From contig NZ_CP021645.1 of NCBI RefSeq assembly GCF_006384975.1, forward strand, positions 3,810,001 to 3,874,000: a stretch of DNA of 64,000 bases, given 5' to 3'. The notes below the pieces were generated by a model that was given only the letters and a program-made list of their open reading frames with translations, searched no databases and was not told the origin of the DNA. Numbering within the stretch: position 1 is the stretch's first letter; every line of letters starts with the position of its first letter. Made by a program: the position numbers and the translations under genes. This DNA comes from Pseudomonas oryzihabitans. GTDB lineage: Bacteria; Pseudomonadota; Gammaproteobacteria; Pseudomonadales; Pseudomonadaceae. This document shows positions 1 through 64,000 of the stretch, piece by piece.

Positions 1-2
1 AT

Positions 3-3000
3 GCCAAGGGCACCCTGTCCGCGGCCGGTCTAGACCTCCAGGCCGGCAGTCTGGCCAACGCCGGCGGTACCCTGGTGAGCCGTGGCGCCCTGAGCGTGAC
101 CACCAGCGGTCTGCTAGACAACAGCGCCGACGGCCTGCTCAGCGCGGCCACCACCCTCGATGTCACGGCCGGCACCTTGGATAACGCGGGCGGTAGCCTG
201 CTGGCCAAGGGTGCGGCGACGCTCACCACCGGGCAGCTCGACAACACGGCCAAGGGCCTGATCAACAGCCAGGCCAAGCTGACCCTCACCGCCGACCACC
301 TGGACTCCAGCAATGGCGGCGAAGTCTCGGCCAAGGGTGACCTGCAACTGACCCTGGGTGAACTCAAGCAACAGGGCGGTCGCCTGATCGGCGAAAGTAC
401 CCTGGTCCTAGACCTGGGGCGTAGCGGCGGTACCGGCAACCTCGACAACACCGGTGGTCTCATCGCCAGCAGCGGAGCCCTGGGCTTCGCCCACCTGAAT
501 CAGGTCACCAACACCGGTGGCGAGATCAGCAGCGCCCAGTCTTTCGACCTCATTGCCCGGGCGCTGGATAACAGCAAAGGCAAACTCATCAGCCAGGGCC
601 TGCTCAAGGTCCAGGCCGGCCAACTGACCAACGACGGTGGCCTGCTTTCCGGTTGGCAGGGCCTGACCGTCACCGGCGGCAACCTGAGCAACCGCCAGAG
701 CGGCACCCTGTCGAGCAAGGCCGGCGACCTCACGGTCGCCCTCAGCGGCACCCTGGAAAACGGCGACAACGGCGCCCTGGTCAGCCAGGGTGCGCTCGCT
801 GTCACCGCCGGCAACCTGAACAACACCGGTGGCTTCCTCTCCAGCAGCGGCGCCCAGACCCTGAGTGTGACCGGTACGCTACAAAACGGCACCAAGGGCC
901 TGATCGACGCCGGGACGGGCCTGACCGTCAACGCCGGCCAGTTCAGCAACGCTGGCGGCCTCACCCAGGCCAAGCAGGCGCTGAGCGTCAACACCGGCAA
1001 CCTGGATAACCGTGGTGGCACCCTCAATGGCCAACAGACGGTCACCCTCGACCTGCTCGGCGCCCTCACCAACACCAATGGCGCCGTACTGGCCCAGGGC
1101 GACCTGCTGCTCAAGCGCGCCACCCAGGTCAGCAATGCCCAGGGTCGTCTCAACAGCGGGGGCCTGCTGACCCTATTGGTCGGCGGCCTGGACAATAGCA
1201 ATGGCGGCACCCTGGCCAGCCAGAGCGAGCTGAGCATCACCGCCAGCGGCCAGGTCAGCAATGGCGGCGACGGCCTGCTCGCCAGCCAGGGCGGGGCCCT
1301 GAGCGTCACCGCCGGCGGTCTCGACAACAGTGGCGGCACCTTGCAGAGCGCCACCGGCCTAACCCTCGCCACCGGCTCCGGCACGGTAGGCAACGCGGGC
1401 GGCAAGCTCCTTGCCCAGAACGGCGACCTCAGCATCACCGCCGGCAACCTGGACAACCGCGGCGGTATCCTGGCCAGCCTCCAGGGCGCCTTCATCGCCG
1501 GCATCGGCGGGCTGCTGGCCAACGGCGGCCAGGGCCAGACCGGTGGCACCATCCAGGCACAGCGCCTGGACCTCAACGCCGGGACCCTGAGCAACTACAA
1601 CGGCAAGCTCACCGCCCTGGGCGGCGATGCCCTGTTCCAGATCGGTAGCCTGGACAACCGCAACGGCAGCCTCTACGGCAAGGGCCTGGTGCGCGTCCGT
1701 GGTGGCAGCTTCGATAACAGCGGTGACAACGACGGCCAGGTCTTCGGCAACCAGATCGACTTCAGCCTGAGCGGCGCCCTCAACAACCGCCTGGGCATCA
1801 TCGAAAGCACCAGCACCCTGAGCCTGTCCGCCGCCAGCCTGGACAACACCAATGGTCGACTGCGCGCCCTGGGCAGTGGCGGTACCACGCTACTCAACCT
1901 CGGCGGCACCCTGGACAACACCAACGGCCGGCTGGAAAGCGCCAACCAGAACCTGCAACTCAACCTCGGCGGCCTCATCAACGCCAATGGCACCCTGCTG
2001 CACGTCGGCAACGGTACCTTCGGCCTGGGCCTGCCCCTGCTGCAGAACGCTGGCGGCAGTGTCGTCAGCAACGGCACCCTGACCCTGAACGGCAGCAGCT
2101 GGACCAACAGCAGCACCCTGCAGGTGGCCAACCTGGTGGTCAACGTCGACAACCTGACCCAGACCGGTAGTGGCCAACTGCTCGCCCGCAACAGCTTCAG
2201 CGGCAACGGCGGCAACTGGACCAACGACGGCCTCATCGCCAGTGGCGGCGCCTTCAACCTGCACCTGGGCGGTACCTACCAAGGGGCGGGCCGGCTGAGC
2301 AGCGCTGGTGACTTCACCCTGGGCGCCGGGCAATTGCTGCTCGACAACCCCAACGCGCGCTTGAACGGCAGCGGCACCACCAACATCAACATCGGCGGCC
2401 TGCTGCGCAACCGGGCGCGAATCTCCGCCGCCGGCGACTTCAACCTCAGCGCCGGACAGGTGGACAACCAGGGCACCTTGGGCGCTGCGGGCAACCTGTC
2501 GATCACTACCGCCAACCTGGCCAACCAGAACAGCAGCCTGATCTTCAGCGGCGGCAACATGGGGCTGTGGGTCGGTGACTTCACCAACCGCTATGCCGAC
2601 GTCTACAGCCTGGGCGACCTGTCGATCGCGCGCTCAGGCGACGGCAGTTGGGCGAACAGCATCGTCAACCGCTCCGGTACCCTGACCAGCGACGGCAGTC
2701 TGTGGCTCGCGGCCAGCACCATCCAGAACGTCCATGACATCCTGGCCGTCAACAATATGGGCGTCTACACCGGCCAGATCACCGAGCTGCCCTGCGGCTA
2801 TGGTGCCGGCGACTGCGACGGCGGCAAACGAAACCACGTCTGGCAGGTCCTGCAGCGTGACAAGCTCGAAGTGACCCAGGCCAGTGCCGCGTCCAGCATC
2901 ACCGCCGGCCGCAACCTGATGGTGAACGGTGGCGACCTGCTCAACAGCAGCAGCACCCTCGCGGCCGGTGGCTCCCTCACCGCCAACGTCAACAACCTCT

Positions 3001-6000
3001 ACAACCAAGGCGTCGAGACCGGCGATACCCAGACCACCCGGGTGTTCATTTCCGAGCGCACCCGCAAGGCTGGCGCTTGGTACGACACGGCCAACGATTT
3101 CAATGATCGCTACTGGTACCAGAGCCCCAACTACAATGCCCAGGACCTGAGCGGCCTGGGCGCGGCGATGAGCAAATTCATCGCCATGACCGAAAGCGAG
3201 CAGACCGCCTACCGCAAGACCGAACGGCTCTCCACCGGCGACCAGAGCTATGCCGCGGTCATCCAGGCTGGCGGTGCCGTCAACGTGCGGGCCAACAACA
3301 ACATCGACAACAGCGTGGTGCGTCCCGGCTACACCTACGTCGGTGGTGGCCGCCGCACCGACACCAGCGCCCCGGGCACCGCCTACGCCACGGTCGTCAC
3401 CCTCAACCCCCAACTACCCGCCAACCTGGCCCAACAGCAGGTCAATCCCACCACGCTTCCCGGCTTCAAACTGCCCACCGGGCAGAACGGTCTGTTCCGC
3501 CTCAGTGGCCAACAGAACAGTGACACGGACATTAAAATCGGCAGCCAGGTCCAGTGGCTGACCAGTAGCCAAGTCACCGTCGACAATCAGATCGGTGCCC
3601 AGAACACGACCTATACCGCGGGCCGTACCCAGGATACCTCCAAGGCCCTGGAGAGCAGTCAGGTAGCGGCTATCACCCCGCTGCAGGTGCAAAAACACAC
3701 CAACAGTCCCCTGGCCAACCAGGTAGCGCTCGATGGCGTGATGTCCACGCAGCCCACTACTCAGACGCTGCTGTCCGCCCAGCTCGCCGCGCCCTCTACC
3801 CTGACTGGCAAGGTCGCGCTCGATAAGACGCCGCAAGCGGCCAAGGCGATGGATGCGACCACCAGCCAACAGCGCGAGGCCACCGTCGCCGAGGGATTGC
3901 TCAAGGACGTCAGTACCCAAGGCGTCACCACGCCCATGGTCTCCGTGGCCCTGCCCACCACCGTCGGCCATGACCTGCCGCACCGCTACCTGGTGGAAAC
4001 CAACCCGGCGCTGACCGACCTCAAGCAATTCCTCAGCTCCGACTACCTGCTGGGCAACCTCAACTACGACCCGGACACCAGCTGGAAGCGCCTGGGCGAT
4101 GGCCTCTACGAACAGCGCCTGGTGCAGCAGGCCATCGTCGCCCGCACCGGGCAGCGCTTCATCGACGGCCTGACCAGCGACGAAGCCCAGTTCAAGTACC
4201 TGATGGACAATGCCATCGCCAGCAAGCAGGCGCTGGGCCTCAGCGTGGGCGTCGGCCTGACCGCCGAGCAGGTGGCGGCCCTGACCCACGACATCGTCTG
4301 GATGGAAGACCAGGTGGTGAACGGCCAGCACGTACTGGTCCCGGTGCTCTACCTGGCCAACGCCAACAATCGCCTATCGCCCAACGGCGCTCTCATCCAG
4401 GGCAGCGACGTCACCCTGATCGCCGGCAACGACCTGAACAATGCCGGCACCCTCAAGGCCACCAACAGCCTCAGCGCCACGGCCACCAATAACTTGGTCA
4501 ACAGCGGCCTGATCCAGGCGGGTGATCGGCTGAGTCTGTTGGCCGGCGATAACTTGACCAATCGTGCTGGCGGCATCCTGTCCGGCCGCGATGTCGACCT
4601 GACGACGATCCGGGGTGACATCCTCAACGAGCGTACCGTCACCAGCCACCAGAGCGCCTCGGGCGCCAACAGCTGGCGCGAGGACTTCGCCGACAGCGCG
4701 GCACGCATCGAGGCGGCCAACAACCTGACGGTGCAGGCCGGTCGTGACTTCAGCAACGTCGGTGGCGTTCTGAGCAGCGGCCGCGACCTGAGCATCACTG
4801 CCGGTCGCGACGTCAACCTGAGCAGTGCCCAGACCCAGACGGGCCGCAGCAGCGGTACCCAATTCAATACCTCCAGCATCACCCAGCTGGGCAGTAGCAC
4901 GACGGCCGGCCAGAACCTCAGCATCCACGCCGGTCGAGACCTGAGCGCCACGGCCAGCACCCTCAGTGCGGGCAAGGATCTGGACCTGAGTGCCAAGCAC
5001 GACCTGACCCTTAGCTCCGCCGTTGACGAAAGCCACAGCTACAGCACGAGCAAGAAGGTCACCAGCAAGGAAGACCACGTCAGCCAGCAGGGCACCAGCC
5101 TGACTGCTGGAGGCGCGGTCACGCTGAGTGCCGACCATAATCTCAAGCTCGTCGCGAGTTCCGTCACGGCCGGCACCGAGGCCTATCTCTATGCCGGCAA
5201 GGACCTGGACATCCTGGCCGCGACCAACAGCGACGACTCCTTCTTCTCCAAGACCAAGAAGGGCTCTTTCGGTCGCAAGAGCAGCCAGATGGCTGAAAGC
5301 TCCAGTGACCTTGCGGTTACCTCCTCTCTCTCTGCCGGGACCAAGCTCACTCTCTCTGCCGGGCAGGACATCAACACCCAGGGTGCACAGCTGTCCGCCA
5401 AGGGGCTGCTCCGCGCCGATGCTGGCCGCGACATCAATCTCGACGTGGCGGAAAACAGTGCCAGTAACGCGACGGCCACGTCGAAGAAAGGCTTCTTCTC
5501 CGGCAAGGCCAACAGCGCCTCCAGCAGCCAGACGACCGTCACCAGCACCACGCTCAACGCCGACAGCATCAAGCTCACGGCCGACAACGACATCAATCTC
5601 AGAGCGGCGGCGCTACGCGCGAACAATGCCGTACAACTGGACGCCGGGCGCGACATTACCCTCGGTACCGCCCAGGAATCGTCCTCCTCCAGCCAGGCCA
5701 GCAGTTCGAGCAAGCTGACGCAGCACTGGACCGGCTCCCTGACCCAGACGCAAAAAGCCCAGGGCAGCCAGGAGGCGTCCACCCAGGCCATCGGCAGCAG
5801 CATCAGCGCTGGCAGTCTGAACATGCACAGTGGCCGGGATACCACGATCAGTGGCAGTACGGTCGTTGCCGACAAGGACATCCGCATCGATGCCGGTCGC
5901 AACCTGAGCATCGTCAGCGCCCAGGATAGCGACGCCTCCAGTTCCAGCGGCAAGAATCGCAAGGCAGGTGAAATCGGAACCTGGTGGCAGGGCGCCACCG

Positions 6001-9000
6001 GCGTGGTCTCCACCAAGCAGAACAGCCAGGAAAACAGCACTCGCCAGGTCGGCAGCCAGATCGCTTCCCTGGGCGGCAACGTTTCCCTCAGCGCCGGTGA
6101 ACACTACACCCAGACCGCCAGCCAAGTGGTCGCGCCCCAGGGCAACATCGCCATCGCGGCTAAGCAGGTCGATATCCAGGCCGGCTACGACACCCTCAGC
6201 GCGGATCACAGCGCCAGCTCCAACCGCACGGCGGTAGGGGGCTCGGTGAACATCCCCCTGGTGAACGCCGTTCGCGATATCCAGCAGATGAAGGCTGCCG
6301 CGGGCAAGACCAAGGATCCACGCATGCTCGCCCTGGCCGCAGTGAACGCCAGCATGAACGCCGGCGCGGCGGTCGACAGTGCACAGAGCCTGGCAAACGG
6401 CGAGCTGACCGGCATCAAGGTCAGCGTCAACCTGAGTAACAGCCAGAGCAAGCACCAGAGCCACGAGTCCGGCCAGAACGTGGTCGGCAGCAGTATCGCC
6501 GCCGGTGGTGACGTCAGCATCACTGCCAAAGGCGCGGGCAAGGACAGCCACATCAACATCGTCGGCAGCGACATCAATGCCGGGCGCGATGTGGCACTCA
6601 AGGCCGATGGCGATATCAACCTGGTATCCGCGCAAAACACTGCCGTTCAGGAGGGCAGCAACAGCAACAGCGGCTGGAGTGCCGGGGTTGGCTTCAACCT
6701 GGGGCAAAAGAACGGATTTACGATTGATCTTGCCGCCAACAAGGGCTGGGGCGACTCCAAGGGCCATAGTGTCACCCAGACCAACACCCACATCACTGCC
6801 GGCAAAGGCGTCCAGCTTGTCAGTGGCAACGACACCAACATCCGTGGTGCCGTGGTCAGTGGCGATCAGGTGCGTGCCGACGTGGGCGGTGATCTGAACA
6901 TCGCCAGCCAGCAGGACCGCAACGACTACAAGTCGCGACAGCAGAGTGCCAGTGCAGGCGTCAGCCTCTGCATACCGCCGTTCTGCTATGGCGCCTCATC
7001 GGCCGGCGGGTCCGTCAGCCAGCAGAAGATCGAGAGCACCTACGCCAGTGTCATCGAGCAGTCCGGTATCAAGGCGGGTGACCACGGCTTCCAGATCAAG
7101 GTTGGCGGAAATACGGACCTTAAAGGCGCCAGCATTGCCAGCAGCGACAAGGCCGTCGCCGAAGGCAAGAACCGTCTTACTACCGGCACGCTGACGCATT
7201 CCGACCTCGAGAACAAAGCCGAATACAAGGGCTCCAGCATCAGCCTGAGCGGCAGCTACAGCACCGCTGCGCACGATAAGAAAGGCAACGTAATCAAGGA
7301 TAAGGACGGAAAACCTGTCCAGGACGCCGCTACAAACCTAGGCACCCCCATCGCGCTAAGTGCCAGTGGCAAGGACAAGAGCACTACGTCTAGCGGTATC
7401 AGTGGTGGCGCTATCACCATCACCGACGAGGCGAAGCAGCAAGCGCTTACTGGGCAGACCGCTGAGCAGGCCGTTGCCGAGGTCAATCGAGACGTCTCCA
7501 GTGACAGAGACGGCAGTAACGCTCTCAAACCGATCTTCGATCGAAAGGAAGTCGAAGCGGGCTTTAAGATCACCGAGCAGTTCGTGCGGAACGTGGGCAC
7601 CTTCTTGGAGCAGCGCTCGCTCGTCTCGACTGATGCCAAGAAGCAGTTGGCCGAGGAGAACGCCAAGCCTGCTGAACAGCGCGACCCAGCAAGAATCGCT
7701 CAGCTTGAGAACCTCATCCAAAGCAACGCCACCTGGGAGATTGGGGGGCTGGGGCGCACCTTGGTTTCCGCGATCAGTGGTGCGGCGGGGGGCAATGTCA
7801 CGGGGGGTGGAGCCCAGCTGCTTCAGGGCGCCGCGGTAAGTTATCTCCAAAGCCTGGCCGCCGAACAGGTCAAGGGCATTGCCGATGAGTTGAAATCCGA
7901 AACCGCACGTGCGGCCTTGCATGCCATCGTCGGCTGCGCGGGCGCCGCTGCGCAAAGTCAGAGCTGCGGTGCCGGCGCCTTGGGCGGCAGCGTAAGCGTG
8001 GTGCTGAACAACCTGATCGATCAATTGAGTGATCAAACTGCCGAAGGCATGACGGATGCCCAGAAGCAGAATCGCCTGAACCTGATTGGCAGCCTAGTGG
8101 CGGGTATTACCGCTGCTGCGGGTGGCGAGGCTGCGGTCGCGGCGAATGCGGCGCAGATCGAAACGGGAAATAACTATCTACACCGCACCGAGGCGCAACG
8201 ACAAGCTGTTCTGGAGCGTAGGCAGAAGGATGGCAGCTTAACGACGGATGAGGCTAAAGAGCTTGCTGATATCCGTAAGGTTGATAAGGCACGTGACCAA
8301 GCAATTCGAGATATTTGTACCAAAGGGAACAAATCTGATGGTGCGTGCTCGGCCTTGGTAGCCGAAGCCAAACAAGCGTTGGCGTCTTATGATGAGCCTA
8401 TTAGCTACAGTCTTGCGTGGAAAAGCGTCTATCCAAAGGACGCAGCAAATGTAAGCAAGATCCTGGAAGGCCTCGATGAGGGGAACATCACACGTGATGG
8501 TGCTATAGCGGCGATAGCGAAGGAGTCAGGCAAGAGCTGGGATGAAGTAGCGGAGCGATATGACACGGTCATGGCGGTCCAGTCAGTTGTTGCCGCCTTG
8601 GCGGGAGCGTATGGTGGAGGAGGTGTTCTTGGCGGTGCAAAAAGTTCCGGTACATCGGGTGCAAAAGCGGCGCCTAAGACTGAAACTTACTTTAGAGTAG
8701 AAGGCGGTGGTTCAGGTTCAGCGACGAGCCAAAATCGCATTACTGTGAATGCGGATGGCAGTATTAAAATCAACCCTGGGTGCTCTGGGCAGCTTTGTGT
8801 AAGTGTAGGGAGTGCTGAGCATGCTAGCTACTTCTTAACTAACAAACGTCCGGATGGGTCGGTAGTAGTTTTCGAGGTAGATGCCGGCCTTCATAAGCAG
8901 ATAATGGATAGTTCGATACCTCAGCGACCGGTTCCGGGCATTCCACGAGATCCATCGGCACCCAAAATCGTAGATCCGAACCAACCGGGTATTGCTTTAG

Positions 9001-9095
9001 AGCTGCCCAAGATATGGGAGTCGTTACTTGAAAAGCATTCAAGCAATGCACGTGTATACTCTCACGAAGAGTTTTTGAAGGAGTTTGGGAGATGA
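3..9095 (+). CDS. cdiA: CdiA-type filamentous haemagglutinin / contact-dependent inhibition toxin exoprotein (5' partial)
   Basis: The frame is open to the left window edge, so the signal peptide and TPS secretion domain are missing; 3,030 residues are visible. Counting residues from codon 75: about 1-950 are degenerate FHA-1 beta-helix repeats (patterns like LDNxxG, LSxxAGxLxN). About 980-1440 is the non-repetitive middle part where CDI receptor-binding regions lie, and it includes the conserved LPHRYLVETNP segment. From about 1440 come FHA-2 haemagglutinin repeats (AGRDLSIxAGRDxxL). About 2550-2690 is an Ala/Gly-rich pre-toxin domain ending in IETGNNYL, a variant of the VENN/ENNYL boundary. 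The last 300 residues, with visibly lower GC, should be the entry domain and toxin; the final 130 (from TYFRVEGG) are not a toxin family I can name with certainty. The stop overlaps the next gene by 4 bp, the usual cdiA-cdiI arrangement. The transporter gene cdiB is not in the window. Confidence 0.93.
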   Translation, partial: AKGTLSAAGLDLQAGSLANAGGTLVSRGALSVTTSGLLDNSADGLLSAATTLDVTAGTLDNAGGSLLAKGAATLTTGQLDNTAKGLINSQAKLTLTADHLDSSNGGEVSAKGDLQLTLGELKQQGGRLIGESTLVLDLGRSGGTGNLDNTGGLIASSGALGFAHLNQVTNTGGEISSAQSFDLIARALDNSKGKLISQGLLKVQAGQLTNDGGLLSGWQGLTVTGGNLSNRQSGTLSSKAGDLTVALSGTLENGDNGALVSQGALAVTAGNLNNTGGFLSSSGAQTLSVTGTLQNGTKGLIDAGTGLTVNAGQFSNAGGLTQAKQALSVNTGNLDNRGGTLNGQQTVTLDLLGALTNTNGAVLAQGDLLLKRATQVSNAQGRLNSGGLLTLLVGGLDNSNGGTLASQSELSITASGQVSNGGDGLLASQGGALSVTAGGLDNSGGTLQSATGLTLATGSGTVGNAGGKLLAQNGDLSITAGNLDNRGGILASLQGAFIAGIGGLLANGGQGQTGGTIQAQRLDLNAGTLSNYNGKLTALGGDALFQIGSLDNRNGSLYGKGLVRVRGGSFDNSGDNDGQVFGNQIDFSLSGALNNRLGIIESTSTLSLSAASLDNTNGRLRALGSGGTTLLNLGGTLDNTNGRLESANQNLQLNLGGLINANGTLLHVGNGTFGLGLPLLQNAGGSVVSNGTLTLNGSSWTNSSTLQVANLVVNVDNLTQTGSGQLLARNSFSGNGGNWTNDGLIASGGAFNLHLGGTYQGAGRLSSAGDFTLGAGQLLLDNPNARLNGSGTTNINIGGLLRNRARISAAGDFNLSAGQVDNQGTLGAAGNLSITTANLANQNSSLIFSGGNMGLWVGDFTNRYADVYSLGDLSIARSGDGSWANSIVNRSGTLTSDGSLWLAASTIQNVHDILAVNNMGVYTGQITELPCGYGAGDCDGGKRNHVWQVLQRDKLEVTQASAASSITAGRNLMVNGGDLLNSSSTLAAGGSLTANVNNLYNQGVETGDTQTTRVFISERTRKAGAWYDTANDFNDRYWYQSPNYNAQDLSGLGAAMSKFIAMTESEQTAYRKTERLSTGDQSYAAVIQAGGAVNVRANNNIDNSVVRPGYTYVGGGRRTDTSAPGTAYATVVTLNPQLPANLAQQQVNPTTLPGFKLPTGQNGLFRLSGQQNSDTDIKIGSQVQWLTSSQVTVDNQIGAQNTTYTAGRTQDTSKALESSQVAAITPLQVQKHTNSPLANQVALDGVMSTQPTTQTLLSAQLAAPSTLTGKVALDKTPQAAKAMDATTSQQREATVAEGLLKDVSTQGVTTPMVSVALPTTVGHDLPHRYLVETNPALTDLKQFLSSDYLLGNLNYDPDTSWKRLGDGLYEQRLVQQAIVARTGQRFIDGLTSDEAQFKYLMDNAIASKQALGLSVGVGLTAEQVAALTHDIVWMEDQVVNGQHVLVPVLYLANANNRLSPNGALIQGSDVTLIAGNDLNNAGTLKATNSLSATATNNLVNSGLIQAGDRLSLLAGDNLTNRAGGILSGRDVDLTTIRGDILNERTVTSHQSASGANSWREDFADSAARIEAANNLTVQAGRDFSNVGGVLSSGRDLSITAGRDVNLSSAQTQTGRSSGTQFNTSSITQLGSSTTAGQNLSIHAGRDLSATASTLSAGKDLDLSAKHDLTLSSAVDESHSYSTSKKVTSKEDHVSQQGTSLTAGGAVTLSADHNLKLVASSVTAGTEAYLYAGKDLDILAATNSDDSFFSKTKKGSFGRKSSQMAESSSDLAVTSSLSAGTKLTLSAGQDINTQGAQLSAKGLLRADAGRDINLDVAENSASNATATSKKGFFSGKANSASSSQTTVTSTTLNADSIKLTADNDINLRAAALRANNAVQLDAGRDITLGTAQESSSSSQASSSSKLTQHWTGSLTQTQKAQGSQEASTQAIGSSISAGSLNMHSGRDTTISGSTVVADKDIRIDAGRNLSIVSAQDSDASSSSGKNRKAGEIGTWWQGATGVVSTKQNSQENSTRQVGSQIASLGGNVSLSAGEHYTQTASQVVAPQGNIAIAAKQVDIQAGYDTLSADHSASSNRTAVGGSVNIPLVNAVRDIQQMKAAAGKTKDPRMLALAAVNASMNAGAAVDSAQSLANGELTGIKVSVNLSNSQSKHQSHESGQNVVGSSIAAGGDVSITAKGAGKDSHINIVGSDINAGRDVALKADGDINLVSAQNTAVQEGSNSNSGWSAGVGFNLGQKNGFTIDLAANKGWGDSKGHSVTQTNTHITAGKGVQLVSGNDTNIRGAVVSGDQVRADVGGDLNIASQQDRNDYKSRQQSASAGVSLCIPPFCYGASSAGGSVSQQKIESTYASVIEQSGIKAGDHGFQIKVGGNTDLKGASIASSDKAVAEGKNRLTTGTLTHSDLENKAEYKGSSISLSGSYSTAAHDKKGNVIKDKDGKPVQDAATNLGTPIALSASGKDKSTTSSGISGGAITITDEAKQQALTGQTAEQAVAEVNRDVSSDRDGSNALKPIFDRKEVEAGFKITEQFVRNVGTFLEQRSLVSTDAKKQLAEENAKPAEQRDPARIAQLENLIQSNATWEIGGLGRTLVSAISGAAGGNVTGGGAQLLQGAAVSYLQSLAAEQVKGIADELKSETARAALHAIVGCAGAAAQSQSCGAGALGGSVSVVLNNLIDQLSDQTAEGMTDAQKQNRLNLIGSLVAGITAAAGGEAAVAANAAQIETGNNYLHRTEAQRQAVLERRQKDGSLTTDEAKELADIRKVDKARDQAIRDICTKGNKSDGACSALVAEAKQALASYDEPISYSLAWKSVYPKDAANVSKILEGLDEGNITRDGAIAAIAKESGKSWDEVAERYDTVMAVQSVVAALAGAYGGGGVLGGAKSSGTSGAKAAPKTETYFRVEGGGSGSATSQNRITVNADGSIKINPGCSGQLCVSVGSAEHASYFLTNKRPDGSVVVFEVDAGLHKQIMDSSIPQRPVPGIPRDPSAPKIVDPNQPGIALELPKIWESLLEKHSSNARVYSHEEFLKEFGR

Positions 9096-9697
9096 CTTGG
9101 CGGCAGTCGTTGGTTGATGATTTATGGAGCGGCGAAAAAAGTATATGTTTTTTTGTTCATTCAGGGAAATGCTTCTGGGTTGCAGATGATAAGTTTAACT
9201 TTAGCTTGGATGCGGAGAGAGATTATCGGGCATACCTTGATAAGGGGCATATAAATCTGGAGCAATATACGTCAGCATGCATTTCGTTCAGAGGAGGGAT
9301 TCTTAAGCTAACTGCTGAGAGTTTTTTGAAGTACTTAATGGCAGAGGGGCGGCAGGTGTTATCAAAGCAAGAGCTTAAAGATATTTTCACGTGCGGGCTT
9401 GGTTTGAGCGAATCTTTGTATGGAAAAATCGAGGGGTACTATTTTTCCGGAGCAGAATTAAGCGCGAAAGATTTTGGTGAGGCTAATGCTGTTGCCTCCA
9501 GGCTTCCGATGTTCTATGTGAATTTCGATCGAAAAATTTACATGCACATGGATTATGGTCGGGGGCATGAAGACTTGGCCTACTCAGACTGGTTCGCCAA
9601 GTGTTCGGACTTTTGTTATTTAGTGCCAGATAGGGAGAAGTATTGGGTTTTAGGGGGTATGGACTTTTGGAAATATAGGTTTTTACAGTTGATATAG
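9092..9697 (+). CDS. cdiI: Candidate CdiI immunity protein, cognate to the upstream CdiA toxin
   Basis: A 201-residue soluble protein with no signal peptide or membrane segment. The start ATG overlaps the cdiA stop (ATGA), and an AAGGAG Shine-Dalgarno lies 7 bases upstream inside cdiA, so translation is coupled. Position, small size and strongly AT-rich codon use compared with the cdiA body all fit a CDI immunity gene, which binds and blocks the toxin delivered by sibling cells. The sequence is rich in aromatic and acidic residues (WVLGGMDFWKY near the C-terminus) but I do not recognise a named immunity family. Function is inferred from context only. Confidence 0.8.
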   Translation: MTWRQSLVDDLWSGEKSICFFVHSGKCFWVADDKFNFSLDAERDYRAYLDKGHINLEQYTSACISFRGGILKLTAESFLKYLMAEGRQVLSKQELKDIFTCGLGLSESLYGKIEGYYFSGAELSAKDFGEANAVASRLPMFYVNFDRKIYMHMDYGRGHEDLAYSDWFAKCSDFCYLVPDREKYWVLGGMDFWKYRFLQLI

Positions 9698-9938
9698 GGT
9701 GGGAAAGCAACAGGGAGTGCTCTCGGCAATTTAGGAAGAGGCGTGCTGACAGAGGCTGATTTCGCTCAGAACAGAATAAATCTGATAAGCGTTGGGAGAC
9801 GGAATAAAACGTGAGCTGAAGGGGGGCGACCAAGCTGGCCCAGTTGCGGTGCGCTTTTCGAGAACTGATCCTGCGTCAGCACGACCGGACTCGTTGGTAA
9901 TTGACTACTCAATTGGTGGAGAGAAAATGCGTAAATGA
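9698..9938 (+). pseudogene. Remnant of an orphan CdiA C-terminal toxin module, frameshifted
   Basis: There is no start codon or ribosome binding site. Directly after the immunity stop the same frame reads GGKATGSALGNLGRGV, then LTEADFAQNRIN, and stops at 9812-9814. From 9813 the neighbouring frame stays open to 9938 and ends with LVIDYSIGGEKMRK. Together these look like the beginning and the end of a deleted, frameshifted toxin domain whose stop lies 9 bases before the next immunity gene. That it is a CdiA-CT relic is inferred from position and from the YSIGG ending it shares with the relic before 11636. Confidence 0.6.
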
Positions 9939-9947
9939 GGCAGGGCA

Positions 9948-10265
9948 ATGAGCATTGAGCAACAAGTGGAAATCTTAAATGCACTCGTGAAGATCATGCA
10001 TGGCTCTGCGCATGGGCAGTATGACGAGATGTGCTGTGAATTTGGGTATGAGATTTATGATGGAGGATGGTCTGCAGACTCTAAATATTCGTTCGTTCGA
10101 GATGGCTTAATTGTCAGCGAGCTTTTAGATGATCCTGAAGATAGGGTTTCTGATTTTGTTCATAAATTACACGAGCTCATGAAGTCACATACGGGCGGTG
10201 ACTGGAAAAAATTTGTGCTTGCTATTGGGCCTAGTGGTAAAGCGAATACGAAATTTATTTATTGA
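9948..10265 (+). CDS. Orphan immunity protein, YezG/DUF600-like
   Basis: A 105-residue acidic soluble protein. A GAGG ribosome binding site lies 7 bases before the ATG. The layout, with a long helix followed by DDPEDRVSDFVHKLHELMKSH and a C-terminal strand WKKFVLAIGPSGKANTKFIY, resembles the YezG/DUF600 immunity family associated with polymorphic toxins. The gene is AT-rich relative to the genome. It follows a broken toxin-tail fragment, so it would be an orphan immunity gene that could protect against a toxin this strain no longer makes. The family assignment is from memory of the pattern and is moderate. Confidence 0.65.
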   Translation: MSIEQQVEILNALVKIMHGSAHGQYDEMCCEFGYEIYDGGWSADSKYSFVRDGLIVSELLDDPEDRVSDFVHKLHELMKSHTGGDWKKFVLAIGPSGKANTKFIY

Positions 10266-10571
10266 TCAGGTGTAAAAGAAACTGGGACTGCTGTAGTTCC
10301 TCTGCAAGGAATTGTTTCCTTCGAGAGCGGAAAGACATTTGAGAGCCTCAATGCTTCGGAACAGAAAGGACCGAAAGCTATTCAGAAGCTTGGTTACGAT
10401 GTTCACGTGTCCTTGTGGTCGAGTGAGAAAGGCATGTCTGGCCTACCTAATGCTGAGTTCAAAATTCAGGGACTAGAGAAGGTGAAATTTTGGTCGCATG
10501 ATGGTCCTTCTGGTGAGAGCTGGCCAAGCTTGGCGGTCTGGATTAAAAAGGTTTGGATTGATGAAGAATAA
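10266..10571 (+). pseudogene. Open-frame relic of unknown identity, no start codon, CDI-associated
   Basis: Immediately after the preceding immunity stop the same frame stays open for 101 codons (SGVKETGTAVVPLQGIVSF... to ...AVWIKKVWIDEE) with no usable start near its 5' end; the first ATG is at codon 55. Base composition matches the AT-rich immunity genes. It ends directly at a hairpin terminator, so it is likely the original 3' end of the array. It may be a toxin tail or a beheaded immunity gene; I cannot tell which. Confidence 0.5.
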
Positions 10572-10572
10572 A

Positions 10573-10599
10573 AATAGCCCCGGCATTTCCGGGGCTATT
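10573..10599 (+). terminator. Hairpin terminator at the end of the first orphan CDI block
   Basis: An 11-bp perfect stem AATAGCCCCGG / CCGGGGCTATT with a 5-nt loop begins one base after the relic's stop codon. The downstream T tract is poor (cgtttc), while an A-rich run precedes the stem. It could therefore act as a terminator in either direction. Confidence 0.65.
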
Positions 10600-10606
10600 C
10601 GTTTCA

Positions 10607-10720
10607 CTAGTGGTACTCACCAAACAGCTCCGCATGCCTCCGGATACGTTTCCGCTCGTTGACCTCAAGCCCGCCTGTTGTAATCAGTAGCCGCGTAGCT
10701 TGATCCCCGAATGCGTTGAT
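10607..10720 (-). pseudogene. 3' fragment of an unknown gene on the opposite strand
   Basis: The minus strand reads an open frame INAFGDQATRLLITTGG, then LEVNERKRIRRHAELFGEYH, and stops at 10607-10609. There is no start, and the frame is lost just upstream where cdiA-like sequence begins. The strongly charged ending looks like a genuine protein C-terminus rather than noise. I cannot assign a family. The reversed orientation next to CDI scraps suggests a recombination junction. Confidence 0.35.
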
Positions 10721-10742
10721 CCCTGTTGTGGGACAGTTTCTA

Positions 10743-10769
10743 AGTGATCAAACTGCTGAAGGCCTGACG
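10743..10769 (+). pseudogene. Scrap of the cdiA pre-toxin region
   Basis: This 27-bp stretch encodes SDQTAEGLT and differs at two positions from cdiA 8028-8054 (SDQTAEGMT). It lies immediately before the transposase unit and is a leftover of a second copy of the conserved cdiA 3' region. Such copies are the recombination arms that let orphan toxin modules exchange with the main gene. Confidence 0.6.
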
Positions 10770-10774
10770 TGGGA

Positions 10775-10797
10775 CAATAGGGGACAGACCACGTTTT
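10775..10797 (+). repeat. Left inverted repeat of the RAYT unit
   Basis: A 23-bp sequence with core GGGGACAGACCACG, the exact reverse complement of 11538-11560. It lies 40 bases upstream of the transposase start. Confidence 0.85.
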
Positions 10798-10837
10798 ATC
10801 GATTTAGGATTACGGAGCTCTATGGAGGGAGATCCTT

Positions 10838-11533
10838 ATGCCACGTCGAGCACGCGTTTCTTTGCCAGGATGTTCACTTCATCTGATTCAGAGAGGTAAC
10901 AATCGCTCAGCGTGCTTTTACGCTGACGAGGACTGTCTCTTTTATTTGGATGTATTGGTGGATCAAGCAAAGAAGCATGGATGTGCGATCCATGCCTGGT
11001 GCTTGATGACCAACCATGTTCATTTGTTGGTCACGCCCGAAAGCCCTGATAGTTCAGGGCTCATGATGAAGGGACTAGGGCAGCGTTACGTACAGTATGT
11101 GAATCGCACTTACCGCCGTAGCGGTACGCTGTGGGAAGGTCGCTTCCGCTCCTGCCTCATGCAGGAGGAAGCTTATGTGTTGGCTTGTTATCGATACATT
11201 GAGATGAACCCTATCCGCGCCTGTATGGTTGAGCACCCGGCGGAATATCGCTGGTCCAGCTATCGGGTTAACGCACAGGGTGAGCCTTCGGTGCTGGGTT
11301 GCTCCCACCCGCTCTACCAAGCGTTGGGTCGAGATGAGTTGCTCAGGGCTGAGGCTTATAGGGAGTTGTTCCGTTATCAGCTAGATCCAGGGCTAGTTGA
11401 TCAAATACGTGCTGCGACGAATGGGAACTACGCACTGGGAAGTCCGAAGTTTTTAGCCGAAGTGGAGGCCGCGTTGGGGCGAAGAGTCACAAAAGGTAAG
11501 CCAGGGCGCCCTAAGAGCGCGTCCGATCTCTAG
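10838..11533 (+). CDS. REP-associated tyrosine transposase, Y1_Tnp (IS200-like) family
   Basis: A 231-residue member of the single-tyrosine HUH transposase family. It shows the HUH motif in TNHVHLLV (about residues 63-70), the N-terminal signature GCSLHLIQRGNNR, and the catalytic-tyrosine helix AYVLACYRYIEMNPIRA (about 113-129). The conserved EYRWSSYR follows. These enzymes nick and join single-stranded DNA at REP-like hairpins. The start is backed by a GGAGGGAG ribosome binding site 6 bases upstream. Length is normal and the frame is intact. The basic C-terminal tail (RRVTKGKPGRPK) may bind DNA. Confidence 0.9.
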   Translation: MPRRARVSLPGCSLHLIQRGNNRSACFYADEDCLFYLDVLVDQAKKHGCAIHAWCLMTNHVHLLVTPESPDSSGLMMKGLGQRYVQYVNRTYRRSGTLWEGRFRSCLMQEEAYVLACYRYIEMNPIRACMVEHPAEYRWSSYRVNAQGEPSVLGCSHPLYQALGRDELLRAEAYRELFRYQLDPGLVDQIRAATNGNYALGSPKFLAEVEAALGRRVTKGKPGRPKSASDL

Positions 11534-11537
11534 TAGA

Positions 11538-11560
11538 AAAACGTGGTCTGTCCCCTATTG
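11538..11560 (-). repeat. Right inverted repeat of the RAYT unit
   Basis: The exact reverse complement of 10775-10797, starting 4 bases after the transposase stop. It could also form a transcript hairpin with the left end. Confidence 0.85.
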
Positions 11561-11635
11561 GGTCATATAGAGTACAGTATTGGTGGTAATCGTCCGGTTG
11601 AGGTTGTTTTCTATAATAGGCCGGGAGGCTTTTAA
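11561..11635 (+). pseudogene. 3' scrap of an orphan CdiA toxin module
   Basis: Just outside the transposase unit the frame GHIEYSIGGNRPVEVVF, then YNRPGGF, stops at 11633-11635, immediately before the next immunity ATG. Its YSIGG motif is shared with the toxin-tail relic at 9898-9938 (IDYSIGGEKMRK). That makes both likely C-termini of related toxin domains. Everything upstream has been lost to the transposase unit or to deletion. Confidence 0.6.
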
Positions 11636-11947
11636 ATGAATGAAGATCAGATATATTTAAATATCTCTGAATTGCTTTTTAGTATCGCGCCTTCTGACGT
11701 GGCTGCAATTAAGATGTCTGCAGCGCTCTCTCCAGAAACAGGTTCTTGCAAGCTAGAGTACGATGCTGTAAGGCCGGATGGTTCTGTATTTTGGTTAGTG
11801 GGCGGAGGGGAAGTGAATAGTAAAATGTTAGACCTTTTGGTGGGTTTGCGTAGAATTTATTTGGATAGAAACAGTGACTGCCTTAAATGTATTGCTGAGC
11901 TTGACGTCGTGAAAGGAAAGATTAAAGTTGATTTCCTTTATTCCTGA
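11636..11947 (+). CDS. Second orphan immunity protein, YezG/DUF600-like
   Basis: A 103-residue soluble protein. A GGGAGG Shine-Dalgarno lies 7 bases before the ATG, inside the preceding toxin-tail scrap. An N-terminal helix is followed by VFWLVGGGEVNSKMLDLL and a final strand pair ending KIKVDFLYS, the same architecture as the protein at 9948-10265. Sequence identity between the two appears low, as expected for immunity alleles of one family specific for different toxins. AT-rich codon use contrasts with the chromosomal genes that follow at 12194. Confidence 0.65.
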   Translation: MNEDQIYLNISELLFSIAPSDVAAIKMSAALSPETGSCKLEYDAVRPDGSVFWLVGGGEVNSKMLDLLVGLRRIYLDRNSDCLKCIAELDVVKGKIKVDFLYS

Positions 11948-11960
11948 TATATGTGGGCTT

Positions 11961-12200
11961 GGTGAGCTTGGAAAGGCGCACGGGTACTCCACCGGCAGCC
12001 TGACTACCTCCGACATCAAGAACGAGGCGCGCTACGACGGCTCCAGTGTCACCCTGAGCGGTGGCTACCAGACCGGCGATCAAGGCTCCACCGTCGGTCG
12101 TGGCGCGGATGGCAACGCCCAGGCGGGCGCGCTGGGCAAACCCCTGATTCCTGATCTGTGGGGGAAAAACGTTGGGAGCACTATGAGGTGGCATCAGTAA
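11961..12200 (+). pseudogene. Truncated cdiA fragment (FHA-2 / pre-toxin junction)
   Basis: Composition jumps back to high GC and the frame encodes STGSLTTSDIKNEARYDGSS, then VTLSGGYQTG, homologous to TTGTLTHSDLENKAEYKGSS in the intact cdiA (about 7180-7250). It has no start, is fused in frame to the AT-rich tail of the immunity region, and stops at 12198-12200 in chromosomal sequence, overlapping the 3' end of the minus-strand gene. It marks the right boundary of the CDI island. Confidence 0.75.
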
Positions 12201-13150
12201 CGACTACCTACCTTGGCATTGTATTGAGCGAGCAACTGGTCATAGTCCTGTTGGACGATATGCAAGTCCATATCCAGCTGCACGGGTTTGGCTTTGGCGG
12301 ACCACTGTTGTTGCAGGTTACCGAGGTGTTCCAGCCAGCGTTGCGAAAGAGGTTCTATATCCAGCCAGACGGCTTGGCTACCGCCTACCGAACTCAGGTG
12401 CGGGTAGGCCTGATGGTAGATGTGTGCAGCCTGCCAGATGTGCTGCAGTTCGTCTTGCATCATGGCCAGTTCTGTCGCCGTAATGGTGCCTTCGTCTACC
12501 TGGTCCATGGCACTACGCGCGAGGAGCATGAATTTCAGCGTGTACCAATGTTGGTCATGACCGAAGCGTTGCTCGATCTGGGCAAGCTGCTGTTCGCGTA
12601 ACTGTAGTTGGGCCTTTTCGAAAGCTCGGCGAAAGGGAATCTCGGCTTGTTGCAGCGTGCGCAGGCGTTGCTCGAACGCTGCGTCCAGTTGCCTAGCGCG
12701 AGAGACGTCGATGTCTGGCGCGCGCTGGACATAGAAGGCTTCGATGGCTTCCGCCTCCGGGCGCAACGCGTCGAAGGCGGCGATATAGGCCCGTCCGGTC
12801 GCTTCCAGCGAGTTGGTGGGCACCTGGTCGGAGTCTAGATAGAAGAAGCGCAGGCATGCCGAAAGGTGCTGTCCACTATTGGGAGATATATGGGCAGAAC
12901 CCATGTCGAAACCTGGAAAGTAAATAGCCGTCCTGCTTACTGGTCCTTGCTCGATGACTTGGCGCGAGAGCTTTTGGTACTTCGCTAGTCTGTCCTTGAA
13001 TGTGGTGTCCATATAGGCCAGGCAAGGGCCGGAACGCTCGGTGCCAGCGGTGGCGTAGGACATCTCAAGAGGCTTGACCATGCCCTTGAGCAGCAAGATG
13101 ACACCGAGAAAGAGGCCAACCGCGACGAGGAAGGTACGGGTGCTGATCAT
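12194..13150 (-). CDS. Membrane-anchored DUF3829-like protein of the hscC operon
   Basis: 318 residues. One N-terminal hydrophobic segment (about residues 5-22, FLVAVGLFLGVILLLKG) can act as an uncleaved signal anchor, with the rest in the periplasm. The body is helical and rich in Gln/Glu/Ala, with the layout typical of DUF3829 (YiiG-like) proteins; no enzyme motif is visible. Its ATG overlaps the stop of the J-domain gene by 4 bp, so it is the last gene of an hscC / J-protein / DUF3829 operon and may be a client or partner of that chaperone pair. The family call is from overall pattern. Confidence 0.65.
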   Translation of the reverse strand: MISTRTFLVAVGLFLGVILLLKGMVKPLEMSYATAGTERSGPCLAYMDTTFKDRLAKYQKLSRQVIEQGPVSRTAIYFPGFDMGSAHISPNSGQHLSACLRFFYLDSDQVPTNSLEATGRAYIAAFDALRPEAEAIEAFYVQRAPDIDVSRARQLDAAFEQRLRTLQQAEIPFRRAFEKAQLQLREQQLAQIEQRFGHDQHWYTLKFMLLARSAMDQVDEGTITATELAMMQDELQHIWQAAHIYHQAYPHLSSVGGSQAVWLDIEPLSQRWLEHLGNLQQQWSAKAKPVQLDMDLHIVQQDYDQLLAQYNAKVGSRY

Positions 13151-14907
13151 GGCTGCTCACCCTGTTGCGGGGGATACCACTGGGGTGGTCGGCAAGGCGT
13201 GTCCGTTTCGGCCCGTGCTGCGCACAGGCGTTCAGGCCAGGCTTGCAGGCCATAACCAGGGGGTACAGGACGATAGTTGGCGCTAACGGTCATCACCGTG
13301 ATCAGGGAGGCCGCTAGGCCGATGGCGATGCCGAGCCATACTTCGCGCCGCACGGATGCCGGAGGCCCCGTTAACCATTGGACTGCTAGTTGTAAATGCC
13401 GGGTTCGGCTCAAGAGCGCCATGACCACAAGGATGGTGCTGTACACCAATAGGGGGCCGAGCCCCTGCACGAGATACAGCAAGCCTCCCAGCAACCCGCT
13501 CGGGAGGCTTTCGCGGATGGGCAACGGAGGTGGGCGACGCAGGCTCAGCCAGTGTCCGTAACGCTCCTGCAGCCGGGTATCGAGGCGCCAGTGGCCAAGA
13601 CCGAGGGATCGGCAAAACCTGCTCAGTAGCCAGCCGAAGGTGCCTAGCACGATGGCGATGAGCACCCAGATCAGCAGGGTGTCATAGAGGTTGCCACCGA
13701 GCCGGTAGAAGTCGCGATAAGCGATGAAAGTGCTTGCGCTTAGGATCGCCAGTACCAGGGGTACGACCGGGGGGGTCCGATGTAGCGGTCTCCAGGTTCT
13801 GGGAGCGAGGCCCGGTAGCTCGACCAAGAGTTCGGGATAAAACTGCTGGGCAGTCTGCACGAGCTTTTCGCAAAGCGCCCAGTCCTCCGTGTTGAAGTGT
13901 GCAGCCATCTTCATCCGCTCATCTTCGGTCGCGGGTAGAAAGAGGAAGCGTGCTGCGCGCCTAGCGCTGGAGTCGCTTTTTTGGTTGGCGATGCGCTGTT
14001 GTTCCGCCAGGAAGATGCTCCGATGCTTGCGGGCCAGGAGTTGGCTCCAATAGCGGTCAGCGCAGCGCAATGGCGGGCGGGGCTGTTTCCAGCCCAGCTG
14101 ATTGCTCAGGGCTTCAAACAGCTCGTCGGACCAGAAGGACGACTCGAGCAGCGTCTGGGCAATGCTGTCGTGCAGCCATTGGGCATTGTCTAGCGACTGC
14201 AACCAGGATTGCTTGCCCAAGTGTTGGCAGAGGTCGAGAAAGGATTGCGTATCGGCTCCGCGTAGAGACTCCGCCATTCCTGTCTGGGCGTAGCCCTTAA
14301 GGTTGCGCAGGACGTTTTGCAGCGCCTCTCGAGAGAGGTGATCATTTTGCCAGGGCGTAAGCCAATGAAAGTGGTTCGTGACCTGTTCGGTGAGCCTTGT
14401 GTTTTCGATATTGAACGCCTGGCAATGGTGGAGAACGATGTCTTCGAATTCCCTGGCGCAGGCGTAGCGTTGCGCCTGCTCGAGACGATCATCGAAGCAA
14501 TTGGCATCCAGTCCGTCTGCCAGTCGCTCTGCGAGTTGCCAGGCCGGCGTAGGGCCTGCAGCCGGGATGGGGTCGGGCAGTGGCACCAATAGCGGCGCGC
14601 TGTCGGCTGTGTCGTCCTGACGCGCATCGGCCAGTTGCTCGGCAAGTTGCCAGGTAGGCGTAGGACCTGCAGCCGGGATGGGGTCGGGCAGTGGCACCAA
14701 TAGCGACACGCTATCGGCTGAGCGATCAACTGTATCGTCCTGGCGGGCATTGGCCCATTCGAGTGCCTGCTCGTACGCCTCGCGCAACCGCTGGAAGCCC
14801 TCGGGGTCTTCGTCCGGGCGGTAGCGCTTGAGCAGGGCTGCGTATTGGCGCTTGATGGTACGCGCATCGGCCTCGTGCGAGATGCCCAGGACGGACCAGC
14901 AGCTCAT
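13147..14907 (-). CDS. J-domain membrane co-chaperone of HscC (degenerate HPD motif)
   Basis: 586 residues. Residues 1-50 form a short J domain (WSVLGISHEADARTIKRQYAALL) in which the canonical HPD reads RPD (RYRPDEDPEGF). A linker follows with a near-identical tandem duplication of 37 residues (unit containing LLVPLPDPIPAAGPTP), then a helical region. The C-terminal third has about four hydrophobic segments. It resembles DjlB/DjlC, the membrane J proteins that stimulate the Hsp70 HscC. The start overlaps the hscC stop (ATGA), showing translational coupling. The missing His of HPD would normally abolish ATPase stimulation, but some DjlB-like proteins of pseudomonads carry RPDEDP, so it may be a subfamily trait. 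Confidence 0.75.
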   Translation of the reverse strand: MSCWSVLGISHEADARTIKRQYAALLKRYRPDEDPEGFQRLREAYEQALEWANARQDDTVDRSADSVSLLVPLPDPIPAAGPTPTWQLAEQLADARQDDTADSAPLLVPLPDPIPAAGPTPAWQLAERLADGLDANCFDDRLEQAQRYACAREFEDIVLHHCQAFNIENTRLTEQVTNHFHWLTPWQNDHLSREALQNVLRNLKGYAQTGMAESLRGADTQSFLDLCQHLGKQSWLQSLDNAQWLHDSIAQTLLESSFWSDELFEALSNQLGWKQPRPPLRCADRYWSQLLARKHRSIFLAEQQRIANQKSDSSARRAARFLFLPATEDERMKMAAHFNTEDWALCEKLVQTAQQFYPELLVELPGLAPRTWRPLHRTPPVVPLVLAILSASTFIAYRDFYRLGGNLYDTLLIWVLIAIVLGTFGWLLSRFCRSLGLGHWRLDTRLQERYGHWLSLRRPPPLPIRESLPSGLLGGLLYLVQGLGPLLVYSTILVVMALLSRTRHLQLAVQWLTGPPASVRREVWLGIAIGLAASLITVMTVSANYRPVPPGYGLQAWPERLCAARAETDTPCRPPQWYPPQQGEQP

Positions 14908-16616
14908 TCGAAGCTACCCTTTTCCAGATGGTCCAGCTCTTCATTGAGGCGGAGCCGCAGGGTGCGAATCTCATGGGCATCTTGGTGTTCCAGGGTGTGG
15001 GTGAAATGCGTGGCCATGGCATCGATGCGCTGGCGCAATTCGCCGCGTCCTTCCTGGTACAGCCGCTCCAGACGAGCTAGCAACAGGGTGTTGGGTTGTT
15101 GCTCGCGCGGATGGATCTTGAGTTCGGCGAGCGCGGCGAGACGGGTCGCGATCTCCGCGGGTGACAGGACACCGGGATTGTTGGTGATGACGACCTGGCG
15201 CTTTTCCCCCGTGAGCGGGATATGGGCTTCGGCCTCGAGTAGGCCATTAGTGTCATAGGTGAAGCGCACGTCGACCTCCGCCTGGCCTGCCGGCAGGGGC
15301 GGAACCTGAACCTCCAGTTCGCCCAGGAAGATGTTTTCGCTGACTCTACGGCTCTCGCCTTGGTAGATCCCAAGCCGAACGTGCGTCTGCTGATCGCGTA
15401 AGGTGACTACGCGCTTCACCTTGCTTACGGGGACCACGCAGTTGCGCTCGATGATGGGTAGGTAGTGCCCGGACTCGTAGCCATAGCCACAGGCGACGCT
15501 GGTCTCGATGCCCAAGGAGTAGGGGCAGACATCGGTCAGGACCACTTCCTCCAGCGCGGCATCGCGTGCTTTCAGGCCAGCCTGGACCGCGGCGCCCAGC
15601 GCCACGGTTTCGTCCGGGTTTAGCTGGATGGACGGGAAGCGGCCGAACAGGCTGGCGGCCAGCCGCCGGATTAGAGGCATGCGGGTGGTACCGCCAACCA
15701 GCAGGATCTCGTCCAGCTCGCTGGCCTTGATCCGAGCATCGCGCAGGGCGGTCTCGATAGGGGCCCTTAGGCGGGCGAGCAGAGGCGCATAGAGGTTGGC
15801 CAACTGGGTCTGGTCGAAAGACTGTTGCCACTGCGCGTTGTCATGGCGGAGGGTGAAGGTGGCCTGGCTTTCCTGGCCGAGCGCCTTGCGCACGCGCTCG
15901 GCTTCGCGGCGGAGCCGACCGAACAGCTGCGGGTCGGCCAGATCGAGAGTGCTGGTCGGCTGGGGTACGTCGGCTTGCGCGGCGACGAAGGCCTGCACCA
16001 GGACGGTATCGAAGTCTTCGCCCCCCAGGAAGTTGTCGCCCGCACTGGCGCGCACCTCCATGACGCCGTCGAAGAGTTCGAGGATGGAAACGTCGAAGGT
16101 GCCGCCGCCCAGGTCGAAGACTAGGAAGGTACTGGTACTGTCGCGCTGGTGCAGCCCATAGGCCAGGGCGGCTGCAGTGGGTTCGTTGATCAGGCGTTCG
16201 ACCTTGAGACCGGCCAGTTCGCCGGCGATGCGCGTGGCCTTGCGCTGGGCATCGTTGAAGTAGGCCGGGACGCTGATGACGGCTTCCTCGACCGGCTCGC
16301 CGAAATGTCGCTCGGCGTCTTCCCGTAGGCTACGTAGCACCATGGCCGAGAGTTCTTCGGGGCGAAACTCCCGATTGCCCAGGGTGGTGGTCCGGGCGCT
16401 ACCCATGTAGCGCTTGAACAAGGCGGCGGTCTGGCGGGGGTGGGTCTGTAGGCGTTCGCGTGCGGCCCGGCCGACGATGATGCGGTCCTCATCATCCAGA
16501 CCGACCACGCTCGGCGTGAGCAGCTCGCCTAGGGCATTGGGAACGAGGTGGGGGGCGCCATCACGCCAGACGGCAATCAGGCTGTTGGTGGTGCCAAGGT
16601 CGATGCCGACGATCAT
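14904..16616 (-). CDS. hscC: HscC-type Hsp70 chaperone
   Basis: 570 residues, shorter than DnaK (about 640) and matching HscC. The nucleotide-binding domain shows [14 protein letters not shown] (phosphate 1, residues 4-17), [14 protein letters not shown] (phosphate 2) and [12 protein letters not shown] (adenosine motif). The substrate-binding domain starts near residue 380 and the lid is truncated. HscC is a specialised cytoplasmic Hsp70 that works with its own membrane J proteins rather than with DnaJ/GrpE. It is first of the three overlapping genes. No heat-shock promoter is obvious in the roughly 150 bases upstream. Confidence 0.92.
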
Positions 16617-16725
16617 GATGCGGTCGCTCTCTGTGGAGCCGGCTTGGGGCCGGCGTCCCTACATGTGGTGAAGGACAGGCACGCGTGGCGTGTTCGAATG
16701 TCTGCCGGGACGTCTGTCGCGGTAT

Positions 16726-16762
16726 GGCCTGCCCCGATGTTTGGTGAGCACAAGGGCAGGCC
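16726..16762. terminator. Inverted repeat between hscC and the autotransporter gene
   Basis: A 9-bp perfect stem GGCCTGCCC / GGGCAGGCC with a 19-nt loop lies just beyond the autotransporter stop. There is no T tract, so termination is uncertain. It may instead be part of a repeat: a second short palindrome (GCCGGC...GCCGGC, about 16639-16660) lies upstream. Confidence 0.35.
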
Positions 16763-16772
16763 GTCACGGCAC

Positions 16773-19346
16773 TCAGAAGTCGTAGCGTGCTTTCAGTACC
16801 ATAGAGTTGGCGTCGTAGCCCGACTTCGCCTGATAGCCATAGGTGGCACCGAAGGTGAAGGCGTCGATGGCATAGTTGACTCCCAAGGTGCCTTCGTAAC
16901 TGTCGCGGACGGGGGAGGCTCCGGTCACGATGAAGCTGTTGCCACCGCGCACGAAGGCCGAGGTCTGGCTGATGCGATCACCGATCAGGTCGTGGTAGGC
17001 CATCAGGGTTGCCTCGGGTTTGAGCGTGCCCTGGAACAGTGGCAGGTCTGCCGCGAGGCGCAGGCCGGCACCGACTTCACCCTGCTCGTATCTCTGGCTG
17101 CCGTTACGCAGCGCCGCCACCGAACCGTGCTCGGTGTAGGCATCCGTCTGCACGTTGGCGTAGCGCGCCGCGACGCGCGGTTCGAGGACCAACTGGCGAT
17201 TGAGCTGGAAGGTGTAGCCGCTCAGGGCGTTGAGGGCTATCAGGTCGCCGTCGTAGTCGCCCTTGGCCTCGGTGCCGACGATGTAGCGCTTGCCTTCGTT
17301 GCTGCTGCGGCCATAGGACAGGTTGCCGTCGGTGAACCAGTTGCCCGAGGTCCAGGAGCCGTAGAGGGTGAACAGGTGGCTCTGGACGTTGGTCTTGTTG
17401 CCGTTGTCAGAGCCGACATTGGTGTTGGCGTAGCTGTAGGCCAGGCCCAGGGTGGTGGCGGGGTTGAGCTTGCCATCGGCACCGATGGCGATGCCTGAGG
17501 TGTTGGAGGAGTAACCAGCGATACCGTCCCGGGTGCTCTGATCGGCGCTACCGGTGAGGCCTTGGATCCAGATACCGGTGTCGGTGAGGACATCACCTGA
17601 GGAGAGACCGTTGCGCTGACCACTGAGACGACCACCGATAGCGGCGCTGGTCGCCGACTGACCGGCCAGGGCGGCACTGACGGCACCGCCGTTGCTTTCT
17701 GGAGTCAGGCTTTCGCTCAGCCGCGCCAGGGTTTGAGGCGAGGAAGTCGAGGTGAAGGCCTGGAAGAGCGGGTCGGTCGACGAGAGCGTGCCCAGCACGC
17801 CGTTCTTGAAGGCGTTCAGGGCGCGAACGTCGTTGGGCGAGGCGCCTGCCGCGCCGAGCTCCTGGCTTACCTGCTGGTCCGATTGGACGGTGACCACGGC
17901 CTTGACCGTCTTGTTGTCACTGGAATAGCTGCTGACCGCGAGCAGTGGGCTGCTACTGGCAACCGTCAGGCCGCTGTTGGTGACCTGATTGGCGCTGACC
18001 AGGGTGTACTGGGTACCGGCCGCGGTGGCAGTGAAGTTACCCGGCTCCGCTGTAAGCTGGATGCGTGAGCCATTGGCGAAACTGGCATTGCCGCCGACCG
18101 TCAGGTAGGGGGTCGTCGGCTGGGTGGCGTTGGACAGTTGCAGGCCCAGAGCCGCGCCGTTGGCGACCGCCAGGTTGCCGCCGATGCTGGCGCCCTGGGT
18201 GGTGAGGCCGAAGGTGCCGCTGTTGACGTTCACATCGGAGTCGATGTGATGGGCACCGACGAAGGTGGCGTTGCCGGCTACCGTGGTTCCGGTGACGCCC
18301 AGGATATCGCCCTGGATCTGGCCGCCGGTCCAGTTCAGGCTGGCGACATTATGGCCGGAGATGGCGGTACCGCTGGCGCTAGTGATGGAGCCGGCTTGCT
18401 GGTTGATTTCGAACGGGGAAGTCTGGGTATCGGTAGCCAGGATGGCGGTGCCGTCCGAATAGATGGTGCCCTGGTTGATCAGGCCGCGTGAGCCGCTGGG
18501 ATTGGTGGTGGTGAAGTTGGCTTTTTCGATATGGATAGCCTGGGCATTCTGGCCGCGGGCATCGATGGTGCCGGTGTTGAGGATTTGATCGAAGGGACCT
18601 TCGAATAGCGATACAGCTTGCGAAGCCTGCCCTACGGAGGAGATCGTTGCCCGGTTTTCAATCGTGACACTCTTGTTGGCCGTGGCTTCGAAGTCGAACG
18701 CCTCAGCTTTCTCACCTTCCGCATGGATGGTTCCGGTATTGATGATCTTGCCACCAATGGATAGGTTTCCGGGGCCGTCAAATATCAATCCAGTAGAATC
18801 CTTGCCAAAAGCATTTATGGTTCCGTTGTTAATAACATCGCCGGCAATCTGAGCTCCGTGGATGTAGATGGCCTCGGGTTCGCCATAGCTAGTTGCAGTG
18901 GTTCTGGTGGCCGAAATCTTCCCGTTATTTATGACGGATCCGGAAATAATGGCATTGCCAACTTCGAAAATTTCCGCAGACCCGGCATTGCGCAGGTCGA
19001 TATTGCCATTGTTTATTACATTGCCATTTATTTTAGATTGATTTTTATTGTTGTATTGGTAGTTTTGCACTCCAATTACAAAGGTCGTAAAACCATTTGC
19101 ATCTAGAGAAATATTCGAGTTATTTACGACGTCGCCGACGATAGAGCTGTTGTCGACCTGAAAGCCTTGATCTCTAGCTGAAAGGGTAGCGGTCCGTGAA
19201 CCTATGAGCTGGAGCGGGCCGCTGATCGTCTGGTTGGCGAACGTCCTGGGGCCATTGGATACATCGTAGTCCAGAGCGAAGGCGTGCTGTGCAAGGGTAC
19301 CAATAACGATAGCGAGAGATGTTTTCTTGAATAGATCAGGTTTCAT
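16773..19346 (-). CDS. Classical (type Va) autotransporter with beta-helical passenger
   Basis: 857 residues. The signal peptide (MKPDLFKKTSLAIVIGTLAQ, cleaved after HAFA) is followed by a passenger of repeated NNGxI / INxGTIxAxG units from about 40 to 550, then a C-terminal 12-strand beta-barrel domain from about 590 ending in ARYDF, the terminal aromatic needed for BAM recognition. The barrel inserts in the outer membrane and exports the passenger. I chose the ATG at 19346 because AAGGA lies 7 bases before it; an in-frame ATG 21 bases upstream lacks one. No protease triad is seen, so an adhesin is more likely than an enzyme. The 5' half of the passenger is clearly more AT-rich than the barrel. 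Confidence 0.9.
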   Translation of the reverse strand: MKPDLFKKTSLAIVIGTLAQHAFALDYDVSNGPRTFANQTISGPLQLIGSRTATLSARDQGFQVDNSSIVGDVVNNSNISLDANGFTTFVIGVQNYQYNNKNQSKINGNVINNGNIDLRNAGSAEIFEVGNAIISGSVINNGKISATRTTATSYGEPEAIYIHGAQIAGDVINNGTINAFGKDSTGLIFDGPGNLSIGGKIINTGTIHAEGEKAEAFDFEATANKSVTIENRATISSVGQASQAVSLFEGPFDQILNTGTIDARGQNAQAIHIEKANFTTTNPSGSRGLINQGTIYSDGTAILATDTQTSPFEINQQAGSITSASGTAISGHNVASLNWTGGQIQGDILGVTGTTVAGNATFVGAHHIDSDVNVNSGTFGLTTQGASIGGNLAVANGAALGLQLSNATQPTTPYLTVGGNASFANGSRIQLTAEPGNFTATAAGTQYTLVSANQVTNSGLTVASSSPLLAVSSYSSDNKTVKAVVTVQSDQQVSQELGAAGASPNDVRALNAFKNGVLGTLSSTDPLFQAFTSTSSPQTLARLSESLTPESNGGAVSAALAGQSATSAAIGGRLSGQRNGLSSGDVLTDTGIWIQGLTGSADQSTRDGIAGYSSNTSGIAIGADGKLNPATTLGLAYSYANTNVGSDNGNKTNVQSHLFTLYGSWTSGNWFTDGNLSYGRSSNEGKRYIVGTEAKGDYDGDLIALNALSGYTFQLNRQLVLEPRVAARYANVQTDAYTEHGSVAALRNGSQRYEQGEVGAGLRLAADLPLFQGTLKPEATLMAYHDLIGDRISQTSAFVRGGNSFIVTGASPVRDSYEGTLGVNYAIDAFTFGATYGYQAKSGYDANSMVLKARYDF

Positions 19347-19540
19347 GGGTATGTCCTTAATAGTCATGAATACGAATTAAATTTCAGGATTGAATGTCTC
19401 TGGCTCCGAGGTCGAAAATCTCCATGAAGGCAAATAATTGGTGATGGATGGCGTGCTTGCATGAACTCTGGCGGAAGTAGAGGCGACCTAAGGGTTTCGC
19501 TACTCTTGGGTAGCGGTTGGCAAAAATTAGGGAACATTGG

Positions 19541-20365
19541 ATGACGCACTACGGATTGGCCTTGCTGCTCGGCGTCTGCCTGAGCTTTGTCGGCTGCACT
19601 TCGCCCCAACAGCGATTGACCAACTTGGCGGCTAGTAGCGATCTGCAAGTCGAGAGCCTGGGCAACCCAGCGCTGCCTGTCCTTGGGCTGGTTCCGGCCC
19701 GGCCGCAGGCTGACGGTCGTATGCGTATCTATCTGGAGGGGGATGGCCACGCCTGGGCCACCGCGACCCAACCCAGCCTCGACCCCTCGCCGCGCAACCT
19801 GTTGGTGCCTCGCCTGGCCTTGGACGATCCCGGCTACGTCGCCTACCTGGGCCGTCCCTGCCAATACGTCAAAGGAACTGGCTGCACCATCGCTATCTGG
19901 ACGTCGGCCCGCTTCGGTAGCGCGGTGGTCGCCAGCCTGCAGACAGCGCTGGACGAGCTGAAAAGGCGCTATGGCGTTCGGCAGTTCGAGCTGGTCGGCT
20001 ATTCGGGAGGGTCGGCCATCGCACTGTTGCTGGCCGAGCGGCGCCAGGACGTGGTGGCTATCCAGACCTTGGCAGGTAATCTGGACCCCTATGCCTGGAC
20101 GGCCATGCAGCATCTGCAACCGCTGTCCGAGTCGCTGGACCCCTTGGCCAAGCCCGAGGCCTTGCGCGCCATCCCTCAGCGGCATCTGGTGGGGCGCCTG
20201 GATACCGTGGTGCCCGCCGCGTTGGCCGATGGCTATCGACGCAAGGTGGGTGGCGACTGCGTGAAAGTGGTCGAGGTTGAAGCCGATCATGCCCAAGGTT
20301 GGGAGCAGGCCTGGCGAAGTTGGCGTGGCCAGCCGTTGCCGTGCACGTCGGGCGCGATCAGGTAG
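19541..20365 (+). CDS. Lipoprotein alpha/beta-hydrolase
   Basis: 274 residues from the ATG at 19541, preceded by AGGGAA; a TTG 24 bases upstream is a weaker start. A lipobox LSFVGC places the lipidated cysteine near residue 18, so the protein is membrane-anchored. The nucleophile elbow ELVGYSGGSAIALLLAER supplies the catalytic serine. A late Asp (GRLDTVVP) and His (EADHAQGW) fit the usual triad. The substrate is unknown. It is divergent from the autotransporter gene and convergent with the RDD gene. Confidence 0.8.
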   Translation: MTHYGLALLLGVCLSFVGCTSPQQRLTNLAASSDLQVESLGNPALPVLGLVPARPQADGRMRIYLEGDGHAWATATQPSLDPSPRNLLVPRLALDDPGYVAYLGRPCQYVKGTGCTIAIWTSARFGSAVVASLQTALDELKRRYGVRQFELVGYSGGSAIALLLAERRQDVVAIQTLAGNLDPYAWTAMQHLQPLSESLDPLAKPEALRAIPQRHLVGRLDTVVPAALADGYRRKVGGDCVKVVEVEADHAQGWEQAWRSWRGQPLPCTSGAIR

Positions 20366-20385
20366 CTTGGATAGGTCCCTAGCTA

Positions 20386-20814
20386 TCATGGGCGGGCCGA
20401 CCGTTTTTCTTTGAGGACGACGGTATTGGCCAGCATGTCGCCCAGCCGCTTCCGGGAGCCGAAGAAGATGAAGATCCAGTCGAGGAAGCTTAAAAATGGG
20501 GTCGTGATATTACGCAGGAAGGACTGCAGCGGATTGCAATTTAAATAACTGCGCTCGTCGACCACGACGATACCCAGTAGTCTTTTCCCCAGGCTCTGGC
20601 CGTTCGGCAGGCTGTCGCTGAAGAGGTAATAGGCGACAGCCAGGATGAAGGCCAGTAACTGGTTGTATGTACCTATCCGGGGCAGGAAGAAGACAGCTTG
20701 CTGAACCAGGAAAAGGATCAGCACTATTACCAAGCAATCGATCAACTGGGCGGCGAGCCGGCTGCCCAGACTAGCCAGGTTTGCCGGTTTCACATAGGTC
20801 TCAGGAGTATTCAT
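20386..20814 (-). CDS. RDD family membrane protein
   Basis: 142 residues with three hydrophobic segments: about 25-45 (LIDCLVIVLILFLVQQAVFF), about 50-68 and about 110-125. The family motif appears as LGSRLAAQLID at the N-terminus and GQSLGKRLLGIVVVDE before the last segment. RDD proteins are small inner-membrane proteins of mostly unknown function; some have been linked to sodium or compatible-solute movement. It stands alone between a hydrolase gene and a lipoprotein operon. Confidence 0.82.
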   Translation of the reverse strand: MNTPETYVKPANLASLGSRLAAQLIDCLVIVLILFLVQQAVFFLPRIGTYNQLLAFILAVAYYLFSDSLPNGQSLGKRLLGIVVVDERSYLNCNPLQSFLRNITTPFLSFLDWIFIFFGSRKRLGDMLANTVVLKEKRSARP

Positions 20815-20882
20815 TCACTTGCTCCCTAGGCGCCCCGCGGCGCCTCTCGACTAGTTGTTGCGATCTATCCGTATGGCAAAGC

Positions 20883-21554
20883 TCAGCGCGCCGCCAGGTC
20901 CTTCCCATACAGCGGCGAATGCGGCCCTGGCAGGACGCCGTTCGGTCGCAGGGTGAGCAGGCGGACTCCGGCGATACCGGCCATTTCGTGACCACGGTCA
21001 CTGACGGAGTTGATGATCTGGGTGACCGCGGCGGTGATCAGCATGCCGACCAGACTGCCACCGCTGTTCTGTTGCTGTTCGGCGGTGCTGGCGCCGGCTG
21101 CTCCTTCCCAGAGCAACTTGCCGCTGCGCAGGTCCACGAGCTTGGCGGTCACTACGACAGCGGTTTCGCTGCTGACCACGTGGTAGGAGGTGCCATAGCG
21201 GGTGACCTCGGTGTAGAGGGCAGCATCGGCGCCGAAGATCTCGCGCAGCTTGGGCAGCGGCGCGGCCTGCATCTCGTCCGGGTTGAGCAGACCGTTCTGT
21301 TTGAAGGTTTCGTCGACCAGGGCGACCGGCAGGACGTAGTAGCCGGCTTCGCCTAGCGGATAGCTGAGCTGGGAGAGGACGCTGTAGGTGGCCTTGACGT
21401 CTGGTGACTTGTTGATCGGCGGCAGGATGACCACCGAGGTGGGCTTGCTCTCGCGGAAGGCGGTGTAGTCATAGGCCTTCTGCTGGTTGGCGCAACCACC
21501 GAGCAGGGCGAGGGCCGCCAGCAGGGTCAGGGCTTTGAGGATGAGCTTGGGCAT
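20883..21554 (-). CDS. GNA1162/DUF799-family lipoprotein
   Basis: 223 residues. Signal peptide with lipobox ALLGGC (Cys about residue 21). The body shows PTSVVILPPINKSPDVKATY and a Gly-rich segment VGMLITAAVTQIINSVSD, both typical of the DUF799 lipoproteins that include neisserial GNA1162. The structure is related to TolB/CsgG N-terminal folds. It is last of a three-gene minus-strand operon with DUF4810 and CsgG-like genes. The three probably form one envelope complex of unknown function. Confidence 0.85.
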   Translation of the reverse strand: MPKLILKALTLLAALALLGGCANQQKAYDYTAFRESKPTSVVILPPINKSPDVKATYSVLSQLSYPLGEAGYYVLPVALVDETFKQNGLLNPDEMQAAPLPKLREIFGADAALYTEVTRYGTSYHVVSSETAVVVTAKLVDLRSGKLLWEGAAGASTAEQQQNSGGSLVGMLITAAVTQIINSVSDRGHEMAGIAGVRLLTLRPNGVLPGPHSPLYGKDLAAR

Positions 21555-21564
21555 GGTCGGCTCC

Positions 21565-21933
21565 TTACTTCTTGGCCAGGTTGCGCATGAGGAAATCCAT
21601 GTAGGCGGTCGATTCGGGGAAGAGGGTTTTCTCCGTCTCGAACTGCTGGCGGACCTGATCGGTCTTGCCGACTTCGGCGTAGAGCATGCCGAGCTGAGCG
21701 TGATAGCCCGGGGCGGGCGTCAGGCCGGCGGCACGGGCTTTCTGTAGCCCCGCCTCAAGCTCGGCAATTTGCTGCTCGGGCGCGCTCTGCTTGGTGAAGT
21801 GACCGTAGACCTGCTCCTGATAGCCTGGCCAGTAGTAAAGCGGGCGTGGCTGGCTGGCGGCGCAGCCACCGAGCACTGCTGAGGCGAGGAGAAGCGACAT
21901 CATCGCGGCGCGAGGCCGAAATACGCTGTTCAT
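21565..21933 (-). CDS. DUF4810-family lipoprotein
   Basis: 122 residues. Lipobox VLGGC puts the acylated Cys at about residue 24. The mature part begins with PLYYWPGYQEQVYGHF and continues as a helical, TPR-like segment (LEAGLQKARAAGLTPAPGYH), as in DUF4810 proteins. It lies 10 bases before the DUF799 gene and 14 after the CsgG-like gene, so the trio is co-transcribed. Confidence 0.85.
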   Translation of the reverse strand: MNSVFRPRAAMMSLLLASAVLGGCAASQPRPLYYWPGYQEQVYGHFTKQSAPEQQIAELEAGLQKARAAGLTPAPGYHAQLGMLYAEVGKTDQVRQQFETEKTLFPESTAYMDFLMRNLAKK

Positions 21934-21947
21934 GGTGGCTTCCTTGC

Positions 21948-22616
21948 TTAGGGGGCGGGGCGCCAGGCGCCACTGTCGATGCCGTTGACCAGCCTCGTCA
22001 CGGCTTCACGGATGGCGAGGTCCAAAACCTTGCCGTTGAGGGTGGAGTCGTAGCTGGCGGTGCCGCCGAAGCCGATGATTTCGCGGTTGGATAGGCTGTA
22101 TTCGCCTGCGCCCTGGACCGAATAGACGACTTCCGAGGTGCGCACGTCGACGATGTTCAGGTCGACCTTGGCGTAGGCGATCTGCGACTTGCCGCGCCCG
22201 AGGATGCCGAACAGCTGTTGGTCACCGACTTCCTTGCGGCCGAATTCGGTGACGTCGCCAGTGACTACGTAACGGGCGCCCTTGATCTGCTGGGCCTGCT
22301 TCGCGAAGCCGCTCTCCTGGGCGATCTCGGCCAGGTTGTCGCGATCGAGCACATTGAAGCGGTTGGACTGCTGCAGATGGGTGACCAGGATGGTCTTGGC
22401 CTGGCCACCGAGGCGATCCACGCCGTCGGAGAACAGCCCGCGCATGTAGCTGGAGCGGTTATCGAACTTACCTACGGCGATGGGCTGACGCACGCCCTGA
22501 TACTGGGTATTGGCCGAGGTGACCTGCTGGACTTCCAGCGAGCGCGAGGATTCGGTGGCACAACCCATGAGGGTAGCCAGGCCGGTGGCGACGGCGAACA
22601 TCAGTGTTTTTTTCAT
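21948..22616 (-). CDS. CsgG-like lipoprotein (first gene of the CsgG/DUF4810/DUF799 triad)
   Basis: 222 residues from the ATG at 22616. This start is chosen because it opens a lipoprotein signal (MKKTLMFAVATGLATLMGC) with GGG at -5; an upstream in-frame ATG adds an unlikely hydrophilic leader. The body matches the CsgG/LpoB-like fold (IAVGKFDNRSSYMRG, DRDNLAEIAQESGFA, VTGDVTEFGRKEVG). No curli genes csgA, csgB, csgE or csgF are present, so curli export is unlikely. This triad occurs as a unit in many proteobacteria with unknown function. Confidence 0.85.
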   Translation of the reverse strand: MKKTLMFAVATGLATLMGCATESSRSLEVQQVTSANTQYQGVRQPIAVGKFDNRSSYMRGLFSDGVDRLGGQAKTILVTHLQQSNRFNVLDRDNLAEIAQESGFAKQAQQIKGARYVVTGDVTEFGRKEVGDQQLFGILGRGKSQIAYAKVDLNIVDVRTSEVVYSVQGAGEYSLSNREIIGFGGTASYDSTLNGKVLDLAIREAVTRLVNGIDSGAWRPAP

Positions 22617-23097
22617 ACATCCCTTGTGTTGAGCAGTGGCATAAGGGCGCCGAGACACGCCCTCCGCGTGGGCTCGACACGAATCTCGCTGACTCAAAAA
22701 GGGATGCGCGCCTCACGTAGCCGGCTTGCGGGCGTTTGGTCACGGTAAGACGCCGATGGATCTCCGGCAGAGAAGACTTGAAGGCCGGTCCTTGGCGAAG
22801 CGAGCATCCTTGCTGATCAAGTCAAAAGACTGACTCAAGTGTAACAACAGATTTGTGACACCTTTAACAGGCGGCTCGACGAACGTGAGACTGACACGTA
22901 TCAGCGGTCCTTTCAGGAATCTGGTTTTCAGCGGCTGCCTAAGCCTAATTCCAGAGGCTCCTGTGGCGGAGACGGGCGAGTGCTAGCCGCCATCAGGTTC
23001 TTACACTGACTCGACAATAGCCAAGAGAAGGCCTGCCCACTAAGGAACGCAATTTGCGTGCTAGAGCCCATCAGCCTCCCGCCGTAACGAGCCCGCC
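22617..23097. other. Divergent intergenic region between the CsgG-like and LysR genes
   Basis: No gene is supported in these 481 bases. An imperfect inverted repeat GTGTAAC-N9-GTGACAC at 22839-22861 could be a regulator site. The region should carry the promoter of the lipoprotein triad on the minus strand and that of the LysR gene on the plus strand, but no clear sigma-70 pair stands out. Confidence 0.4.
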
Positions 23098-23967
23098 ATG
23101 CGCCATTTAGATACCGATGCCCTCGCTACCTTCATCGCGGTGATCGATCACGGTGGTTTCACGGCGGCGGCCGAGCGGATCGGCAAGACCCAGGCGGCGG
23201 TGAGTTTGATCGTCAGCCGGCTGGAGGAACGGGTGGGCAAGCGGCTACTGGAACGCAGTCGCAAGGGGGTGAGCCTGACCGCCCACGGCGAGATCCTGAT
23301 GGGCTATGCGCGACGCATGCTGATCCTGGAAGACGAGGCGCTGTGCGCCCTGGAGTGCAAGTTGGAGGCGACGCGGGTGCGCATCGGCATGCCCGACGAC
23401 TACCTGGACAGCCTCGGCGCCTGGCTGCTGCAGACTTTCGCGGCGCAGCATCCGGAGATCCAGGTGGAGATCCTCTGCGACTTTTCCAAACGCCTGGAGC
23501 CCCAAGTGCAGGTGGGCGATCTGGATCTGGCCATCGTCACCCGCGAGGCCGGGCGGCCCAGCGGCGAGCTGCTCTGCGCGGAAGCCCAGGTATGGTGCAG
23601 CATGGTGGGAAAACGTCCGGAACGGGAGCAGGTGTTACCGTTGTCGCTGTTCGCCGATAGCTGTCGTGCGCGACCCGGCATCCTCGCGGCGCTGGACGAG
23701 GCCGGGCGGCCCTGGCGCATCGTCTCGTCGTCGTCGCATCTGCCTGGGGTGCTGGCCGCGGTGCGCCTGGGCGCGGCGGTGACGGTACTGCCGGCCTCGG
23801 TGGTACCGGACGGCTGGCGCGTGCTGGGAGCGGCCGAGGGCTTGCCGCTGCTGCCGCAACTGGAGCTGGCGCTGCTGGTACCGTCCGGGGCTCGGCTGAG
23901 CACCCGGCGGCTGGCCAATTTCATCCGGGATCGCTATCAGGAGCGGCAGCGCGCCGCCATCGCCTGA
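23098..23967 (+). CDS. LysR-family transcriptional regulator
   Basis: 289 residues. N-terminal winged helix-turn-helix (LATFIAVIDHGGFTAAAERI, KTQAAVSLIVSRLE; residues 8-51), a linker helix, and a periplasmic-binding-like effector domain (VRIGMPDDYL onward, from about 92). It converges on the aminotransferase gene, with only 3 bases between the stops. It is the best candidate regulator for the adjacent TRAP/aminotransferase operon, although LysR genes are more often divergent from their targets. The effector is unknown. Confidence 0.9.
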   Translation: MRHLDTDALATFIAVIDHGGFTAAAERIGKTQAAVSLIVSRLEERVGKRLLERSRKGVSLTAHGEILMGYARRMLILEDEALCALECKLEATRVRIGMPDDYLDSLGAWLLQTFAAQHPEIQVEILCDFSKRLEPQVQVGDLDLAIVTREAGRPSGELLCAEAQVWCSMVGKRPEREQVLPLSLFADSCRARPGILAALDEAGRPWRIVSSSSHLPGVLAAVRLGAAVTVLPASVVPDGWRVLGAAEGLPLLPQLELALLVPSGARLSTRRLANFIRDRYQERQRAAIA

Positions 23968-23970
23968 GCC

Positions 23971-25197
23971 CTATGCCCAGGTCCGGGCCACGTCGGTGAA
24001 GGCTTCTTCCAGTTCTGCCAGGACCGCATCGGTGTGGGCGAAGGTCAGGTACAGGCGGCCATAGGCGACAGGCATCATCAGTACGCCACGGGCGCGCAGG
24101 GCGAAGTGCAGGGCACGGGTCCATTCGGCATCGACGCTGGTTTCGGCCTGGGCATAGTCGGTGGGCGCCTGGGCACGGTCCCAGGGGGTGAAGACGCTGC
24201 CATAGCCGCTGCTGGAAAAGGTCAGGCCCTGGGCGGCGAAGGTGCTGGCCAGCCGGGCGCGCAGGGCGTCGCCGCGGGCCAGCAGGGCGAAGTAGTCCTT
24301 CTTGACCAGCTGCTCGAGGGTGGCGAGCACCGCCGCGCAGGCTGGCGGATTGCCGCTGTAGGTGCCGGCGCGCACCACCTGGCCGCGCTCGAACAGCTCC
24401 ATGATGGGCGGTTTGCCGAGCAGGGCGGCGACCGGAATGCCGCTGCCGATCGCCTTGCCCACCGCCGCCAGGTCAGCGTCCACGCCCAGATAGTGACCGG
24501 TAAGGCCGGCGTGCAGGCGAAAGCCCATCAGCACCTCGTCGAGGATCACCAGGGCGCCATTACGATGAGCGCGGTCGGTGACGTACTGCAGATAGCCAGG
24601 GGCTGGTTCCAGGCAGCCGGCATTGGCCAGCACCGGTTCCATGAGGATGGCGGCGATGTCGTCGTATTCGGCGAACAGTCGCTCCACGTCGGCGAAGTCG
24701 TTGTAGCGCAGCAGCAGCATGCCGTCGCGTTCGGGACGGGCGCCGGTCATGCGCGCGGCCGGTGACTGGGCGTTGCCGAAGGCCACCGGGTCGTACCAGC
24801 CGTCGTAGGCCGCGGCGAATTTGACGATGCGACCGCGACCGGTGGCGATGCGTGCGGTGCGGCAGGCCAGGTGCACGGCCTCGCTGCCGGTGTTGAGGAA
24901 GATCACCTGCGACAGGTCACCGCAACGGGCGGCCAGGGCGGCGGCGGCGGCTTCCTCGCGGGCATGGGCGAAGGAGGGCATGGGGCCCTCGGCCTGGGCC
25001 TGGGCGACCGCCTCCAGCACCTGGGGCGGGGCATGGCCGAGCAGGGTGGCGCCAAAGCCCATTGCGGTGTCGAGATAGCGCTGGCCACGGTCGTCCCAGA
25101 GGTAGGCACCCGCGGAGCGGGTGACCCGGAAGGCGTGGCCCTGGAGATCGGGCAGGGCGCGTCCTGCGCTGGAGATGCCACCCACGAGAAAGGTCAT
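23971..25197 (-). CDS. Class III PLP-dependent aminotransferase / glutamate-1-semialdehyde aminomutase-like enzyme
   Basis: 408 residues. Family features: VIFLNTGSEAVHLACRTAR (cofactor phosphate binding), AAILMEPV, ALVILDEVLMGFR (the Asp contacting the PLP pyridine nitrogen) and LAAVGKAIGSGIPVAAL with the Schiff-base lysine (about residue 260). AGTYSGNPPACAA matches the HemL side of the family. It is fourth in an operon behind a TRAP transporter, so it more likely acts on an imported amino compound than in haem synthesis. The substrate cannot be read from sequence. Confidence 0.85.
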   Translation of the reverse strand: MTFLVGGISSAGRALPDLQGHAFRVTRSAGAYLWDDRGQRYLDTAMGFGATLLGHAPPQVLEAVAQAQAEGPMPSFAHAREEAAAAALAARCGDLSQVIFLNTGSEAVHLACRTARIATGRGRIVKFAAAYDGWYDPVAFGNAQSPAARMTGARPERDGMLLLRYNDFADVERLFAEYDDIAAILMEPVLANAGCLEPAPGYLQYVTDRAHRNGALVILDEVLMGFRLHAGLTGHYLGVDADLAAVGKAIGSGIPVAALLGKPPIMELFERGQVVRAGTYSGNPPACAAVLATLEQLVKKDYFALLARGDALRARLASTFAAQGLTFSSSGYGSVFTPWDRAQAPTDYAQAETSVDAEWTRALHFALRARGVLMMPVAYGRLYLTFAHTDAVLAELEEAFTDVARTWA

Positions 25198-25224
25198 GAC
25201 GGAGGTACTCGGATTGCGGGTTGA

Positions 25225-26511
25225 TCAGTAACCGAGCAGGCGGGGTAACCAGCCGCTCAGGGAAGGGAAGAACACGAGCAGGGCGACGGCCACGGCGGTA
25301 GCGATCCAGAAGGGCACCAGGCGCCAGGAGACCTCGCCAATGGACAGCCGGGCGACGTTGCAGACCACGAAGATGTTGGTGCCGATGGGTGGGGTGAACA
25401 GGCCCCAACCGAGGGTCACGGTGAAGATCAGGCCGATCTGGTAGGGCTCGAAGCCGGCGGCCTTGGCGATGGGCACCAGGATGGGCGCGAGGATGATCAT
25501 GGCCGGGCCGAGGTCGAGCCAGAAGCCCACCACCTTGAGCGCCAGCACGATCATCAGCATGGTCAGCAAGGGGCCGGTATGGAGGTCGACGATCCAGCCG
25601 GCCACGGTGTGGGGGACCTGCTCGACGGTGAGGATCCAGCCGAAGGGCATGGCCACCGCCATGATGATCATCACCGAGCCGGTGGTGACCACGGCTTCGT
25701 GGATCGCCGGCAACAGGTCGCGCCAGCGCAGTTCGCGATAGACCAGGGCGCCGGCGCCCAGGGCGTAGAGCACCGAGACGGCGGCGGCCTCGGTGGCGGT
25801 GGCGAAGCCGCTGACGATGGCGCCGAGCACCAGCACCGGCATCAGCAGCGCCGGCAGGGCGTAGCCGAGGTCGCGCAGCAACTCGCGCAGTGGCAGGCGC
25901 TCGTCGACCTTGGGGAAGTTCTCGCGTACCCCGACCACATAGGCGGTGACCATGAAGGTCAGCGCCAGCAGCACGCCGGGGATCAGGCCGGCGACGAACA
26001 GGCCGCCGATGGAGGTGTTGGTCAGCACGCCATAGAGGATGAGGATGACGCTGGGCGGCACGATGATGCCCAGGGTGCCGGAGGCGGCGGTGACCGCGGC
26101 GGCGAAGGCGCGCGGATAGCCACGCTCTTCCATGGCCGGGATCATCACTTTGGCCACCGCGCCGGTGTCGGCGGTGGCGGAGCCGGTCAGGCCGCCGTAG
26201 ACGAAGGCGGTGGCCACGTTGACCAGGCCCAGGCCGCCGCGGAAGCGGCCGAGGAAGTGCTCGGCGATGCGCATGATGCGCCGGGTCAGGCCGCCGCGGT
26301 TCATCAGCTCGCCGGCCAGCAGGAACAGCGGGATGGAACTCAGGGTGGCGGAATCGGCGCCGCGGATGGTCTGCTGGGCGAGCCAGGCCAGGGGCATGCT
26401 CAGGTCGCCCACCAGCAGGGCGACGATGCTGGCGCCGGCCATGGCCCAGACGATGGGGATGCCGGCCAGCAGCAGCACGATGAATGCGAGGAACAGCGCG
26501 AGGACGGTCAT
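25225..26511 (-). CDS. TRAP transporter large permease (DctM type)
   Basis: 428 residues from ATG 26511, whose codon overlaps the DctQ-type stop by 4 bp; the longer frame upstream is rejected for that reason. About 12 hydrophobic segments. DctM signatures: GIPIVWAMAGASIVALL, IPLFLLAGELMNRGG, GSATADTGAVAKVMIPAMEE and GLFTPPIGTNIFVVCNVA. This inner-membrane subunit uses the sodium or proton gradient to take up a carboxylate-type substrate delivered by the DctP-type protein. Confidence 0.92.
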   Translation of the reverse strand: MTVLALFLAFIVLLLAGIPIVWAMAGASIVALLVGDLSMPLAWLAQQTIRGADSATLSSIPLFLLAGELMNRGGLTRRIMRIAEHFLGRFRGGLGLVNVATAFVYGGLTGSATADTGAVAKVMIPAMEERGYPRAFAAAVTAASGTLGIIVPPSVILILYGVLTNTSIGGLFVAGLIPGVLLALTFMVTAYVVGVRENFPKVDERLPLRELLRDLGYALPALLMPVLVLGAIVSGFATATEAAAVSVLYALGAGALVYRELRWRDLLPAIHEAVVTTGSVMIIMAVAMPFGWILTVEQVPHTVAGWIVDLHTGPLLTMLMIVLALKVVGFWLDLGPAMIILAPILVPIAKAAGFEPYQIGLIFTVTLGWGLFTPPIGTNIFVVCNVARLSIGEVSWRLVPFWIATAVAVALLVFFPSLSGWLPRLLGY

Positions 26512-27002
26512 GCCTGGGGCTCCCGACGGACGAGGAGGCGCCATAGCCGCAGCAGGGCGATGACGACGAGCAGGGCGGCCGCGCTGACCAGCGCCAGGGT
26601 CATCAGGCCGGAGGGCCAACGCAGCACCGGGGTGGGTACCCGACCGGAGCGTTCCAGCACCGCCCAGCCGCTGGTCAGCAACCAGAGGCTGACGCCCAGC
26701 AGCACCAGGCAGCCGAATACCTGCAGGGCGCGCTGGCCGGCTGGCGGCAGGAGCAGCAGGGCGCCGACGAAGCGCACGTTCTCGCCACGCAGCTCGGCCA
26801 GTACGCAGCCGATGAAGGTGACCCAGACGAAGCTCAGGGCGGCGATCTCAAAGGACCACTCGAAGCCGGGCAGGTGGAAGTAGCGCGCCACCACCCCGCC
26901 GGTGATGGCGCCGAAGGTGGCGAGGAACAAGAGGACGCCCACGGCCTGCAACAGGCGCTCGGGTCGCGAGGGACGGTGCGGGACGTGGGTCGGATCGCTC
27001 AT
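26508..27002 (-). CDS. TRAP transporter small permease (DctQ type)
   Basis: 164 residues with four hydrophobic segments, the usual DctQ layout. The motif WSFEIAALSFVWVTFIGCV (about residues 48-66) is the family hallmark (E-aromatic-W). It lies 3 bases after the DctP-type gene and overlaps the DctM-type start. It forms the membrane complex with the large permease. Confidence 0.88.
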   Translation of the reverse strand: MSDPTHVPHRPSRPERLLQAVGVLLFLATFGAITGGVVARYFHLPGFEWSFEIAALSFVWVTFIGCVLAELRGENVRFVGALLLLPPAGQRALQVFGCLVLLGVSLWLLTSGWAVLERSGRVPTPVLRWPSGLMTLALVSAAALLVVIALLRLWRLLVRREPQA

Positions 27003-27005
27003 GAC

Positions 27006-28007
27006 TCAGCGGGCCTCGCGCGCGGCGCTGCGGGTCTGGTCGACGAAGGCCTGGCCCCATTCACCGGCGAAGCGGGTGTAGACCGGATCGACCAGGGCCT
27101 GGAAGGGCTCGGTGTCGACGCTGTTGACCTGCACGCCCTTGGCCTTGAGTTCGGCGAGGACCTTGGCGTAGGTGGCGTCCAGCTGGCCGCGATACCAGGT
27201 CACGGTGTCCTGCGCCGCCTTGCGTAGCGCCTCGCGCTGGGGCTCGCTCAGGCTGTCGTAGGTGTCCTTGTTCATGAACCAGTAGTTGGCCGACCAGATG
27301 TAGTTGGACAGCGACAGGTACTTGGCCACCTCGAACCACTTCTGATCGTAGAAGTCGCGCATTTCCGGTTCGACGCCATCCACCACGCCGGATTGCAGGG
27401 CGCTGTAGACCTCGCCGAAGGGGATCGACTGGGCCAGGGCGCCGAGTTGCTTGAGGGTGGCGAGGATCACCGGATTCGGCGGCGTGCGGATCTTCAGGCC
27501 GGCGAGGTCGGCCGGGGCGACGATGGGGTGCTTGCTGTTGGCGAACTGGCGGAAACCCGAATCCAGGGCGCCCAGCAGCACGTAGCCGTGATCCTGGCCG
27601 AGGCCCAGCAGGGCCTTGCCCTGGGGACCGTCGAGGAAGGCGTGGACGTTGGCCGCGTCGCGGAACAGGAAGGGCAAGGAGACCACGTTGAGGCGCGGAT
27701 CGATGGCATCCACCGCGCCCCCCAGGCCGATGTCGATGGAGCCGTTGCCGACACCCTCGGCGATGGGGCCTTCGTCACCGAGCTGGCCATCGGGGAAGAC
27801 CTTGACGGTCAACTCGCCCTTGGACTCGGTCTTGAGCTCTTCGGCGAAGCGCTGCACCGCCTGGTTGATCAGACTGTCGCTGCTGGAGGCGTGGGCCAGG
27901 CGCAGCGCACGGGCGGCGGAGGCGCTCTGCAGGTCGAGCAGACCCAAGGTGGTGGAGAGGGCGATGGCGAGCCAGCTGAGGCGCGCCTTGGTCCGGCGTT
28001 GCGGCAT
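27006..28007 (-). CDS. TRAP transporter periplasmic substrate-binding protein (DctP type)
   Basis: 333 residues. A signal peptide ends near ASA (residue 31). The mature protein starts ALRLAHASSSDS and has the DctP core: VKVFPDGQLGDE, PADLAGLKIRTPPNPVILAT with the conserved Arg that holds the substrate carboxylate, and GEVYSALQSGVVDGVEPE. GGAG lies 7 bases before the ATG. It is the first gene of the operon. Pairing with an aminotransferase suggests an amino or keto acid ligand, but the ligand is not deducible. Confidence 0.92.
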   Translation of the reverse strand: MPQRRTKARLSWLAIALSTTLGLLDLQSASAARALRLAHASSSDSLINQAVQRFAEELKTESKGELTVKVFPDGQLGDEGPIAEGVGNGSIDIGLGGAVDAIDPRLNVVSLPFLFRDAANVHAFLDGPQGKALLGLGQDHGYVLLGALDSGFRQFANSKHPIVAPADLAGLKIRTPPNPVILATLKQLGALAQSIPFGEVYSALQSGVVDGVEPEMRDFYDQKWFEVAKYLSLSNYIWSANYWFMNKDTYDSLSEPQREALRKAAQDTVTWYRGQLDATYAKVLAELKAKGVQVNSVDTEPFQALVDPVYTRFAGEWGQAFVDQTRSAAREAR

Positions 28008-28078
28008 GATGCTGCTCCTGAAGGAGGGTGCCGGAAGTGGCGCCCCTGTTCAGGGATACTGCCAAGCTTTGCCGCTGC

Positions 28079-28108
28079 GCTGGATAAAGATGCGTAATGC
28101 TGTGATAA
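28079..28108 (-). promoter_or_regulatory. Possible regulator half-sites before the TRAP operon
   Basis: On the minus strand TTATCACAGC and TTATCCAGC occur as direct repeats about 21 bp apart (two helical turns), some 70-100 bases before the DctP-type start. They could be sites of the neighbouring LysR protein. This is suggestive only. Confidence 0.3.
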
Positions 28109-28115
28109 GCGGGCG

Positions 28116-29024
28116 TTAGAGGGTCCCGTGCTGCACTACCCAACGCAGCGAGGCCGCTAGCATGGGTCCGTGGCCGAGACCCGGCAGGGTCGCGAAGTGC
28201 ACCGTCAGGCCCGGAATACGGGCGAGACGTTCAGCCAGGCGCGGGGTGGCATCGGCAGGGACCGCGCTCTGGAACTGCGCGGGCAGGTCGTGCTCGGCAC
28301 CGCCTTGCAGCAGGATGAGTTCGGCGGGGTGTCCTTGCAGACGTTGCGCCAGGGCCCGGTCATCCTGGGGCAGGGCGTCGGGACTCCACCACAGCGAGGG
28401 GCTGACGGCGTAGCCCCGGGCGAAGGCGTCCGGCCGGGTGAGCAGGGCATGGAGCACGAACAGACCGCCCAGGGAATGACCCCAAAGCGCGCGCTGACCG
28501 CGATCGAGGGGCACCTGCTGCGCCACCGCCGGTTCCAGGCGGTCGAGCAGCCAGGCGAGGAAGACATCGGCACCACCAGTGGGCATGGCCCGAAAGTGCT
28601 CGCTGGTGGGCTTTGATGGGGTGTAGTCGTAGGCACGTCCGGGCCCGTCGATGCGCTTGCCGCCGGCATAGCCCACCGCCACCAACACCGGTGGCTGCGG
28701 ACGGCGGGCCAAGTCGTCGAGCAACTCGGCGTTCAGGCCGCCCAGGGCGGCATTGCCGTCGAGCAGGTAGAGCACCGGATAGCCCGCCGCGGGCGCCGGG
28801 GTCGCGGGCCGGGCGATCCATACCTGGTAGTGGCGGGTGCCATCGGCGGAATCCAGCTGCACTTCGCTGAAGGCATAGCCCTGGCCGGGCTGAGCGAGGA
28901 CGCTGGCGTCCATCGGTTGATCGATGGGACGGGCCTGGCCTGGAACAGCCAGGGCCAGCAACAGCGGCAGGACCAACCAGGCACGCAGCGGCGTGAGGCG
29001 AAGCGAGAGCGGCAGCAGGGACAT
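28116..29024 (-). CDS. Secreted alpha/beta-hydrolase, siderophore-esterase-like (IroE/BesA type)
   Basis: 302 residues. The N-terminal signal ends near GQA (residue 31). The esterase-D-like fold is indicated by YPVLYLLDGNAALGGLNAEL (oxyanion region) and the nucleophile elbow ALWGHSLGGLFVLHALL (Ser about residue 185). A late Glu/Asp (LLQGGAEHD) and GLGHGPM (catalytic His) complete the triad. Periplasmic IroE-like enzymes hydrolyse trilactone siderophores; no siderophore genes are nearby, so another ester is equally possible. It is probably monocistronic. Confidence 0.8.
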   Translation of the reverse strand: MSLLPLSLRLTPLRAWLVLPLLLALAVPGQARPIDQPMDASVLAQPGQGYAFSEVQLDSADGTRHYQVWIARPATPAPAAGYPVLYLLDGNAALGGLNAELLDDLARRPQPPVLVAVGYAGGKRIDGPGRAYDYTPSKPTSEHFRAMPTGGADVFLAWLLDRLEPAVAQQVPLDRGQRALWGHSLGGLFVLHALLTRPDAFARGYAVSPSLWWSPDALPQDDRALAQRLQGHPAELILLQGGAEHDLPAQFQSAVPADATPRLAERLARIPGLTVHFATLPGLGHGPMLAASLRWVVQHGTL

Positions 29025-29125
29025 CGGCGAACAAGACTCATTTTCAGTAGAGCCAGGCAGCCTACCGGGCTCCGCCCAGGGTCGCCATACTGGCCAGGTG
29101 TCTTCGCCGCCCAGGCCGCAAAAGA

Positions 29126-29428
29126 TCAGGCGACCTGCAGAGGTTTTACCTGCGCACGGATCTGTTCACCTTTCGCTATCTCTGCCTTTCTCAGTTCATA
29201 GGTAGCCTGCAGGCCTACCCAGAAACCAGGGGTAGTATCGAACGCAGCGGCGAGGCGTAGCGCCATATCGGCCGTCACTCCGCGACGCTCCAGAACGACA
29301 TCGTTTACGGTAGGGGCCGAGACGCCCAGGGCGCGGGCCAGCGCGGAAGCGCTTATGCCCATGGGTACCAGGTACTCTTCCCGCAGGATCTCGCCGGGAT
29401 GAACCGGGCGCATTCCGTTGGTCAGCAT
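29126..29428 (-). CDS. higA: HigA-family antitoxin
   Basis: 100 residues, an XRE-type helix-turn-helix antitoxin of the HigA/VapI family. The opening MRPVHPGEILREEYLVPMG is diagnostic, and the HTH ISASALARALGVSAPTVNDVV spans about 25-45. It neutralises HigB and represses the pair. It has its own AGAGG ribosome binding site. The gap to higB is 92 bases, larger than the usual few bases for this family, so an internal promoter is possible. Confidence 0.92.
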   Translation of the reverse strand: MLTNGMRPVHPGEILREEYLVPMGISASALARALGVSAPTVNDVVLERRGVTADMALRLAAAFDTTPGFWVGLQATYELRKAEIAKGEQIRAQVKPLQVA

Positions 29429-29520
29429 GGCGTTACCTCTTTCACTATCATCTAGGGCTAGTGGGACGGGGTATTACGTTCGAGGCGAGTTACCGCGCCG
29501 GTGGCGTCTAGCCGACCCTT

Positions 29521-29799
29521 TTAGTGATAGTCGACGATCTCTACATTGACCGGCCCGTGTGCGGTCCACTCGAAACAGATGCGCCACTGATCGTTTATGC
29601 GAATGCTGTGCTGGCCTTTACGATCCCGCTCCAGCTGCTCCAAGCGGTTGCCGGGAGGAGACCTGAGGTCTCGCAGCTCAATGGCCTCGTTCAACATCGC
29701 CAGCTTCCGCGTCGCCACGGCAGCTATCTGGCTCCACTGCCGGTTCTGTCCAGTCGTAAACAGCTCTTCGGTATCGCTACAGCGAAAGCTGCGGATCAT
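29521..29799 (-). CDS. higB: HigB-family mRNA-interferase toxin
   Basis: 92 residues, a RelE-fold ribosome-dependent mRNase. Family pattern: MIRSFRCSDTEELF at the start, LRDLRSPPGNRLEQL in the middle and HSIRINDQWRICFEW with the basic and aromatic active-surface residues near the end. Toxin-first order is typical of higBA. A GGAG ribosome binding site precedes the ATG, and two palindromes directly upstream are likely HigA operators. Confidence 0.92.
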   Translation of the reverse strand: MIRSFRCSDTEELFTTGQNRQWSQIAAVATRKLAMLNEAIELRDLRSPPGNRLEQLERDRKGQHSIRINDQWRICFEWTAHGPVNVEIVDYH

Positions 29800-29808
29800 T
29801 GCAGCTCC

Positions 29809-29825
29809 TTAACGAGGCTCGTTAA
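29809..29825. promoter_or_regulatory. Palindromic operator candidate 1 of higBA
   Basis: TTAACGAG-G-CTCGTTAA is a perfect 8+1+8 palindrome ending 10 bases before the higB ATG and overlapping its Shine-Dalgarno side. It is likely bound by HigA or the HigBA complex. Confidence 0.6.
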
Positions 29826-29834
29826 GAAAATATT

Positions 29835-29854
29835 AACGCCTAACGTTAGGCGTT
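29835..29854. promoter_or_regulatory. Palindromic operator candidate 2 of higBA
   Basis: A perfect 20-bp palindrome (half-site AACGCCTAAC) centred 26-28 bp from the first one. The AT-rich stretch between the two (AAGAAAATATT) probably holds the -10 element of the higBA promoter. Confidence 0.6.
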
Positions 29855-30024
29855 TCAACTGGGGTCTTGGCAAGAGAGTATCCGACAGTTGATACCCGGC
29901 GGCTCTTGCCGATCAATTGTTCACGCAGTACGCATTGGCCTAGCGTTGCGCCAGGGCTTCGGCTGCTAGCGGGACGCCGCGACCGGCGTGGCGGTGGCCG
30001 GCCGGTCGACGGTCACAGGTGCGC

Positions 30025-30360
30025 TCAGCCGCAGGTCGCAGTTTGCACCACCAGACTGGCGCTGGTGGTGATGGTCAGGCGCTGGGAGTTGAAGTCCATG
30101 GTCATGGGGTCCTGCGGACGCACCACGCGGACCACCTGGGCACCGGCGCGTTGACGGCTTTCTTCGGCGAGGGCCGGGGTCAGGGCCTTGCCCACCAGGT
30201 CCTGGACTGCATCGGAGTTGCAGCGGCCACTGCTGGTGGTGGTGGTGCTCGCGGTCGGCTTGGCGGCCGCTGGACTGTCCTGCGTTTCATGCGAGCCGCA
30301 ACCGGCCAGCAGGCTGAAGAGGGCGGCGCCGGCCAGCAGGAGAGGGGTCTTGAAGCTCAT
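30025..30360 (-). CDS. I78-family peptidase-inhibitor-like lipoprotein
   Basis: 111 residues. Lipobox SLLAGC gives the acylated Cys at about residue 21. A Ser/Thr/Ala-rich linker is followed by a small domain with GRCNSDAVQDLVGK and VVRVVRPQDPMTMDF, the I78 inhibitor signature (potato-inhibitor-like, with C-terminal TATCG). It is exported and anchored, perhaps guarding envelope proteins from proteases. The start is supported by AAGG 7 bases upstream. Confidence 0.75.
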   Translation of the reverse strand: MSFKTPLLLAGAALFSLLAGCGSHETQDSPAAAKPTASTTTTSSGRCNSDAVQDLVGKALTPALAEESRQRAGAQVVRVVRPQDPMTMDFNSQRLTITTSASLVVQTATCG

Positions 30361-30518
30361 GGGTTTGCCTTATCGATTCGTGAGAGAAGAAACCTTAACC
30401 CGTACGGGCCTCTGCATGGACCCCTCTAGGGTGGGCATTGTTACAAATCGCGATCCGGGCGACGTCGACGGCTATTGGAACCAGTCGTCTTCTCGATGAG
30501 AAAGTTAACAAATATAAC

Positions 30519-30533
30519 GTTCGGTAATCGGCC
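30519..30533 (+). promoter_or_regulatory. PcaR-like operator
   Basis: GTTCGGTAATCGGCC matches 12 of 15 positions of the box GTTCGATAATCGCAC recognised by PcaR of the beta-ketoadipate pathway, as I recall it. It sits in an AT-rich patch (GTTAACAAATATAAC) about 240 bases before the porin/AAHS transporter/thiolase genes. That functional context fits aromatic catabolism. Confidence 0.5.
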
Positions 30534-30638
30534 AGATTTGGGTTGGATGGCTTGATCCATTTCTGCCATCGACCATCATCGAACTAGGGCCGCACGGCCC
30601 CTCACGGTGACGACAACAACAAAAAAGGAACACCCGCC

Positions 30639-30704
30639 ATGTCAGCTCGCTATCCTATCGCGCCACCTCCTGACGATCCCCGATCCGTGCCCGCTAGGCC
30701 CTGA
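30639..30704 (+). CDS. Possible 21-codon leader ORF or decayed gene start
   Basis: A strong AAGGAA Shine-Dalgarno lies 8 bases before an ATG that opens MSARYPIAPPPDDPRSVPAR and one further residue, then TGA. It lies between the PcaR-like box and the porin gene. It may be a translated leader, or the 5' end of a catabolic gene whose body has been deleted. Nothing homologous is recognised. Confidence 0.3.
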   Translation: MSARYPIAPPPDDPRSVPARP

Positions 30705-30755
30705 TCCCTGCGCCCCCGTGGCGCCTTCCGCCTTCTTCGTCAGGATGGTCAACCC

Positions 30756-32219
30756 ATGTTCGCATCGCGCTCGCCCCAGGCCTGCGCACGGGCCCGCTCG
30801 TGCCTTGCCTTTGCTTCCCTCAGCTCCCTGCTGCTCAGCCAGGAGGCCTTCGCCGAGCCTTCCACTACCCTGGAACGCGCCCGGCCCAAACCGCTCAACA
30901 GCCTGGAGGTGGCGCGGCCGCTGCCGCCCGGACCGCCGCGCTGGATCGAGAACTATCGCTTTCTCGACGAGCCGGCCAAGCGCACCGATCCCTTCGACGG
31001 GCTGCGCTACCAGCGCCTGGGCGACTCGGCCTGGCTGCAGACCGGCGGCGAGGCGCGCTACCGTTTCGACACCTACCACAATCCGGTCTTCGGCCGCCGT
31101 GGGGTGAACACCGACCACTACATCCAGCAACGCCTGCAACTGCACGCCGACCTGCACCTGTTCGACGATGCCCTGCGCACCTTCGTCCAGCTGGAGAACA
31201 CCCGCGCCTGGAACAAGGCGCTCTATGGTCCCTACGACCAGAGCCGTACCGAGGTGCACCAGGCCTTCATCGATCTCAACACGCCGCTGGCCGGCGGCAA
31301 GCTGATGACGCGGGTGGGGCGCCAGGAACTGGGCTATGGCAACCAGGCCTTCGTCACCTACCGCGACGCCCGCAACATCCGCCTCAACTTCGACGGGGTA
31401 CGCCTGGCCTGGACCCGCACGGATGGCTATCGGCTGGACGCCTTCGGCCTGCGGCCGGTGGTGACGGGGGAGGACAGCTTCGACGACGGCTCCAACAACG
31501 CGGTCAAGTTCTATGGCCTCTACGGCACCCTGCCACTCGCCGGGCCGCTCAAGCTGGATGTCTACGGCTTCGGCCTGGAGACCGACCAGCGCACCCTGGA
31601 CGGCCGGACCGGTGCGGAAAAGCGCTATACCGCCGGCATCCGCCTGTTCGGTAACGCCGGGCCCTGGGACTGGAGCTGGGACCTGGCCGGGCAGGGCGGC
31701 CATCTGGCCGGGGCAGAGATCCGTGCCTGGGGCCTGAGCAGCGAGACCGGCTATCGCCTGGCCGGCGCCTGGAAACCGCGCCTGGCCCTGCGGCTGGACG
31801 CGGCCAGCGGTGATCACGGCCTGGGCGACGACCGCGTCGGCACCTTCGATCCGCTCTATCCGAAGAATGGCTTCTACGGCGATTCCGGCCTCACCACCCT
31901 GGCCAATCTCTATCTGGTCGGCCCGCTGCTGACCCTGGCGCCGCGCCCGACCCTGCAGCTGGAGAGCGGGCTGTTCGCTGTCTGGCGGCAGAGCACCGCA
32001 GACGGCGTCTACCTGCCGGGCATGACCACGGTGCCGGGCACCACGGCCAGCTCGGCGCGCAAGGTCGGCAACCTCTGGCGCAACAACCTGCGCTGGATGC
32101 CCATCGCCAACCTGACCCTGGACCTGGAATACAGCTACTTCCAGGCCGGCCCCGCCGTCCGCCAGGCCGATGGCGACGACACCAGCTTCTTGATGATCGC
32201 CACCACCTTCCGCTTCTGA
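30756..32219 (+). CDS. Alginate-export (AlgE-like) family outer-membrane porin
   Basis: 487 residues. The signal peptide ends near AFA (residue 33). The mature part has the Alginate_exp pattern: TGGEARYRFDTYHNPVFG, alternating amphipathic strands such as LQLHADLHLFDDALRTFVQLENTR (split by a short turn), GRQELGYGNQAFVTYRDARN and a terminal strand ending TTFRF. These are 16-18-stranded outer-membrane channels. The operon partners, an aromatic-acid transporter and a thiolase, suggest it admits an aromatic or other carboxylate rather than alginate. Confidence 0.85.
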   Translation: MFASRSPQACARARSCLAFASLSSLLLSQEAFAEPSTTLERARPKPLNSLEVARPLPPGPPRWIENYRFLDEPAKRTDPFDGLRYQRLGDSAWLQTGGEARYRFDTYHNPVFGRRGVNTDHYIQQRLQLHADLHLFDDALRTFVQLENTRAWNKALYGPYDQSRTEVHQAFIDLNTPLAGGKLMTRVGRQELGYGNQAFVTYRDARNIRLNFDGVRLAWTRTDGYRLDAFGLRPVVTGEDSFDDGSNNAVKFYGLYGTLPLAGPLKLDVYGFGLETDQRTLDGRTGAEKRYTAGIRLFGNAGPWDWSWDLAGQGGHLAGAEIRAWGLSSETGYRLAGAWKPRLALRLDAASGDHGLGDDRVGTFDPLYPKNGFYGDSGLTTLANLYLVGPLLTLAPRPTLQLESGLFAVWRQSTADGVYLPGMTTVPGTTASSARKVGNLWRNNLRWMPIANLTLDLEYSYFQAGPAVRQADGDDTSFLMIATTFRF

Positions 32220-32229
32220 GGAGTCCATC

Positions 32230-33459
32230 ATGCGTCTGCTTTCCACCGCCCCGCCCGGGGCCCGCCTGACCCTCGTGCTGTGCTTCATCGTCGCCCTGCT
32301 GGAGGGCATGGACCTCCAGGCCATGGGCATCGCCGCCCCGGCCACGGTCAAGGCCTTCGGCTTCCAGCCGGGGCAGATGGGCCTGGTGTTCAGCGCCAGC
32401 ATCCTCGGCCTCTTGCCCGGCGCCTTCATCGGCGGCTGGTGCGCCGACCGCATCGGCCGCAAGCGTGTGCTGATCGCCTGCGTGCTGATCTTCGGTGTGT
32501 TCTCGGTGGCGACCGCCCATGTCTGGAGTCTGGAGAGTCTGCTGCTGGCGCGGCTGCTCACCGGTATCGGCCTGGGTGGCGCCTTGCCGAATTTGATCGC
32601 GCTCTCCGCCGAGTCGGTAGGCGAGCGCGCCCGCGCCACGGCGGTCAGCCTGATGTACTGCGGCGTGCCCCTGGGCGGTGCCTTGGCAGCGGTGGTGGGG
32701 CTGCTGGACGTCGGCCGCTGGCAGACGGTGTTCTATGTCGGCGGCCTGGCACCGCTGCTGGTGGCGCCGCTGCTCGGCCGCTACCTGGTGGAGACCGCCG
32801 GCTTTCTGCGCAGTCGAGGCGGGCCTCAGGCGGGAGGCCCGCGCGGGGCCTGGCTGGGCGCCATCCCGCTGTCGACCACCCTGCTGCTGTGGCTGGGTTA
32901 CTTCTTCACCCTCACGGTGATGTACATGCTGCTCAACTGGCTGCCCTCGCTGCTGGTGGGGCAGGGCTTCAGCCGGGGCCAGGCAGTAGGGGTGCAGATC
33001 CTCTTCAACCTCGGCGGCGGCATCGGCTCGGTGCTGTTCGGCCTGCTCATGGACCGCTGGCGGCCACGGCTGACGGTGCTGGCCATCTACCTGGGCATCC
33101 TGCTCGGCCTCGCCGGGCTGGGCCTGGCCAAGGCCTATCCGCTGGTGGCCCTGGCTGGTTTCGCCGCCGGGCTGTTCGTGGTCGGCGGCCAACTGGTGCT
33201 CTATGCCCTGGCGCCGCAACTCTATCCAGCGGCGGTCAGGGCGACCGGGACCGGCGCGGCGGTGGCCGTGGGGCGGCTGGGCGCCATGGCCGGCCCCCTG
33301 CTGGCCGGCCAGGTGCTGACCCTCGGCGGCGGCGCGGCGACCCTGGTGGTGGCCACCACCCCGGCGGTGCTGGTGGCGGCGGGCGCGGTGCTGGCCCTGC
33401 TGCAACGGCGGGCGCCGGCTGCGGCTGCCGCCACGGCTGAGGCTGCCGGCCATGCGTAA
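32230..33459 (+). CDS. MFS transporter, aromatic acid:H+ symporter (AAHS) family
   Basis: 409 residues, 12 hydrophobic segments. AAHS hallmarks: VALLEGMDLQAMGIAAP in the first helix with the essential Asp, the loop 2-3 motif GGWCADRIGRKRVLI, and GIGLGGALPNLIALSAE in helix 4. Relatives (PcaK, MhpT, BenK) import hydroxylated or plain aromatic acids with protons. It follows the porin gene by 10 bases and overlaps the thiolase gene by 8, so the three are one operon. Confidence 0.9.
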   Translation: MRLLSTAPPGARLTLVLCFIVALLEGMDLQAMGIAAPATVKAFGFQPGQMGLVFSASILGLLPGAFIGGWCADRIGRKRVLIACVLIFGVFSVATAHVWSLESLLLARLLTGIGLGGALPNLIALSAESVGERARATAVSLMYCGVPLGGALAAVVGLLDVGRWQTVFYVGGLAPLLVAPLLGRYLVETAGFLRSRGGPQAGGPRGAWLGAIPLSTTLLLWLGYFFTLTVMYMLLNWLPSLLVGQGFSRGQAVGVQILFNLGGGIGSVLFGLLMDRWRPRLTVLAIYLGILLGLAGLGLAKAYPLVALAGFAAGLFVVGGQLVLYALAPQLYPAAVRATGTGAAVAVGRLGAMAGPLLAGQVLTLGGGAATLVVATTPAVLVAAGAVLALLQRRAPAAAAATAEAAGHA

Positions 33460-34696
33460 CGGCCAGAGCACCCTGTACGACGATGTCCTGCTGCTGGATG
33501 GCGTACGCACTCCCTGGGCCGACCTGGGTGGCGCCCTGGGCCAGGTGTCGCCCACCGACCTCGGCATCGCCGTGGCCCGGGCGCTGCTGGCGCGGGGGCA
33601 CGACGCCGGGGCGGTGGACTCGGTACTGGCTGGCTGCGTGGCCCAGGCCAGCTTCGACGCCTATCTGCTACCGCGCCACATCGGCCTCTACGCCGGGGTA
33701 CCCGAGGTGGTGCCGGCGCTGCAGGTGCAGCGCGTCTGCGGCACGGGCCTCGAGTTGCTGCGCCAGGCCGGCGACCAACTGCAGAGCGGCCAGGCCAGCC
33801 GAGTGCTCTGTGTGGCGGCCGAATCCATGACCCGCAATCCCATCGCGGCCTATACCCACCGCAGCGGCTTTCGCCTGGGCGCGCCGGTGGAGTTTCACGA
33901 TTTTCTCTGGGAGGCGCTCAAGGACCCGGCGGCGGGTCTGGACATGCTCGGCACGGCGGAGCGCCTTGCCCAACGCTTTGGCATCGTCCGTGAAGATGTC
34001 GACGCCTGGGCGCTGTGCAGCTTCGAGCGGGCCCTGGCGGCCCAGCGGCAGGGCTGGTTCCACGAGGAGATCGTACCGGTGGCGGCGGCACGCTTCGAAT
34101 CCGCTGGCCTGGCGCCACGGGAGCTGCGCCTGCCGCGGGGCTGTGCGGTGGTGGAGCGCGACAGCCATCCGCGGGAGACCTCACTGGAGGCCCTGGCACG
34201 ACTGACGCCGGTGCATGAGGGAGGCGTCCAGACCGCCGGCAACAGTTGCGCGGTGGCCGATGGTGCGGCGGCCGTGCTGCTGACACGGGGTGCGGATGCC
34301 GTGCCAGCGCGCGCCCTGGCCTGGGTGCGCGGCAGCTGCGTGGTGGGGGTGCCGCCCGAGGTCATGGGCAGCGGGCCGGTCCCGGCGATCCAGGGACTAC
34401 TGGAGCGCGCCGGTCTGCCGCTGGCTGCCATCGACCGCCTGGAGATCAACGAGGCCCAGGGCGCCCAGCTGCTGGCGGTCCAGCGCGCCCTGGAACTGGA
34501 CCCGGCGCGCCTCAATGTACACGGCGGCGCCATCGCCCTCGGTCATCCGCTGGCGGCTACCGGCCTGCGCCTGGCCATCACCCTGGCCCGGCAACTGCGC
34601 GCCGAGGGGCTGCGCTATGGCGTGGCGGCGGTATGCATCGGCGGCGGCCAGGGCATGGCGGTGTTGTTGGAGAATCCGGGGTGGCGGGAGCGGTAG
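33452..34696 (+). CDS. Thiolase (acetyl-CoA acetyltransferase family)
   Basis: 414 residues. The three thiolase catalytic elements are present: acyl-accepting Cys in LQVQRVCGTGLELLRQAG (about residue 96), His in VHGGAIALGHPLAATG, and the second Cys in AAVCIGGGQGMAVLLE. Thiolytic cleavage of a 3-ketoacyl-CoA would be the last step of a degradative route. It diverges from PcaF-type beta-ketoadipyl-CoA thiolases, so the exact substrate is open. No CoA ligase or ring-cleavage gene is next to it. Confidence 0.88.
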   Translation: MRNGQSTLYDDVLLLDGVRTPWADLGGALGQVSPTDLGIAVARALLARGHDAGAVDSVLAGCVAQASFDAYLLPRHIGLYAGVPEVVPALQVQRVCGTGLELLRQAGDQLQSGQASRVLCVAAESMTRNPIAAYTHRSGFRLGAPVEFHDFLWEALKDPAAGLDMLGTAERLAQRFGIVREDVDAWALCSFERALAAQRQGWFHEEIVPVAAARFESAGLAPRELRLPRGCAVVERDSHPRETSLEALARLTPVHEGGVQTAGNSCAVADGAAAVLLTRGADAVPARALAWVRGSCVVGVPPEVMGSGPVPAIQGLLERAGLPLAAIDRLEINEAQGAQLLAVQRALELDPARLNVHGGAIALGHPLAATGLRLAITLARQLRAEGLRYGVAAVCIGGGQGMAVLLENPGWRER

Positions 34697-34732
34697 GGGG
34701 GTTGGGCCTGGGTGTGTCGGGCTTCGCGGTGC

Positions 34733-34859
34733 CTAGCGCCAACCTAGGGGAGCGAGCGGTGCGCCGGAGCAGCCCCCTCTCCCCTGGGGAGAGGGTTGGG
34801 GTGAGGGTGGTGCAGCGCCTTGGTCTGGGTCTGTTGGGCTTCGCTGCGCTCAACCCAAC
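34733..34859. repeat. Intergenic palindromic repeats between convergent genes
   Basis: Two hairpins lie between the thiolase and histidine kinase genes. At 34775-34795 CCCTCTCCCC and GGGGAGAGGG pair with a 1-nt loop, followed by TTGGGGTGAGGG. At 34833-34859 GTTGGG...CCCAAC encloses CTTCGCTGCGCTCAA. Both look like dispersed REP-like repeats; a relative of the first recurs at 37790-37813. They may also end transcription from both sides. Confidence 0.6.
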
Positions 34860-36257
34860 CTACGGGGCCGCTTCCACGGCAGGGGTGACCAACGGCGGGA
34901 AGTGGATCGCCACCCTCAGGCCGTGGCCGCTGGCCGGGGTGGCCAGTTCGATGCCGGCGTCGTGGGCGGTGGCTATGTCGCGGACGATGGCCAGGCCCAG
35001 GCCGGTGCCGTGGATGCCCCGGTCGATGCGATAGAAGCGCTCGAAGATACGGGCACGCTCGGCCTCGGGGATGCCCGGGCCGTTGTCTTCCACTTCCAGG
35101 ACGGTCGCCCCCGCCTGGCTGTGCAGCCGCACCGTGACCTGACCGCCACGCGGGGTGTATCTCAGGGCGTTATCCACCAGGTTGTCGAGCAGGTCGCGCA
35201 GCTGGAAGGCGTTGCCCAGGACCGTCTGCGGTTCCAGTTCGTAGCCCAGATCGATGCCATGGCAATCGGCCTGGGCCAACTGGCTGGGGATGGCATCGCT
35301 GACCAGTTCGTCCAGGCGCAGGGGTTCGCGTGGCGGACTCTCCAGCCGCGCGGTAGCGGCGCGGGCCAGGGTCAACAACTGGTTGGTCTGGCGGGTCATG
35401 CGTTTAGTGGCGGCCTCCAATTGCGCCAGGGCGGCGGCGCTCTCGGCATCGCCGGCGTGGCGCTGGCGCAGCCACTGGGTCAGGGTGCTGATGCCAGCCA
35501 GGGGGGTGCGCAACTGGTGCGCCATGTCGTCGAGAAAGGCGCGCTGGTTGCGCGCGCCCTCGCGGACCCGCAGCAGCAGGCCGTTGAGCGCGGCGACGAA
35601 GGTACTCAGCTCGCGCGGCGCCCCCTCTTCGCGCAGCGGGGCGAGGTCATCGTAGTGACGGCTGTCGAGCTGGCGTTCCAGGCGCTCCAGCGGGCGCAGG
35701 CCGCGGCGCACCGCCCAGAGCAACTGGGCGGCGATGAGCAGGGCGACGATCAGTTGCACCGCCACCAGGGTCAGCACCATGCGCTGCAGGGCGGCGGTGT
35801 GGCGACTCAGGGTCTGGGCGACGCTGGCCACCACGGGCTGGCCTGCGATATTGCCCAGTTGAGCGACCATGAACACCGAGCGCTCATTGATGCGGGCGCG
35901 CTGCGCCGTGGTGTGCCCGTCGCGCATCTCGTCGGTAATCGCCTGCACCGGCATGGCGCCGTCGCCGAACAGCAGCCGGCCATCCAGGGTGCGGACCGCC
36001 AGCCAGACGTGGTCATGGCTGTTGTGGCGTAGTAGGTACTCCGCTTCGGGGGGCAGCGATAACCGACCATCGCCGTCCACCCGCAGTTGTTCCAGCAGCA
36101 GGGTCGCGGAATCGGTCAGGTCACTGTCCAGGGCGCTGAACGCCGGCTTGCGGGCGAACTGATAGCTGACCACCGCGCCCCCGAGGTTGACCAGCAGCAC
36201 CGGCAGCACCAGCCATTTCAGCAGGCGCCGGCGCAGGCTGCGGTCGGGCGTGCTCAT
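34860..36257 (-). CDS. Sensor histidine kinase, TctE/QseC-like
   Basis: 465 residues from ATG 36257, which overlaps the response-regulator stop (ATGA); the longer frame upstream is rejected. Transmembrane helices at about 15-35 and 155-180 flank a periplasmic 2CSK_N-type domain (ALDSDLTDSATLLLEQL). HAMP is followed by the H-box AFLDDMAHQLRTPLAG (phospho-His about residue 246), N-box LVDNALRYTPRGG, and G-boxes EDNGPGIP and GTGLGLAIV. The signal is unknown. The tctCBA transport genes, the usual partners of TctDE, are absent. Confidence 0.9.
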   Translation of the reverse strand: MSTPDRSLRRRLLKWLVLPVLLVNLGGAVVSYQFARKPAFSALDSDLTDSATLLLEQLRVDGDGRLSLPPEAEYLLRHNSHDHVWLAVRTLDGRLLFGDGAMPVQAITDEMRDGHTTAQRARINERSVFMVAQLGNIAGQPVVASVAQTLSRHTAALQRMVLTLVAVQLIVALLIAAQLLWAVRRGLRPLERLERQLDSRHYDDLAPLREEGAPRELSTFVAALNGLLLRVREGARNQRAFLDDMAHQLRTPLAGISTLTQWLRQRHAGDAESAAALAQLEAATKRMTRQTNQLLTLARAATARLESPPREPLRLDELVSDAIPSQLAQADCHGIDLGYELEPQTVLGNAFQLRDLLDNLVDNALRYTPRGGQVTVRLHSQAGATVLEVEDNGPGIPEAERARIFERFYRIDRGIHGTGLGLAIVRDIATAHDAGIELATPASGHGLRVAIHFPPLVTPAVEAAP

Positions 36258-36934
36258 GGGCCGCTGGCCTCCTCCAGGCGATAGCCGAAGCCACGCACGG
36301 TGCGGATGCCGACGCCCGAGTCGGTCAGTTTCAGCCGCAGTCGCGAGACGTAGACTTCCACGGCGTTGTGGGTCAGATCCTCGCTGCCCCAGGGCGCCAG
36401 GGCATCGATGATCTGCTGCTTGGAAACCACCTTGCCGGCCTGGCGCAAGAGGTGTTCGAGCACCGCCCACTCGCGGGCCGAGAGATCCAGCGGCGTCTCG
36501 CCGAGGCGTGCCTGGTGGGCGGCGGTGTCGAGGCGCAGGGCGCCCAAGCTGAGGTCGGCGCTGCTCTGGCCACCGGCGCGGCGGGCCAGGGCCTTGATCC
36601 GCGCCACCAACTCCGGCACGGCGAAGGGCTTGACCAGATAGTCGTCGGCGCCCACCTCGAAACCGTGTACCCGGTCGTCGATGGCGTCGCGGGCGGTGAG
36701 CAGCAGCACCGGCTGGTCGCTGCCACGCTGGCGCAGCCGCCGGACCACCTCGAAGCCATCCAGGCCGCCTGGCAGGCCGATGTCCAGCACCACCACGGCG
36801 AAGCGGGTGGTGCGCAGCCAGGTGTCGGCCTCGGCGCCGTTGCGCAGGAGGTCGACCTGCATGCCATGGCCCTCCAGAACGCGGCGGATACCGTCGGCCA
36901 GGGTGGCATCGTCCTCGACGAGCAGGATGTGCAT
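36254..36934 (-). CDS. OmpR-family response regulator, TctD/QseB/PmrA-like
   Basis: 226 residues. Receiver domain with phospho-accepting Asp in FAVVVLDIGLPGGLDG (about residue 51), conserved Lys in DDYLVKPFAVPEL, and a C-terminal winged helix (LSAREWAVLEHLL, NAVEVYVSRLRLKL, IRTVRGFGYRLE). It pairs with the overlapping kinase gene. OmpR-family regulators bind tandem half-sites spaced 11 bp apart; exactly such repeats lie 1.6 kb away in front of arnB. Confidence 0.92.
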   Translation of the reverse strand: MHILLVEDDATLADGIRRVLEGHGMQVDLLRNGAEADTWLRTTRFAVVVLDIGLPGGLDGFEVVRRLRQRGSDQPVLLLTARDAIDDRVHGFEVGADDYLVKPFAVPELVARIKALARRAGGQSSADLSLGALRLDTAAHQARLGETPLDLSAREWAVLEHLLRQAGKVVSKQQIIDALAPWGSEDLTHNAVEVYVSRLRLKLTDSGVGIRTVRGFGYRLEEASGP

Positions 36935-37014
36935 GGGGAGAGTCCTTAGCGCCTGGCGATCCAGGCCATTGTCACTGCAGTTTGGCCGACGCGCCGCGGA
37001 TTTTGAACTGGCGC

Positions 37015-37566
37015 TCAGCGCGGCAGGGCGCAGAAATCACCGAGCGCACGCAGCAGCGCCAGGCGATGGAGGTCGTCGGGCTGGGCCGTGGCGAGGTGGG
37101 CGGTCAGGGCCTGGTCCAGCTGCGCCGGACAGTCCGCGGCCGCGCGCAGTTCGCCGGTGGCAGCGAGCCCGGCGAGCAGGCGGGTTTGCAGGGTATCGAG
37201 GCGGGTCCTGAGTCCGGCCAGGTCCGGGGTGGTGGCCGGTAGCGGTCGCATGCCGCGCCGCCAGGCGTCGAGCAGACCGTATTGCACCAGCTTGTTGGCT
37301 TCCATCTGGGCAGCGAAGAAGGTCTGGGCGGTGGCTGGGCTGACAGCGGCACCCTGCGCGGCCTGGCTGACACTGTCGAGTACCTGGCGCTCGCGGGTCT
37401 CGTCGAGCACTGGCTTGCCGCTGTCATGCTTGCTGCGGGCGACCTGGTCGGCCACCGTCAACCGCTGCGCCATGGCGTCCAGCAGCTCCGGCAGGGGCGA
37501 GGGCGCGGCCTGGGCGCCTAGGGCGACGCTCAGGAGCGGGATGGCGAGCCAGCGAATGCCAGGCAT
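37015..37566 (-). CDS. Periplasmic chorismate mutase (AroQ-gamma class)
   Basis: 183 residues from ATG 37566, chosen for the GGAGG ribosome binding site and the signal peptide MPGIRWLAIPLLSVALGAQA. The mature part has the secreted mutase pattern: LLDAMAQRLTVADQVARSKH with active-site Arg and Lys, KPVLDETRERQVLD, and AQMEANKLVQYGLLDAWR. It would convert chorismate to prephenate outside the cytoplasm, where its role is unclear. The cysteines in ADCPAQ and DFCALP may form a disulfide. Confidence 0.88.
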   Translation of the reverse strand: MPGIRWLAIPLLSVALGAQAAPSPLPELLDAMAQRLTVADQVARSKHDSGKPVLDETRERQVLDSVSQAAQGAAVSPATAQTFFAAQMEANKLVQYGLLDAWRRGMRPLPATTPDLAGLRTRLDTLQTRLLAGLAATGELRAAADCPAQLDQALTAHLATAQPDDLHRLALLRALGDFCALPR

Positions 37567-37670
37567 GACGACCTCCAGGGCAGGGGAAAGGGCACCGAAG
37601 CTCGCACGGGGCGGCGGGGTGGTCAAGCTGGGCGGGAGGGGGCGGTTGGGGCGAGGGGCGCAAGTCCGGC

Positions 37671-37813
37671 GTAGGGTGGAAAACCGCAGAGCGTTTTCCA
37701 CGCGGGTACCGTGCCTCCGTGGATGAGGCTGCGCCGTCATCCACCCTACGGAGTCCAGCGCAGGTCGGTAGCTTCGAGCGGCGCGGTTCCCTCACCCCAA
37801 CTCTCTCTCGGGG
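37671..37813. repeat. Intergenic palindromic repeats upstream of the chorismate mutase gene
   Basis: GTAGGGTGG at 37671-37679 and CCACCCTAC at 37741-37749 are perfect inverted ends of a 79-bp element with internal short repeats (GGAAAACCG...CGTTTTCC and GTGGATGA...TCATCCAC). A CCTCACCCCAACTCTCTC sequence at 37790-37807 is a diverged, inverted cousin of the repeat near 34780. These are typical REP-like intergenic DNA. Confidence 0.55.
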
Positions 37814-37822
37814 TAAAGGGGG

Positions 37823-38119
37823 CTACGCCTCCTGCGACGCGCGGACCTCGGCGGTCAGCGCCTGGAGGCGGGCGTCGAGGGCGCTCAGGGCGCCGGCGTC
37901 GGCGGCGGTGTCCAGGCTCAGGCGCAGGGCGGCCAGCACCAGCAATTCGGTGGCGTCGCCGCGGCGGCGGTCACCCTGGATGGCGACCAGTTCGTCGCGC
38001 AGGCGGGCGGCGGCCTGTTGCAGCGCGGCGCGATCGCCTTCGGCGACCTTGAAGCGATAGCGACGCCCGAGCACCTCCACCTCGTCGTGGGCGCTGGCGA
38101 TCGCGTCCGAGTTTTTCAC
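37823..38119 (-). CDS. zapA: Cell division protein ZapA
   Basis: 98 residues with a GTG start overlapping the previous stop (GTGA). N-terminal VEVLGRRYRFKVAEGDRAAL with the conserved Tyr/Phe core, then a long helix LLVLAALRLSLDTAADAGAL that dimerises as a coiled coil. ZapA crosslinks FtsZ filaments at the Z ring. The gene normally sits next to 6S RNA in pseudomonads; I do not see 6S RNA here. Confidence 0.9.
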   Translation of the reverse strand: MKNSDAIASAHDEVEVLGRRYRFKVAEGDRAALQQAAARLRDELVAIQGDRRRGDATELLVLAALRLSLDTAADAGALSALDARLQALTAEVRASQEA

Positions 38120-38385
38120 TCGACGTCAGCCGGGACGGGCTGTTCAGCGACGGCGTGCGCGACCGGTGCGCCAGCGGCCAGCAAGGCCAGTAGGCCTTCC
38201 ACGCGCTGACGGGTGCTGGCGCCGGCTTCTTCCTGCTCCAGCAGGCTCAGCTGCAGGGTGTCGTTTTCCTCGCGCGCGGCCGCCAGGGCCTGTTCCAGCT
38301 CTTGGGTCCGGGCGGTCAGGCGTTGGTTGCGCTGCAGCAGGTCGCGGATCGCGGTTTCCAGTTCGCTCAGGGTGTTGTCCAGCAT
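38116..38385 (-). CDS. Small coiled-coil protein of the TIGR02449 type upstream of zapA
   Basis: 89 residues from ATG 38385; longer frames add low-complexity sequence without a ribosome binding site. The opening MLDNTLSELETAIRDLL and a long heptad region (LTARTQELEQALAAAREEND) form a coiled coil resembling ZapB. A gene of this type commonly precedes zapA in gammaproteobacteria, as here with a 4-bp overlap, so a division role is plausible. Confidence 0.75.
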   Translation of the reverse strand: MLDNTLSELETAIRDLLQRNQRLTARTQELEQALAAAREENDTLQLSLLEQEEAGASTRQRVEGLLALLAAGAPVAHAVAEQPVPADVE

Positions 38386-38486
38386 GGGCGCGGTCGTCTC
38401 TCGTGTCAGGTTCGGGGCTGCCGGGAGCGGCAGGGGCTGCATTCTAGGCTTCTCGGCGACCACCGGCACCCCCTTCGTCGCAGGCT

Positions 38487-38510
38487 AACCCCTTGTTTTG
38501 CCAAGGGGTT
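38487..38510. promoter_or_regulatory. Hairpin between the zapA operon and arnB
   Basis: AACCCCTTG-TTTTGC-CAAGGGGTT is a 9-bp perfect stem with a 6-nt loop in the divergent region. There is no T tract, so it is probably an insulator or protein site rather than a terminator. Confidence 0.4.
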
Positions 38511-38538
38511 CACGGGGGTGCACGACGAGCCGACCGGC

Positions 38539-38578
38539 TGTCAGGCAGTTGTCAGGTTGCGCTAAGGGGGCCGTAAGG
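38539..38578 (+). promoter_or_regulatory. Four 11-bp-spaced direct repeats upstream of arnB (OmpR-family operator candidate)
   Basis: Heptamers TGTCAGG, TGTCAGG, GCTAAGG and CGTAAGG start at 38539, 38550, 38561 and 38572, each separated by 4 bases. An 11-bp phase of direct half-sites is the signature of PmrA/PhoP/PhoB-type regulators. PmrA sites (CTTAA-like) in front of arn operons have the same spacing. The last site ends 71 bases before the arnB start. Confidence 0.6.
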
Positions 38579-38649
38579 CGTCTCGCTTTAGCCTGCGCTC
38601 ATCCTGTCCGGTACCTCTGTGCCGGCGCCCCCTTTTTGGATGAGCCGCC

Positions 38650-39834
38650 ATGACCGATCTGTCCCAGAGCTCTACCCCGCGTGTGGTGGATGAACCTTTC
38701 CTGCCGTTCTCCCGCCCCAGCATCGGCGCCGAGGAAGTGGCCGCGGTGAGCCAGGTGCTCACCTCGGGCTGGATCACCACCGGGCCCCAGGCCAACCTGC
38801 TGGAGGAGCGCTTCGCCGCCTCGGTGGGCGCTGCCCACGCGGTGGCCCTCTGCTCGGCCACCGCCGCCATGCACGTGACCCTGCTGGCACTGGACATCGG
38901 CCCCGGCGACGAGGTGATCACCCCTTCGCTGACCTGGGTCTCCACCGCCAACATGATCACCCTGGTCGGCGCCACCCCGGTGTTCGTCGACGTCGACCGC
39001 GACACCCTGATGGTCTCCGCCGAGCAGGTGGCCGCCGCCATCACCCCGCGCACCAAGGCCATCATTCCGGTGCACTACGCTGGCGCCAGTTGCGATCTGG
39101 CGCCGCTGCGCGCCCTGGCCCAACAGCACGGCATCGCCCTGATCGAAGACGCCGCCCACGCCGCCGGCACCCGCTACCAGGGCGAGCCCATTGGGATGCG
39201 CGGCACGGCCATCTTCAGCTTCCACGCCATCAAGAACCTGACCTGTGCCGAAGGCGGCATGCTGGTGACCGACGACGCCACCCTGGCCGAGCGGGTGCGC
39301 CGGCTGAAATTCCACGGCCTGGCGGTGGATGCCTTCGACCGCCACTCGCTGGGCCGCAAGCCCCAGGCCCAGGTGCAAGAGCCCGGCTTCAAATACAACC
39401 TCTCGGACATCCACGCCGCCCTGGCACTGGTCCAGCTGGATCGCCTGGGCGACATCAACAGTAGCCGCCGGCTGCTGGCCGAGGCCTACACCCAGCGCCT
39501 GGCGGCCCTGCCGGTCGCGCCCCTGACGCTGCCGGACTACGCCCAGACCCATGCCTGGCACCTCTACATCCTGCGCATCTGCCCCGAGCGCTGCGGGCTG
39601 GATCGCGAAGCCTTCATGGCCGGCCTCAAGGCGCGCGGCATCGGCACCGGCATCCATTTCACCGCCACCCACCTGCACCCCTGGTACCGCGAGCGCTGGC
39701 CCGAGCTGGCGCTGCCCAACAGCGAATGGAACTCCGCCCGGCTGTGCTCCATCCCGCTGTTCCCCGACATGACCCTCGCCGACGTCGACCGCGTGGTCGG
39801 CGCCATCGAAGACCTGCTGGAGAAAGGCGCATGA
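38650..39834 (+). CDS. arnB: UDP-4-amino-4-deoxy-L-arabinose aminotransferase ArnB
   Basis: 394 residues, PLP enzyme of the DegT/DnrJ/EryC1 family. Visible: [31 protein letters not shown] (phosphate site), [13 protein letters not shown] (Asp contacting PLP) and [17 protein letters not shown] with the Schiff-base Lys near residue 195. It transfers an amino group from glutamate to UDP-Ara4O to make UDP-Ara4N, the donor for lipid A modification. It is first in a tightly overlapping operon; the stop overlaps arnC by 4 bp. Confidence 0.95.
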
Positions 39835-40820
39835 AGCCCTATGCCATCGACCGCGTATCCGTAGTGATCCCCGTCTACAACGAAGAAGCCAGCCTGCCGG
39901 AACTCTTGCGGCGTACCCGCGCCGCCTGCCGCCTGCTGGATTGCCAGGTGGAGATCATCCTGGTCGACGACGGCAGCCGCGACCGCAGCGCCGAACTGCT
40001 GCAGCAGGCTGCCAGCGAGCCGGACAGCCCGGTGGTGGCGGTGCTGCTCAATCGCAACTACGGCCAGCACTCGGCCATCCTCGCCGGCTTCGAGCAGGCC
40101 AGGGGCGACCTGATCATCACCCTGGACGCCGATCTGCAGAATCCGCCGGAAGAGATTCCGCGCCTGGTGCACACCGCCGCCCAGGGTTACGACGTGGTCG
40201 GCACCGTGCGCCAGCAGCGCCAGGATTCCTATCTGCGCACCCTGCCGTCGCGGCTGATCAACCGCGCCGTGCAGCGCTCCACCGGGGTCGCCATGCGTGA
40301 CTACGGCTGCATGCTGCGCGCCTATCGCCGCCAGGTGGTGCAGTCCATGCTCGCCTGCCACGAGCGCAGCACCTTCATCCCGATCCTGGCCAACAGCTTC
40401 GCCCGCCACACCACCGAGATCGAGGTGGCCCACGCCGAGCGCGAGCACGGGGATTCCAAGTACAGCTTCCTCAAGCTGATCAACCTGATGTTCGATCTGC
40501 TGACCTGCATGACCACCACCCCGCTGCGGCTGCTCAGCTTGTTCGGCGGTGGCCTGGCGCTGTTCGGCTTCGCCTTCGCCGCGCTGCTGCTGTTCCTGCG
40601 CCTGACCCACGGCGCCGAGTGGGCGGCCGATGGTGTGTTCTCGCTGTTCGCCATCCTGTTCATCTTCACCGGCGCCCAGTTCGTCGGCCTCGGTCTGCTC
40701 GGCGAGTACCTCGGCCGGGTGTACCACGATGTCCGCGCCCGGCCCCGGTTCCACGTGGAACAAGTGATCCGCGCGTCCAATTTCTCCCCTTCGCCGGCGC
40801 CGCTGCGCCAGGTCCAGTGA
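39831..40820 (+). CDS. arnC: Undecaprenyl-phosphate 4-deoxy-4-formamido-L-arabinose transferase ArnC
   Basis: 329 residues from ATG 39831 (ATGA overlap with arnB). GT2 family: [30 protein letters not shown], and the metal-binding [15 protein letters not shown]. Two C-terminal membrane helices ([20 protein letters not shown] and [18 protein letters not shown]) anchor it in the inner membrane. It loads formylated Ara4N onto undecaprenyl phosphate. Confidence 0.95.
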
Positions 40821-40834
40821 CAGGAATGCCCCTG

Positions 40835-42814
40835 ATGAAAACCGCTATCGTCTTCGCCTACCACGACATCGGCTGCGCCGGCCTCGCCGCGCTGATCCAG
40901 GCCGGCTATCCCATCGCTGCCGTCTTCACCCATCCGGACGATCCGGGCGAGAACCGCTTCTTCGCCTCGGTCGCCCAGCTCTGTGCCCGCCACGGCATCC
41001 CGGTGCATGCGCCGGAAGACGTCAACCACCCGATCTGGGTCGAGCGCATCCGCGCCCTGGAGCCGGACTTCATCTTCTCCTTCTACTACCGCAACCTGCT
41101 CTCCGAAGAGGTGCTGGCCTGCGCCAAGCGCGGCGCCTACAACCTGCACGGCTCGCTGCTGCCGCGCTATCGCGGTCGCGCCCCGGCCAACTGGGTGCTG
41201 GTCAACGGCGAGACCGAGACCGGCGTGACTTTGCACCGCATGGTCAAGCGTGCCGATGCCGGCGCCATCGTCGCCCAGCAACGCGTCGCCATCGCCCCGG
41301 ACGACACCGCCCTGACCCTGCACGGCAAGCTGCGCGAAGCCAGCCAGGAACTCCTGCGCGACGCCCTGCCGGGGCTGGCCGCCGGGACCCTGGAAGAGCG
41401 TGAGCAGGACGAAAGCCAGGCCAGCACCTATGGCCGTCGCAGCCCCGCCGATGGCGAGCTGGAGTGGAGCCGTCCGGCCACCGAGCTTGCCAACCTGGTC
41501 CGCGCCGTGACCCAACCCTATCCGGGCGCCTTCGGCTGGATCGGCGATCGCAAGCTGATCGTCTGGAGCGCCCAGGCCCAGACCGAACACCACGGCCAGG
41601 CCCCCGGCAGCGTGCTGAGCCTGGAACCCCTGCGTATCGCCTGCGGCGAAGGTGCCCTGGAAGTACGCGCCGGCCAGCTGGGCGATGCCGGGCTGTATCT
41701 CGCCGGCCCGCAACTGGCCCGCGAAGCCGGCCTGGTGGTCGGTGCCCGCCTGCATCGCCAGGAGCGCCGTGCCAAGCGTCGCACCCGGGTACTGATCCTC
41801 GGCGTCAACGGTTTCATCGGTAACCACCTGTCCGAGCGCCTGCTGGCCGATGGCGAGTACGAGGTCTATGGCCTGGACATCGGCTCCGACGCCATCGAGC
41901 GTCTCAAGGCCGATCCGCACTTCCATTACGTGGAAGGCGACATCTCCATCCACACCGAGTGGCTGGAGTACCACATCAAGAAGTGCGACGTGGTCTTGCC
42001 GCTGGTGGCCATCGCCACCCCCATCGAATACACCCGCAATCCGCTGCGCGTGTTCGAACTGGACTTCGAGGAAAACCTCAAGATCGTTCGCCACTGCGTG
42101 AAGTACGGAAAGCGCGTGATCTTCCCGTCCACCTCCGAGGTGTACGGCATGTGCCAGGACGAGCGCTTCGACGAAGACCGCTCCAACCTGGTGGTCGGTC
42201 CGATCAACAAGCAGCGCTGGATCTACTCGGTCTCCAAGCAACTGCTCGACCGGGTGATCTGGGCCTATGGCGCCAAGGGTCTGAAATTCACCCTGTTCCG
42301 TCCCTTCAACTGGATGGGCCCACGCCTGGATCGCCTGGATTCCGCACGCATCGGCAGCTCCCGCGCCATCACCCAGCTGATCCTCAACCTGGTGGAAGGC
42401 ACCCCGATCAAGCTGGTCGACGGCGGCGCCCAGAAGCGTTGCTTCACCGACGTCGACGACGGCATCGAGGCGCTGTTCCGCATCATCGAGAACAAGGGCG
42501 GTCGCTGCGACGGCCAGATCGTCAACATCGGCAACCCGGACAACGAAGCGAGCATCCGCGAGCTGGCCGAGGAGCTCCTGGCCCAGTTCGAGGCCCATCC
42601 GCTGCGCCATGAATTCCCGCCCTTCGCCGGCTTCCGCGAAGTGGAAAGCAAGAGCTTCTACGGCGATGGCTACCAGGACGTGGCGCACCGCAAGCCCAGC
42701 GTGGAGAACGCCCGTCGCCTGATCGACTGGCAGCCGACCACCGCCATGGCCGCCACCGTCGGCAAGACGCTGGACTTCTTCCTGCGCGAAGCCCTGGCCC
42801 AGCGGGAGGCGTGA
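40835..42814 (+). CDS. arnA: Bifunctional UDP-Ara4N formyltransferase / UDP-glucuronate decarboxylase ArnA
   Basis: 659 residues, the length of E. coli ArnA. The N-terminal formyltransferase (1-300) has [19 protein letters not shown] with catalytic Asn/His and the Asp in RADAGAIV. The C-terminal SDR domain (from about 315) has [17 protein letters not shown] for [11 protein letters not shown], and the YxxxK pair in [13 protein letters not shown]. It makes UDP-Ara4O by oxidative decarboxylation and later formylates UDP-Ara4N. The ATG at 40835 is preferred because AGGA lies 9 bases before it; an ATG at 40826 abuts that site. Confidence 0.96.
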
Positions 42815-43707
42815 TGAACCCTGTGATCCCGGCCAGCCTGCGCATCGACGTGGACACCTATCGCGGCACCCGCGAAGGGGTGCCGCGGCTGCTCGACCTG
42901 CTGGATGAAGCCGGGGTCAAGGCGACCTTCTTCTTCAGCGTCGGTCCGGACAACATGGGGCGCCACCTGTGGCGCCTGGTGAAGCCCACCTTCCTGTGGA
43001 AGATGCTCCGCTCCAAGGCCGCCAGCCTCTATGGCTGGGACATCCTCCTGGCCGGCACCGCCTGGCCGGGCCGGCCCATCGGGCGCGACCTCGGCCACCT
43101 GATGCGCGAGACCCGCGCCCGCGGGCACGAGGTTGGGCTGCACGCCTGGGATCACCACGCCTGGCAGGCCCATACCGGGCACTGGAACGTGGAGCGCCTG
43201 GGCGAGGAATTCGGCCGTGGCCTGCACGCCCTGGAAGACATCCTCGGCGCCAGGGTCGACTGCTCCGCCGCCGCTGGCTGGCGCGCCGATCCCCGCGTGG
43301 TGCAGGCCAAGGAGGCATTCGGCCTCAGGTACAACAGCGACTGCCGTGGCAGCGCCCTGTTCCGTCCGCGCCTGGGCAATGGCGGCCACGGCACGCCGCA
43401 GATCCCGGTGGACATGCCGACCTTCGACGAGGTGGTCGGCCCCGACCTCGCCGCCGGCGACTGGAACGACTATCTGCTCAAGCTGTTCCGTCCCGGTGCG
43501 CTCAACGTCTACACCCTGCACGCCGAGGTGGAAGGCATCGCCTTCGCCGAGGACTTCCGCGCCCTGCTCAAGGCGGCGCGGGAGCAGGGCGTCCTCTTCC
43601 TGACCCTGGGCGACCGCCTGCCGGGCGATGCGCGCCAACTGCCCGCGGGCAACTTGGTACGGGGCAGTCTGGCCGGGCGCCAGGGCTGGCTCGGAGTGCA
43701 GGCATGA
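42814..43707 (+). CDS. arnD: 4-deoxy-4-formamido-L-arabinose-phosphoundecaprenol deformylase ArnD
   Basis: 297 residues, NodB-type polysaccharide deacetylase fold: [20 protein letters not shown] with the metal-binding Asp, [14 protein letters not shown], and [13 protein letters not shown] with the metal histidines. It removes the formyl group from lipid-linked Ara4FN on the way to the periplasm. The start is TGATG-coupled to arnA and the stop overlaps arnT by 4 bp. Confidence 0.94.
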
Positions 43708-45347
43708 CCCGGCGTTGTCTGCTGGCGCTGCTACCGCTGGCCTTGCTGGCCTATGCGCTGCCGCTGGAATGGCGCGGCCTGTGGATTCCGGACGAGTCGC
43801 GCTATGCGCAGATCGCCCAGGAACTCTGGCGCAACGGCGACTGGGTGGTGCCGCATTTCCTCGGTCTGCCCTATTTCGAGAAACCCATCGGCGGCTACTG
43901 GACCCAGGCGCTGGCCCAGGCCTGGCTGGGCGATTCGCTGCTGAGCGTCCGCCTGGTGCCGTTGCTGGCGAGCCTGGCCACCGCCGCCTTGGTCGCCCGC
44001 CTGACCCAACTGATCTGGCAGGACCGCCTGCTGAGCCTGCTGGCCGGGGTGTTCTACCTGTCCTGCCTGGCCGTGGCGGGCCTGGCCACCTATGTCACCC
44101 TGGATTCCCAATTCGCCTTCTGGATGACCCTGGCGCTGCTCGCGCTCTGGCAGGCCCAGGCCGCCGAGACCCGTACCGCGGCCCTCGGCCAGTGGGCGCT
44201 GTTGGGGTTCGCCTGCGGCTGCGGTCTCTTGACCAAGGGCTTTCTTGCCCTGGTGTTGCCGGTGCTGGTGGCGGTGCCCTTCTTCCTCTGGCAGCGGCGT
44301 TTCGGCGAGCTGCTCTGGCGCGGTCCGCTGGCAGTGCTGGTGGCGGTACTGGTAGTGGCCCCTTGGGCGCTGCTGGTGGCCCACCGCGATCCGGACTTCT
44401 GGAATTTCTTCTTCTGGCACGAGCACATCCAGAGATTCGCCGGCCAGGATGCCCAGCACGAGCGGCCCTTCTGGTTCTATGCGCCCATCCTGCTGGTGGC
44501 CATCCTGCCCTGGGCCGGTTTGCTGCCGCGCACCCTCGGCGCGACCTGGCGCGAGCGGCGGCAGGTCGGCACGGCCTTCCTCGGCCTGGCCTTCGCCAGC
44601 CAACTGGTGTTCTTCAGCCTGAGCCGCGGCAAGCTGCCCACCTATCTGCTGCCGAGTCTGGCGGCGCTGGTGCCGCTGCTGGCGCGCAGCCTGCTGGACG
44701 GCTATCGCCGTGGCGACTTCGGCGCCCTGCGCCTGAACGGCCTGTGCAACCTGCTGCTGGGAGCGGCCGGCCTGGTGGCGCTGCTGGTGTTCGGCAATCA
44801 GCTCTATCACCCCGGCGAGGGCCTGACCCATGCCCTGGCCCTGCTGGCCCCCCTGGGCCTGGCGCTGGCCGGTCTCGGGGCGCTGCTCTGGCCGCGCCGC
44901 ACGGTACTGGCCCCGGCCCTGGCGCTCTGGCTGATCCTGCCGCTGCTGTCGGTGGCGCTGCCGATCAGCGTGGTCGACAACAAGCTGCCGAGCACCTTCA
45001 TCGAGTCCCAGCTCGGCCATCTGCAGCATGCCGGTCTGCTGGTGAGCAACGACCTCGGCGTGGCCGCCAGCCTGGCCTGGGCCACCGATCGCCAGGATGT
45101 GGTGGTGGTGGGTGGTCCGGGTGAACTCAAGTACGGCTTCGCCCGCGAGCCCGACAGCGGCCGGCTGATCCCCGAGCAGGAACTGGCCGCCTGGCTCGCC
45201 GCCCATCGCGATCAGGGACCGGTGGACATCCTGCTGCGGGTGGACGGCCCCAGTGACCGCCAGTTGCTCGACAGCCTGCCCGAGCCCGGCGAGAGCATCG
45301 CCAGCGAGCGGCTGGTGCTGCTGATCTATCCGCGGGTGGCGAAATGA
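43704..45347 (+). CDS. arnT: Lipid A 4-amino-4-deoxy-L-arabinose transferase ArnT
   Basis: 547 residues (E. coli 550), GT-C fold with about 12-13 membrane helices and a C-terminal periplasmic domain. The first periplasmic loop has the catalytic [17 protein letters not shown], and [10 protein letters not shown] follows. It moves Ara4N from undecaprenyl phosphate to lipid A phosphates, lowering the negative charge and giving polymyxin and cationic peptide resistance. Confidence 0.95.
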
Positions 45348-45685
45348 CCCTCGTCAACGGCCTGCTGATCGCCCTGGTGATCCTGCTCACCTGCGCCGGC
45401 CAGCTGGGCCAGAAGCGCGCGGTGACGGATGGTGGCGCCCTGGTCGAGCGGTTGCGCTCGCCCTGGTTGTGGGGCGCGCTGGTCTGCCTGGGTCTGGCCC
45501 TGCTGCTGTGGTGCGCAGTGCTGCAGCGAGTGCCGGTGGGCGTCGCCTATCCCTTGCTGTCGCTCAATACCCTGGCGGTGACCCTGGTGGCCCGCCTGGT
45601 GTTCGGCGAGGCGGTCGACGCCCGCGCCTGGTGCGGCTGCCTGTGCATCGTCGCGGGCGCCGCCCTGCTGGGAGGCCAGCTATGA
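45344..45685 (+). CDS. arnE: Undecaprenyl-phosphate-Ara4N flippase subunit ArnE
   Basis: 113 residues, four hydrophobic segments in the small-multidrug-resistance fold (LLIALVILLTCAGQLGQKRA; LWGALVCLGLALLLWC; VPVGVAYPLLSLNTLAVTLV; CLCIVAGAALLGGQL). With ArnF it flips lipid-linked Ara4N across the inner membrane. It overlaps arnT and arnF by 4 bp each. Confidence 0.92.
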   Translation: MTLVNGLLIALVILLTCAGQLGQKRAVTDGGALVERLRSPWLWGALVCLGLALLLWCAVLQRVPVGVAYPLLSLNTLAVTLVARLVFGEAVDARAWCGCLCIVAGAALLGGQL

Positions 45686-46083
45686 AGGGGCTCTTCCCAC
45701 TCGGCCTGAGCATCCTGCTCACCACCCTGGCGCAACTGCTGCTGCGTGCGGCCCTGGTGCGGCTGCCCGCCATGTCCAGCTGGCTGGGCCAGCCGACCGC
45801 GCTGCTCGACACGGCCGGCCTGCTGCTGGTCCTGGGCATCCTCTGCTATGGCCTGTCGTTGCTGGCCTGGCTGGCCGCCCTGGCGCGCCTGCCACTGGGG
45901 CGCGCCTATGCGGCGCTCGGCCTTTCCTACGTCTTCGTCCACCTCGGCGCGGCCTGGCTACCAGGCGCCGCCGAGTCCTTCACCCCCTGGAAAACCCTGG
46001 GCATCGTGCTGGTCGTGGCCGGCGTCGCCCTCGTCGGCGGGCCGCGGCCCACCGCCGCTCCCACCCTGAGGAATACCCTATGA
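45682..46083 (+). CDS. arnF: Undecaprenyl-phosphate-Ara4N flippase subunit ArnF
   Basis: 133 residues from ATG 45682. Four hydrophobic segments of the same SMR fold as ArnE (LSILLTTLAQLLLRAALV; GLLLVLGILCYGLSLLAWLA; LPLGRAYAALGLSYVFVHL; LGIVLVVAGVALVGG). It pairs with ArnE. The stop overlaps ugd by 4 bp. Confidence 0.92.
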   Translation: MKGLFPLGLSILLTTLAQLLLRAALVRLPAMSSWLGQPTALLDTAGLLLVLGILCYGLSLLAWLAALARLPLGRAYAALGLSYVFVHLGAAWLPGAAESFTPWKTLGIVLVVAGVALVGGPRPTAAPTLRNTL

Positions 46084-47477
46084 ACATCAGCGTTTTCGGC
46101 ATCGGCTACGTGGGCCTGGTGCAAGCCGCCGTGCTGGCGGAAGTCGGTCACCAGGTGGTGTGCATGGACATCGACCGCGCCAAGATCGACAAGCTCAAGC
46201 GTGGCGAAGTGACCCTCTACGAGCCCGGTCTCGAAGACCTGGTGCGCAATAACCTGGCCGCCGGCCGCCTGGTGTTCACCCACGACGCCGCCGAGGCCGT
46301 GGCCCATGGCGCCGTGCAATTCATCGCCGTGGGCACCCCGCCGGCCGCCGATGGCTCGGCCGATCTGTCCGCCGTCTTCGCCGTCGCCGAGACCATCGCC
46401 CGGCTGCGCCGCGAGCCGCTGGTCGGCCAGCCGGTGTCGCGCGATCCGCTGCTGGTGGTGAACAAGTCCACCGTGCCGGTGGGCACCGGTGACCGCGTCC
46501 GTACCCTGATCCACGAGGTGCTGGCCGAAGAAGGCCGCACCCTGCACGTGGAGGTGGTCTCCAACCCGGAATTCCTCAAGGAAGGCGCCGCCATCGCCGA
46601 CTGCAAGAAGCCCGATCGCATCGTGGTCGGCACCGACTCGGCAGTGGCGCGCGACGTGATGCGCGAACTCTATGCGCCCTTCAACCGCAACCATGACCGC
46701 ATCCAGTGCATGGACCTGCGCAGCGCCGAGCTGGCCAAGTACGCCGCCAACAGCCTCTTGGCGGTCAAGATCAGCTTCATCAACCAGATCGCCGAACTGG
46801 CCGAGCGCGTCGGCGCCGACATCGAGGCGGTGCGCCAGGCCATCGGCGCCGATCCGCGCATCGGTCACCACTTCATTTATCCCGGTTGCGGCTACGGCGG
46901 CTCCTGCTTCCCCAAGGACCTGCAGGCGCTGATCCGCACCGGCGAGGAAAACCAGGTGGAGCTGGATCTGCTGCGCGCGGTGGAGGCGATCAACGTGCGC
47001 CAGAAGACCAAGCTGTTCGAGCGCATCCACACCTACTTCGATGGCGATCTCAAGGGCCGCACCTTCGCGCTCTGGGGGCTGGCCTTCAAACCCAATACCG
47101 ACGACATGCGCGATGCGCCCAGCCGGGTACTGATGGAAGCCCTGTGGGAAGCCGGTGCCAAGGTGCGCGCCTTCGATCCGGTGGCCATGGCCGAGGCCCA
47201 GCGCCTCTATGGCCACGACGAGCGCCTGGCGCTGATGGGCACTCCCGAAGCTGCCCTGGCCGGCGCCGATGCCCTGGTCATCTGCACCGAGTGGCAGCAG
47301 TTCAAGGCTCCGGACTTCGACCTCATCGCCCAGCAGCTCAACCAGCCGGTGATCTTCGACGGGCGTAACCTGTTCGATCCGGAGCGCATGGAACGGCGTG
47401 GCTTCGAGTACTTCGCCATCGGTCGCGGCGCCCCCCTGAGCGGTCCCCAGGTCACCCGCCGCGTGGACGCCGCTTGA
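46080..47477 (+). CDS. ugd: UDP-glucose 6-dehydrogenase
   Basis: 465 residues. NAD fold at the start (MNISVFGIGYVGLVQAAVLA), SNPEFLKEGAAIAD, and the catalytic Cys in YPGCGYGGSCFPKDLQAL (about residue 276) followed by the C-terminal UDP-binding domain (GLAFKPNTDDMRDAPS). It oxidises UDP-glucose to UDP-glucuronate, the ArnA substrate. Its place at the end of arn operons is usual in pseudomonads. Confidence 0.95.
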   Translation: MNISVFGIGYVGLVQAAVLAEVGHQVVCMDIDRAKIDKLKRGEVTLYEPGLEDLVRNNLAAGRLVFTHDAAEAVAHGAVQFIAVGTPPAADGSADLSAVFAVAETIARLRREPLVGQPVSRDPLLVVNKSTVPVGTGDRVRTLIHEVLAEEGRTLHVEVVSNPEFLKEGAAIADCKKPDRIVVGTDSAVARDVMRELYAPFNRNHDRIQCMDLRSAELAKYAANSLLAVKISFINQIAELAERVGADIEAVRQAIGADPRIGHHFIYPGCGYGGSCFPKDLQALIRTGEENQVELDLLRAVEAINVRQKTKLFERIHTYFDGDLKGRTFALWGLAFKPNTDDMRDAPSRVLMEALWEAGAKVRAFDPVAMAEAQRLYGHDERLALMGTPEAALAGADALVICTEWQQFKAPDFDLIAQQLNQPVIFDGRNLFDPERMERRGFEYFAIGRGAPLSGPQVTRRVDAA

Positions 47478-49159
47478 TGGCAGCGCCCCTGGCCCTGACC
47501 CCGCAGGGCGGGCGCCTGGCCACCCTACCGGCGGCCAACCGGTTGCGACTGGAAAGCCTGCTGGTCGGCCTGGTCGCCGTGCTGATGTTCACCCTCGGCA
47601 TCTGGAACCAGGCCCCCCAGGGCTTCGATGGACGCTGGGCGGTGTTCCTGGAGGAGATGTTCCGCCACGGCCCGGCCTTTTTCCCCACGACCTACGGTCA
47701 GCCCTATCCGGACTATCCGGCTACCGCCACCTGGCTGAGCTGGTTGGCTGCGCGGGCGATAGGGGCGCCCAACCATTTGGCCAATGTGCTGCCCACTGCC
47801 CTGGCCTCGGCCGGGGTGCTGGCGCTGACCTACCGGCTCTTGGCCGACACCCGCCGTGCCTGGGCGCTGCTCACGGTACTGCTGGTGGCCCTGACCCCGC
47901 AGTGGCTGGAAAAAGCCCGCGCGGTCTGCCTGGACCAGCTGGTCGCCCTGGTGGTGCTGAGCTGCTTCTACCTGCTCTACAGCGCCGACCGCGACGCTCG
48001 TCCCTTGCGCCGCCTGCTGGTGCTGCCGCTGTTCGCCCTGGGCTTCGCCATCCGCGGGCCGTTGGGGCTGATCGAGCCCTGCGGCGTGGTCTGTCTCTAC
48101 TGGCTGGTGGTGGCCTGGGGTGAGCCGGCGTGGCGCCGCTTCGCCCTGCAGCGGCTGTTCGGCTACGGCCTGGTCGGCCTGGCGCTGCTCGTTCTCTGCT
48201 GGTGGACGCTGATCCAGCTGGCCCACCACGAGGGCGGCGCGGATTTCGCCGCCGAGGTCTGGCACATGCAGGTCAGTGGCCGCCTGGACGAGAGCGGCAA
48301 GCCGTTCTGGTTCTATCTGCAACTGGGGCTGTATCGCTATCTGCCGGTGGTGCCGCTGGCGCTGTTGCTGCTGGCTGCCCAGCACCGCAGCCTGCGCAGC
48401 TGGCCGGATACCGCCCAGCGCCGGCTGCTGCTGGGCCTGGCGGGCAGTGGTCTGCTGATCCTGATCGGCCTGTCCATCCCGCACTTCAAGCGGGCCTACT
48501 ACGTGGTGCCCATGGTGCCCTTCCTGGCCGCCCTCGCTGCCCACGGCCTCCTGCGTGCGGAAAGCTGGTTCCGCCGGGTCGTCCCCGTCTACCTGGCCCT
48601 GGTGCTGGCGCTGCCGGGGCTGGCCCTGGTGGCGCTGCTGGTCTGCCGGCATCTCTGGCAACGCCACGGCTACTGGCCGGATGTCTCCCTGGCGCTGCTG
48701 GTAGCGGTCTTCGTCGTCCTCCAGCTCGCCGCCTTGATCGGTTGGCGGCGCCTGACCGGTACGCGCCGGCTGCTCGCCCTGAGCGCCCTGGCGCTGGCCG
48801 CCCAATGGCTGATGCTGGTCGCGGTGGTGGAGCCGGCCCAGGACCTGGAGTACGACAGCCGCGGCTTCGTGCAGCAGGTGGAAGGCCTGCGCCAGGAGCA
48901 TCCGGGGCCGCTGGTGTTCTTCGGTCTCGGCCAGGACAGCTGGGCGATTCGCTACATCATGAACCTGGACCACGACGAGCAGCCGATCTTCGTCGCCCGG
49001 CCCCAGGTCGCCGACCTCGCCCATCTGCCGTCCGGCGCCTGGGTCATCCTGGCCCGCGCCGACCGCGACCTGCTGAGCGGCACGCTCCTGGCCAATCAGC
49101 AACCCGTGGTGGAGCGCCGCCTCAACGGCAATCCCTGCCTGGTGTACCGGTTGCCGTGA
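47477..49159 (+). CDS. Additional GT39/ArnT-like membrane glycosyltransferase in the arn operon
   Basis: 560 residues, TGATG-coupled to ugd, so it belongs to the operon. About 10-12 hydrophobic segments. An early loop has GFDGRWAVFLEEMFRHGPAFF, with a catalytic-type acid after the first helix, and TYGQPYPDYPATATWL. The late SIPHFKRAYYVVPMVPFLAA matches the lipid-linked-sugar-binding region of PMT/ArnT proteins. The fold suggests transfer of a sugar from undecaprenyl phosphate to an envelope acceptor. It is clearly not a second ArnT copy, because the first loop differs. Donor and acceptor are unknown. Confidence 0.8.
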   Translation: MAAPLALTPQGGRLATLPAANRLRLESLLVGLVAVLMFTLGIWNQAPQGFDGRWAVFLEEMFRHGPAFFPTTYGQPYPDYPATATWLSWLAARAIGAPNHLANVLPTALASAGVLALTYRLLADTRRAWALLTVLLVALTPQWLEKARAVCLDQLVALVVLSCFYLLYSADRDARPLRRLLVLPLFALGFAIRGPLGLIEPCGVVCLYWLVVAWGEPAWRRFALQRLFGYGLVGLALLVLCWWTLIQLAHHEGGADFAAEVWHMQVSGRLDESGKPFWFYLQLGLYRYLPVVPLALLLLAAQHRSLRSWPDTAQRRLLLGLAGSGLLILIGLSIPHFKRAYYVVPMVPFLAALAAHGLLRAESWFRRVVPVYLALVLALPGLALVALLVCRHLWQRHGYWPDVSLALLVAVFVVLQLAALIGWRRLTGTRRLLALSALALAAQWLMLVAVVEPAQDLEYDSRGFVQQVEGLRQEHPGPLVFFGLGQDSWAIRYIMNLDHDEQPIFVARPQVADLAHLPSGAWVILARADRDLLSGTLLANQQPVVERRLNGNPCLVYRLP

Positions 49160-49179
49160 GGCCTCTGGAGCCGATCGCC

Positions 49180-50046
49180 CTAGCGGTCGGCTCCGGCTTC
49201 TCGAGAGAGCTCCAAGATGCGCTTACGCCCCTGTTCGGCGACCAGATAGTGGCCGTCACCCAGGGCGATCAGGGTCTGCGCCGAGCGCAGGTGCGACAGC
49301 ACCGTGACCAGGCTGCCGTCGGGTCGCAGTAACAGGACGCGGGCGCCGTGGGTGGCGTCCTCGGTGATCCACAGGCCGTCGGCCGAGCACTGCACGAAAC
49401 CGGGGGCGTCGAGTCCCGTGGCGACCAGGGTGTCCGCGCCCTGCGGCTGCCACTGCTTGACCCAGCCCTTGGCCTTCTCGGTATAGAACAGCCGACCATC
49501 GGGGCAGCGCGCTACTCCTTCGCCTTGCTCCAGCCCTTCGCGCAGCACCTTGAGTTCCCGACGCTCCGGCTGATAGCTGAGCAGGCGGCCCTGGGGCAGA
49601 TCCTCGATGGCATAGAGGGTCTGGCCATCGGTGGCGACGCCCTCGACGTCAGTGCCGTCGAACAGGGCCTGGCGCTGGCCGTTGCGCAGGAGAAATACCG
49701 GCAGCGGTCCGCCTTCCTGGCTGACCACCAGGCCACCCTGGAACATCACCAGGCCATCGGGTTTGGACAGTTCGCCCAGGACCGGCTGGCGCTTGCCCGT
49801 GGGCAGCAGGCGCAGGAGACTGCCGCGGCGATTGGAGAATTCCTGGGTGACGAACAGGCTGCCATCGGCCGCCAGGGCCAGGGCACTGACCATGGGGATG
49901 TCCGTGGCGAATTCGCGGTAGCCCCAGCCCGCGGCGGCGCTGACCGGATGGAAATGCCGCCAGGCCGGATAGGCGAAGCCGAGCACGACCACGGCGACGC
50001 CCAGCGCCAGACCCTGACGCCAACCCAGGCGTGAAAAACGTCGCAT
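49180..50046 (-). CDS. Membrane-anchored SMP-30/NHL-like beta-propeller protein
   Basis: 288 residues. An N-terminal hydrophobic segment (about 12-28, LALGVAVVVLGFAYPAW) is likely a signal anchor. Six beta-sheet blades follow with recurring DGSLFVTQE, DGLVMFQGGLVVS, GVATDGQTLYAIED, GVARCPDGRLFYTEK and ADGLWITED. This is the SMP-30/gluconolactonase-type propeller; a catalytic role as lactonase is possible but unproven. It is convergent with the arn operon, with a gap of only 20 bases. Confidence 0.75.
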   Translation of the reverse strand: MRRFSRLGWRQGLALGVAVVVLGFAYPAWRHFHPVSAAAGWGYREFATDIPMVSALALAADGSLFVTQEFSNRRGSLLRLLPTGKRQPVLGELSKPDGLVMFQGGLVVSQEGGPLPVFLLRNGQRQALFDGTDVEGVATDGQTLYAIEDLPQGRLLSYQPERRELKVLREGLEQGEGVARCPDGRLFYTEKAKGWVKQWQPQGADTLVATGLDAPGFVQCSADGLWITEDATHGARVLLLRPDGSLVTVLSHLRSAQTLIALGDGHYLVAEQGRKRILELSREAGADR

Positions 50047-50144
50047 GACGACCTCGCTAGCTATGAAGGGACTCCACAGCTTAGCGGGCAGGGAGTGAAG
50101 ATTCCGTCGCCGGCCCGGGCGGCCGGCGCGGAAGAGGAGGCGCC

Positions 50145-51326
50145 TCAGGCGGTGAGGAAGGCCTCGGTCAGCTTGACCCAGTAACGCGCGCCGACCGGCA
50201 GCAGGGCGTCGTTGAAGTCGTAGGCCGGGTTGTGCAGGTTGGCGCTCGGGCCATTGCCGACGAACAGATAGCAGCCGGGCACCTGTTGCAGCACATAGGC
50301 GAAGTCCTCGCTGGCCGGAATGGGCGCGAAGGGGTGCAGGGCGTCGGCGCCGAAGTGGTCGATGGCCACCTGGCGGGCGAAGGCGGTGGGGCCGTCGTGG
50401 TTGACCAGCACCGGATAGCCGCGCTGGTAGTCCAGCTCGGCGGTGGCGCCGAAGCTTTCCGCCTGGGCGCGGACCAGAGTACCGATGCGCTGCTCCAACA
50501 GGTCGCGGGTGCTGTCCTGGAAGGCGCGGATGGTGAGTTTCATCTCCACCGCATCGGGGATGACGTTGGAGGCCTCGCCACCGTGGATGCTGCCGACGGT
50601 GACCACGGCGGTGTCCAGCGGTGCCACGTTGCGCGAGACCACGGTCTGCAACGCCATGACCGTGGCGGCGCTGGCGACGATGGGATCGACCGCCTTGTCC
50701 GGCACCGCACCATGACCGCCCTGGCCGCGGATGCGCAAGAGGGCGGTGTCGGAAGAGGCCATGGCGGCACCCTCGACGAAGCAGAACTTGCCGGTGGGTA
50801 CGCCGGGCATGTTGTGCAGGCCGAACACCTGGTCGCAGGGGAACAGCTCGAAGAGGCCGTCCTGCATCATCTTCAGGGCGCCGCCCAGGCCTTCCTCGGC
50901 CGGCTGGAAGATCAGGTGCAGGGTGCCGTCGAAGGCGCGGGTCTCGGCCAGGCAGCGAGCGGCGGTGAGCAGGGTGGTGGTGTGGCCGTCGTGGCCGCAG
51001 GCGTGCATGCGCCCGGGGTGCTGGCTGGCGTAGTCGAGGCCGGTGGTCTCCAGGATCGGCAGGGCGTCCATGTCGGCGCGGATGCCCAGCACCTTGCTGC
51101 CGCTGCCGGCACGCAGGGTACCGACCACCCCGGTGCCGCCCAGGCTGCGATGGACCTCGTAGCCCCAGCCCTCAAGGGCGGCGGCCACCAGGTCGCTGGT
51201 GCGCTGTTCCTGGTAACCCAGTTCGGGATGGCGGTGGATGTCGCGGCGCAGGGCGACCATCTCCGGCAGGTAGCCGGCGATATGACGGGCGGTGGCGTCT
51301 TGATCCGCAGCGGTGGCAAGGCTCAT
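50145..51326 (-). CDS. M20-family amidohydrolase (hippurate/N-acyl-amino-acid hydrolase type)
   Basis: 393 residues from ATG 51326; an upstream ATG lacks a ribosome binding site. Metal site: GIRADMDALPI, HACGHDGHTTTLL (His and Asp ligands), FQPAEEGLGGALKMM (catalytic Glu), and a late His in PASEDFAYV context. A dimerisation domain lies in the middle. It hydrolyses the amide bond of N-acyl amino acids. The MHS transporter gene 11 bases upstream probably supplies the substrate. Confidence 0.9.
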   Translation of the reverse strand: MSLATAADQDATARHIAGYLPEMVALRRDIHRHPELGYQEQRTSDLVAAALEGWGYEVHRSLGGTGVVGTLRAGSGSKVLGIRADMDALPILETTGLDYASQHPGRMHACGHDGHTTTLLTAARCLAETRAFDGTLHLIFQPAEEGLGGALKMMQDGLFELFPCDQVFGLHNMPGVPTGKFCFVEGAAMASSDTALLRIRGQGGHGAVPDKAVDPIVASAATVMALQTVVSRNVAPLDTAVVTVGSIHGGEASNVIPDAVEMKLTIRAFQDSTRDLLEQRIGTLVRAQAESFGATAELDYQRGYPVLVNHDGPTAFARQVAIDHFGADALHPFAPIPASEDFAYVLQQVPGCYLFVGNGPSANLHNPAYDFNDALLPVGARYWVKLTEAFLTA

Positions 51327-51337
51327 GGCGATCTCTC

Positions 51338-52645
51338 TCAATCCAGGTGACGTTCGGGATAGCTCAGCAGTGCCACCCATCCTATCAGCAGCATGGCGAT
51401 CAGGTACCAGGCCGGGGCGAGCGGACTGCCGCTGGCCTGGATCAGCCAGGTGGCGATGAACTGGGCGGTGCCGCCGAACAGCGTCACCGCCAGGGCGTAG
51501 GTCATGGCCAGGCCGGTGGCGCGCACCGGGCGCGGCAGGCCGGCGAGGATCAGCAAGAGCCCAGCGGTCATGTTGACGCTCATGGCGGTGATCACCACGA
51601 AGCGGGCGACGAAGGCCAGGCCCTGGGTGGTCGGGTCATTCAGCCAGACGAAGGCCGGATAGATACCCAGCACGGCCACCGCCAGGCTGACCAGGGCCAC
51701 CGGCTTGTAGCGCCCGTAGCGATCCAGCAGCAGCCCGGCGGCCAGGGCGGCGGCCATCTGCACGGCGCTGGAGGCCACCCCGGCAAGGTAGGCGCTGGTC
51801 GCCGGCAGGCCGACGATACGGGTCATGTAGGTGGGCATGTAGAACTGCATCAGGTAGGTCAGCAGGGTGGCCGACATCACGATCAACAGGCCCAGGCCGA
51901 AGCGCCGCGGGTGCTCGCGCAGGAAGGCGCGCACCGGGCCGCCCTCGGTCGCGCCGGCGCCGCTCCAGGTCTCGTCCACCTGGCGACGGATATAGAGGCC
52001 GACCGGGATGATCAGCAGCCCGACCAGGAAGGGAATGCGCCAGCCCCAGGCGTGCAGGTCCGCCTCGGACAGGCTGCGGGTAAGCAGGGCGCCCAGGCCC
52101 GCGCCGAGCAGGGCACTGCCGCCCTGGCTGATCACCTGCCAGCTGACATGGAAGCCACGCCGGCCGGGGCTGGCGGACTCCAGCAGCAGGGTGGTGGCGG
52201 CACCGATCTCACCGCCGGCGGAGAAGCCCTGCAGCAGGCGTCCCAGCAGCAGGATCAGCGGTGCGGCGAGGCCGATCTGGGCGTGGGTCGGGGTGAAGGC
52301 GATCAGGGCGCTGCCCAGGCCCATCAACGAGATGGTCAGCAGCATGGCCTGCTTGCGCCCGTGGCGGTCGGCATAGGCGCCCAGCACCATGCTGCCCAGC
52401 GGCCGCATGACGAAGCCGACGCCGAACACCCCGACCGCCATCAGCAGCGAGCCATAGGGCGTATCCGAGGGGAAGTACAGCTGGCCGATGATGGCGGCGA
52501 AGAAGCTGAACACGGTGAAATCGAACATCTCCAGGCCGTTGCCGAGACTGGCGGCGGCGATCAGCTTGGCCCGCGAAAGATGGGCGACCGGCACGGCGCT
52601 CGCGCGGTCGGGCGGGGTGGAGGACGTCGGAAGGGCCTGGGCCAT
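51338..52645 (-). CDS. MFS transporter, metabolite:H+ symporter (MHS) family
   Basis: 435 residues from ATG 52645, backed by AGGA 8 bases upstream; the much longer frame beyond it runs antisense through pstS and is not real. 12 hydrophobic segments. MHS hallmarks: SLGNGLEMFDFTVFSFFAAI, the loop motif GAYADRHGRKQAML, and RLLQGFSAGGEIGAATTLL. Relatives import citrate, 2-oxoglutarate, proline or shikimate. It is co-transcribed with the amidohydrolase gene. Confidence 0.92.
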   Translation of the reverse strand: MAQALPTSSTPPDRASAVPVAHLSRAKLIAAASLGNGLEMFDFTVFSFFAAIIGQLYFPSDTPYGSLLMAVGVFGVGFVMRPLGSMVLGAYADRHGRKQAMLLTISLMGLGSALIAFTPTHAQIGLAAPLILLLGRLLQGFSAGGEIGAATTLLLESASPGRRGFHVSWQVISQGGSALLGAGLGALLTRSLSEADLHAWGWRIPFLVGLLIIPVGLYIRRQVDETWSGAGATEGGPVRAFLREHPRRFGLGLLIVMSATLLTYLMQFYMPTYMTRIVGLPATSAYLAGVASSAVQMAAALAAGLLLDRYGRYKPVALVSLAVAVLGIYPAFVWLNDPTTQGLAFVARFVVITAMSVNMTAGLLLILAGLPRPVRATGLAMTYALAVTLFGGTAQFIATWLIQASGSPLAPAWYLIAMLLIGWVALLSYPERHLD

Positions 52646-52815
52646 GAAGCGCTCCTCTGGTTCAGGTGAATGCTTAGCTATGCAAGTAGTGGTCCGGCTC
52701 GGCCAGCCCCTGTGCCAGAGGCGTTGGCAGGCAACGAGCGGAGGGTCCTTGCGCCAGCCTAGTGCACGGCGCTGCTGTCTGCCGCCTGACTGAACGCCTT
52801 CCCGCGGCTGGCGAG

Positions 52816-52833
52816 CCTTCATAAATCCGTCAC
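52816..52833 (+). promoter_or_regulatory. Pho box upstream of pstS
   Basis: CCTTCAT-AAAT-CCGTCAC matches the PhoB consensus CTGTCAT-N4-CTGTCAC with two mismatches per half-site at most, 80 bases before the pstS start. PhoB~P would induce the gene under phosphate limitation. Confidence 0.65.
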
Positions 52834-52912
52834 AATGCCCGCCTAGAGTGCCAGCTCGCGCCTGCGCGTCGCCGGCCCAGGCCCGTCTTTTCCATCCCGC
52901 GAGGAATCCGGC

Positions 52913-53884
52913 ATGCATCTCAAAGGCCCGCTGACCGCGGTGGCGCTCGTCCTGGCGCTGGGTGGCACGACCGCTCGGGCGGCGGACGTCGACCCGGCCA
53001 TTCCCCAGTACCAGAAGGTGAGCGGGATCTCCGGCAACCTGTCGAGCGTGGGCTCCGATACCTTGGCCAACCTGGTCACCCTGTGGGCCGAGAGCTTCAA
53101 GCGCGAATACCCCAATATCAACATCCAGATCCAGGCGGCCGGCTCGTCCACGGCACCGCCCGCGCTCACCGAGGGCACCGCCAGCATCGGCCCCATGAGC
53201 CGCAAGATGAAGGATGCCGAGGTGCAGGCCTTCGAGCAGCGCTTCGGCTATCGCCCCACGGCGGTGCCGGTGGCCATCGACGCCCTGGCGATCTTCGTGA
53301 ACAAGGACAACCCCATCCAGCACCTCACCCTGGAGCAGGTCGATGCGCTGTTCTCCAGCACCCGCCTCTGCGGTGGTCCGCGTGAACTCAAGACCTGGGG
53401 CGACCTGGGCCTGACCGGCGACTGGGCCAAGCGGCCGATCCAGCTGTTCGGCCGCAATTCGGTGTCGGGCACCTATGGCTACTTCAAGGAGGCGGCGCTG
53501 TGCCACGGCGATTTCCGCGCCAACGTCAACGAGCAGCCCGGCTCGGCCTCGGTGGTCCAGGCCATCAGCCAGTCGCTGGGTGGCATCGGTTATTCCGGCA
53601 TCGGCTACCAGACCGCCAGTGTCCATACCGTGGCCCTGGCCAAGCCGGGCACCACCGACTATGTCGCCGACAACCAGGAGAACACCCTGTCCGGTCGCTA
53701 CCCCCTGGCGCGCTATCTCTATGTCTATGTGAACAAGGCACCCAATCGTCCGCTCAATCCGCTGGAAGGTGAATTCCTGCGGCTGATCCTGTCCCGCACC
53801 GGCCAGGAAGCGGTGATCAAGGATGGCTACCTGCCGCTGCCGGCGCCGGTGGCGCAGCAGGCGCTCAAGAGCCTCGGCTACTGA
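52913..53884 (+). CDS. pstS: Phosphate ABC transporter substrate-binding protein PstS
   Basis: 323 residues. Signal peptide to ARA (residue 23). The phosphate-binding loops are visible: [47 protein letters not shown] and [18 protein letters not shown], with the long-type PstS insertion. GAGGA ribosome binding site. The periplasmic protein delivers phosphate to PstCA. A GC-rich hairpin (GCGCGC...CGCCCG-TTC-CGGGCG...GCGCGC, about 53888-53922) follows the stop and may damp read-through into pstC. Confidence 0.93.
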
Positions 53885-53926
53885 TCGGCGCGCGTCCGCC
53901 GCCCGTTCCGGGCGTGGCGCGCACGG

Positions 53927-53955
53927 CTGTCCATTCGCTGTAACCTTTCTGTCAT
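53927..53955 (+). promoter_or_regulatory. Triple-half-site Pho box upstream of pstC
   Basis: CTGTCCA-TTCG-CTGTAAC-CTTT-CTGTCAT: three heptamer half-sites at an exact 11-bp period, ending 23 bases before the pstC ATG. The last two form a near-consensus PhoB dimer site. This suggests that pstCAB-phoU has its own PhoB-driven promoter independent of pstS. Confidence 0.75.
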
Positions 53956-53978
53956 AAGACGTGATTAGGCTCTGCGCC

Positions 53979-56264
53979 ATGAAATCCCCGGTACCCCCGT
54001 CCATGCCCGACCCTCGCGGCCCCGCCCGGCTGGACTTCAACACGCCTGCATTGCGCCGGCGGCGCCGGTGGCGGGCCCTGCAGGATCGGCTCTTGCGCGG
54101 CTCCGTGCTGGTGGGCGGGCTCGCCGTCCTGGCCACCATCACCCTGATCTTCTTCTACCTGGCCTATGTGGTGCTGCCGCTGCTACGGGGCGCCAGCCTG
54201 GAAAGCCAGCCGCTGCCGCAGCCGGATTGGCTGGCCAGCGCCGGGGCGCCCTTGCTGCTGGGGCTCGACGAGCAGAATCGCATCGCCCTGCACCTGGCCG
54301 ACAGCGGCCAGGCGACCTTCTTCACCCTGGCCGACGGCCAACCCGTGTTGCGTGAGCAACTGCCCTTGCCGCCTGGGGTATCGATCACCAGCCAGGCCCA
54401 GGACGCTCCGCGCAGCCTGATCGCCCTGGGCCTGTCCGATGGCCGCGTGCTGGTGGCGCACAAGCGCTATGTGTCCAGCTATCCCGAGGGCAGCCGGGTG
54501 ATCACGCCCGAACTCGATTTTCCCTATGGCCGCGAACCCCTCGACCTGGGTGCCCCCGCGATCGCCCTGGACCGGGTAGCCATCGCCGGCACCGATGACC
54601 TGCTGGTGCTGGCGGGCGCCCAGGGCAAGCGGGTGACGGCCCTGCGCCTGGCGCGTCCCACCGCGCCACTGGGCGGTGGCGCGGCTTCCAAGGTGCGCAT
54701 CGTCACCGCGCTCGCGCCGCTCAACGCCGCGGTCAAGGCGCTCTACCTCGATCCCCGTGGCCAGTGGCTCTACGTCCTCAATGGCCGTGCCCAGGCGGAT
54801 GTCTTCAACCTGCACGACGGCAGCCTCAACGGGCACTACAAGTTGCTCGACACCGCCGACGACGAAGTCACCGCCAGCGCCCAGTTGCTCGGTGGCGTGT
54901 CCCTGCTGGTGGGCAGCGCCAAGGGCGGCATCGCCCAGTGGTTCCTGGTCCGCGGCCAGGATGGCGAGCCCGTGCTGAGGCACATCCGCAGCTTCCAGCT
55001 CGGCACTGCGCCCATCGTGCAGATCGTCCCCGAGCAGCGCCGCAAGGGCTTCCTGGCGCTGGACAGCCAAGGTTGGCTCGGCGTCTTTCACAGCACCGCG
55101 GGGCGCACCCTGTTGCGCGAGCGGATCGCCCCCGCCGCCGGCGTACTGGCCCTGTCGCCGCGGGCCGATCGCCTGCTGCTGGAGCAGGGTGGGCAGTTGC
55201 AGGGTTTCATCCTGACCAATCCGCACCCGGAGATCTCCTGGTCGGCGCTGTGGGACAAGGTCTGGTACGAAAACTACGAGGCACCGGCGCGGGTCTGGCA
55301 ATCCAGCGCGACGACCACCGATTTCGAACCCAAGCTGAGCCTGGCCCCACTGACCTTCGGCACCCTCAAGGCGGCCTTCTACGCCATGCTGTTCGCCGCG
55401 CCCCTGGCCGTGGCCGCGGCCATCTATACCGCCTACTTCATGGCGCCGCGCATGAGGCGCACGGTCAAGCCGGTGATCGAGCTGATGGAAGCGCTGCCCA
55501 CGGTGATCCTCGGCTTCTTCGCCGGCCTGTTCCTGGCGCCCTTCGTGGAAAACCACCTGCCAGGTCTGTTCAGCCTGTTGCTGCTCTTGCCGCTGGCCAT
55601 CCTGGCGGCGGGCTTCGGCTGGGCGCGCCTGCCCCTGGCCTGGCGCGAGCGGGTGCCGGAGGGCTGGGAAAGCCTGCTCCTGCTACCGGTGATCCTGCTG
55701 ACCAGCGCCCTGGCCCTCAGCCTCAGCCCCTGGCTGGAGAGCCTGCTGTTCGCCGGCGACCTGCGTCTCTGGCTGAACCAGGAACTGGGCATCGCCTACG
55801 ACCAGCGCAATGCCCTGATCGTCGGCATGGCCATGGGCTTCGCCGTCATCCCCAACATCTTCTCCATCGCCGAGGACGCCCTCTACAGCGTGCCGCGCAG
55901 CCTGACTCTGGGTTCGCTGGCGCTCGGCGCCACGCCCTGGCAGACGCTGACGCGGGTGGTGCTGCTCACCGCCAGCCCCGGCATCTTCTCGGCGCTGATG
56001 ATCGGCCTGGGGCGTGCCGTGGGCGAAACCATGATCGTGCTCATGGCCACCGGCAACACCCCGATCATGGACGCCAACCTGTTCGAGGGCATGCGCACCC
56101 TGGCGGCCAACATCGCCGTGGAAATGCCCGAGTCCGAGGTGGGCAGCACCCATTACCGGTTGCTGTTCCTGGCCGCCCTGGTGCTGCTCAGCTTCACCTT
56201 CCTGATGAACACCCTGGCCGAGCTGATCCGCCAGCGGCTGAGGAAAAAGTATGCGGCGCTCTGA
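53979..56264 (+). CDS. pstC: Phosphate ABC transporter permease PstC (extended form)
   Basis: 761 residues, more than twice E. coli PstC (319). The first helix lies at about 48-70 (VLATITLIFFYLAYVVLPLL). A large periplasmic insert of about 390 residues with beta-propeller-like strands (WLYVLNGRAQADVFNL, GFLALDSQGWLGVFHS) follows, then the conserved permease domain with ALPTVILGFFAGLFLAPF and the EAA-type loop LGATPWQTLTRVVLLTASPGI. Pseudomonads carry this enlarged type. The start at 53979 is preferred over GTG 53961, which overlaps the Pho box region. Confidence 0.92.
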   Translation: MKSPVPPSMPDPRGPARLDFNTPALRRRRRWRALQDRLLRGSVLVGGLAVLATITLIFFYLAYVVLPLLRGASLESQPLPQPDWLASAGAPLLLGLDEQNRIALHLADSGQATFFTLADGQPVLREQLPLPPGVSITSQAQDAPRSLIALGLSDGRVLVAHKRYVSSYPEGSRVITPELDFPYGREPLDLGAPAIALDRVAIAGTDDLLVLAGAQGKRVTALRLARPTAPLGGGAASKVRIVTALAPLNAAVKALYLDPRGQWLYVLNGRAQADVFNLHDGSLNGHYKLLDTADDEVTASAQLLGGVSLLVGSAKGGIAQWFLVRGQDGEPVLRHIRSFQLGTAPIVQIVPEQRRKGFLALDSQGWLGVFHSTAGRTLLRERIAPAAGVLALSPRADRLLLEQGGQLQGFILTNPHPEISWSALWDKVWYENYEAPARVWQSSATTTDFEPKLSLAPLTFGTLKAAFYAMLFAAPLAVAAAIYTAYFMAPRMRRTVKPVIELMEALPTVILGFFAGLFLAPFVENHLPGLFSLLLLLPLAILAAGFGWARLPLAWRERVPEGWESLLLLPVILLTSALALSLSPWLESLLFAGDLRLWLNQELGIAYDQRNALIVGMAMGFAVIPNIFSIAEDALYSVPRSLTLGSLALGATPWQTLTRVVLLTASPGIFSALMIGLGRAVGETMIVLMATGNTPIMDANLFEGMRTLAANIAVEMPESEVGSTHYRLLFLAALVLLSFTFLMNTLAELIRQRLRKKYAAL

Positions 56265-57963
56265 GGTGCGGGCACCGCAAGGGCAGGGCGCCGCCAAGCG
56301 GCGCTCCCTGGGCCGCTGGCTACAGGGCGGCGCGCCCGGCATCTGGCTCAGCGCCGGCGCCGTGACCCTGGCCGTGCTCATGACCCTGGGGCTGATCGGC
56401 ATCATCGCCGTGCGTGGCCTGGCGTACTTCTGGCCGGCCGAGGTGGTGCAGGCGCGCTATGCCCCGCCGGGCCTGCCGGAGCGGCTGGTGCTGGGTGAGG
56501 TGGTGCAAACCGAAACGGTACCCGTGGAGCGGCTGCGCAGCGCCGGGCTGCCGCTGCCGACGAGCGCTGGCGAGACCCTGACCCGCGAACTGTTCAAGGT
56601 GGGCAACCGCGACCTCTCTGGCAGCGACTTCGTCTGGCTGATCGGCAACTGGCTGCAGGATCGCCGTACCCCGGCCGAGGTACTGGTGCTGGAGCGCCGT
56701 GGCTGGGGCAACTTCTACGGCTATGTCGTGGCGGTGCGCGAAGACGGACGGCAGATCGCCACCGGCGCTGCGGCCTTGCCCGAACTCCAGCGCCGGCTGC
56801 AACGCACCCAGGCCCTGAGCGAGCGCCTGGAACGGCTGGAAAAGCACGACATCGGCAGCGTCAACCATGCCCTGGAGCGCCTGCGCCTGGAGGGCCGCGC
56901 CCTGCAACTGGACGGCCACCTCGATGCCGCCGCCCAGGCCGATCTCGCCAGCCGCCGCGCCGAGCTGGAGGCACGCTACGGCGAGCTGGAAGAGCAACTC
57001 GCCAGCCTGCGCCAGGAGCGCCGCCGCGACAGCGTGGTGGTGCGCGACGTCGAGGGTCGCACCCTGGAGCTGAATCTGGATCGCGTCGTACGCGCCTATC
57101 AGCCCAACGCCATGGGCCTGGGCGCCAAGCTCGGCTTCTATGGCACCAAGCTGTGGGAATTCCTCAGCGCCGATCCGCGCGAGGCCAACACCGAGGGCGG
57201 CGTCTTCCCGGCCATCTTCGGCACCGTGATGATGACCCTGCTGATGGCGGTGATCGTCACCCCCTTCGGCGTTATCGCCGCCATCTACCTGCGTGAATAT
57301 GCCCGGCAAGGCCTGTTGACCCGCATCATCCGCATCGCGGTCAACAACCTCGCCGGGGTGCCGGCCATCGTCTACGGCGTCTTCGGCCTCGGTTTCTTCG
57401 TCTATGTGCTGGGCGGCTCCCTGGACCAGCTGTTCTTCCGCGCCAGTCTGCCCACGCCCACCTTCGGCACCCCGGGCCTGCTGTGGGCCTCGCTGACCCT
57501 GGCGATCCTCGCCATGCCGGTGGTGATCGTCGCCACCGAAGAAGGGTTGGCGCGGATTCCCCGGAGCATTCGCGAGGGCTCCCTGGCACTGGGCGCGACC
57601 CAGGCCGAGACCCTGTGGAAGGTGGTACTGCCGCTGGCCAGCCCGGCGATGCTGACCGGGCTGATCCTCGCCGTGGCCCGCGCCGCGGGCGAGGTGGCGC
57701 CGCTGATGCTGGTGGGGGTGGTCAAGCTGGCGCCGGCGCTGCCGTTGGACGGTAACTATCCCTATCTGCACCTGGAGCAGAAGATCATGCACCTGGGCTT
57801 CCACATCTACGACGTCGGCTTCCAGAGTCCCAATGTGGAAGCCGCCCGCCCGCTGGTCTACGCCACCGCGCTGCTGCTGGTGCTGGTGATCGCCGGGCTG
57901 AACCTGTCCGCCGTGTTCCTGCGCAACCGGCTGCGCGAAAAGTATCGGCTGCTGGAAGACTAG
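56251..57963 (+). CDS. pstA: Phosphate ABC transporter permease PstA (extended form)
   Basis: 570 residues (E. coli 296). It overlaps pstC by 14 bp. The first helix (about 30-54) is followed by a periplasmic insert of about 250 residues that includes a coiled coil ([36 protein letters not shown]). The permease domain from about 325 has [19 protein letters not shown] and the EAA loop [21 protein letters not shown]. It pairs with PstC and PstB in the inner membrane. Confidence 0.92.
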
Positions 57964-57985
57964 CGCCCGCGGCCGAGGAGAACCC

Positions 57986-58813
57986 ATGCCTTCCGATTCC
58001 TCCATCTTCAGAACCGCCGCCGCCTACGCGGCCAGTGCCACGCCCGCGGCGAGCGAAGGTGGCGTGGCGCTGTCGGTGCCGCGGCTCAATCTGTTCTACG
58101 GCAAGAAGCAGGTCTTGCAGGACATCGCCCTGGAGATCCCGCGCCAGCGGGTCACCGCCTTCATCGGCCCCAGCGGCTGTGGCAAGTCGACCCTGCTGCG
58201 TTGCTTCAACCGCCTGAACGACCTCGTGGAAGACTGCCGCATCGAGGGCGAGATCCTGCTCGATGGCCAGAACATCTATGCGCGCGGCACCGAGATCGCC
58301 GAATTGCGGCGACGGGTGGGCATGGTGTTCCAGAAGCCCAACCCCTTTCCCAAGAGCATCTACGAGAACGTGGTCTACGGCCTGCGCATCCAGGGCATCA
58401 AGCAGAAGCGGGTGCTCGACGAGGCGGTGGAATGGGCGCTGCAAGCCGCGGCGCTGTGGGACGAGGTCAAGGACCGCCTGCACGAATCGGCCCTGGGCCT
58501 CTCCGGTGGCCAGCAGCAGCGCCTGGTGATCGCCCGCACCATCGCCGTGCAGCCCGACGTGCTCTTGCTCGACGAACCCTGCTCGGCGCTGGACCCCATC
58601 TCCACCCTCAAGGTGGAAGAGCTGATCCACGAACTGAAACAGCGCTACACCATCGTTATCGTCACCCACAACATGCAACAGGCGGCGCGGGTCTCCGATT
58701 ACACCGCCTTCATGTACCTGGGCCAACTGGTCGAGCATGGCGATACCGATACCCTCTTCACCAACCCGGCGAAGCGGCAGACCGAAGACTACATCACCGG
58801 CCGTTACGGCTAG
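57986..58813 (+). CDS. pstB: Phosphate ABC transporter ATPase PstB
   Basis: 275 residues. Walker [14 protein letters not shown]-loop [18 protein letters not shown], signature [16 protein letters not shown], Walker [13 protein letters not shown], and H-loop [18 protein letters not shown]. It powers phosphate import and, with PhoU, signals phosphate sufficiency to PhoR. It lies 22 bases after pstA in the same operon. Confidence 0.95.
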
Positions 58814-58871
58814 CTCCAGGCAGGCCGGTGCCCCACCCGGCGACTCGATCCTCTCAGGCAGGACTGACAGC

Positions 58872-59597
58872 ATGATCAACAAAGACGGTCACACGCAGCA
58901 CATCTCCCAGCAATACAACGTCGAACTGGAGGAGGTCCGCAGTCACCTGCTGGCCATGGGCGGTCTGGTGGAAAAGCAGGTCAGCGACGCTGTGCGCGCG
59001 GTGATCGACGCCGATGCCGGCCTGGCGCGCCAGGTACGGGCCATCGATGACCAGATCGACATCATGGAGCGCGGCATCGACGAGGAATGCCTGCGCATCC
59101 TCGCCCGGCGCCAGCCGGCGGCGTCCGACCTGCGCCTGATCATCAGCATCTCCAAGTCGGTGATCGATCTCGAGCGCATCGGCGACGAAGCCTCCAAGAT
59201 CGCCCGCCGCGCCATCGAGCTGACCGAGGACGGCGAGGCCCCGCGCGGCTATGTCGAGGTGCGCCACATCGGCGAACAGGTGCGCAAGATGGTCCATCAG
59301 TCCCTGGACGCCTTCGCCCGCTTCGATGCCGAGCTGGCCCTGTCGGTGGCCCAATACGACAAGCTGATCGACCGCGAGTACAAGTCCGCCCTGCGCGAGC
59401 TGGCCACCTACATGATGGAAGACCCGCGCTCCATCTCCCGGGTGCTGAGCATCATCTGGGTCCTGCGCTCCCTGGAGCGGGTCGGCGACCACGCGCGCAA
59501 CATCGCCGAGCTGGTCATCTACCTGGTCCAGGGCACCGATGTCCGCCACCTGGGCCTGAAGCGCATGGCCGAAGAGGTCAATCGGTCGCGCGAATGA
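58872..59597 (+). CDS. phoU: Phosphate signalling regulator PhoU
   Basis: 241 residues, two repeats of a three-helix PhoU bundle. Metal-binding motifs: ERIGDEASKIARRA (about 100-113) and ERVGDHARNIAELV (about 203-216). It connects the Pst transporter to PhoR and restrains the Pho response. The ATG at 58872 is chosen because AGGA lies 9 bases upstream; the longer frame runs into pstB. Confidence 0.95.
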   Translation: MINKDGHTQHISQQYNVELEEVRSHLLAMGGLVEKQVSDAVRAVIDADAGLARQVRAIDDQIDIMERGIDEECLRILARRQPAASDLRLIISISKSVIDLERIGDEASKIARRAIELTEDGEAPRGYVEVRHIGEQVRKMVHQSLDAFARFDAELALSVAQYDKLIDREYKSALRELATYMMEDPRSISRVLSIIWVLRSLERVGDHARNIAELVIYLVQGTDVRHLGLKRMAEEVNRSRE

Positions 59598-59603
59598 TCC
59601 ATC

Positions 59604-59669
59604 CGGTCACTCCCCGGGTGGTGTCCCGGAGCCTCCTGCTATGCTGCAAGACTTGGCATGGAGTGACCG
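59604..59669 (+). promoter_or_regulatory. Inverted repeat covering the ribosome binding site of the phoU-linked regulator gene
   Basis: CGGTCACTCC at 59604-59613 pairs perfectly with GGAGTGACCG at 59660-59669, whose GGAG is the Shine-Dalgarno of the gene starting at 59670. A second stem (CCGGG...CCCGG, 59614-59629) lies inside. A folded transcript would hide the ribosome binding site. Confidence 0.5.
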
Positions 59670-60590
59670 ATGAGCAAGCTGAACGTACTGGTAGTGGACG
59701 ATGCGCCCTTCATCCGCGATTTGATCAAGAAGGGCCTGCGCAACCTGTTTCCCGGGCTGACGGTGGACGAAGCTGCCGATGGCCGGCGCGCCCAGACGCT
59801 GCTCGGCAAGCAGCGCTTCGACCTCATCCTCTGCGACTGGGAAATGCCCGGCATGACCGGTCTGGAACTGCTGAGCTGGTTCCGTGCCCAGCCAGACCAC
59901 CAGGGCGTGCCCTTCATCATGGTGACCAGCCGGGGCGACAAGGAAAACGTCGTCCAGGCCATCCAGGCCGGGGTGTCCGACTACATGGGCAAGCCGTTCT
60001 CCAACGAGCAGCTCGCCGCCAAGGTCAAGAAGGCTCTGCAACGCACCGGCAAGCTGGCCGAATTGCAGGCCAATGCCCAACCGCGCCCGGCGACCGGGTT
60101 CGCCAACGATTCCCTCGGCGCCCTCACCGGTAACCGCAGCGACGTGGTCCAGCCCAGCCCGGCTGCGGCTGCAGCGCCGGCTAGCTCCAGTGCCGGGCTG
60201 CTCACCGGCTCGCTGCCGCCGGCCGCGGCGACCAAGAGCAAGTCCTCCGCCAACTTCGGCCAGGGCCAACTGCGCCTGCCCGACGCCAGCATGGCCTGCC
60301 TGATCAAGGCCATCAGCATCAAGGAGGCGCTGCTGGTGGTGCGCCGGGGCGATCCCTTGCCCCAGGTGCTGGAAACCGCCGTGCTCGACCTGGAGCAGGG
60401 CGACGCGGGCAACGAGGTGGCCCGCCTCAATGGCTATCTGCATTCGCTCACGGCGGTGGAGCCCACCCCGGCCAGCGAATGGCTGCAGGTCAATTTCCGC
60501 TTCATCGACCGCGACCCGGCCAAGCTCGACTACCTGTCGCGGCTGATCGCCAAGGGCACCGCCCAGCGGCACTACGTGCCGGGCGCCTAG
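59670..60590 (+). CDS. CheY-type response regulator with a conserved C-terminal domain, phoU-linked
   Basis: 306 residues. Receiver domain 1-125: LNVLVVDDAPFIRDLIKKGL, phospho-Asp in DLILCDWEMPGMTGLEL (about residue 54), and the KPFS lysine. An Ala/Pro/Ser-rich linker (about 140-200) leads to a C-terminal domain with LPDASMACLIKAISIKEALL and WLQVNFRFIDRDPAKLDYLS, which recalls PilZ-type domains without the RxxxR motif. No DNA-binding domain is visible. A similar gene sits next to phoU in P. aeruginosa. The output is unknown. Confidence 0.85.
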   Translation: MSKLNVLVVDDAPFIRDLIKKGLRNLFPGLTVDEAADGRRAQTLLGKQRFDLILCDWEMPGMTGLELLSWFRAQPDHQGVPFIMVTSRGDKENVVQAIQAGVSDYMGKPFSNEQLAAKVKKALQRTGKLAELQANAQPRPATGFANDSLGALTGNRSDVVQPSPAAAAAPASSSAGLLTGSLPPAAATKSKSSANFGQGQLRLPDASMACLIKAISIKEALLVVRRGDPLPQVLETAVLDLEQGDAGNEVARLNGYLHSLTAVEPTPASEWLQVNFRFIDRDPAKLDYLSRLIAKGTAQRHYVPGA

Positions 60591-60604
60591 GGCAAGGCAC
60601 GGCC

Positions 60605-61567
60605 ATGAGGGGACTGGCACGCCGCCTGCTTGGATCCGCTCCACCGCGGATTTCTGACGCCCTGCCCATGCCCTTCGCTCGTCACCTGCTGGTCCTTGCG
60701 TTCGCCCTGGCGGGTCCCGTCGGGGCGGCGCCCATCTACAAGTACGTCGATGCCAATGGCGTGGTCACCTACACCGACAAAGCGCGCCAGGGCGCCAAGG
60801 TGATGACCTTCAGCGACGATCCCATCGAACGGCTGGACCAGCGGGTCAAGCTGCAGCCGCGGCACTATGCTGGCGGCACGGTGCTGGAGGTACGCAACGA
60901 TAGCTTCCTGCCGGTGACCGTCACCCTGCGGCTCTCCGCCTTGCAGAACGTCAGCGGCGTGGGCGCTGCGCCCATCCGCAAGGTGCTGCCGGCGCGCAGC
61001 CTGACGCGCCTGGCCACCCTGATCGCTCCCGATCCGAGCCGGCCGCAGCGCTATACGCCCCAGCTCACCACCCTGATGGGCAGTGCCACGCCGGTCTTCG
61101 CGTCCGGCTTCGCCTATCCGCTGCCCTGGCTGGGCGGGCCCTTCAGCGTCAGCCAGGGCGCGAACGGCGGCTTCAGCCACAACACGCCCAAGAGCCGCTA
61201 TGCAGTGGACATCGCCATGCCCGAGGGCACGCCCATCGTGGTCTCCCGCAGCGGCCAGGTGGTGGAGGTGGAAAACGACCAGGACGGGCGCGGCAATCAT
61301 CCCTCCGGCAACTTCGTGCGCATCCTCCACGACGACGGCACCATGAGCGTCTACCTGCACCTGCAACGGGGCTCGATCAAGGTCACCGAAGGCCAATGGG
61401 TCCGCACCGGCCAGGCCCTGGCAGCGTCGGGCAACACCGGACGCAGCACCGGTCCGCACCTGCACTTCGTGGTCCAGCGCAATACCGGCGAGGCCGTCGA
61501 ATCCATTCCCTTCCGCTTCGCCCAGGCGGTGGACAGCCTGCCGAACTTCGCCGTCGGCGGCCCCTGA
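60605..61567 (+). CDS. Secreted M23 (LytM) peptidase with N-terminal DUF4124
   Basis: 320 residues from ATG 60605, preceded by AAGG at -8; an ATG at 60668 (MPFARHLLVLAFALAGPVGA) would give a shorter signal peptide and is a fair alternative. DUF4124 follows (IYKYVDANGVVTYTDKARQG). The M23 domain has GGFSHNTPKSRYAVDIAMP with zinc His and Asp, and NTGRSTGPHLHFVVQ with the HxH pair. It probably cuts peptidoglycan crosslinks in the periplasm, or activates an amidase if the site were degenerate, but the catalytic residues are intact. Confidence 0.85.
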   Translation: MRGLARRLLGSAPPRISDALPMPFARHLLVLAFALAGPVGAAPIYKYVDANGVVTYTDKARQGAKVMTFSDDPIERLDQRVKLQPRHYAGGTVLEVRNDSFLPVTVTLRLSALQNVSGVGAAPIRKVLPARSLTRLATLIAPDPSRPQRYTPQLTTLMGSATPVFASGFAYPLPWLGGPFSVSQGANGGFSHNTPKSRYAVDIAMPEGTPIVVSRSGQVVEVENDQDGRGNHPSGNFVRILHDDGTMSVYLHLQRGSIKVTEGQWVRTGQALAASGNTGRSTGPHLHFVVQRNTGEAVESIPFRFAQAVDSLPNFAVGGP

Positions 61568-61739
61568 GAGCCTGTTCAAAGGCTGCTGCGCGTCGGCCAA
61601 ACGGCGTTGAAAAGCCCTTCGGAATGCTCATTTACCATCTGTAAACCCGGGCGCGGGTCCGATCCGCTTCCTCAGGGCTTTTCGTGGGGCCGCCTAGGCC
61701 TTGTTTGGCTCTAGCTCGCGAGCCTTTGAGCAGGCTCTG
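61567..61739. repeat. Long imperfect palindrome, MITE-like intergenic element
   Basis: The ends AGAGCCTGTTCAAAGGCT (61567-61584) and AGCCTTTGAGCAGGCTCT (61721-61738) are inverted with one mismatch. Inner arms also pair (GCCAAACGG...GAAAAGCCC with AGGGCTTTTC...TTGTTTGGC) around a core TTTACCATCTGTAAA. The whole 173-bp unit can fold on itself. I have the impression that this sequence is dispersed in many gammaproteobacterial genomes. Confidence 0.65.
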
Positions 61740-61753
61740 ACCCTTGCCTAGTT

Positions 61754-62557
61754 TCAGCCCTGGGCGTCGAGGTATTCGCTGGGTGACACCCCCAGCACCC
61801 GGCGGAACATCCGGGTGAAAGCCGATGGCGAGGCGTAGCCCAGATCCAGGGCCACCCGCATCACCGGCTCGCCGGCGGCCAGGCGCGGCAGCGCCAGCAT
61901 CAGCCGGGTGTGCTGGCGCCAGGTAGAGAAACTGGTGCCGGTTTCCTTGAGAAACAGCCGGGCCAGGCTGCGCGAGCAGAGGTGCAACTGCTGCGCCCAG
62001 GTCGCCAGGGCCGTGTCGTCGGCGGGGTCGGCATGCAGACTGGTCTGGATGGCGCGCAGCCGACGGTCGGCCAGCGCCGGCAGATGCAGCGCACTCTCGT
62101 CATGGAAGACCAGCTCCGCGAGCATCAGGGCGCGGACATGACTGCCCAGCTCCGCCTCGCCATAGGCGTGGTTACCCCGGCGCAGGCAGCGCAACAACTC
62201 CCGCAACAGCGGCGAGATGAGCACCATGCGAGTGGCCGATTGCGGTGCCGGCAGGCCACGTGGCAGTTCGATCATCACCACCTGCAAGGTGGCTTCGCCG
62301 TTGGCGCGTGCCTGATGCTCGATCCCCGGCGGAATCCAGATCGCCTGCTTGGGTGGCACGAACCAGGCGCCTTCCTGGGTGGTGACCTCCAGCACGCCGT
62401 TGACGGTGTACATCAGGTGCGCCTGAGCGTGGGCATGCGGTGGCCAGACCTGGCCATGGGCGAAGGTATTGAGCACGGACACCAGCGGGGTGGACGCTGA
62501 CGCGGCGGGCGGACCCGCTACCGGGGTGCGGTACCGGTCGATTGTCTGTTCCTGCAT
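61754..62557 (-). CDS. AraC-family transcriptional regulator
   Basis: 267 residues from ATG 62557; longer frames add a basic, non-conserved leader. An N-terminal cupin (PPHAHAQAHLMYTVNGVLEV and WIPPGIEHQAR, residues 40-90) senses an unknown ligand. The C-terminal double HTH includes LATWAQQLHLCSRSLARLFL and MRVALDLGYASPSAFTRMFRR. The type with PPKQAIWIPPGIEH resembles NimR-like regulators, which usually control an adjacent efflux gene; none is seen in the window. Confidence 0.88.
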   Translation of the reverse strand: MQEQTIDRYRTPVAGPPAASASTPLVSVLNTFAHGQVWPPHAHAQAHLMYTVNGVLEVTTQEGAWFVPPKQAIWIPPGIEHQARANGEATLQVVMIELPRGLPAPQSATRMVLISPLLRELLRCLRRGNHAYGEAELGSHVRALMLAELVFHDESALHLPALADRRLRAIQTSLHADPADDTALATWAQQLHLCSRSLARLFLKETGTSFSTWRQHTRLMLALPRLAAGEPVMRVALDLGYASPSAFTRMFRRVLGVSPSEYLDAQG

Positions 62558-62906
62558 AACGGCTGTCCGTTTCGGTTGGGCATCGACGAGGCGCAAGGGC
62601 CTAACCTGCAGCACTATGGCCGGAGCATCGTGCGTGCTCGTGAGAACGGCTTCGCGCACGTCGCGGACCTGTCTTTCCCGGGAGTGTCGCATAGAACGTC
62701 TGCCGCTTGGCTGCCAAGCCTGCAGAGCCGGTATCGCATTTGAACTACCGTCCGATCGGTGGCAGCGTGGCACAGGGATTTAGTGCCACGCTTTTTTATT
62801 CGCGACGATGCTTTGCCAGCGGCTTCACAAAGCCGCGCTTTGCTCATCGCCGCCCAGCCGGGGCTTTGTTAGGTTCGGTCCTTGCCCATCATGGTGGCCC
62901 TATGCC

Positions 62907-63791
62907 ATGGACCGACGCCTGACCGCCCTGATCACTTGCCTGACCCTCGCCCTGGCCGCGCCCGCCGCCCTCCAGGCCGCCGAGACCGCGACCCTCACCA
63001 AGGCCGCCAAGAGCACCGCCCGCAAAGGGCAGGTCAAGCTCAAGGTACGCACGGCCAGTGAAGGCCGCATCTTCGAGGTGCGCAACGATTTCGACGTCCC
63101 CGTGCGCGTGGAGCTGCGCCTGCAGCGTACCGTCAACGTGGCCGGCGCCGAACGGCCGATCCGCCAGGTGGTGGAGCCGCGCTCCACGGTGCAGCTGGCG
63201 GTGATCCGCAAGCGGCAGCAGGGCTTTCCCATGCACTTCGACCAGTCGTTCAGCTACAGCCCGCAGCTACCGGTCGGGACCCTGCCAGCGGGTGCTGAAA
63301 CCGCGCTGGACGCTACGGGTGGCGGCATCGGCTACGGCTATGCCTGGCCCTGGCGCCAGGGTATCTACTACGTGACCCAGGGCGCCGGCGGCGACTTCAG
63401 CCACAACACGCCCAAGGGGCGCTATGCGGTGGACATCGCCATGCCCGAGGGCACGCCCATCGCCGCTGCCCGCGCCGGTACGGTGATCGATGTGGAGAAC
63501 GGTCAATTCGGCCATGGTCCCAGTCCATCCGGCAACTTCGTGCGCATCGCCCATGAGGACGGCAGCCAGAGTGCCTATCTGCACCTGCGCCGGGGTTCGG
63601 TCAAGGTACGCCCTGGTGAACGGGTCGAGGTAGGTACGCTGCTGGCGGAGTCGGGCAATACCGGACGCAGTACCGGGCCGCACCTGCACTTCGTGGTGCA
63701 GGCCTATGAGGGCGGCGACCTGGTCTCCATTCCCTTCCGTTTCATCCGACCTTTGGCGGCCCTGCCCAACATGGCATTGGGTGACCGTTAG
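62907..63791 (+). CDS. Secreted M23 (LytM) peptidase, paralogue of the one at 60605
   Basis: 294 residues from ATG 62907. The signal peptide ends near LQA (residue 23). A domain with IFEVRNDFDVPVRVELRLQR parallels VLEVRNDSFLPVTVTLRLS in the first peptidase. The M23 part is nearly the same: GDFSHNTPKGRYAVDIAMP and NTGRSTGPHLHFVVQ, zinc ligands intact. It lacks the DUF4124 start. The two genes flank an AraC regulator and a palindromic element, indicating an old duplication. Confidence 0.88.
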   Translation: MDRRLTALITCLTLALAAPAALQAAETATLTKAAKSTARKGQVKLKVRTASEGRIFEVRNDFDVPVRVELRLQRTVNVAGAERPIRQVVEPRSTVQLAVIRKRQQGFPMHFDQSFSYSPQLPVGTLPAGAETALDATGGGIGYGYAWPWRQGIYYVTQGAGGDFSHNTPKGRYAVDIAMPEGTPIAAARAGTVIDVENGQFGHGPSPSGNFVRIAHEDGSQSAYLHLRRGSVKVRPGERVEVGTLLAESGNTGRSTGPHLHFVVQAYEGGDLVSIPFRFIRPLAALPNMALGDR

Positions 63792-64000
63792 GTCCTCTTG
63801 CGGACAGTTCTTGCCCCTATGAGCGTCAAGGCTCTAATCCGGCACTAAAAGCGTCGTCCTGGTCGGAAATTCATTGCCAGCAGTCAGGTCGGTGGCGTTA
63901 TGCTATCACCTGTTTTTTGGCTCTAACTCTGCTGTATCACCAGCTGTCTTCCCGCCGTATCAGCTGTGGACGATGCCCATGAATGGATTCTTAACCGTCC
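63792..64000. other. Right-edge intergenic sequence
   Basis: No complete gene. An ATG at 63979 (MNGFLTV...) preceded by TGGA could open a plus-strand gene that runs off the window. The composition is less GC-rich, consistent with a promoter region. Confidence 0.3.

Follow-up and report, generated by a model that had tools for sequence, protein, structure and literature searches.

How an array of broken toxin pieces and small open genes came to lie behind an intact CDI operon, and whether its immunity genes are kept for use, is the question raised by positions 9698-12200 of the window (the whole analysed stretch of Pseudomonas oryzihabitans DNA, 64,000 nucleotides). The array is probably a 3' graveyard of the CDI locus, left as old modules were displaced one after another (probability about 0.75). 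New CT-immunity modules would recombine into cdiA at the pre-toxin region and older modules would be shifted downstream; the old toxins would lose their front, and their tail and immunity would stay. The array represents at least three non-current toxins (A, C and B), none of which is whole. The implied order of events in the array is unobserved because no relative with an earlier state of the locus was found among 13 genomes of the genus and, for the flank, among 37 relatives. The two immunities ImmA and ImmB are found only in this genome among the 13, and the right-flank gene only in this genome among the 37.

The cdiB gene (L005:2302-4080), cdiA and cdiI form an intact cdiBAI, and the array lies immediately 3' of it with its relics on the same strand (Table 1). 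The full cdiA frame is 4994 aa (read in locus L019) and has Fil_haemagg_2 (E 3e-73) and DUF6862 domains. The intact cdiA-cdiI pair ahead of the array had already been recognised in an earlier reading made from the letters alone (the sequence-only reading). In 3/3 other genomes with this CdiI (297 others searched), the pair is kept together, and the CdiI homologs (51-64%) are immediately 3' of the same CT. A PDB sequence search with CdiI returned nothing at E <= 1, and PADLOC returned nothing for six proteins. The active CT has a weak cyanovirin-like PDB match (E 9e-4). The stretch 9698-9774 matches only itself among the fetched loci.

Table 1. Features of the CDI locus and its 3' array (window positions).
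Feature	Position	Strand	Remarks
3' part of intact cdiA	75..9095	+	start lies left of the window; toxin domain terminal
cdiI	9092..9697	+	cognate immunity of the intact CdiA-CT
Relic A	9775..9938	+	PF13930 CdiA-CT tail; 5' end missing, frame-shifted, final residues also gone
ImmA	9948..10265	+	open, 105 aa; EsaG/DUF600-fold immunity (modelled)
Toxin C	10284..10484	+	piece of another CdiA-CT, inside open frame 10266-10568
SUKH immunity gene tail	10479..10571	+	in-frame fusion to toxin C
SUKH tail, hairpin and linker stretch	10487..10707	+	also in the second CDI array of the genome
G+C-rich hairpin	10572..10600	.	12 pairs; terminator-like on the - strand only, such sites at chance level
Scrap of cdiA pre-toxin region	10743..10769	+	27 nt; 25/27 bases (93%) as in cdiA 8028-8054
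RAYT-like Y1 (HUH) transposase element	10775..11560	+	perfect 23-nt terminal inverted repeats, 10775-10797 and 11538-11560
Transposase gene of the element	10838..11533	+	open, 231 aa
Toxin B	11564..11635	+	final 22 residues of a PF13930 CdiA-CT
ImmB	11636..11947	+	open, 103 aa; EsaG/DUF600-fold immunity (modelled)
Scrap of cdiA body	11989..12085	+	C-terminal FHA part
Scrap like another CdiA C-terminus	12146..12176	+	31 nt; 93.5% to L081:2736-2766

Relic A matches intact CTs at 77-87%, and its DNA is 85% identical over 191 columns to an intact CdiA-CT/Imm junction (window 9775-9950). The intact homolog of relic A is of the PF13930 family and also matches EssD (8guo_B, E 2e-7). Toxin B matches, at 68%, residues 157-178 of a 179-aa frame (L024:4749-5288) that is itself assigned to PF13930 at E 2e-40. 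Both toxins match intact CdiA-CTs of other loci, behind which relatives of ImmA and ImmB lie; by this pairing, the gene behind toxins A and B is in each case the putative cognate immunity. In P. paralactis (L024/L028), for example, a single contig has the two pairs in tandem, toxin B plus a relative of ImmB and toxin A plus a relative of ImmA.

The PF04634 profile has no match to ImmA and matches ImmB at E 0.23 (12.0 bits, under the 21.7 cut-off). A PDB sequence search gave nothing at E <= 1 for ImmB and only rows judged unrelated for ImmA, and among some 5.8 billion proteins searched ImmB has just two relatives beside itself, both on metagenome contigs. In structure models of ImmA and ImmB, the Foldseek matches at E <= 0.001 are all DUF600/EsaG (6/6 rows each). 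Toxins A and B belong to a single class, EsaD-like nucleases (PF13930) whose immunities are EsaG-like; neutralisation of a PF13930-type nuclease by ImmA or ImmB is putative, from gene pairing. The pairs resemble EsaD-EsaG of the S. aureus T7SS, a nuclease with a DUF600 antitoxin (PMC9616950), in that the toxin A homolog matches EssD and the immunities are predicted to share the EsaG fold. Unlike in that system, the toxin here is CdiA-borne, and the immunities have 105 and 103 residues rather than about 160 and are 12-18% identical to EsaG in structural alignments.

These results bear out the view, already taken in the sequence-only reading, that displaced CDI modules with dead extra toxins lie here: the relics match CdiA toxin C-termini, and both small genes, with an immunity-family fold in their models, do not appear to belong to unrelated families. 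Its count of three intact immunity genes stands for ImmA and ImmB, which are open, with cdiI as the third; a further immunity, of SUKH type, is reduced to a tail.

Toxin C, too, matches an intact CdiA-CT, at 63% and 67% to part of an open CdiA frame of 3472 aa (G133). The SUKH tail matches the ends of two SUKH-type frames (141 and 147 aa) at 62-69% and the SUKH_5 profile at E 0.002, under the cut-off. A protein search with the relic 10266-10568 found two SUKH proteins only, both matched by its tail; the identity of its front, as a CdiA-CT, came from the whole-genome search. In an intact relative (L036), the gene 3' of toxin C is not SUKH, unlike the immunity tail here, and the fusion is therefore either two modules joined or a different pairing. 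The SUKH tail probably marks a fourth module. The copy of this tail, hairpin and linker in the second CDI array (L006:5676-5896) is 71% identical over 224 columns. A reverse-strand frame at about 10606-10738 has no counterpart at the protein level in the loci fetched.

Further 3', the cdiA body scrap is 73% identical in DNA to the genome's own cdiA over 78 bp (E 2e-6), and 33 nt of it match C1:2244997 at 91%. The sequence-only reading had placed a cdiA fragment at 11961; the piece is real, but detectable similarity begins at about 11989. The fragment that it placed at 10743 was recovered as the pre-toxin scrap, and its remark that the pre-toxin sequence is down to scraps agrees with the 27 nt found. 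The last scrap (12146-12176) gives weak signs of a fifth module.

The length of the pre-toxin scrap bears on the idea that the relics are spare toxins, redeployable by recombination into cdiA. Such a silent archive has been proposed for orphans with homology to cdiA in the available text of PMC4927057, which cites an Rhs case, and many orphans, not all, have pre-toxin homology long enough for this. Here no such homology was found, the 27 nt being the sole pre-toxin scrap detected, and the toxins are truncated or frame-shifted, which makes this idea highly improbable.

Whether the immunity genes are retained for use was addressed by counting substitutions. After its split from the nearest relative, the ImmA branch has 10 nonsynonymous and 3 synonymous changes, a neutral-looking ratio (neutral expectation about 3:1; small counts), and the branch of that relative, which has an intact toxin, has 1 and 4 (Fisher p 0.047; 0.041-0.077 by strictness). 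This test has low power because 14 of the 32 differences could not be polarised. The same count for the toxin tail (4 nonsynonymous and 2 synonymous versus 1 and 0) is too small to inform. The chance that ImmA would carry no stop after 13 neutral changes is 0.54. To judge from the window, an orphan immunity gene may be open with no selection acting on it.

The sequence-only reading proposed that the array may be an immunity stockpile against siblings or neighbours with other toxin alleles. Under selection for such a stockpile, ImmA and ImmB would be maintained against cells that deliver nuclease toxins A and B. Retention for immunity has been proposed for orphan cdiA-CT/cdiI arrays in the available text of Ruhe et al. 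2016 (PMC4927057), and relatives carrying intact toxins exist. Both immunities are open though each toxin has lost its front, two other genomes (L013, L030) have open ImmA relatives (61%, 72%) but lack toxin A beside them, and genes of the ImmA type show conservation across species (pairwise dN/dS 0.03-0.18, with some dS saturated). The neutral-looking ImmA branch, however, does not support such retention, and neither do promoter-like sites in the array, which occur at chance level. A selected stockpile is thus possible but doubtful; ImmB, and less likely ImmA, may still neutralise neighbours' nucleases.

The neutral ratio of ImmA would also be expected if displacement was simply too recent for the immunities to have lost their frames. 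This account, in which the element settled in dispensable DNA and took its direction from a leading-strand cdiA and HUH fork-strand choice, comes close to an even chance without reaching it. KOPS-like octamers assign the two CDI loci here to the leading strand, as it would have it, and fork-strand insertion may be the cause of the shared direction; its other evidence concerns the element.

The element is present at only one of the truncation points in the array, that of toxin B: it stops at 11560, about 4 bp before toxin B homology begins. Its transposase matches Y1_Tnp (E 4.5e-12, 46.6 bits, above the cut-off of 23) and is labelled RAYT-like because its score to NCBIfam REP_Tyr_transpos (67.1 bits) is under the cut-off of 80. 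Neither this gene nor the relic 10266-10568 appeared in the sequence-only reading. With up to 3 mismatches, the 22-nt element end occurs at 3 sites genome-wide, all within the two CDI arrays. The Y1_Tnp domain is shared with RAYT/TnpA-REP HUH transposases (PMC6006769 and, for Pseudomonas, PMC3390384), and the end sequences, which in relatives are dispersed and paired in inverted orientation, may be a further likeness. Here, by contrast, the terminal repeats are perfect over 23 nt, several copies occur in one CDI array and copies are concentrated in CDI loci; RAYTs of the P. fluorescens group are mainly stable orthologs in the available text of PMC3390384, where no CDI term occurs.

The end motif was counted in 35 genomes (the first listed, a non-random set, all motif-bearing; G264, the last listed, excluded), which gave 147 listed places, about ten at most per genome. 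At least 53 of these belong to clusters that lie no more than 10 kb from a listed FHA-repeat (CdiA-type) gene, with 0.7 expected; this is a lower bound since nearness was judged from the 52 listed FHA rows, collapsed by hand. Nearness was scored per cluster (per place, 52/53 fall inside 10 kb and the other lies at 10.7 kb). The enrichment near listed FHA rows, about 75-fold when places are counted and 37-fold when clusters are, lies wholly downstream of the FHA genes (15/15 clusters, 53/53 places), which argues against neutral settlement in dispensable DNA. On the other side, 67/82 clusters are not near any listed FHA row, and in 30 motif loci a CdiA match lies within 1.5 kb in 1/30 and a transposase match in 8/30. 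These counts favour the neutral account and rule out a motif exclusive to CDI.

Kin of the element recur in other CDI arrays on the cdiA strand: 16 CDI loci have 23 whole or partial transposase copies, and 23/23 are co-oriented with cdiA. The scan covered 52 loci, many chosen for nearness to FHA rows or transposase matches; 26 have a transposase, 10 of them lack a CdiA match (E < 1e-6) and were left uncounted, and 6 have CdiA matches but no transposase. Among 31 transposase matches other than its own, 19 are in fetched loci with a CdiA match at that threshold and 12 are not. A few of those 12 show CDI-like frames by eye, and these were not counted.

Displacement and retention of immunity have both been published before, for CDI orphans (PMC4927057) and for T6SS immunity arrays (PMC5361080), as far as the available text of each goes. 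The arrays of Ruhe et al. 2016 likewise have fragmented CT/immunity pairs behind cdiBAI, in the same orientation and with transposases between; here, however, every extra toxin is incomplete, and a transposase of defined RAYT-like type lies at a toxin truncation. In T6SS orphan immunity arrays of V. cholerae, the old effector is also cut and the old immunity stands behind the new pair, and displacement has a non-homologous right junction inside the old effector; PMC5361080 states that evidence for an integrase-like helper is lacking. The present array differs in being CDI and in having an HUH element end at one junction.

A recurrent transposase family that is 3' of cdiA and co-oriented in every counted copy, and whose end in at least some copies coincides with a broken toxin, is a concrete candidate enzyme for the exchange of toxin-immunity modules in a huge gene where only one side of the exchange has homology. 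The element may be tied to the toxin B junction rather than being a late arrival. It is unlikely, though, that RAYT-like Y1/HUH elements take an active part in diversifying CDI loci, with a CT-immunity-element cassette entering by pre-toxin homology and its non-homologous end set by the right terminus of the element inside the resident toxin. If true, the old toxin would be disarmed, its immunity would be left, and the helper enzyme missing from displacement models would be supplied. By eye, 9/25 copies have an open frame of 55-274 codons beginning at the right side of the element, and in L083 and the window this frame is by homology a 5'-cut CdiA piece, which argues against neutral settlement.

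The cdi locus of this P. oryzihabitans genome (5.36 Mb, one contig; window, G000:C1:3810001-3874000) is followed by remains of further toxin/immunity modules. Of the 297 other family genomes searched, three have a CdiI relative (51-64%), in every case with the same toxin domain directly ahead. Judged by this gene order, the pair of CdiA C-terminal toxin (CT) and cdiI is real. In one fetched locus (L032) the cdiI relative lies behind an open CT frame and has a TAG inside the genome-search match. The active toxin domain is covered by no Pfam family at E <= 1; its sequence weakly resembles cyanovirin-N (E 9e-4).

Coordinates of the features discussed (window positions unless a locus or contig is named)
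Feature	Position	Remark
cdiB	L005:2302-4080	by position and reading by eye
cdiA	end at 9095	single open frame entering window
active toxin domain	about 8650-9092	
cdiI	9092-9697	directly after cdiA
relic A	9775-9938	
ImmA	9948-10265	
toxin C-SUKH frame	10266-10568	
27-nt scrap	10743-10769	
element	10775-11560	
transposase gene	10838-11533	
toxin B	11564-11635	
ImmB	11636-11947	
DUF3829, DnaJ-like, Hsp70-like	12194-16616	- strand; latter two by eye
second CDI array (L006)	G000:C1:905000-922000	several longer toxin frames: C39 peptidase; PF13930 + SUKH; DUF6883 + DUF4926; one without family; then further cdiA piece
third end copy	C1:918377	beside transposase remnant, second CDI array
ImmA relative locus (L013)	G282:C10:82988-86302	
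ImmA relative (L030)	L030:5986-6315	
cdiI relative locus (L032)	G152:C45:9073-9666	
motif-rich locus (L080)	G334:C9:25000-39500	
CdiI family frame (L078)	L078:11358-11753	PF24172

The sequence-only reading took the extra toxins to be remnants, and comparison of the relics and immunities with CdiA C-termini bears this out: A, B and C match CTs, and relatives of ImmA and ImmB follow the A and B homologs elsewhere. Toxin A is missing its front and its last residues, and a frame change lies close to where the relic begins. The relic matches the toxin ends of P. cuatrocienegasensis and Larsenimonas at 82-87% and those of two further Pseudomonas at 77-80%; the DNA match (85% over 191 columns) reaches the toxin-immunity junction. 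In the matching genomes the toxin frame is open, and the gene right behind it shares 77-88% identity with ImmA over 108 residues. Both toxin A homologs tested (L023 and L029) score above cut-off for PF13930, an EsaD-like nuclease family. Pseudomonas provides four of the five named carriers of ImmA relatives; the genus sample is 13 genomes, including this one.

Toxin C is a fragment in frame behind ImmA. Residues 6-77 of its open frame match, at 63%, the inside of a 3472-aa open CdiA frame in genome G133. Fused to the fragment are the final 30 residues encoded by a SUKH immunity gene. In G133 toxin C is followed by a different gene, an 87-aa frame that is not SUKH, which makes it probable that the fusion combines pieces of two modules. 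A hairpin and linker follow the SUKH tail, as they do in this genome's second CDI array (71%), and then a scrap of the cdiA pre-toxin region just ahead of the transposase element. Beyond the element the C-terminal 22 residues of toxin B remain, and ImmB follows. The toxin B homolog of P. paralactis (L024), truncated by the contig edge, spans 179 aa (PF13930, E 2e-40), with an ImmB relative (41%) behind it and toxin A plus an ImmA relative further along the contig. At the end of the array lie a fragment of the cdiA body and 31 nt that resemble another CT.

The element is bounded by perfect 23-nt inverted repeats; its Y1_Tnp protein of 231 aa scores under the NCBIfam RAYT cut-off. With up to 3 mismatches allowed, the genome has three matches to a 22-nt end, two of which are the element's own ends. 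The general pattern GGGGACAGAYYWMKTT is present in 201 of 398 family genomes; the reversed control gave six matches (hand count of rows). Proximity was tested in 35 motif-carrying genomes, with 147 listed places (82 clusters) and 52 listed FHA (PF13332) rows. At least 15 clusters, holding at least 53 places, lie within 10 kb of a listed FHA row, against 0.41 clusters and 0.7 places expected; among the matches listed, all 15 clusters and all 53 places are downstream of the gene. Counted by genome, at least 13 of the 28 that have FHA rows contain a cluster this close, against an expectation of 0.42. A slightly looser pattern occurs in 5 of 14 loci from other genomes fetched by immunity or relic proteins (L012, L015, L032, L033 and L036).

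The motif is not exclusive to CDI: 67 of the 82 clusters have no listed FHA row nearby, and only 1 of 30 motif loci of 3 kb has a CdiA match. Locus L080 carries 13 copies within 4.6 kb downstream of cdiA, and ten of these form inverted pairs with 39-bp spacing.

CdiA and transposase matches occur together in 16 of the 52 loci scanned. All 23 transposase copies or pieces in these loci, among which are this genome's own two loci, are co-oriented with cdiA. Identity to the window's transposase ranges from 39 to 87% among the copies that the genome search listed, which are therefore not one recent insertion. Against a special role of the element, only one break in the window has one, and both CDI loci of this genome appear to lie on the leading strand (KOPS-like octamers), so that insertion depending on the replication fork would likewise yield a single direction.

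By eye, 9 of 25 copies have an open frame of 55-274 codons that begins at their right side, and eight of these nine extend to the start of the next frame. Homology identifies a front-less CdiA piece there in the window and in L083, where the toxin domain itself (EndoU) is whole. A C39 peptidase tail (profile positions 83-124 of 133) is present in L073. Six of the other right-side frames have no Pfam match and are putative toxins by position only. One of ten frames behind copies belongs to a curated CdiI family (L078); the other nine match no family.

The array itself is a further case of the orphan CDI arrays already described. PMC4927057 reports fragmented orphan pairs, oriented as cdiBAI with transposases between, and proposes both immunity retention and a silent archive. 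PMC5361080 describes modules displaced one after another, the right junction being illegitimate, and reports an absence of evidence for any integrase-like helper. The new aspect is the recurrence of RAYT-like elements in CDI arrays, co-oriented with cdiA. REP/RAYT and the RAYTs of the P. fluorescens group are described in PMC6006769 and PMC3390384, respectively; in the latter 'contact-dependent', 'hemagglutinin' and 'CdiA' are all absent. No link of CDI to RAYT/REP was found in the open-licence literature, partly judged by title, and a report elsewhere is possible.

The suggestion that the array is a stockpile of immunities is only partly upheld. ImmA dN/dS is 0.03-0.09 in all six pairs not involving the window and 0.08-0.18 in the four pairs with it, several dS exceeding 1. 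Between ImmA genes with intact toxins, selection on these estimates is strong. With polarisation by three outgroups, nonsynonymous and synonymous changes number 10 and 3 on the window's ImmA branch (1.07 relative to neutral) and 1 and 4 on the P. cuatrocienegasensis branch (0.08); 14 of 32 differences are not polarisable and lie outside these counts. Fisher p for the contrast is 0.047 when two outgroups must agree, 0.041 when one suffices and 0.077 when all three are required. Because of the branch ratios of 10:3 versus 1:4, these small counts point to relaxed constraint on ImmA after toxin loss. A frame stays open through 13 neutral changes with a chance of roughly one half, and promoter-like sites in the array do not exceed the shuffled level.

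In favour of a stockpile, open ImmA relatives without adjoining toxin A are present in L013 (61%) and L030 (72%). The 3.3 kb of L013 hold no CdiA-type frame, and the L030 gene sits behind another module. The toxin A tail was searched for in L013, L025 and L030 and not found. Both relatives may be stand-alone immunity genes. Retention of immunity without toxin thus occurs elsewhere, since L013 and L030 carry open ImmA relatives and no toxin A tail was found in them. Here, ImmA and ImmB could possibly serve as useful immunity.

The array is adjoined by a gene for a DUF3829 protein and by DnaJ-like and Hsp70-like frames. The DUF3829 gene was found in one of 37 relatives, namely this genome itself.
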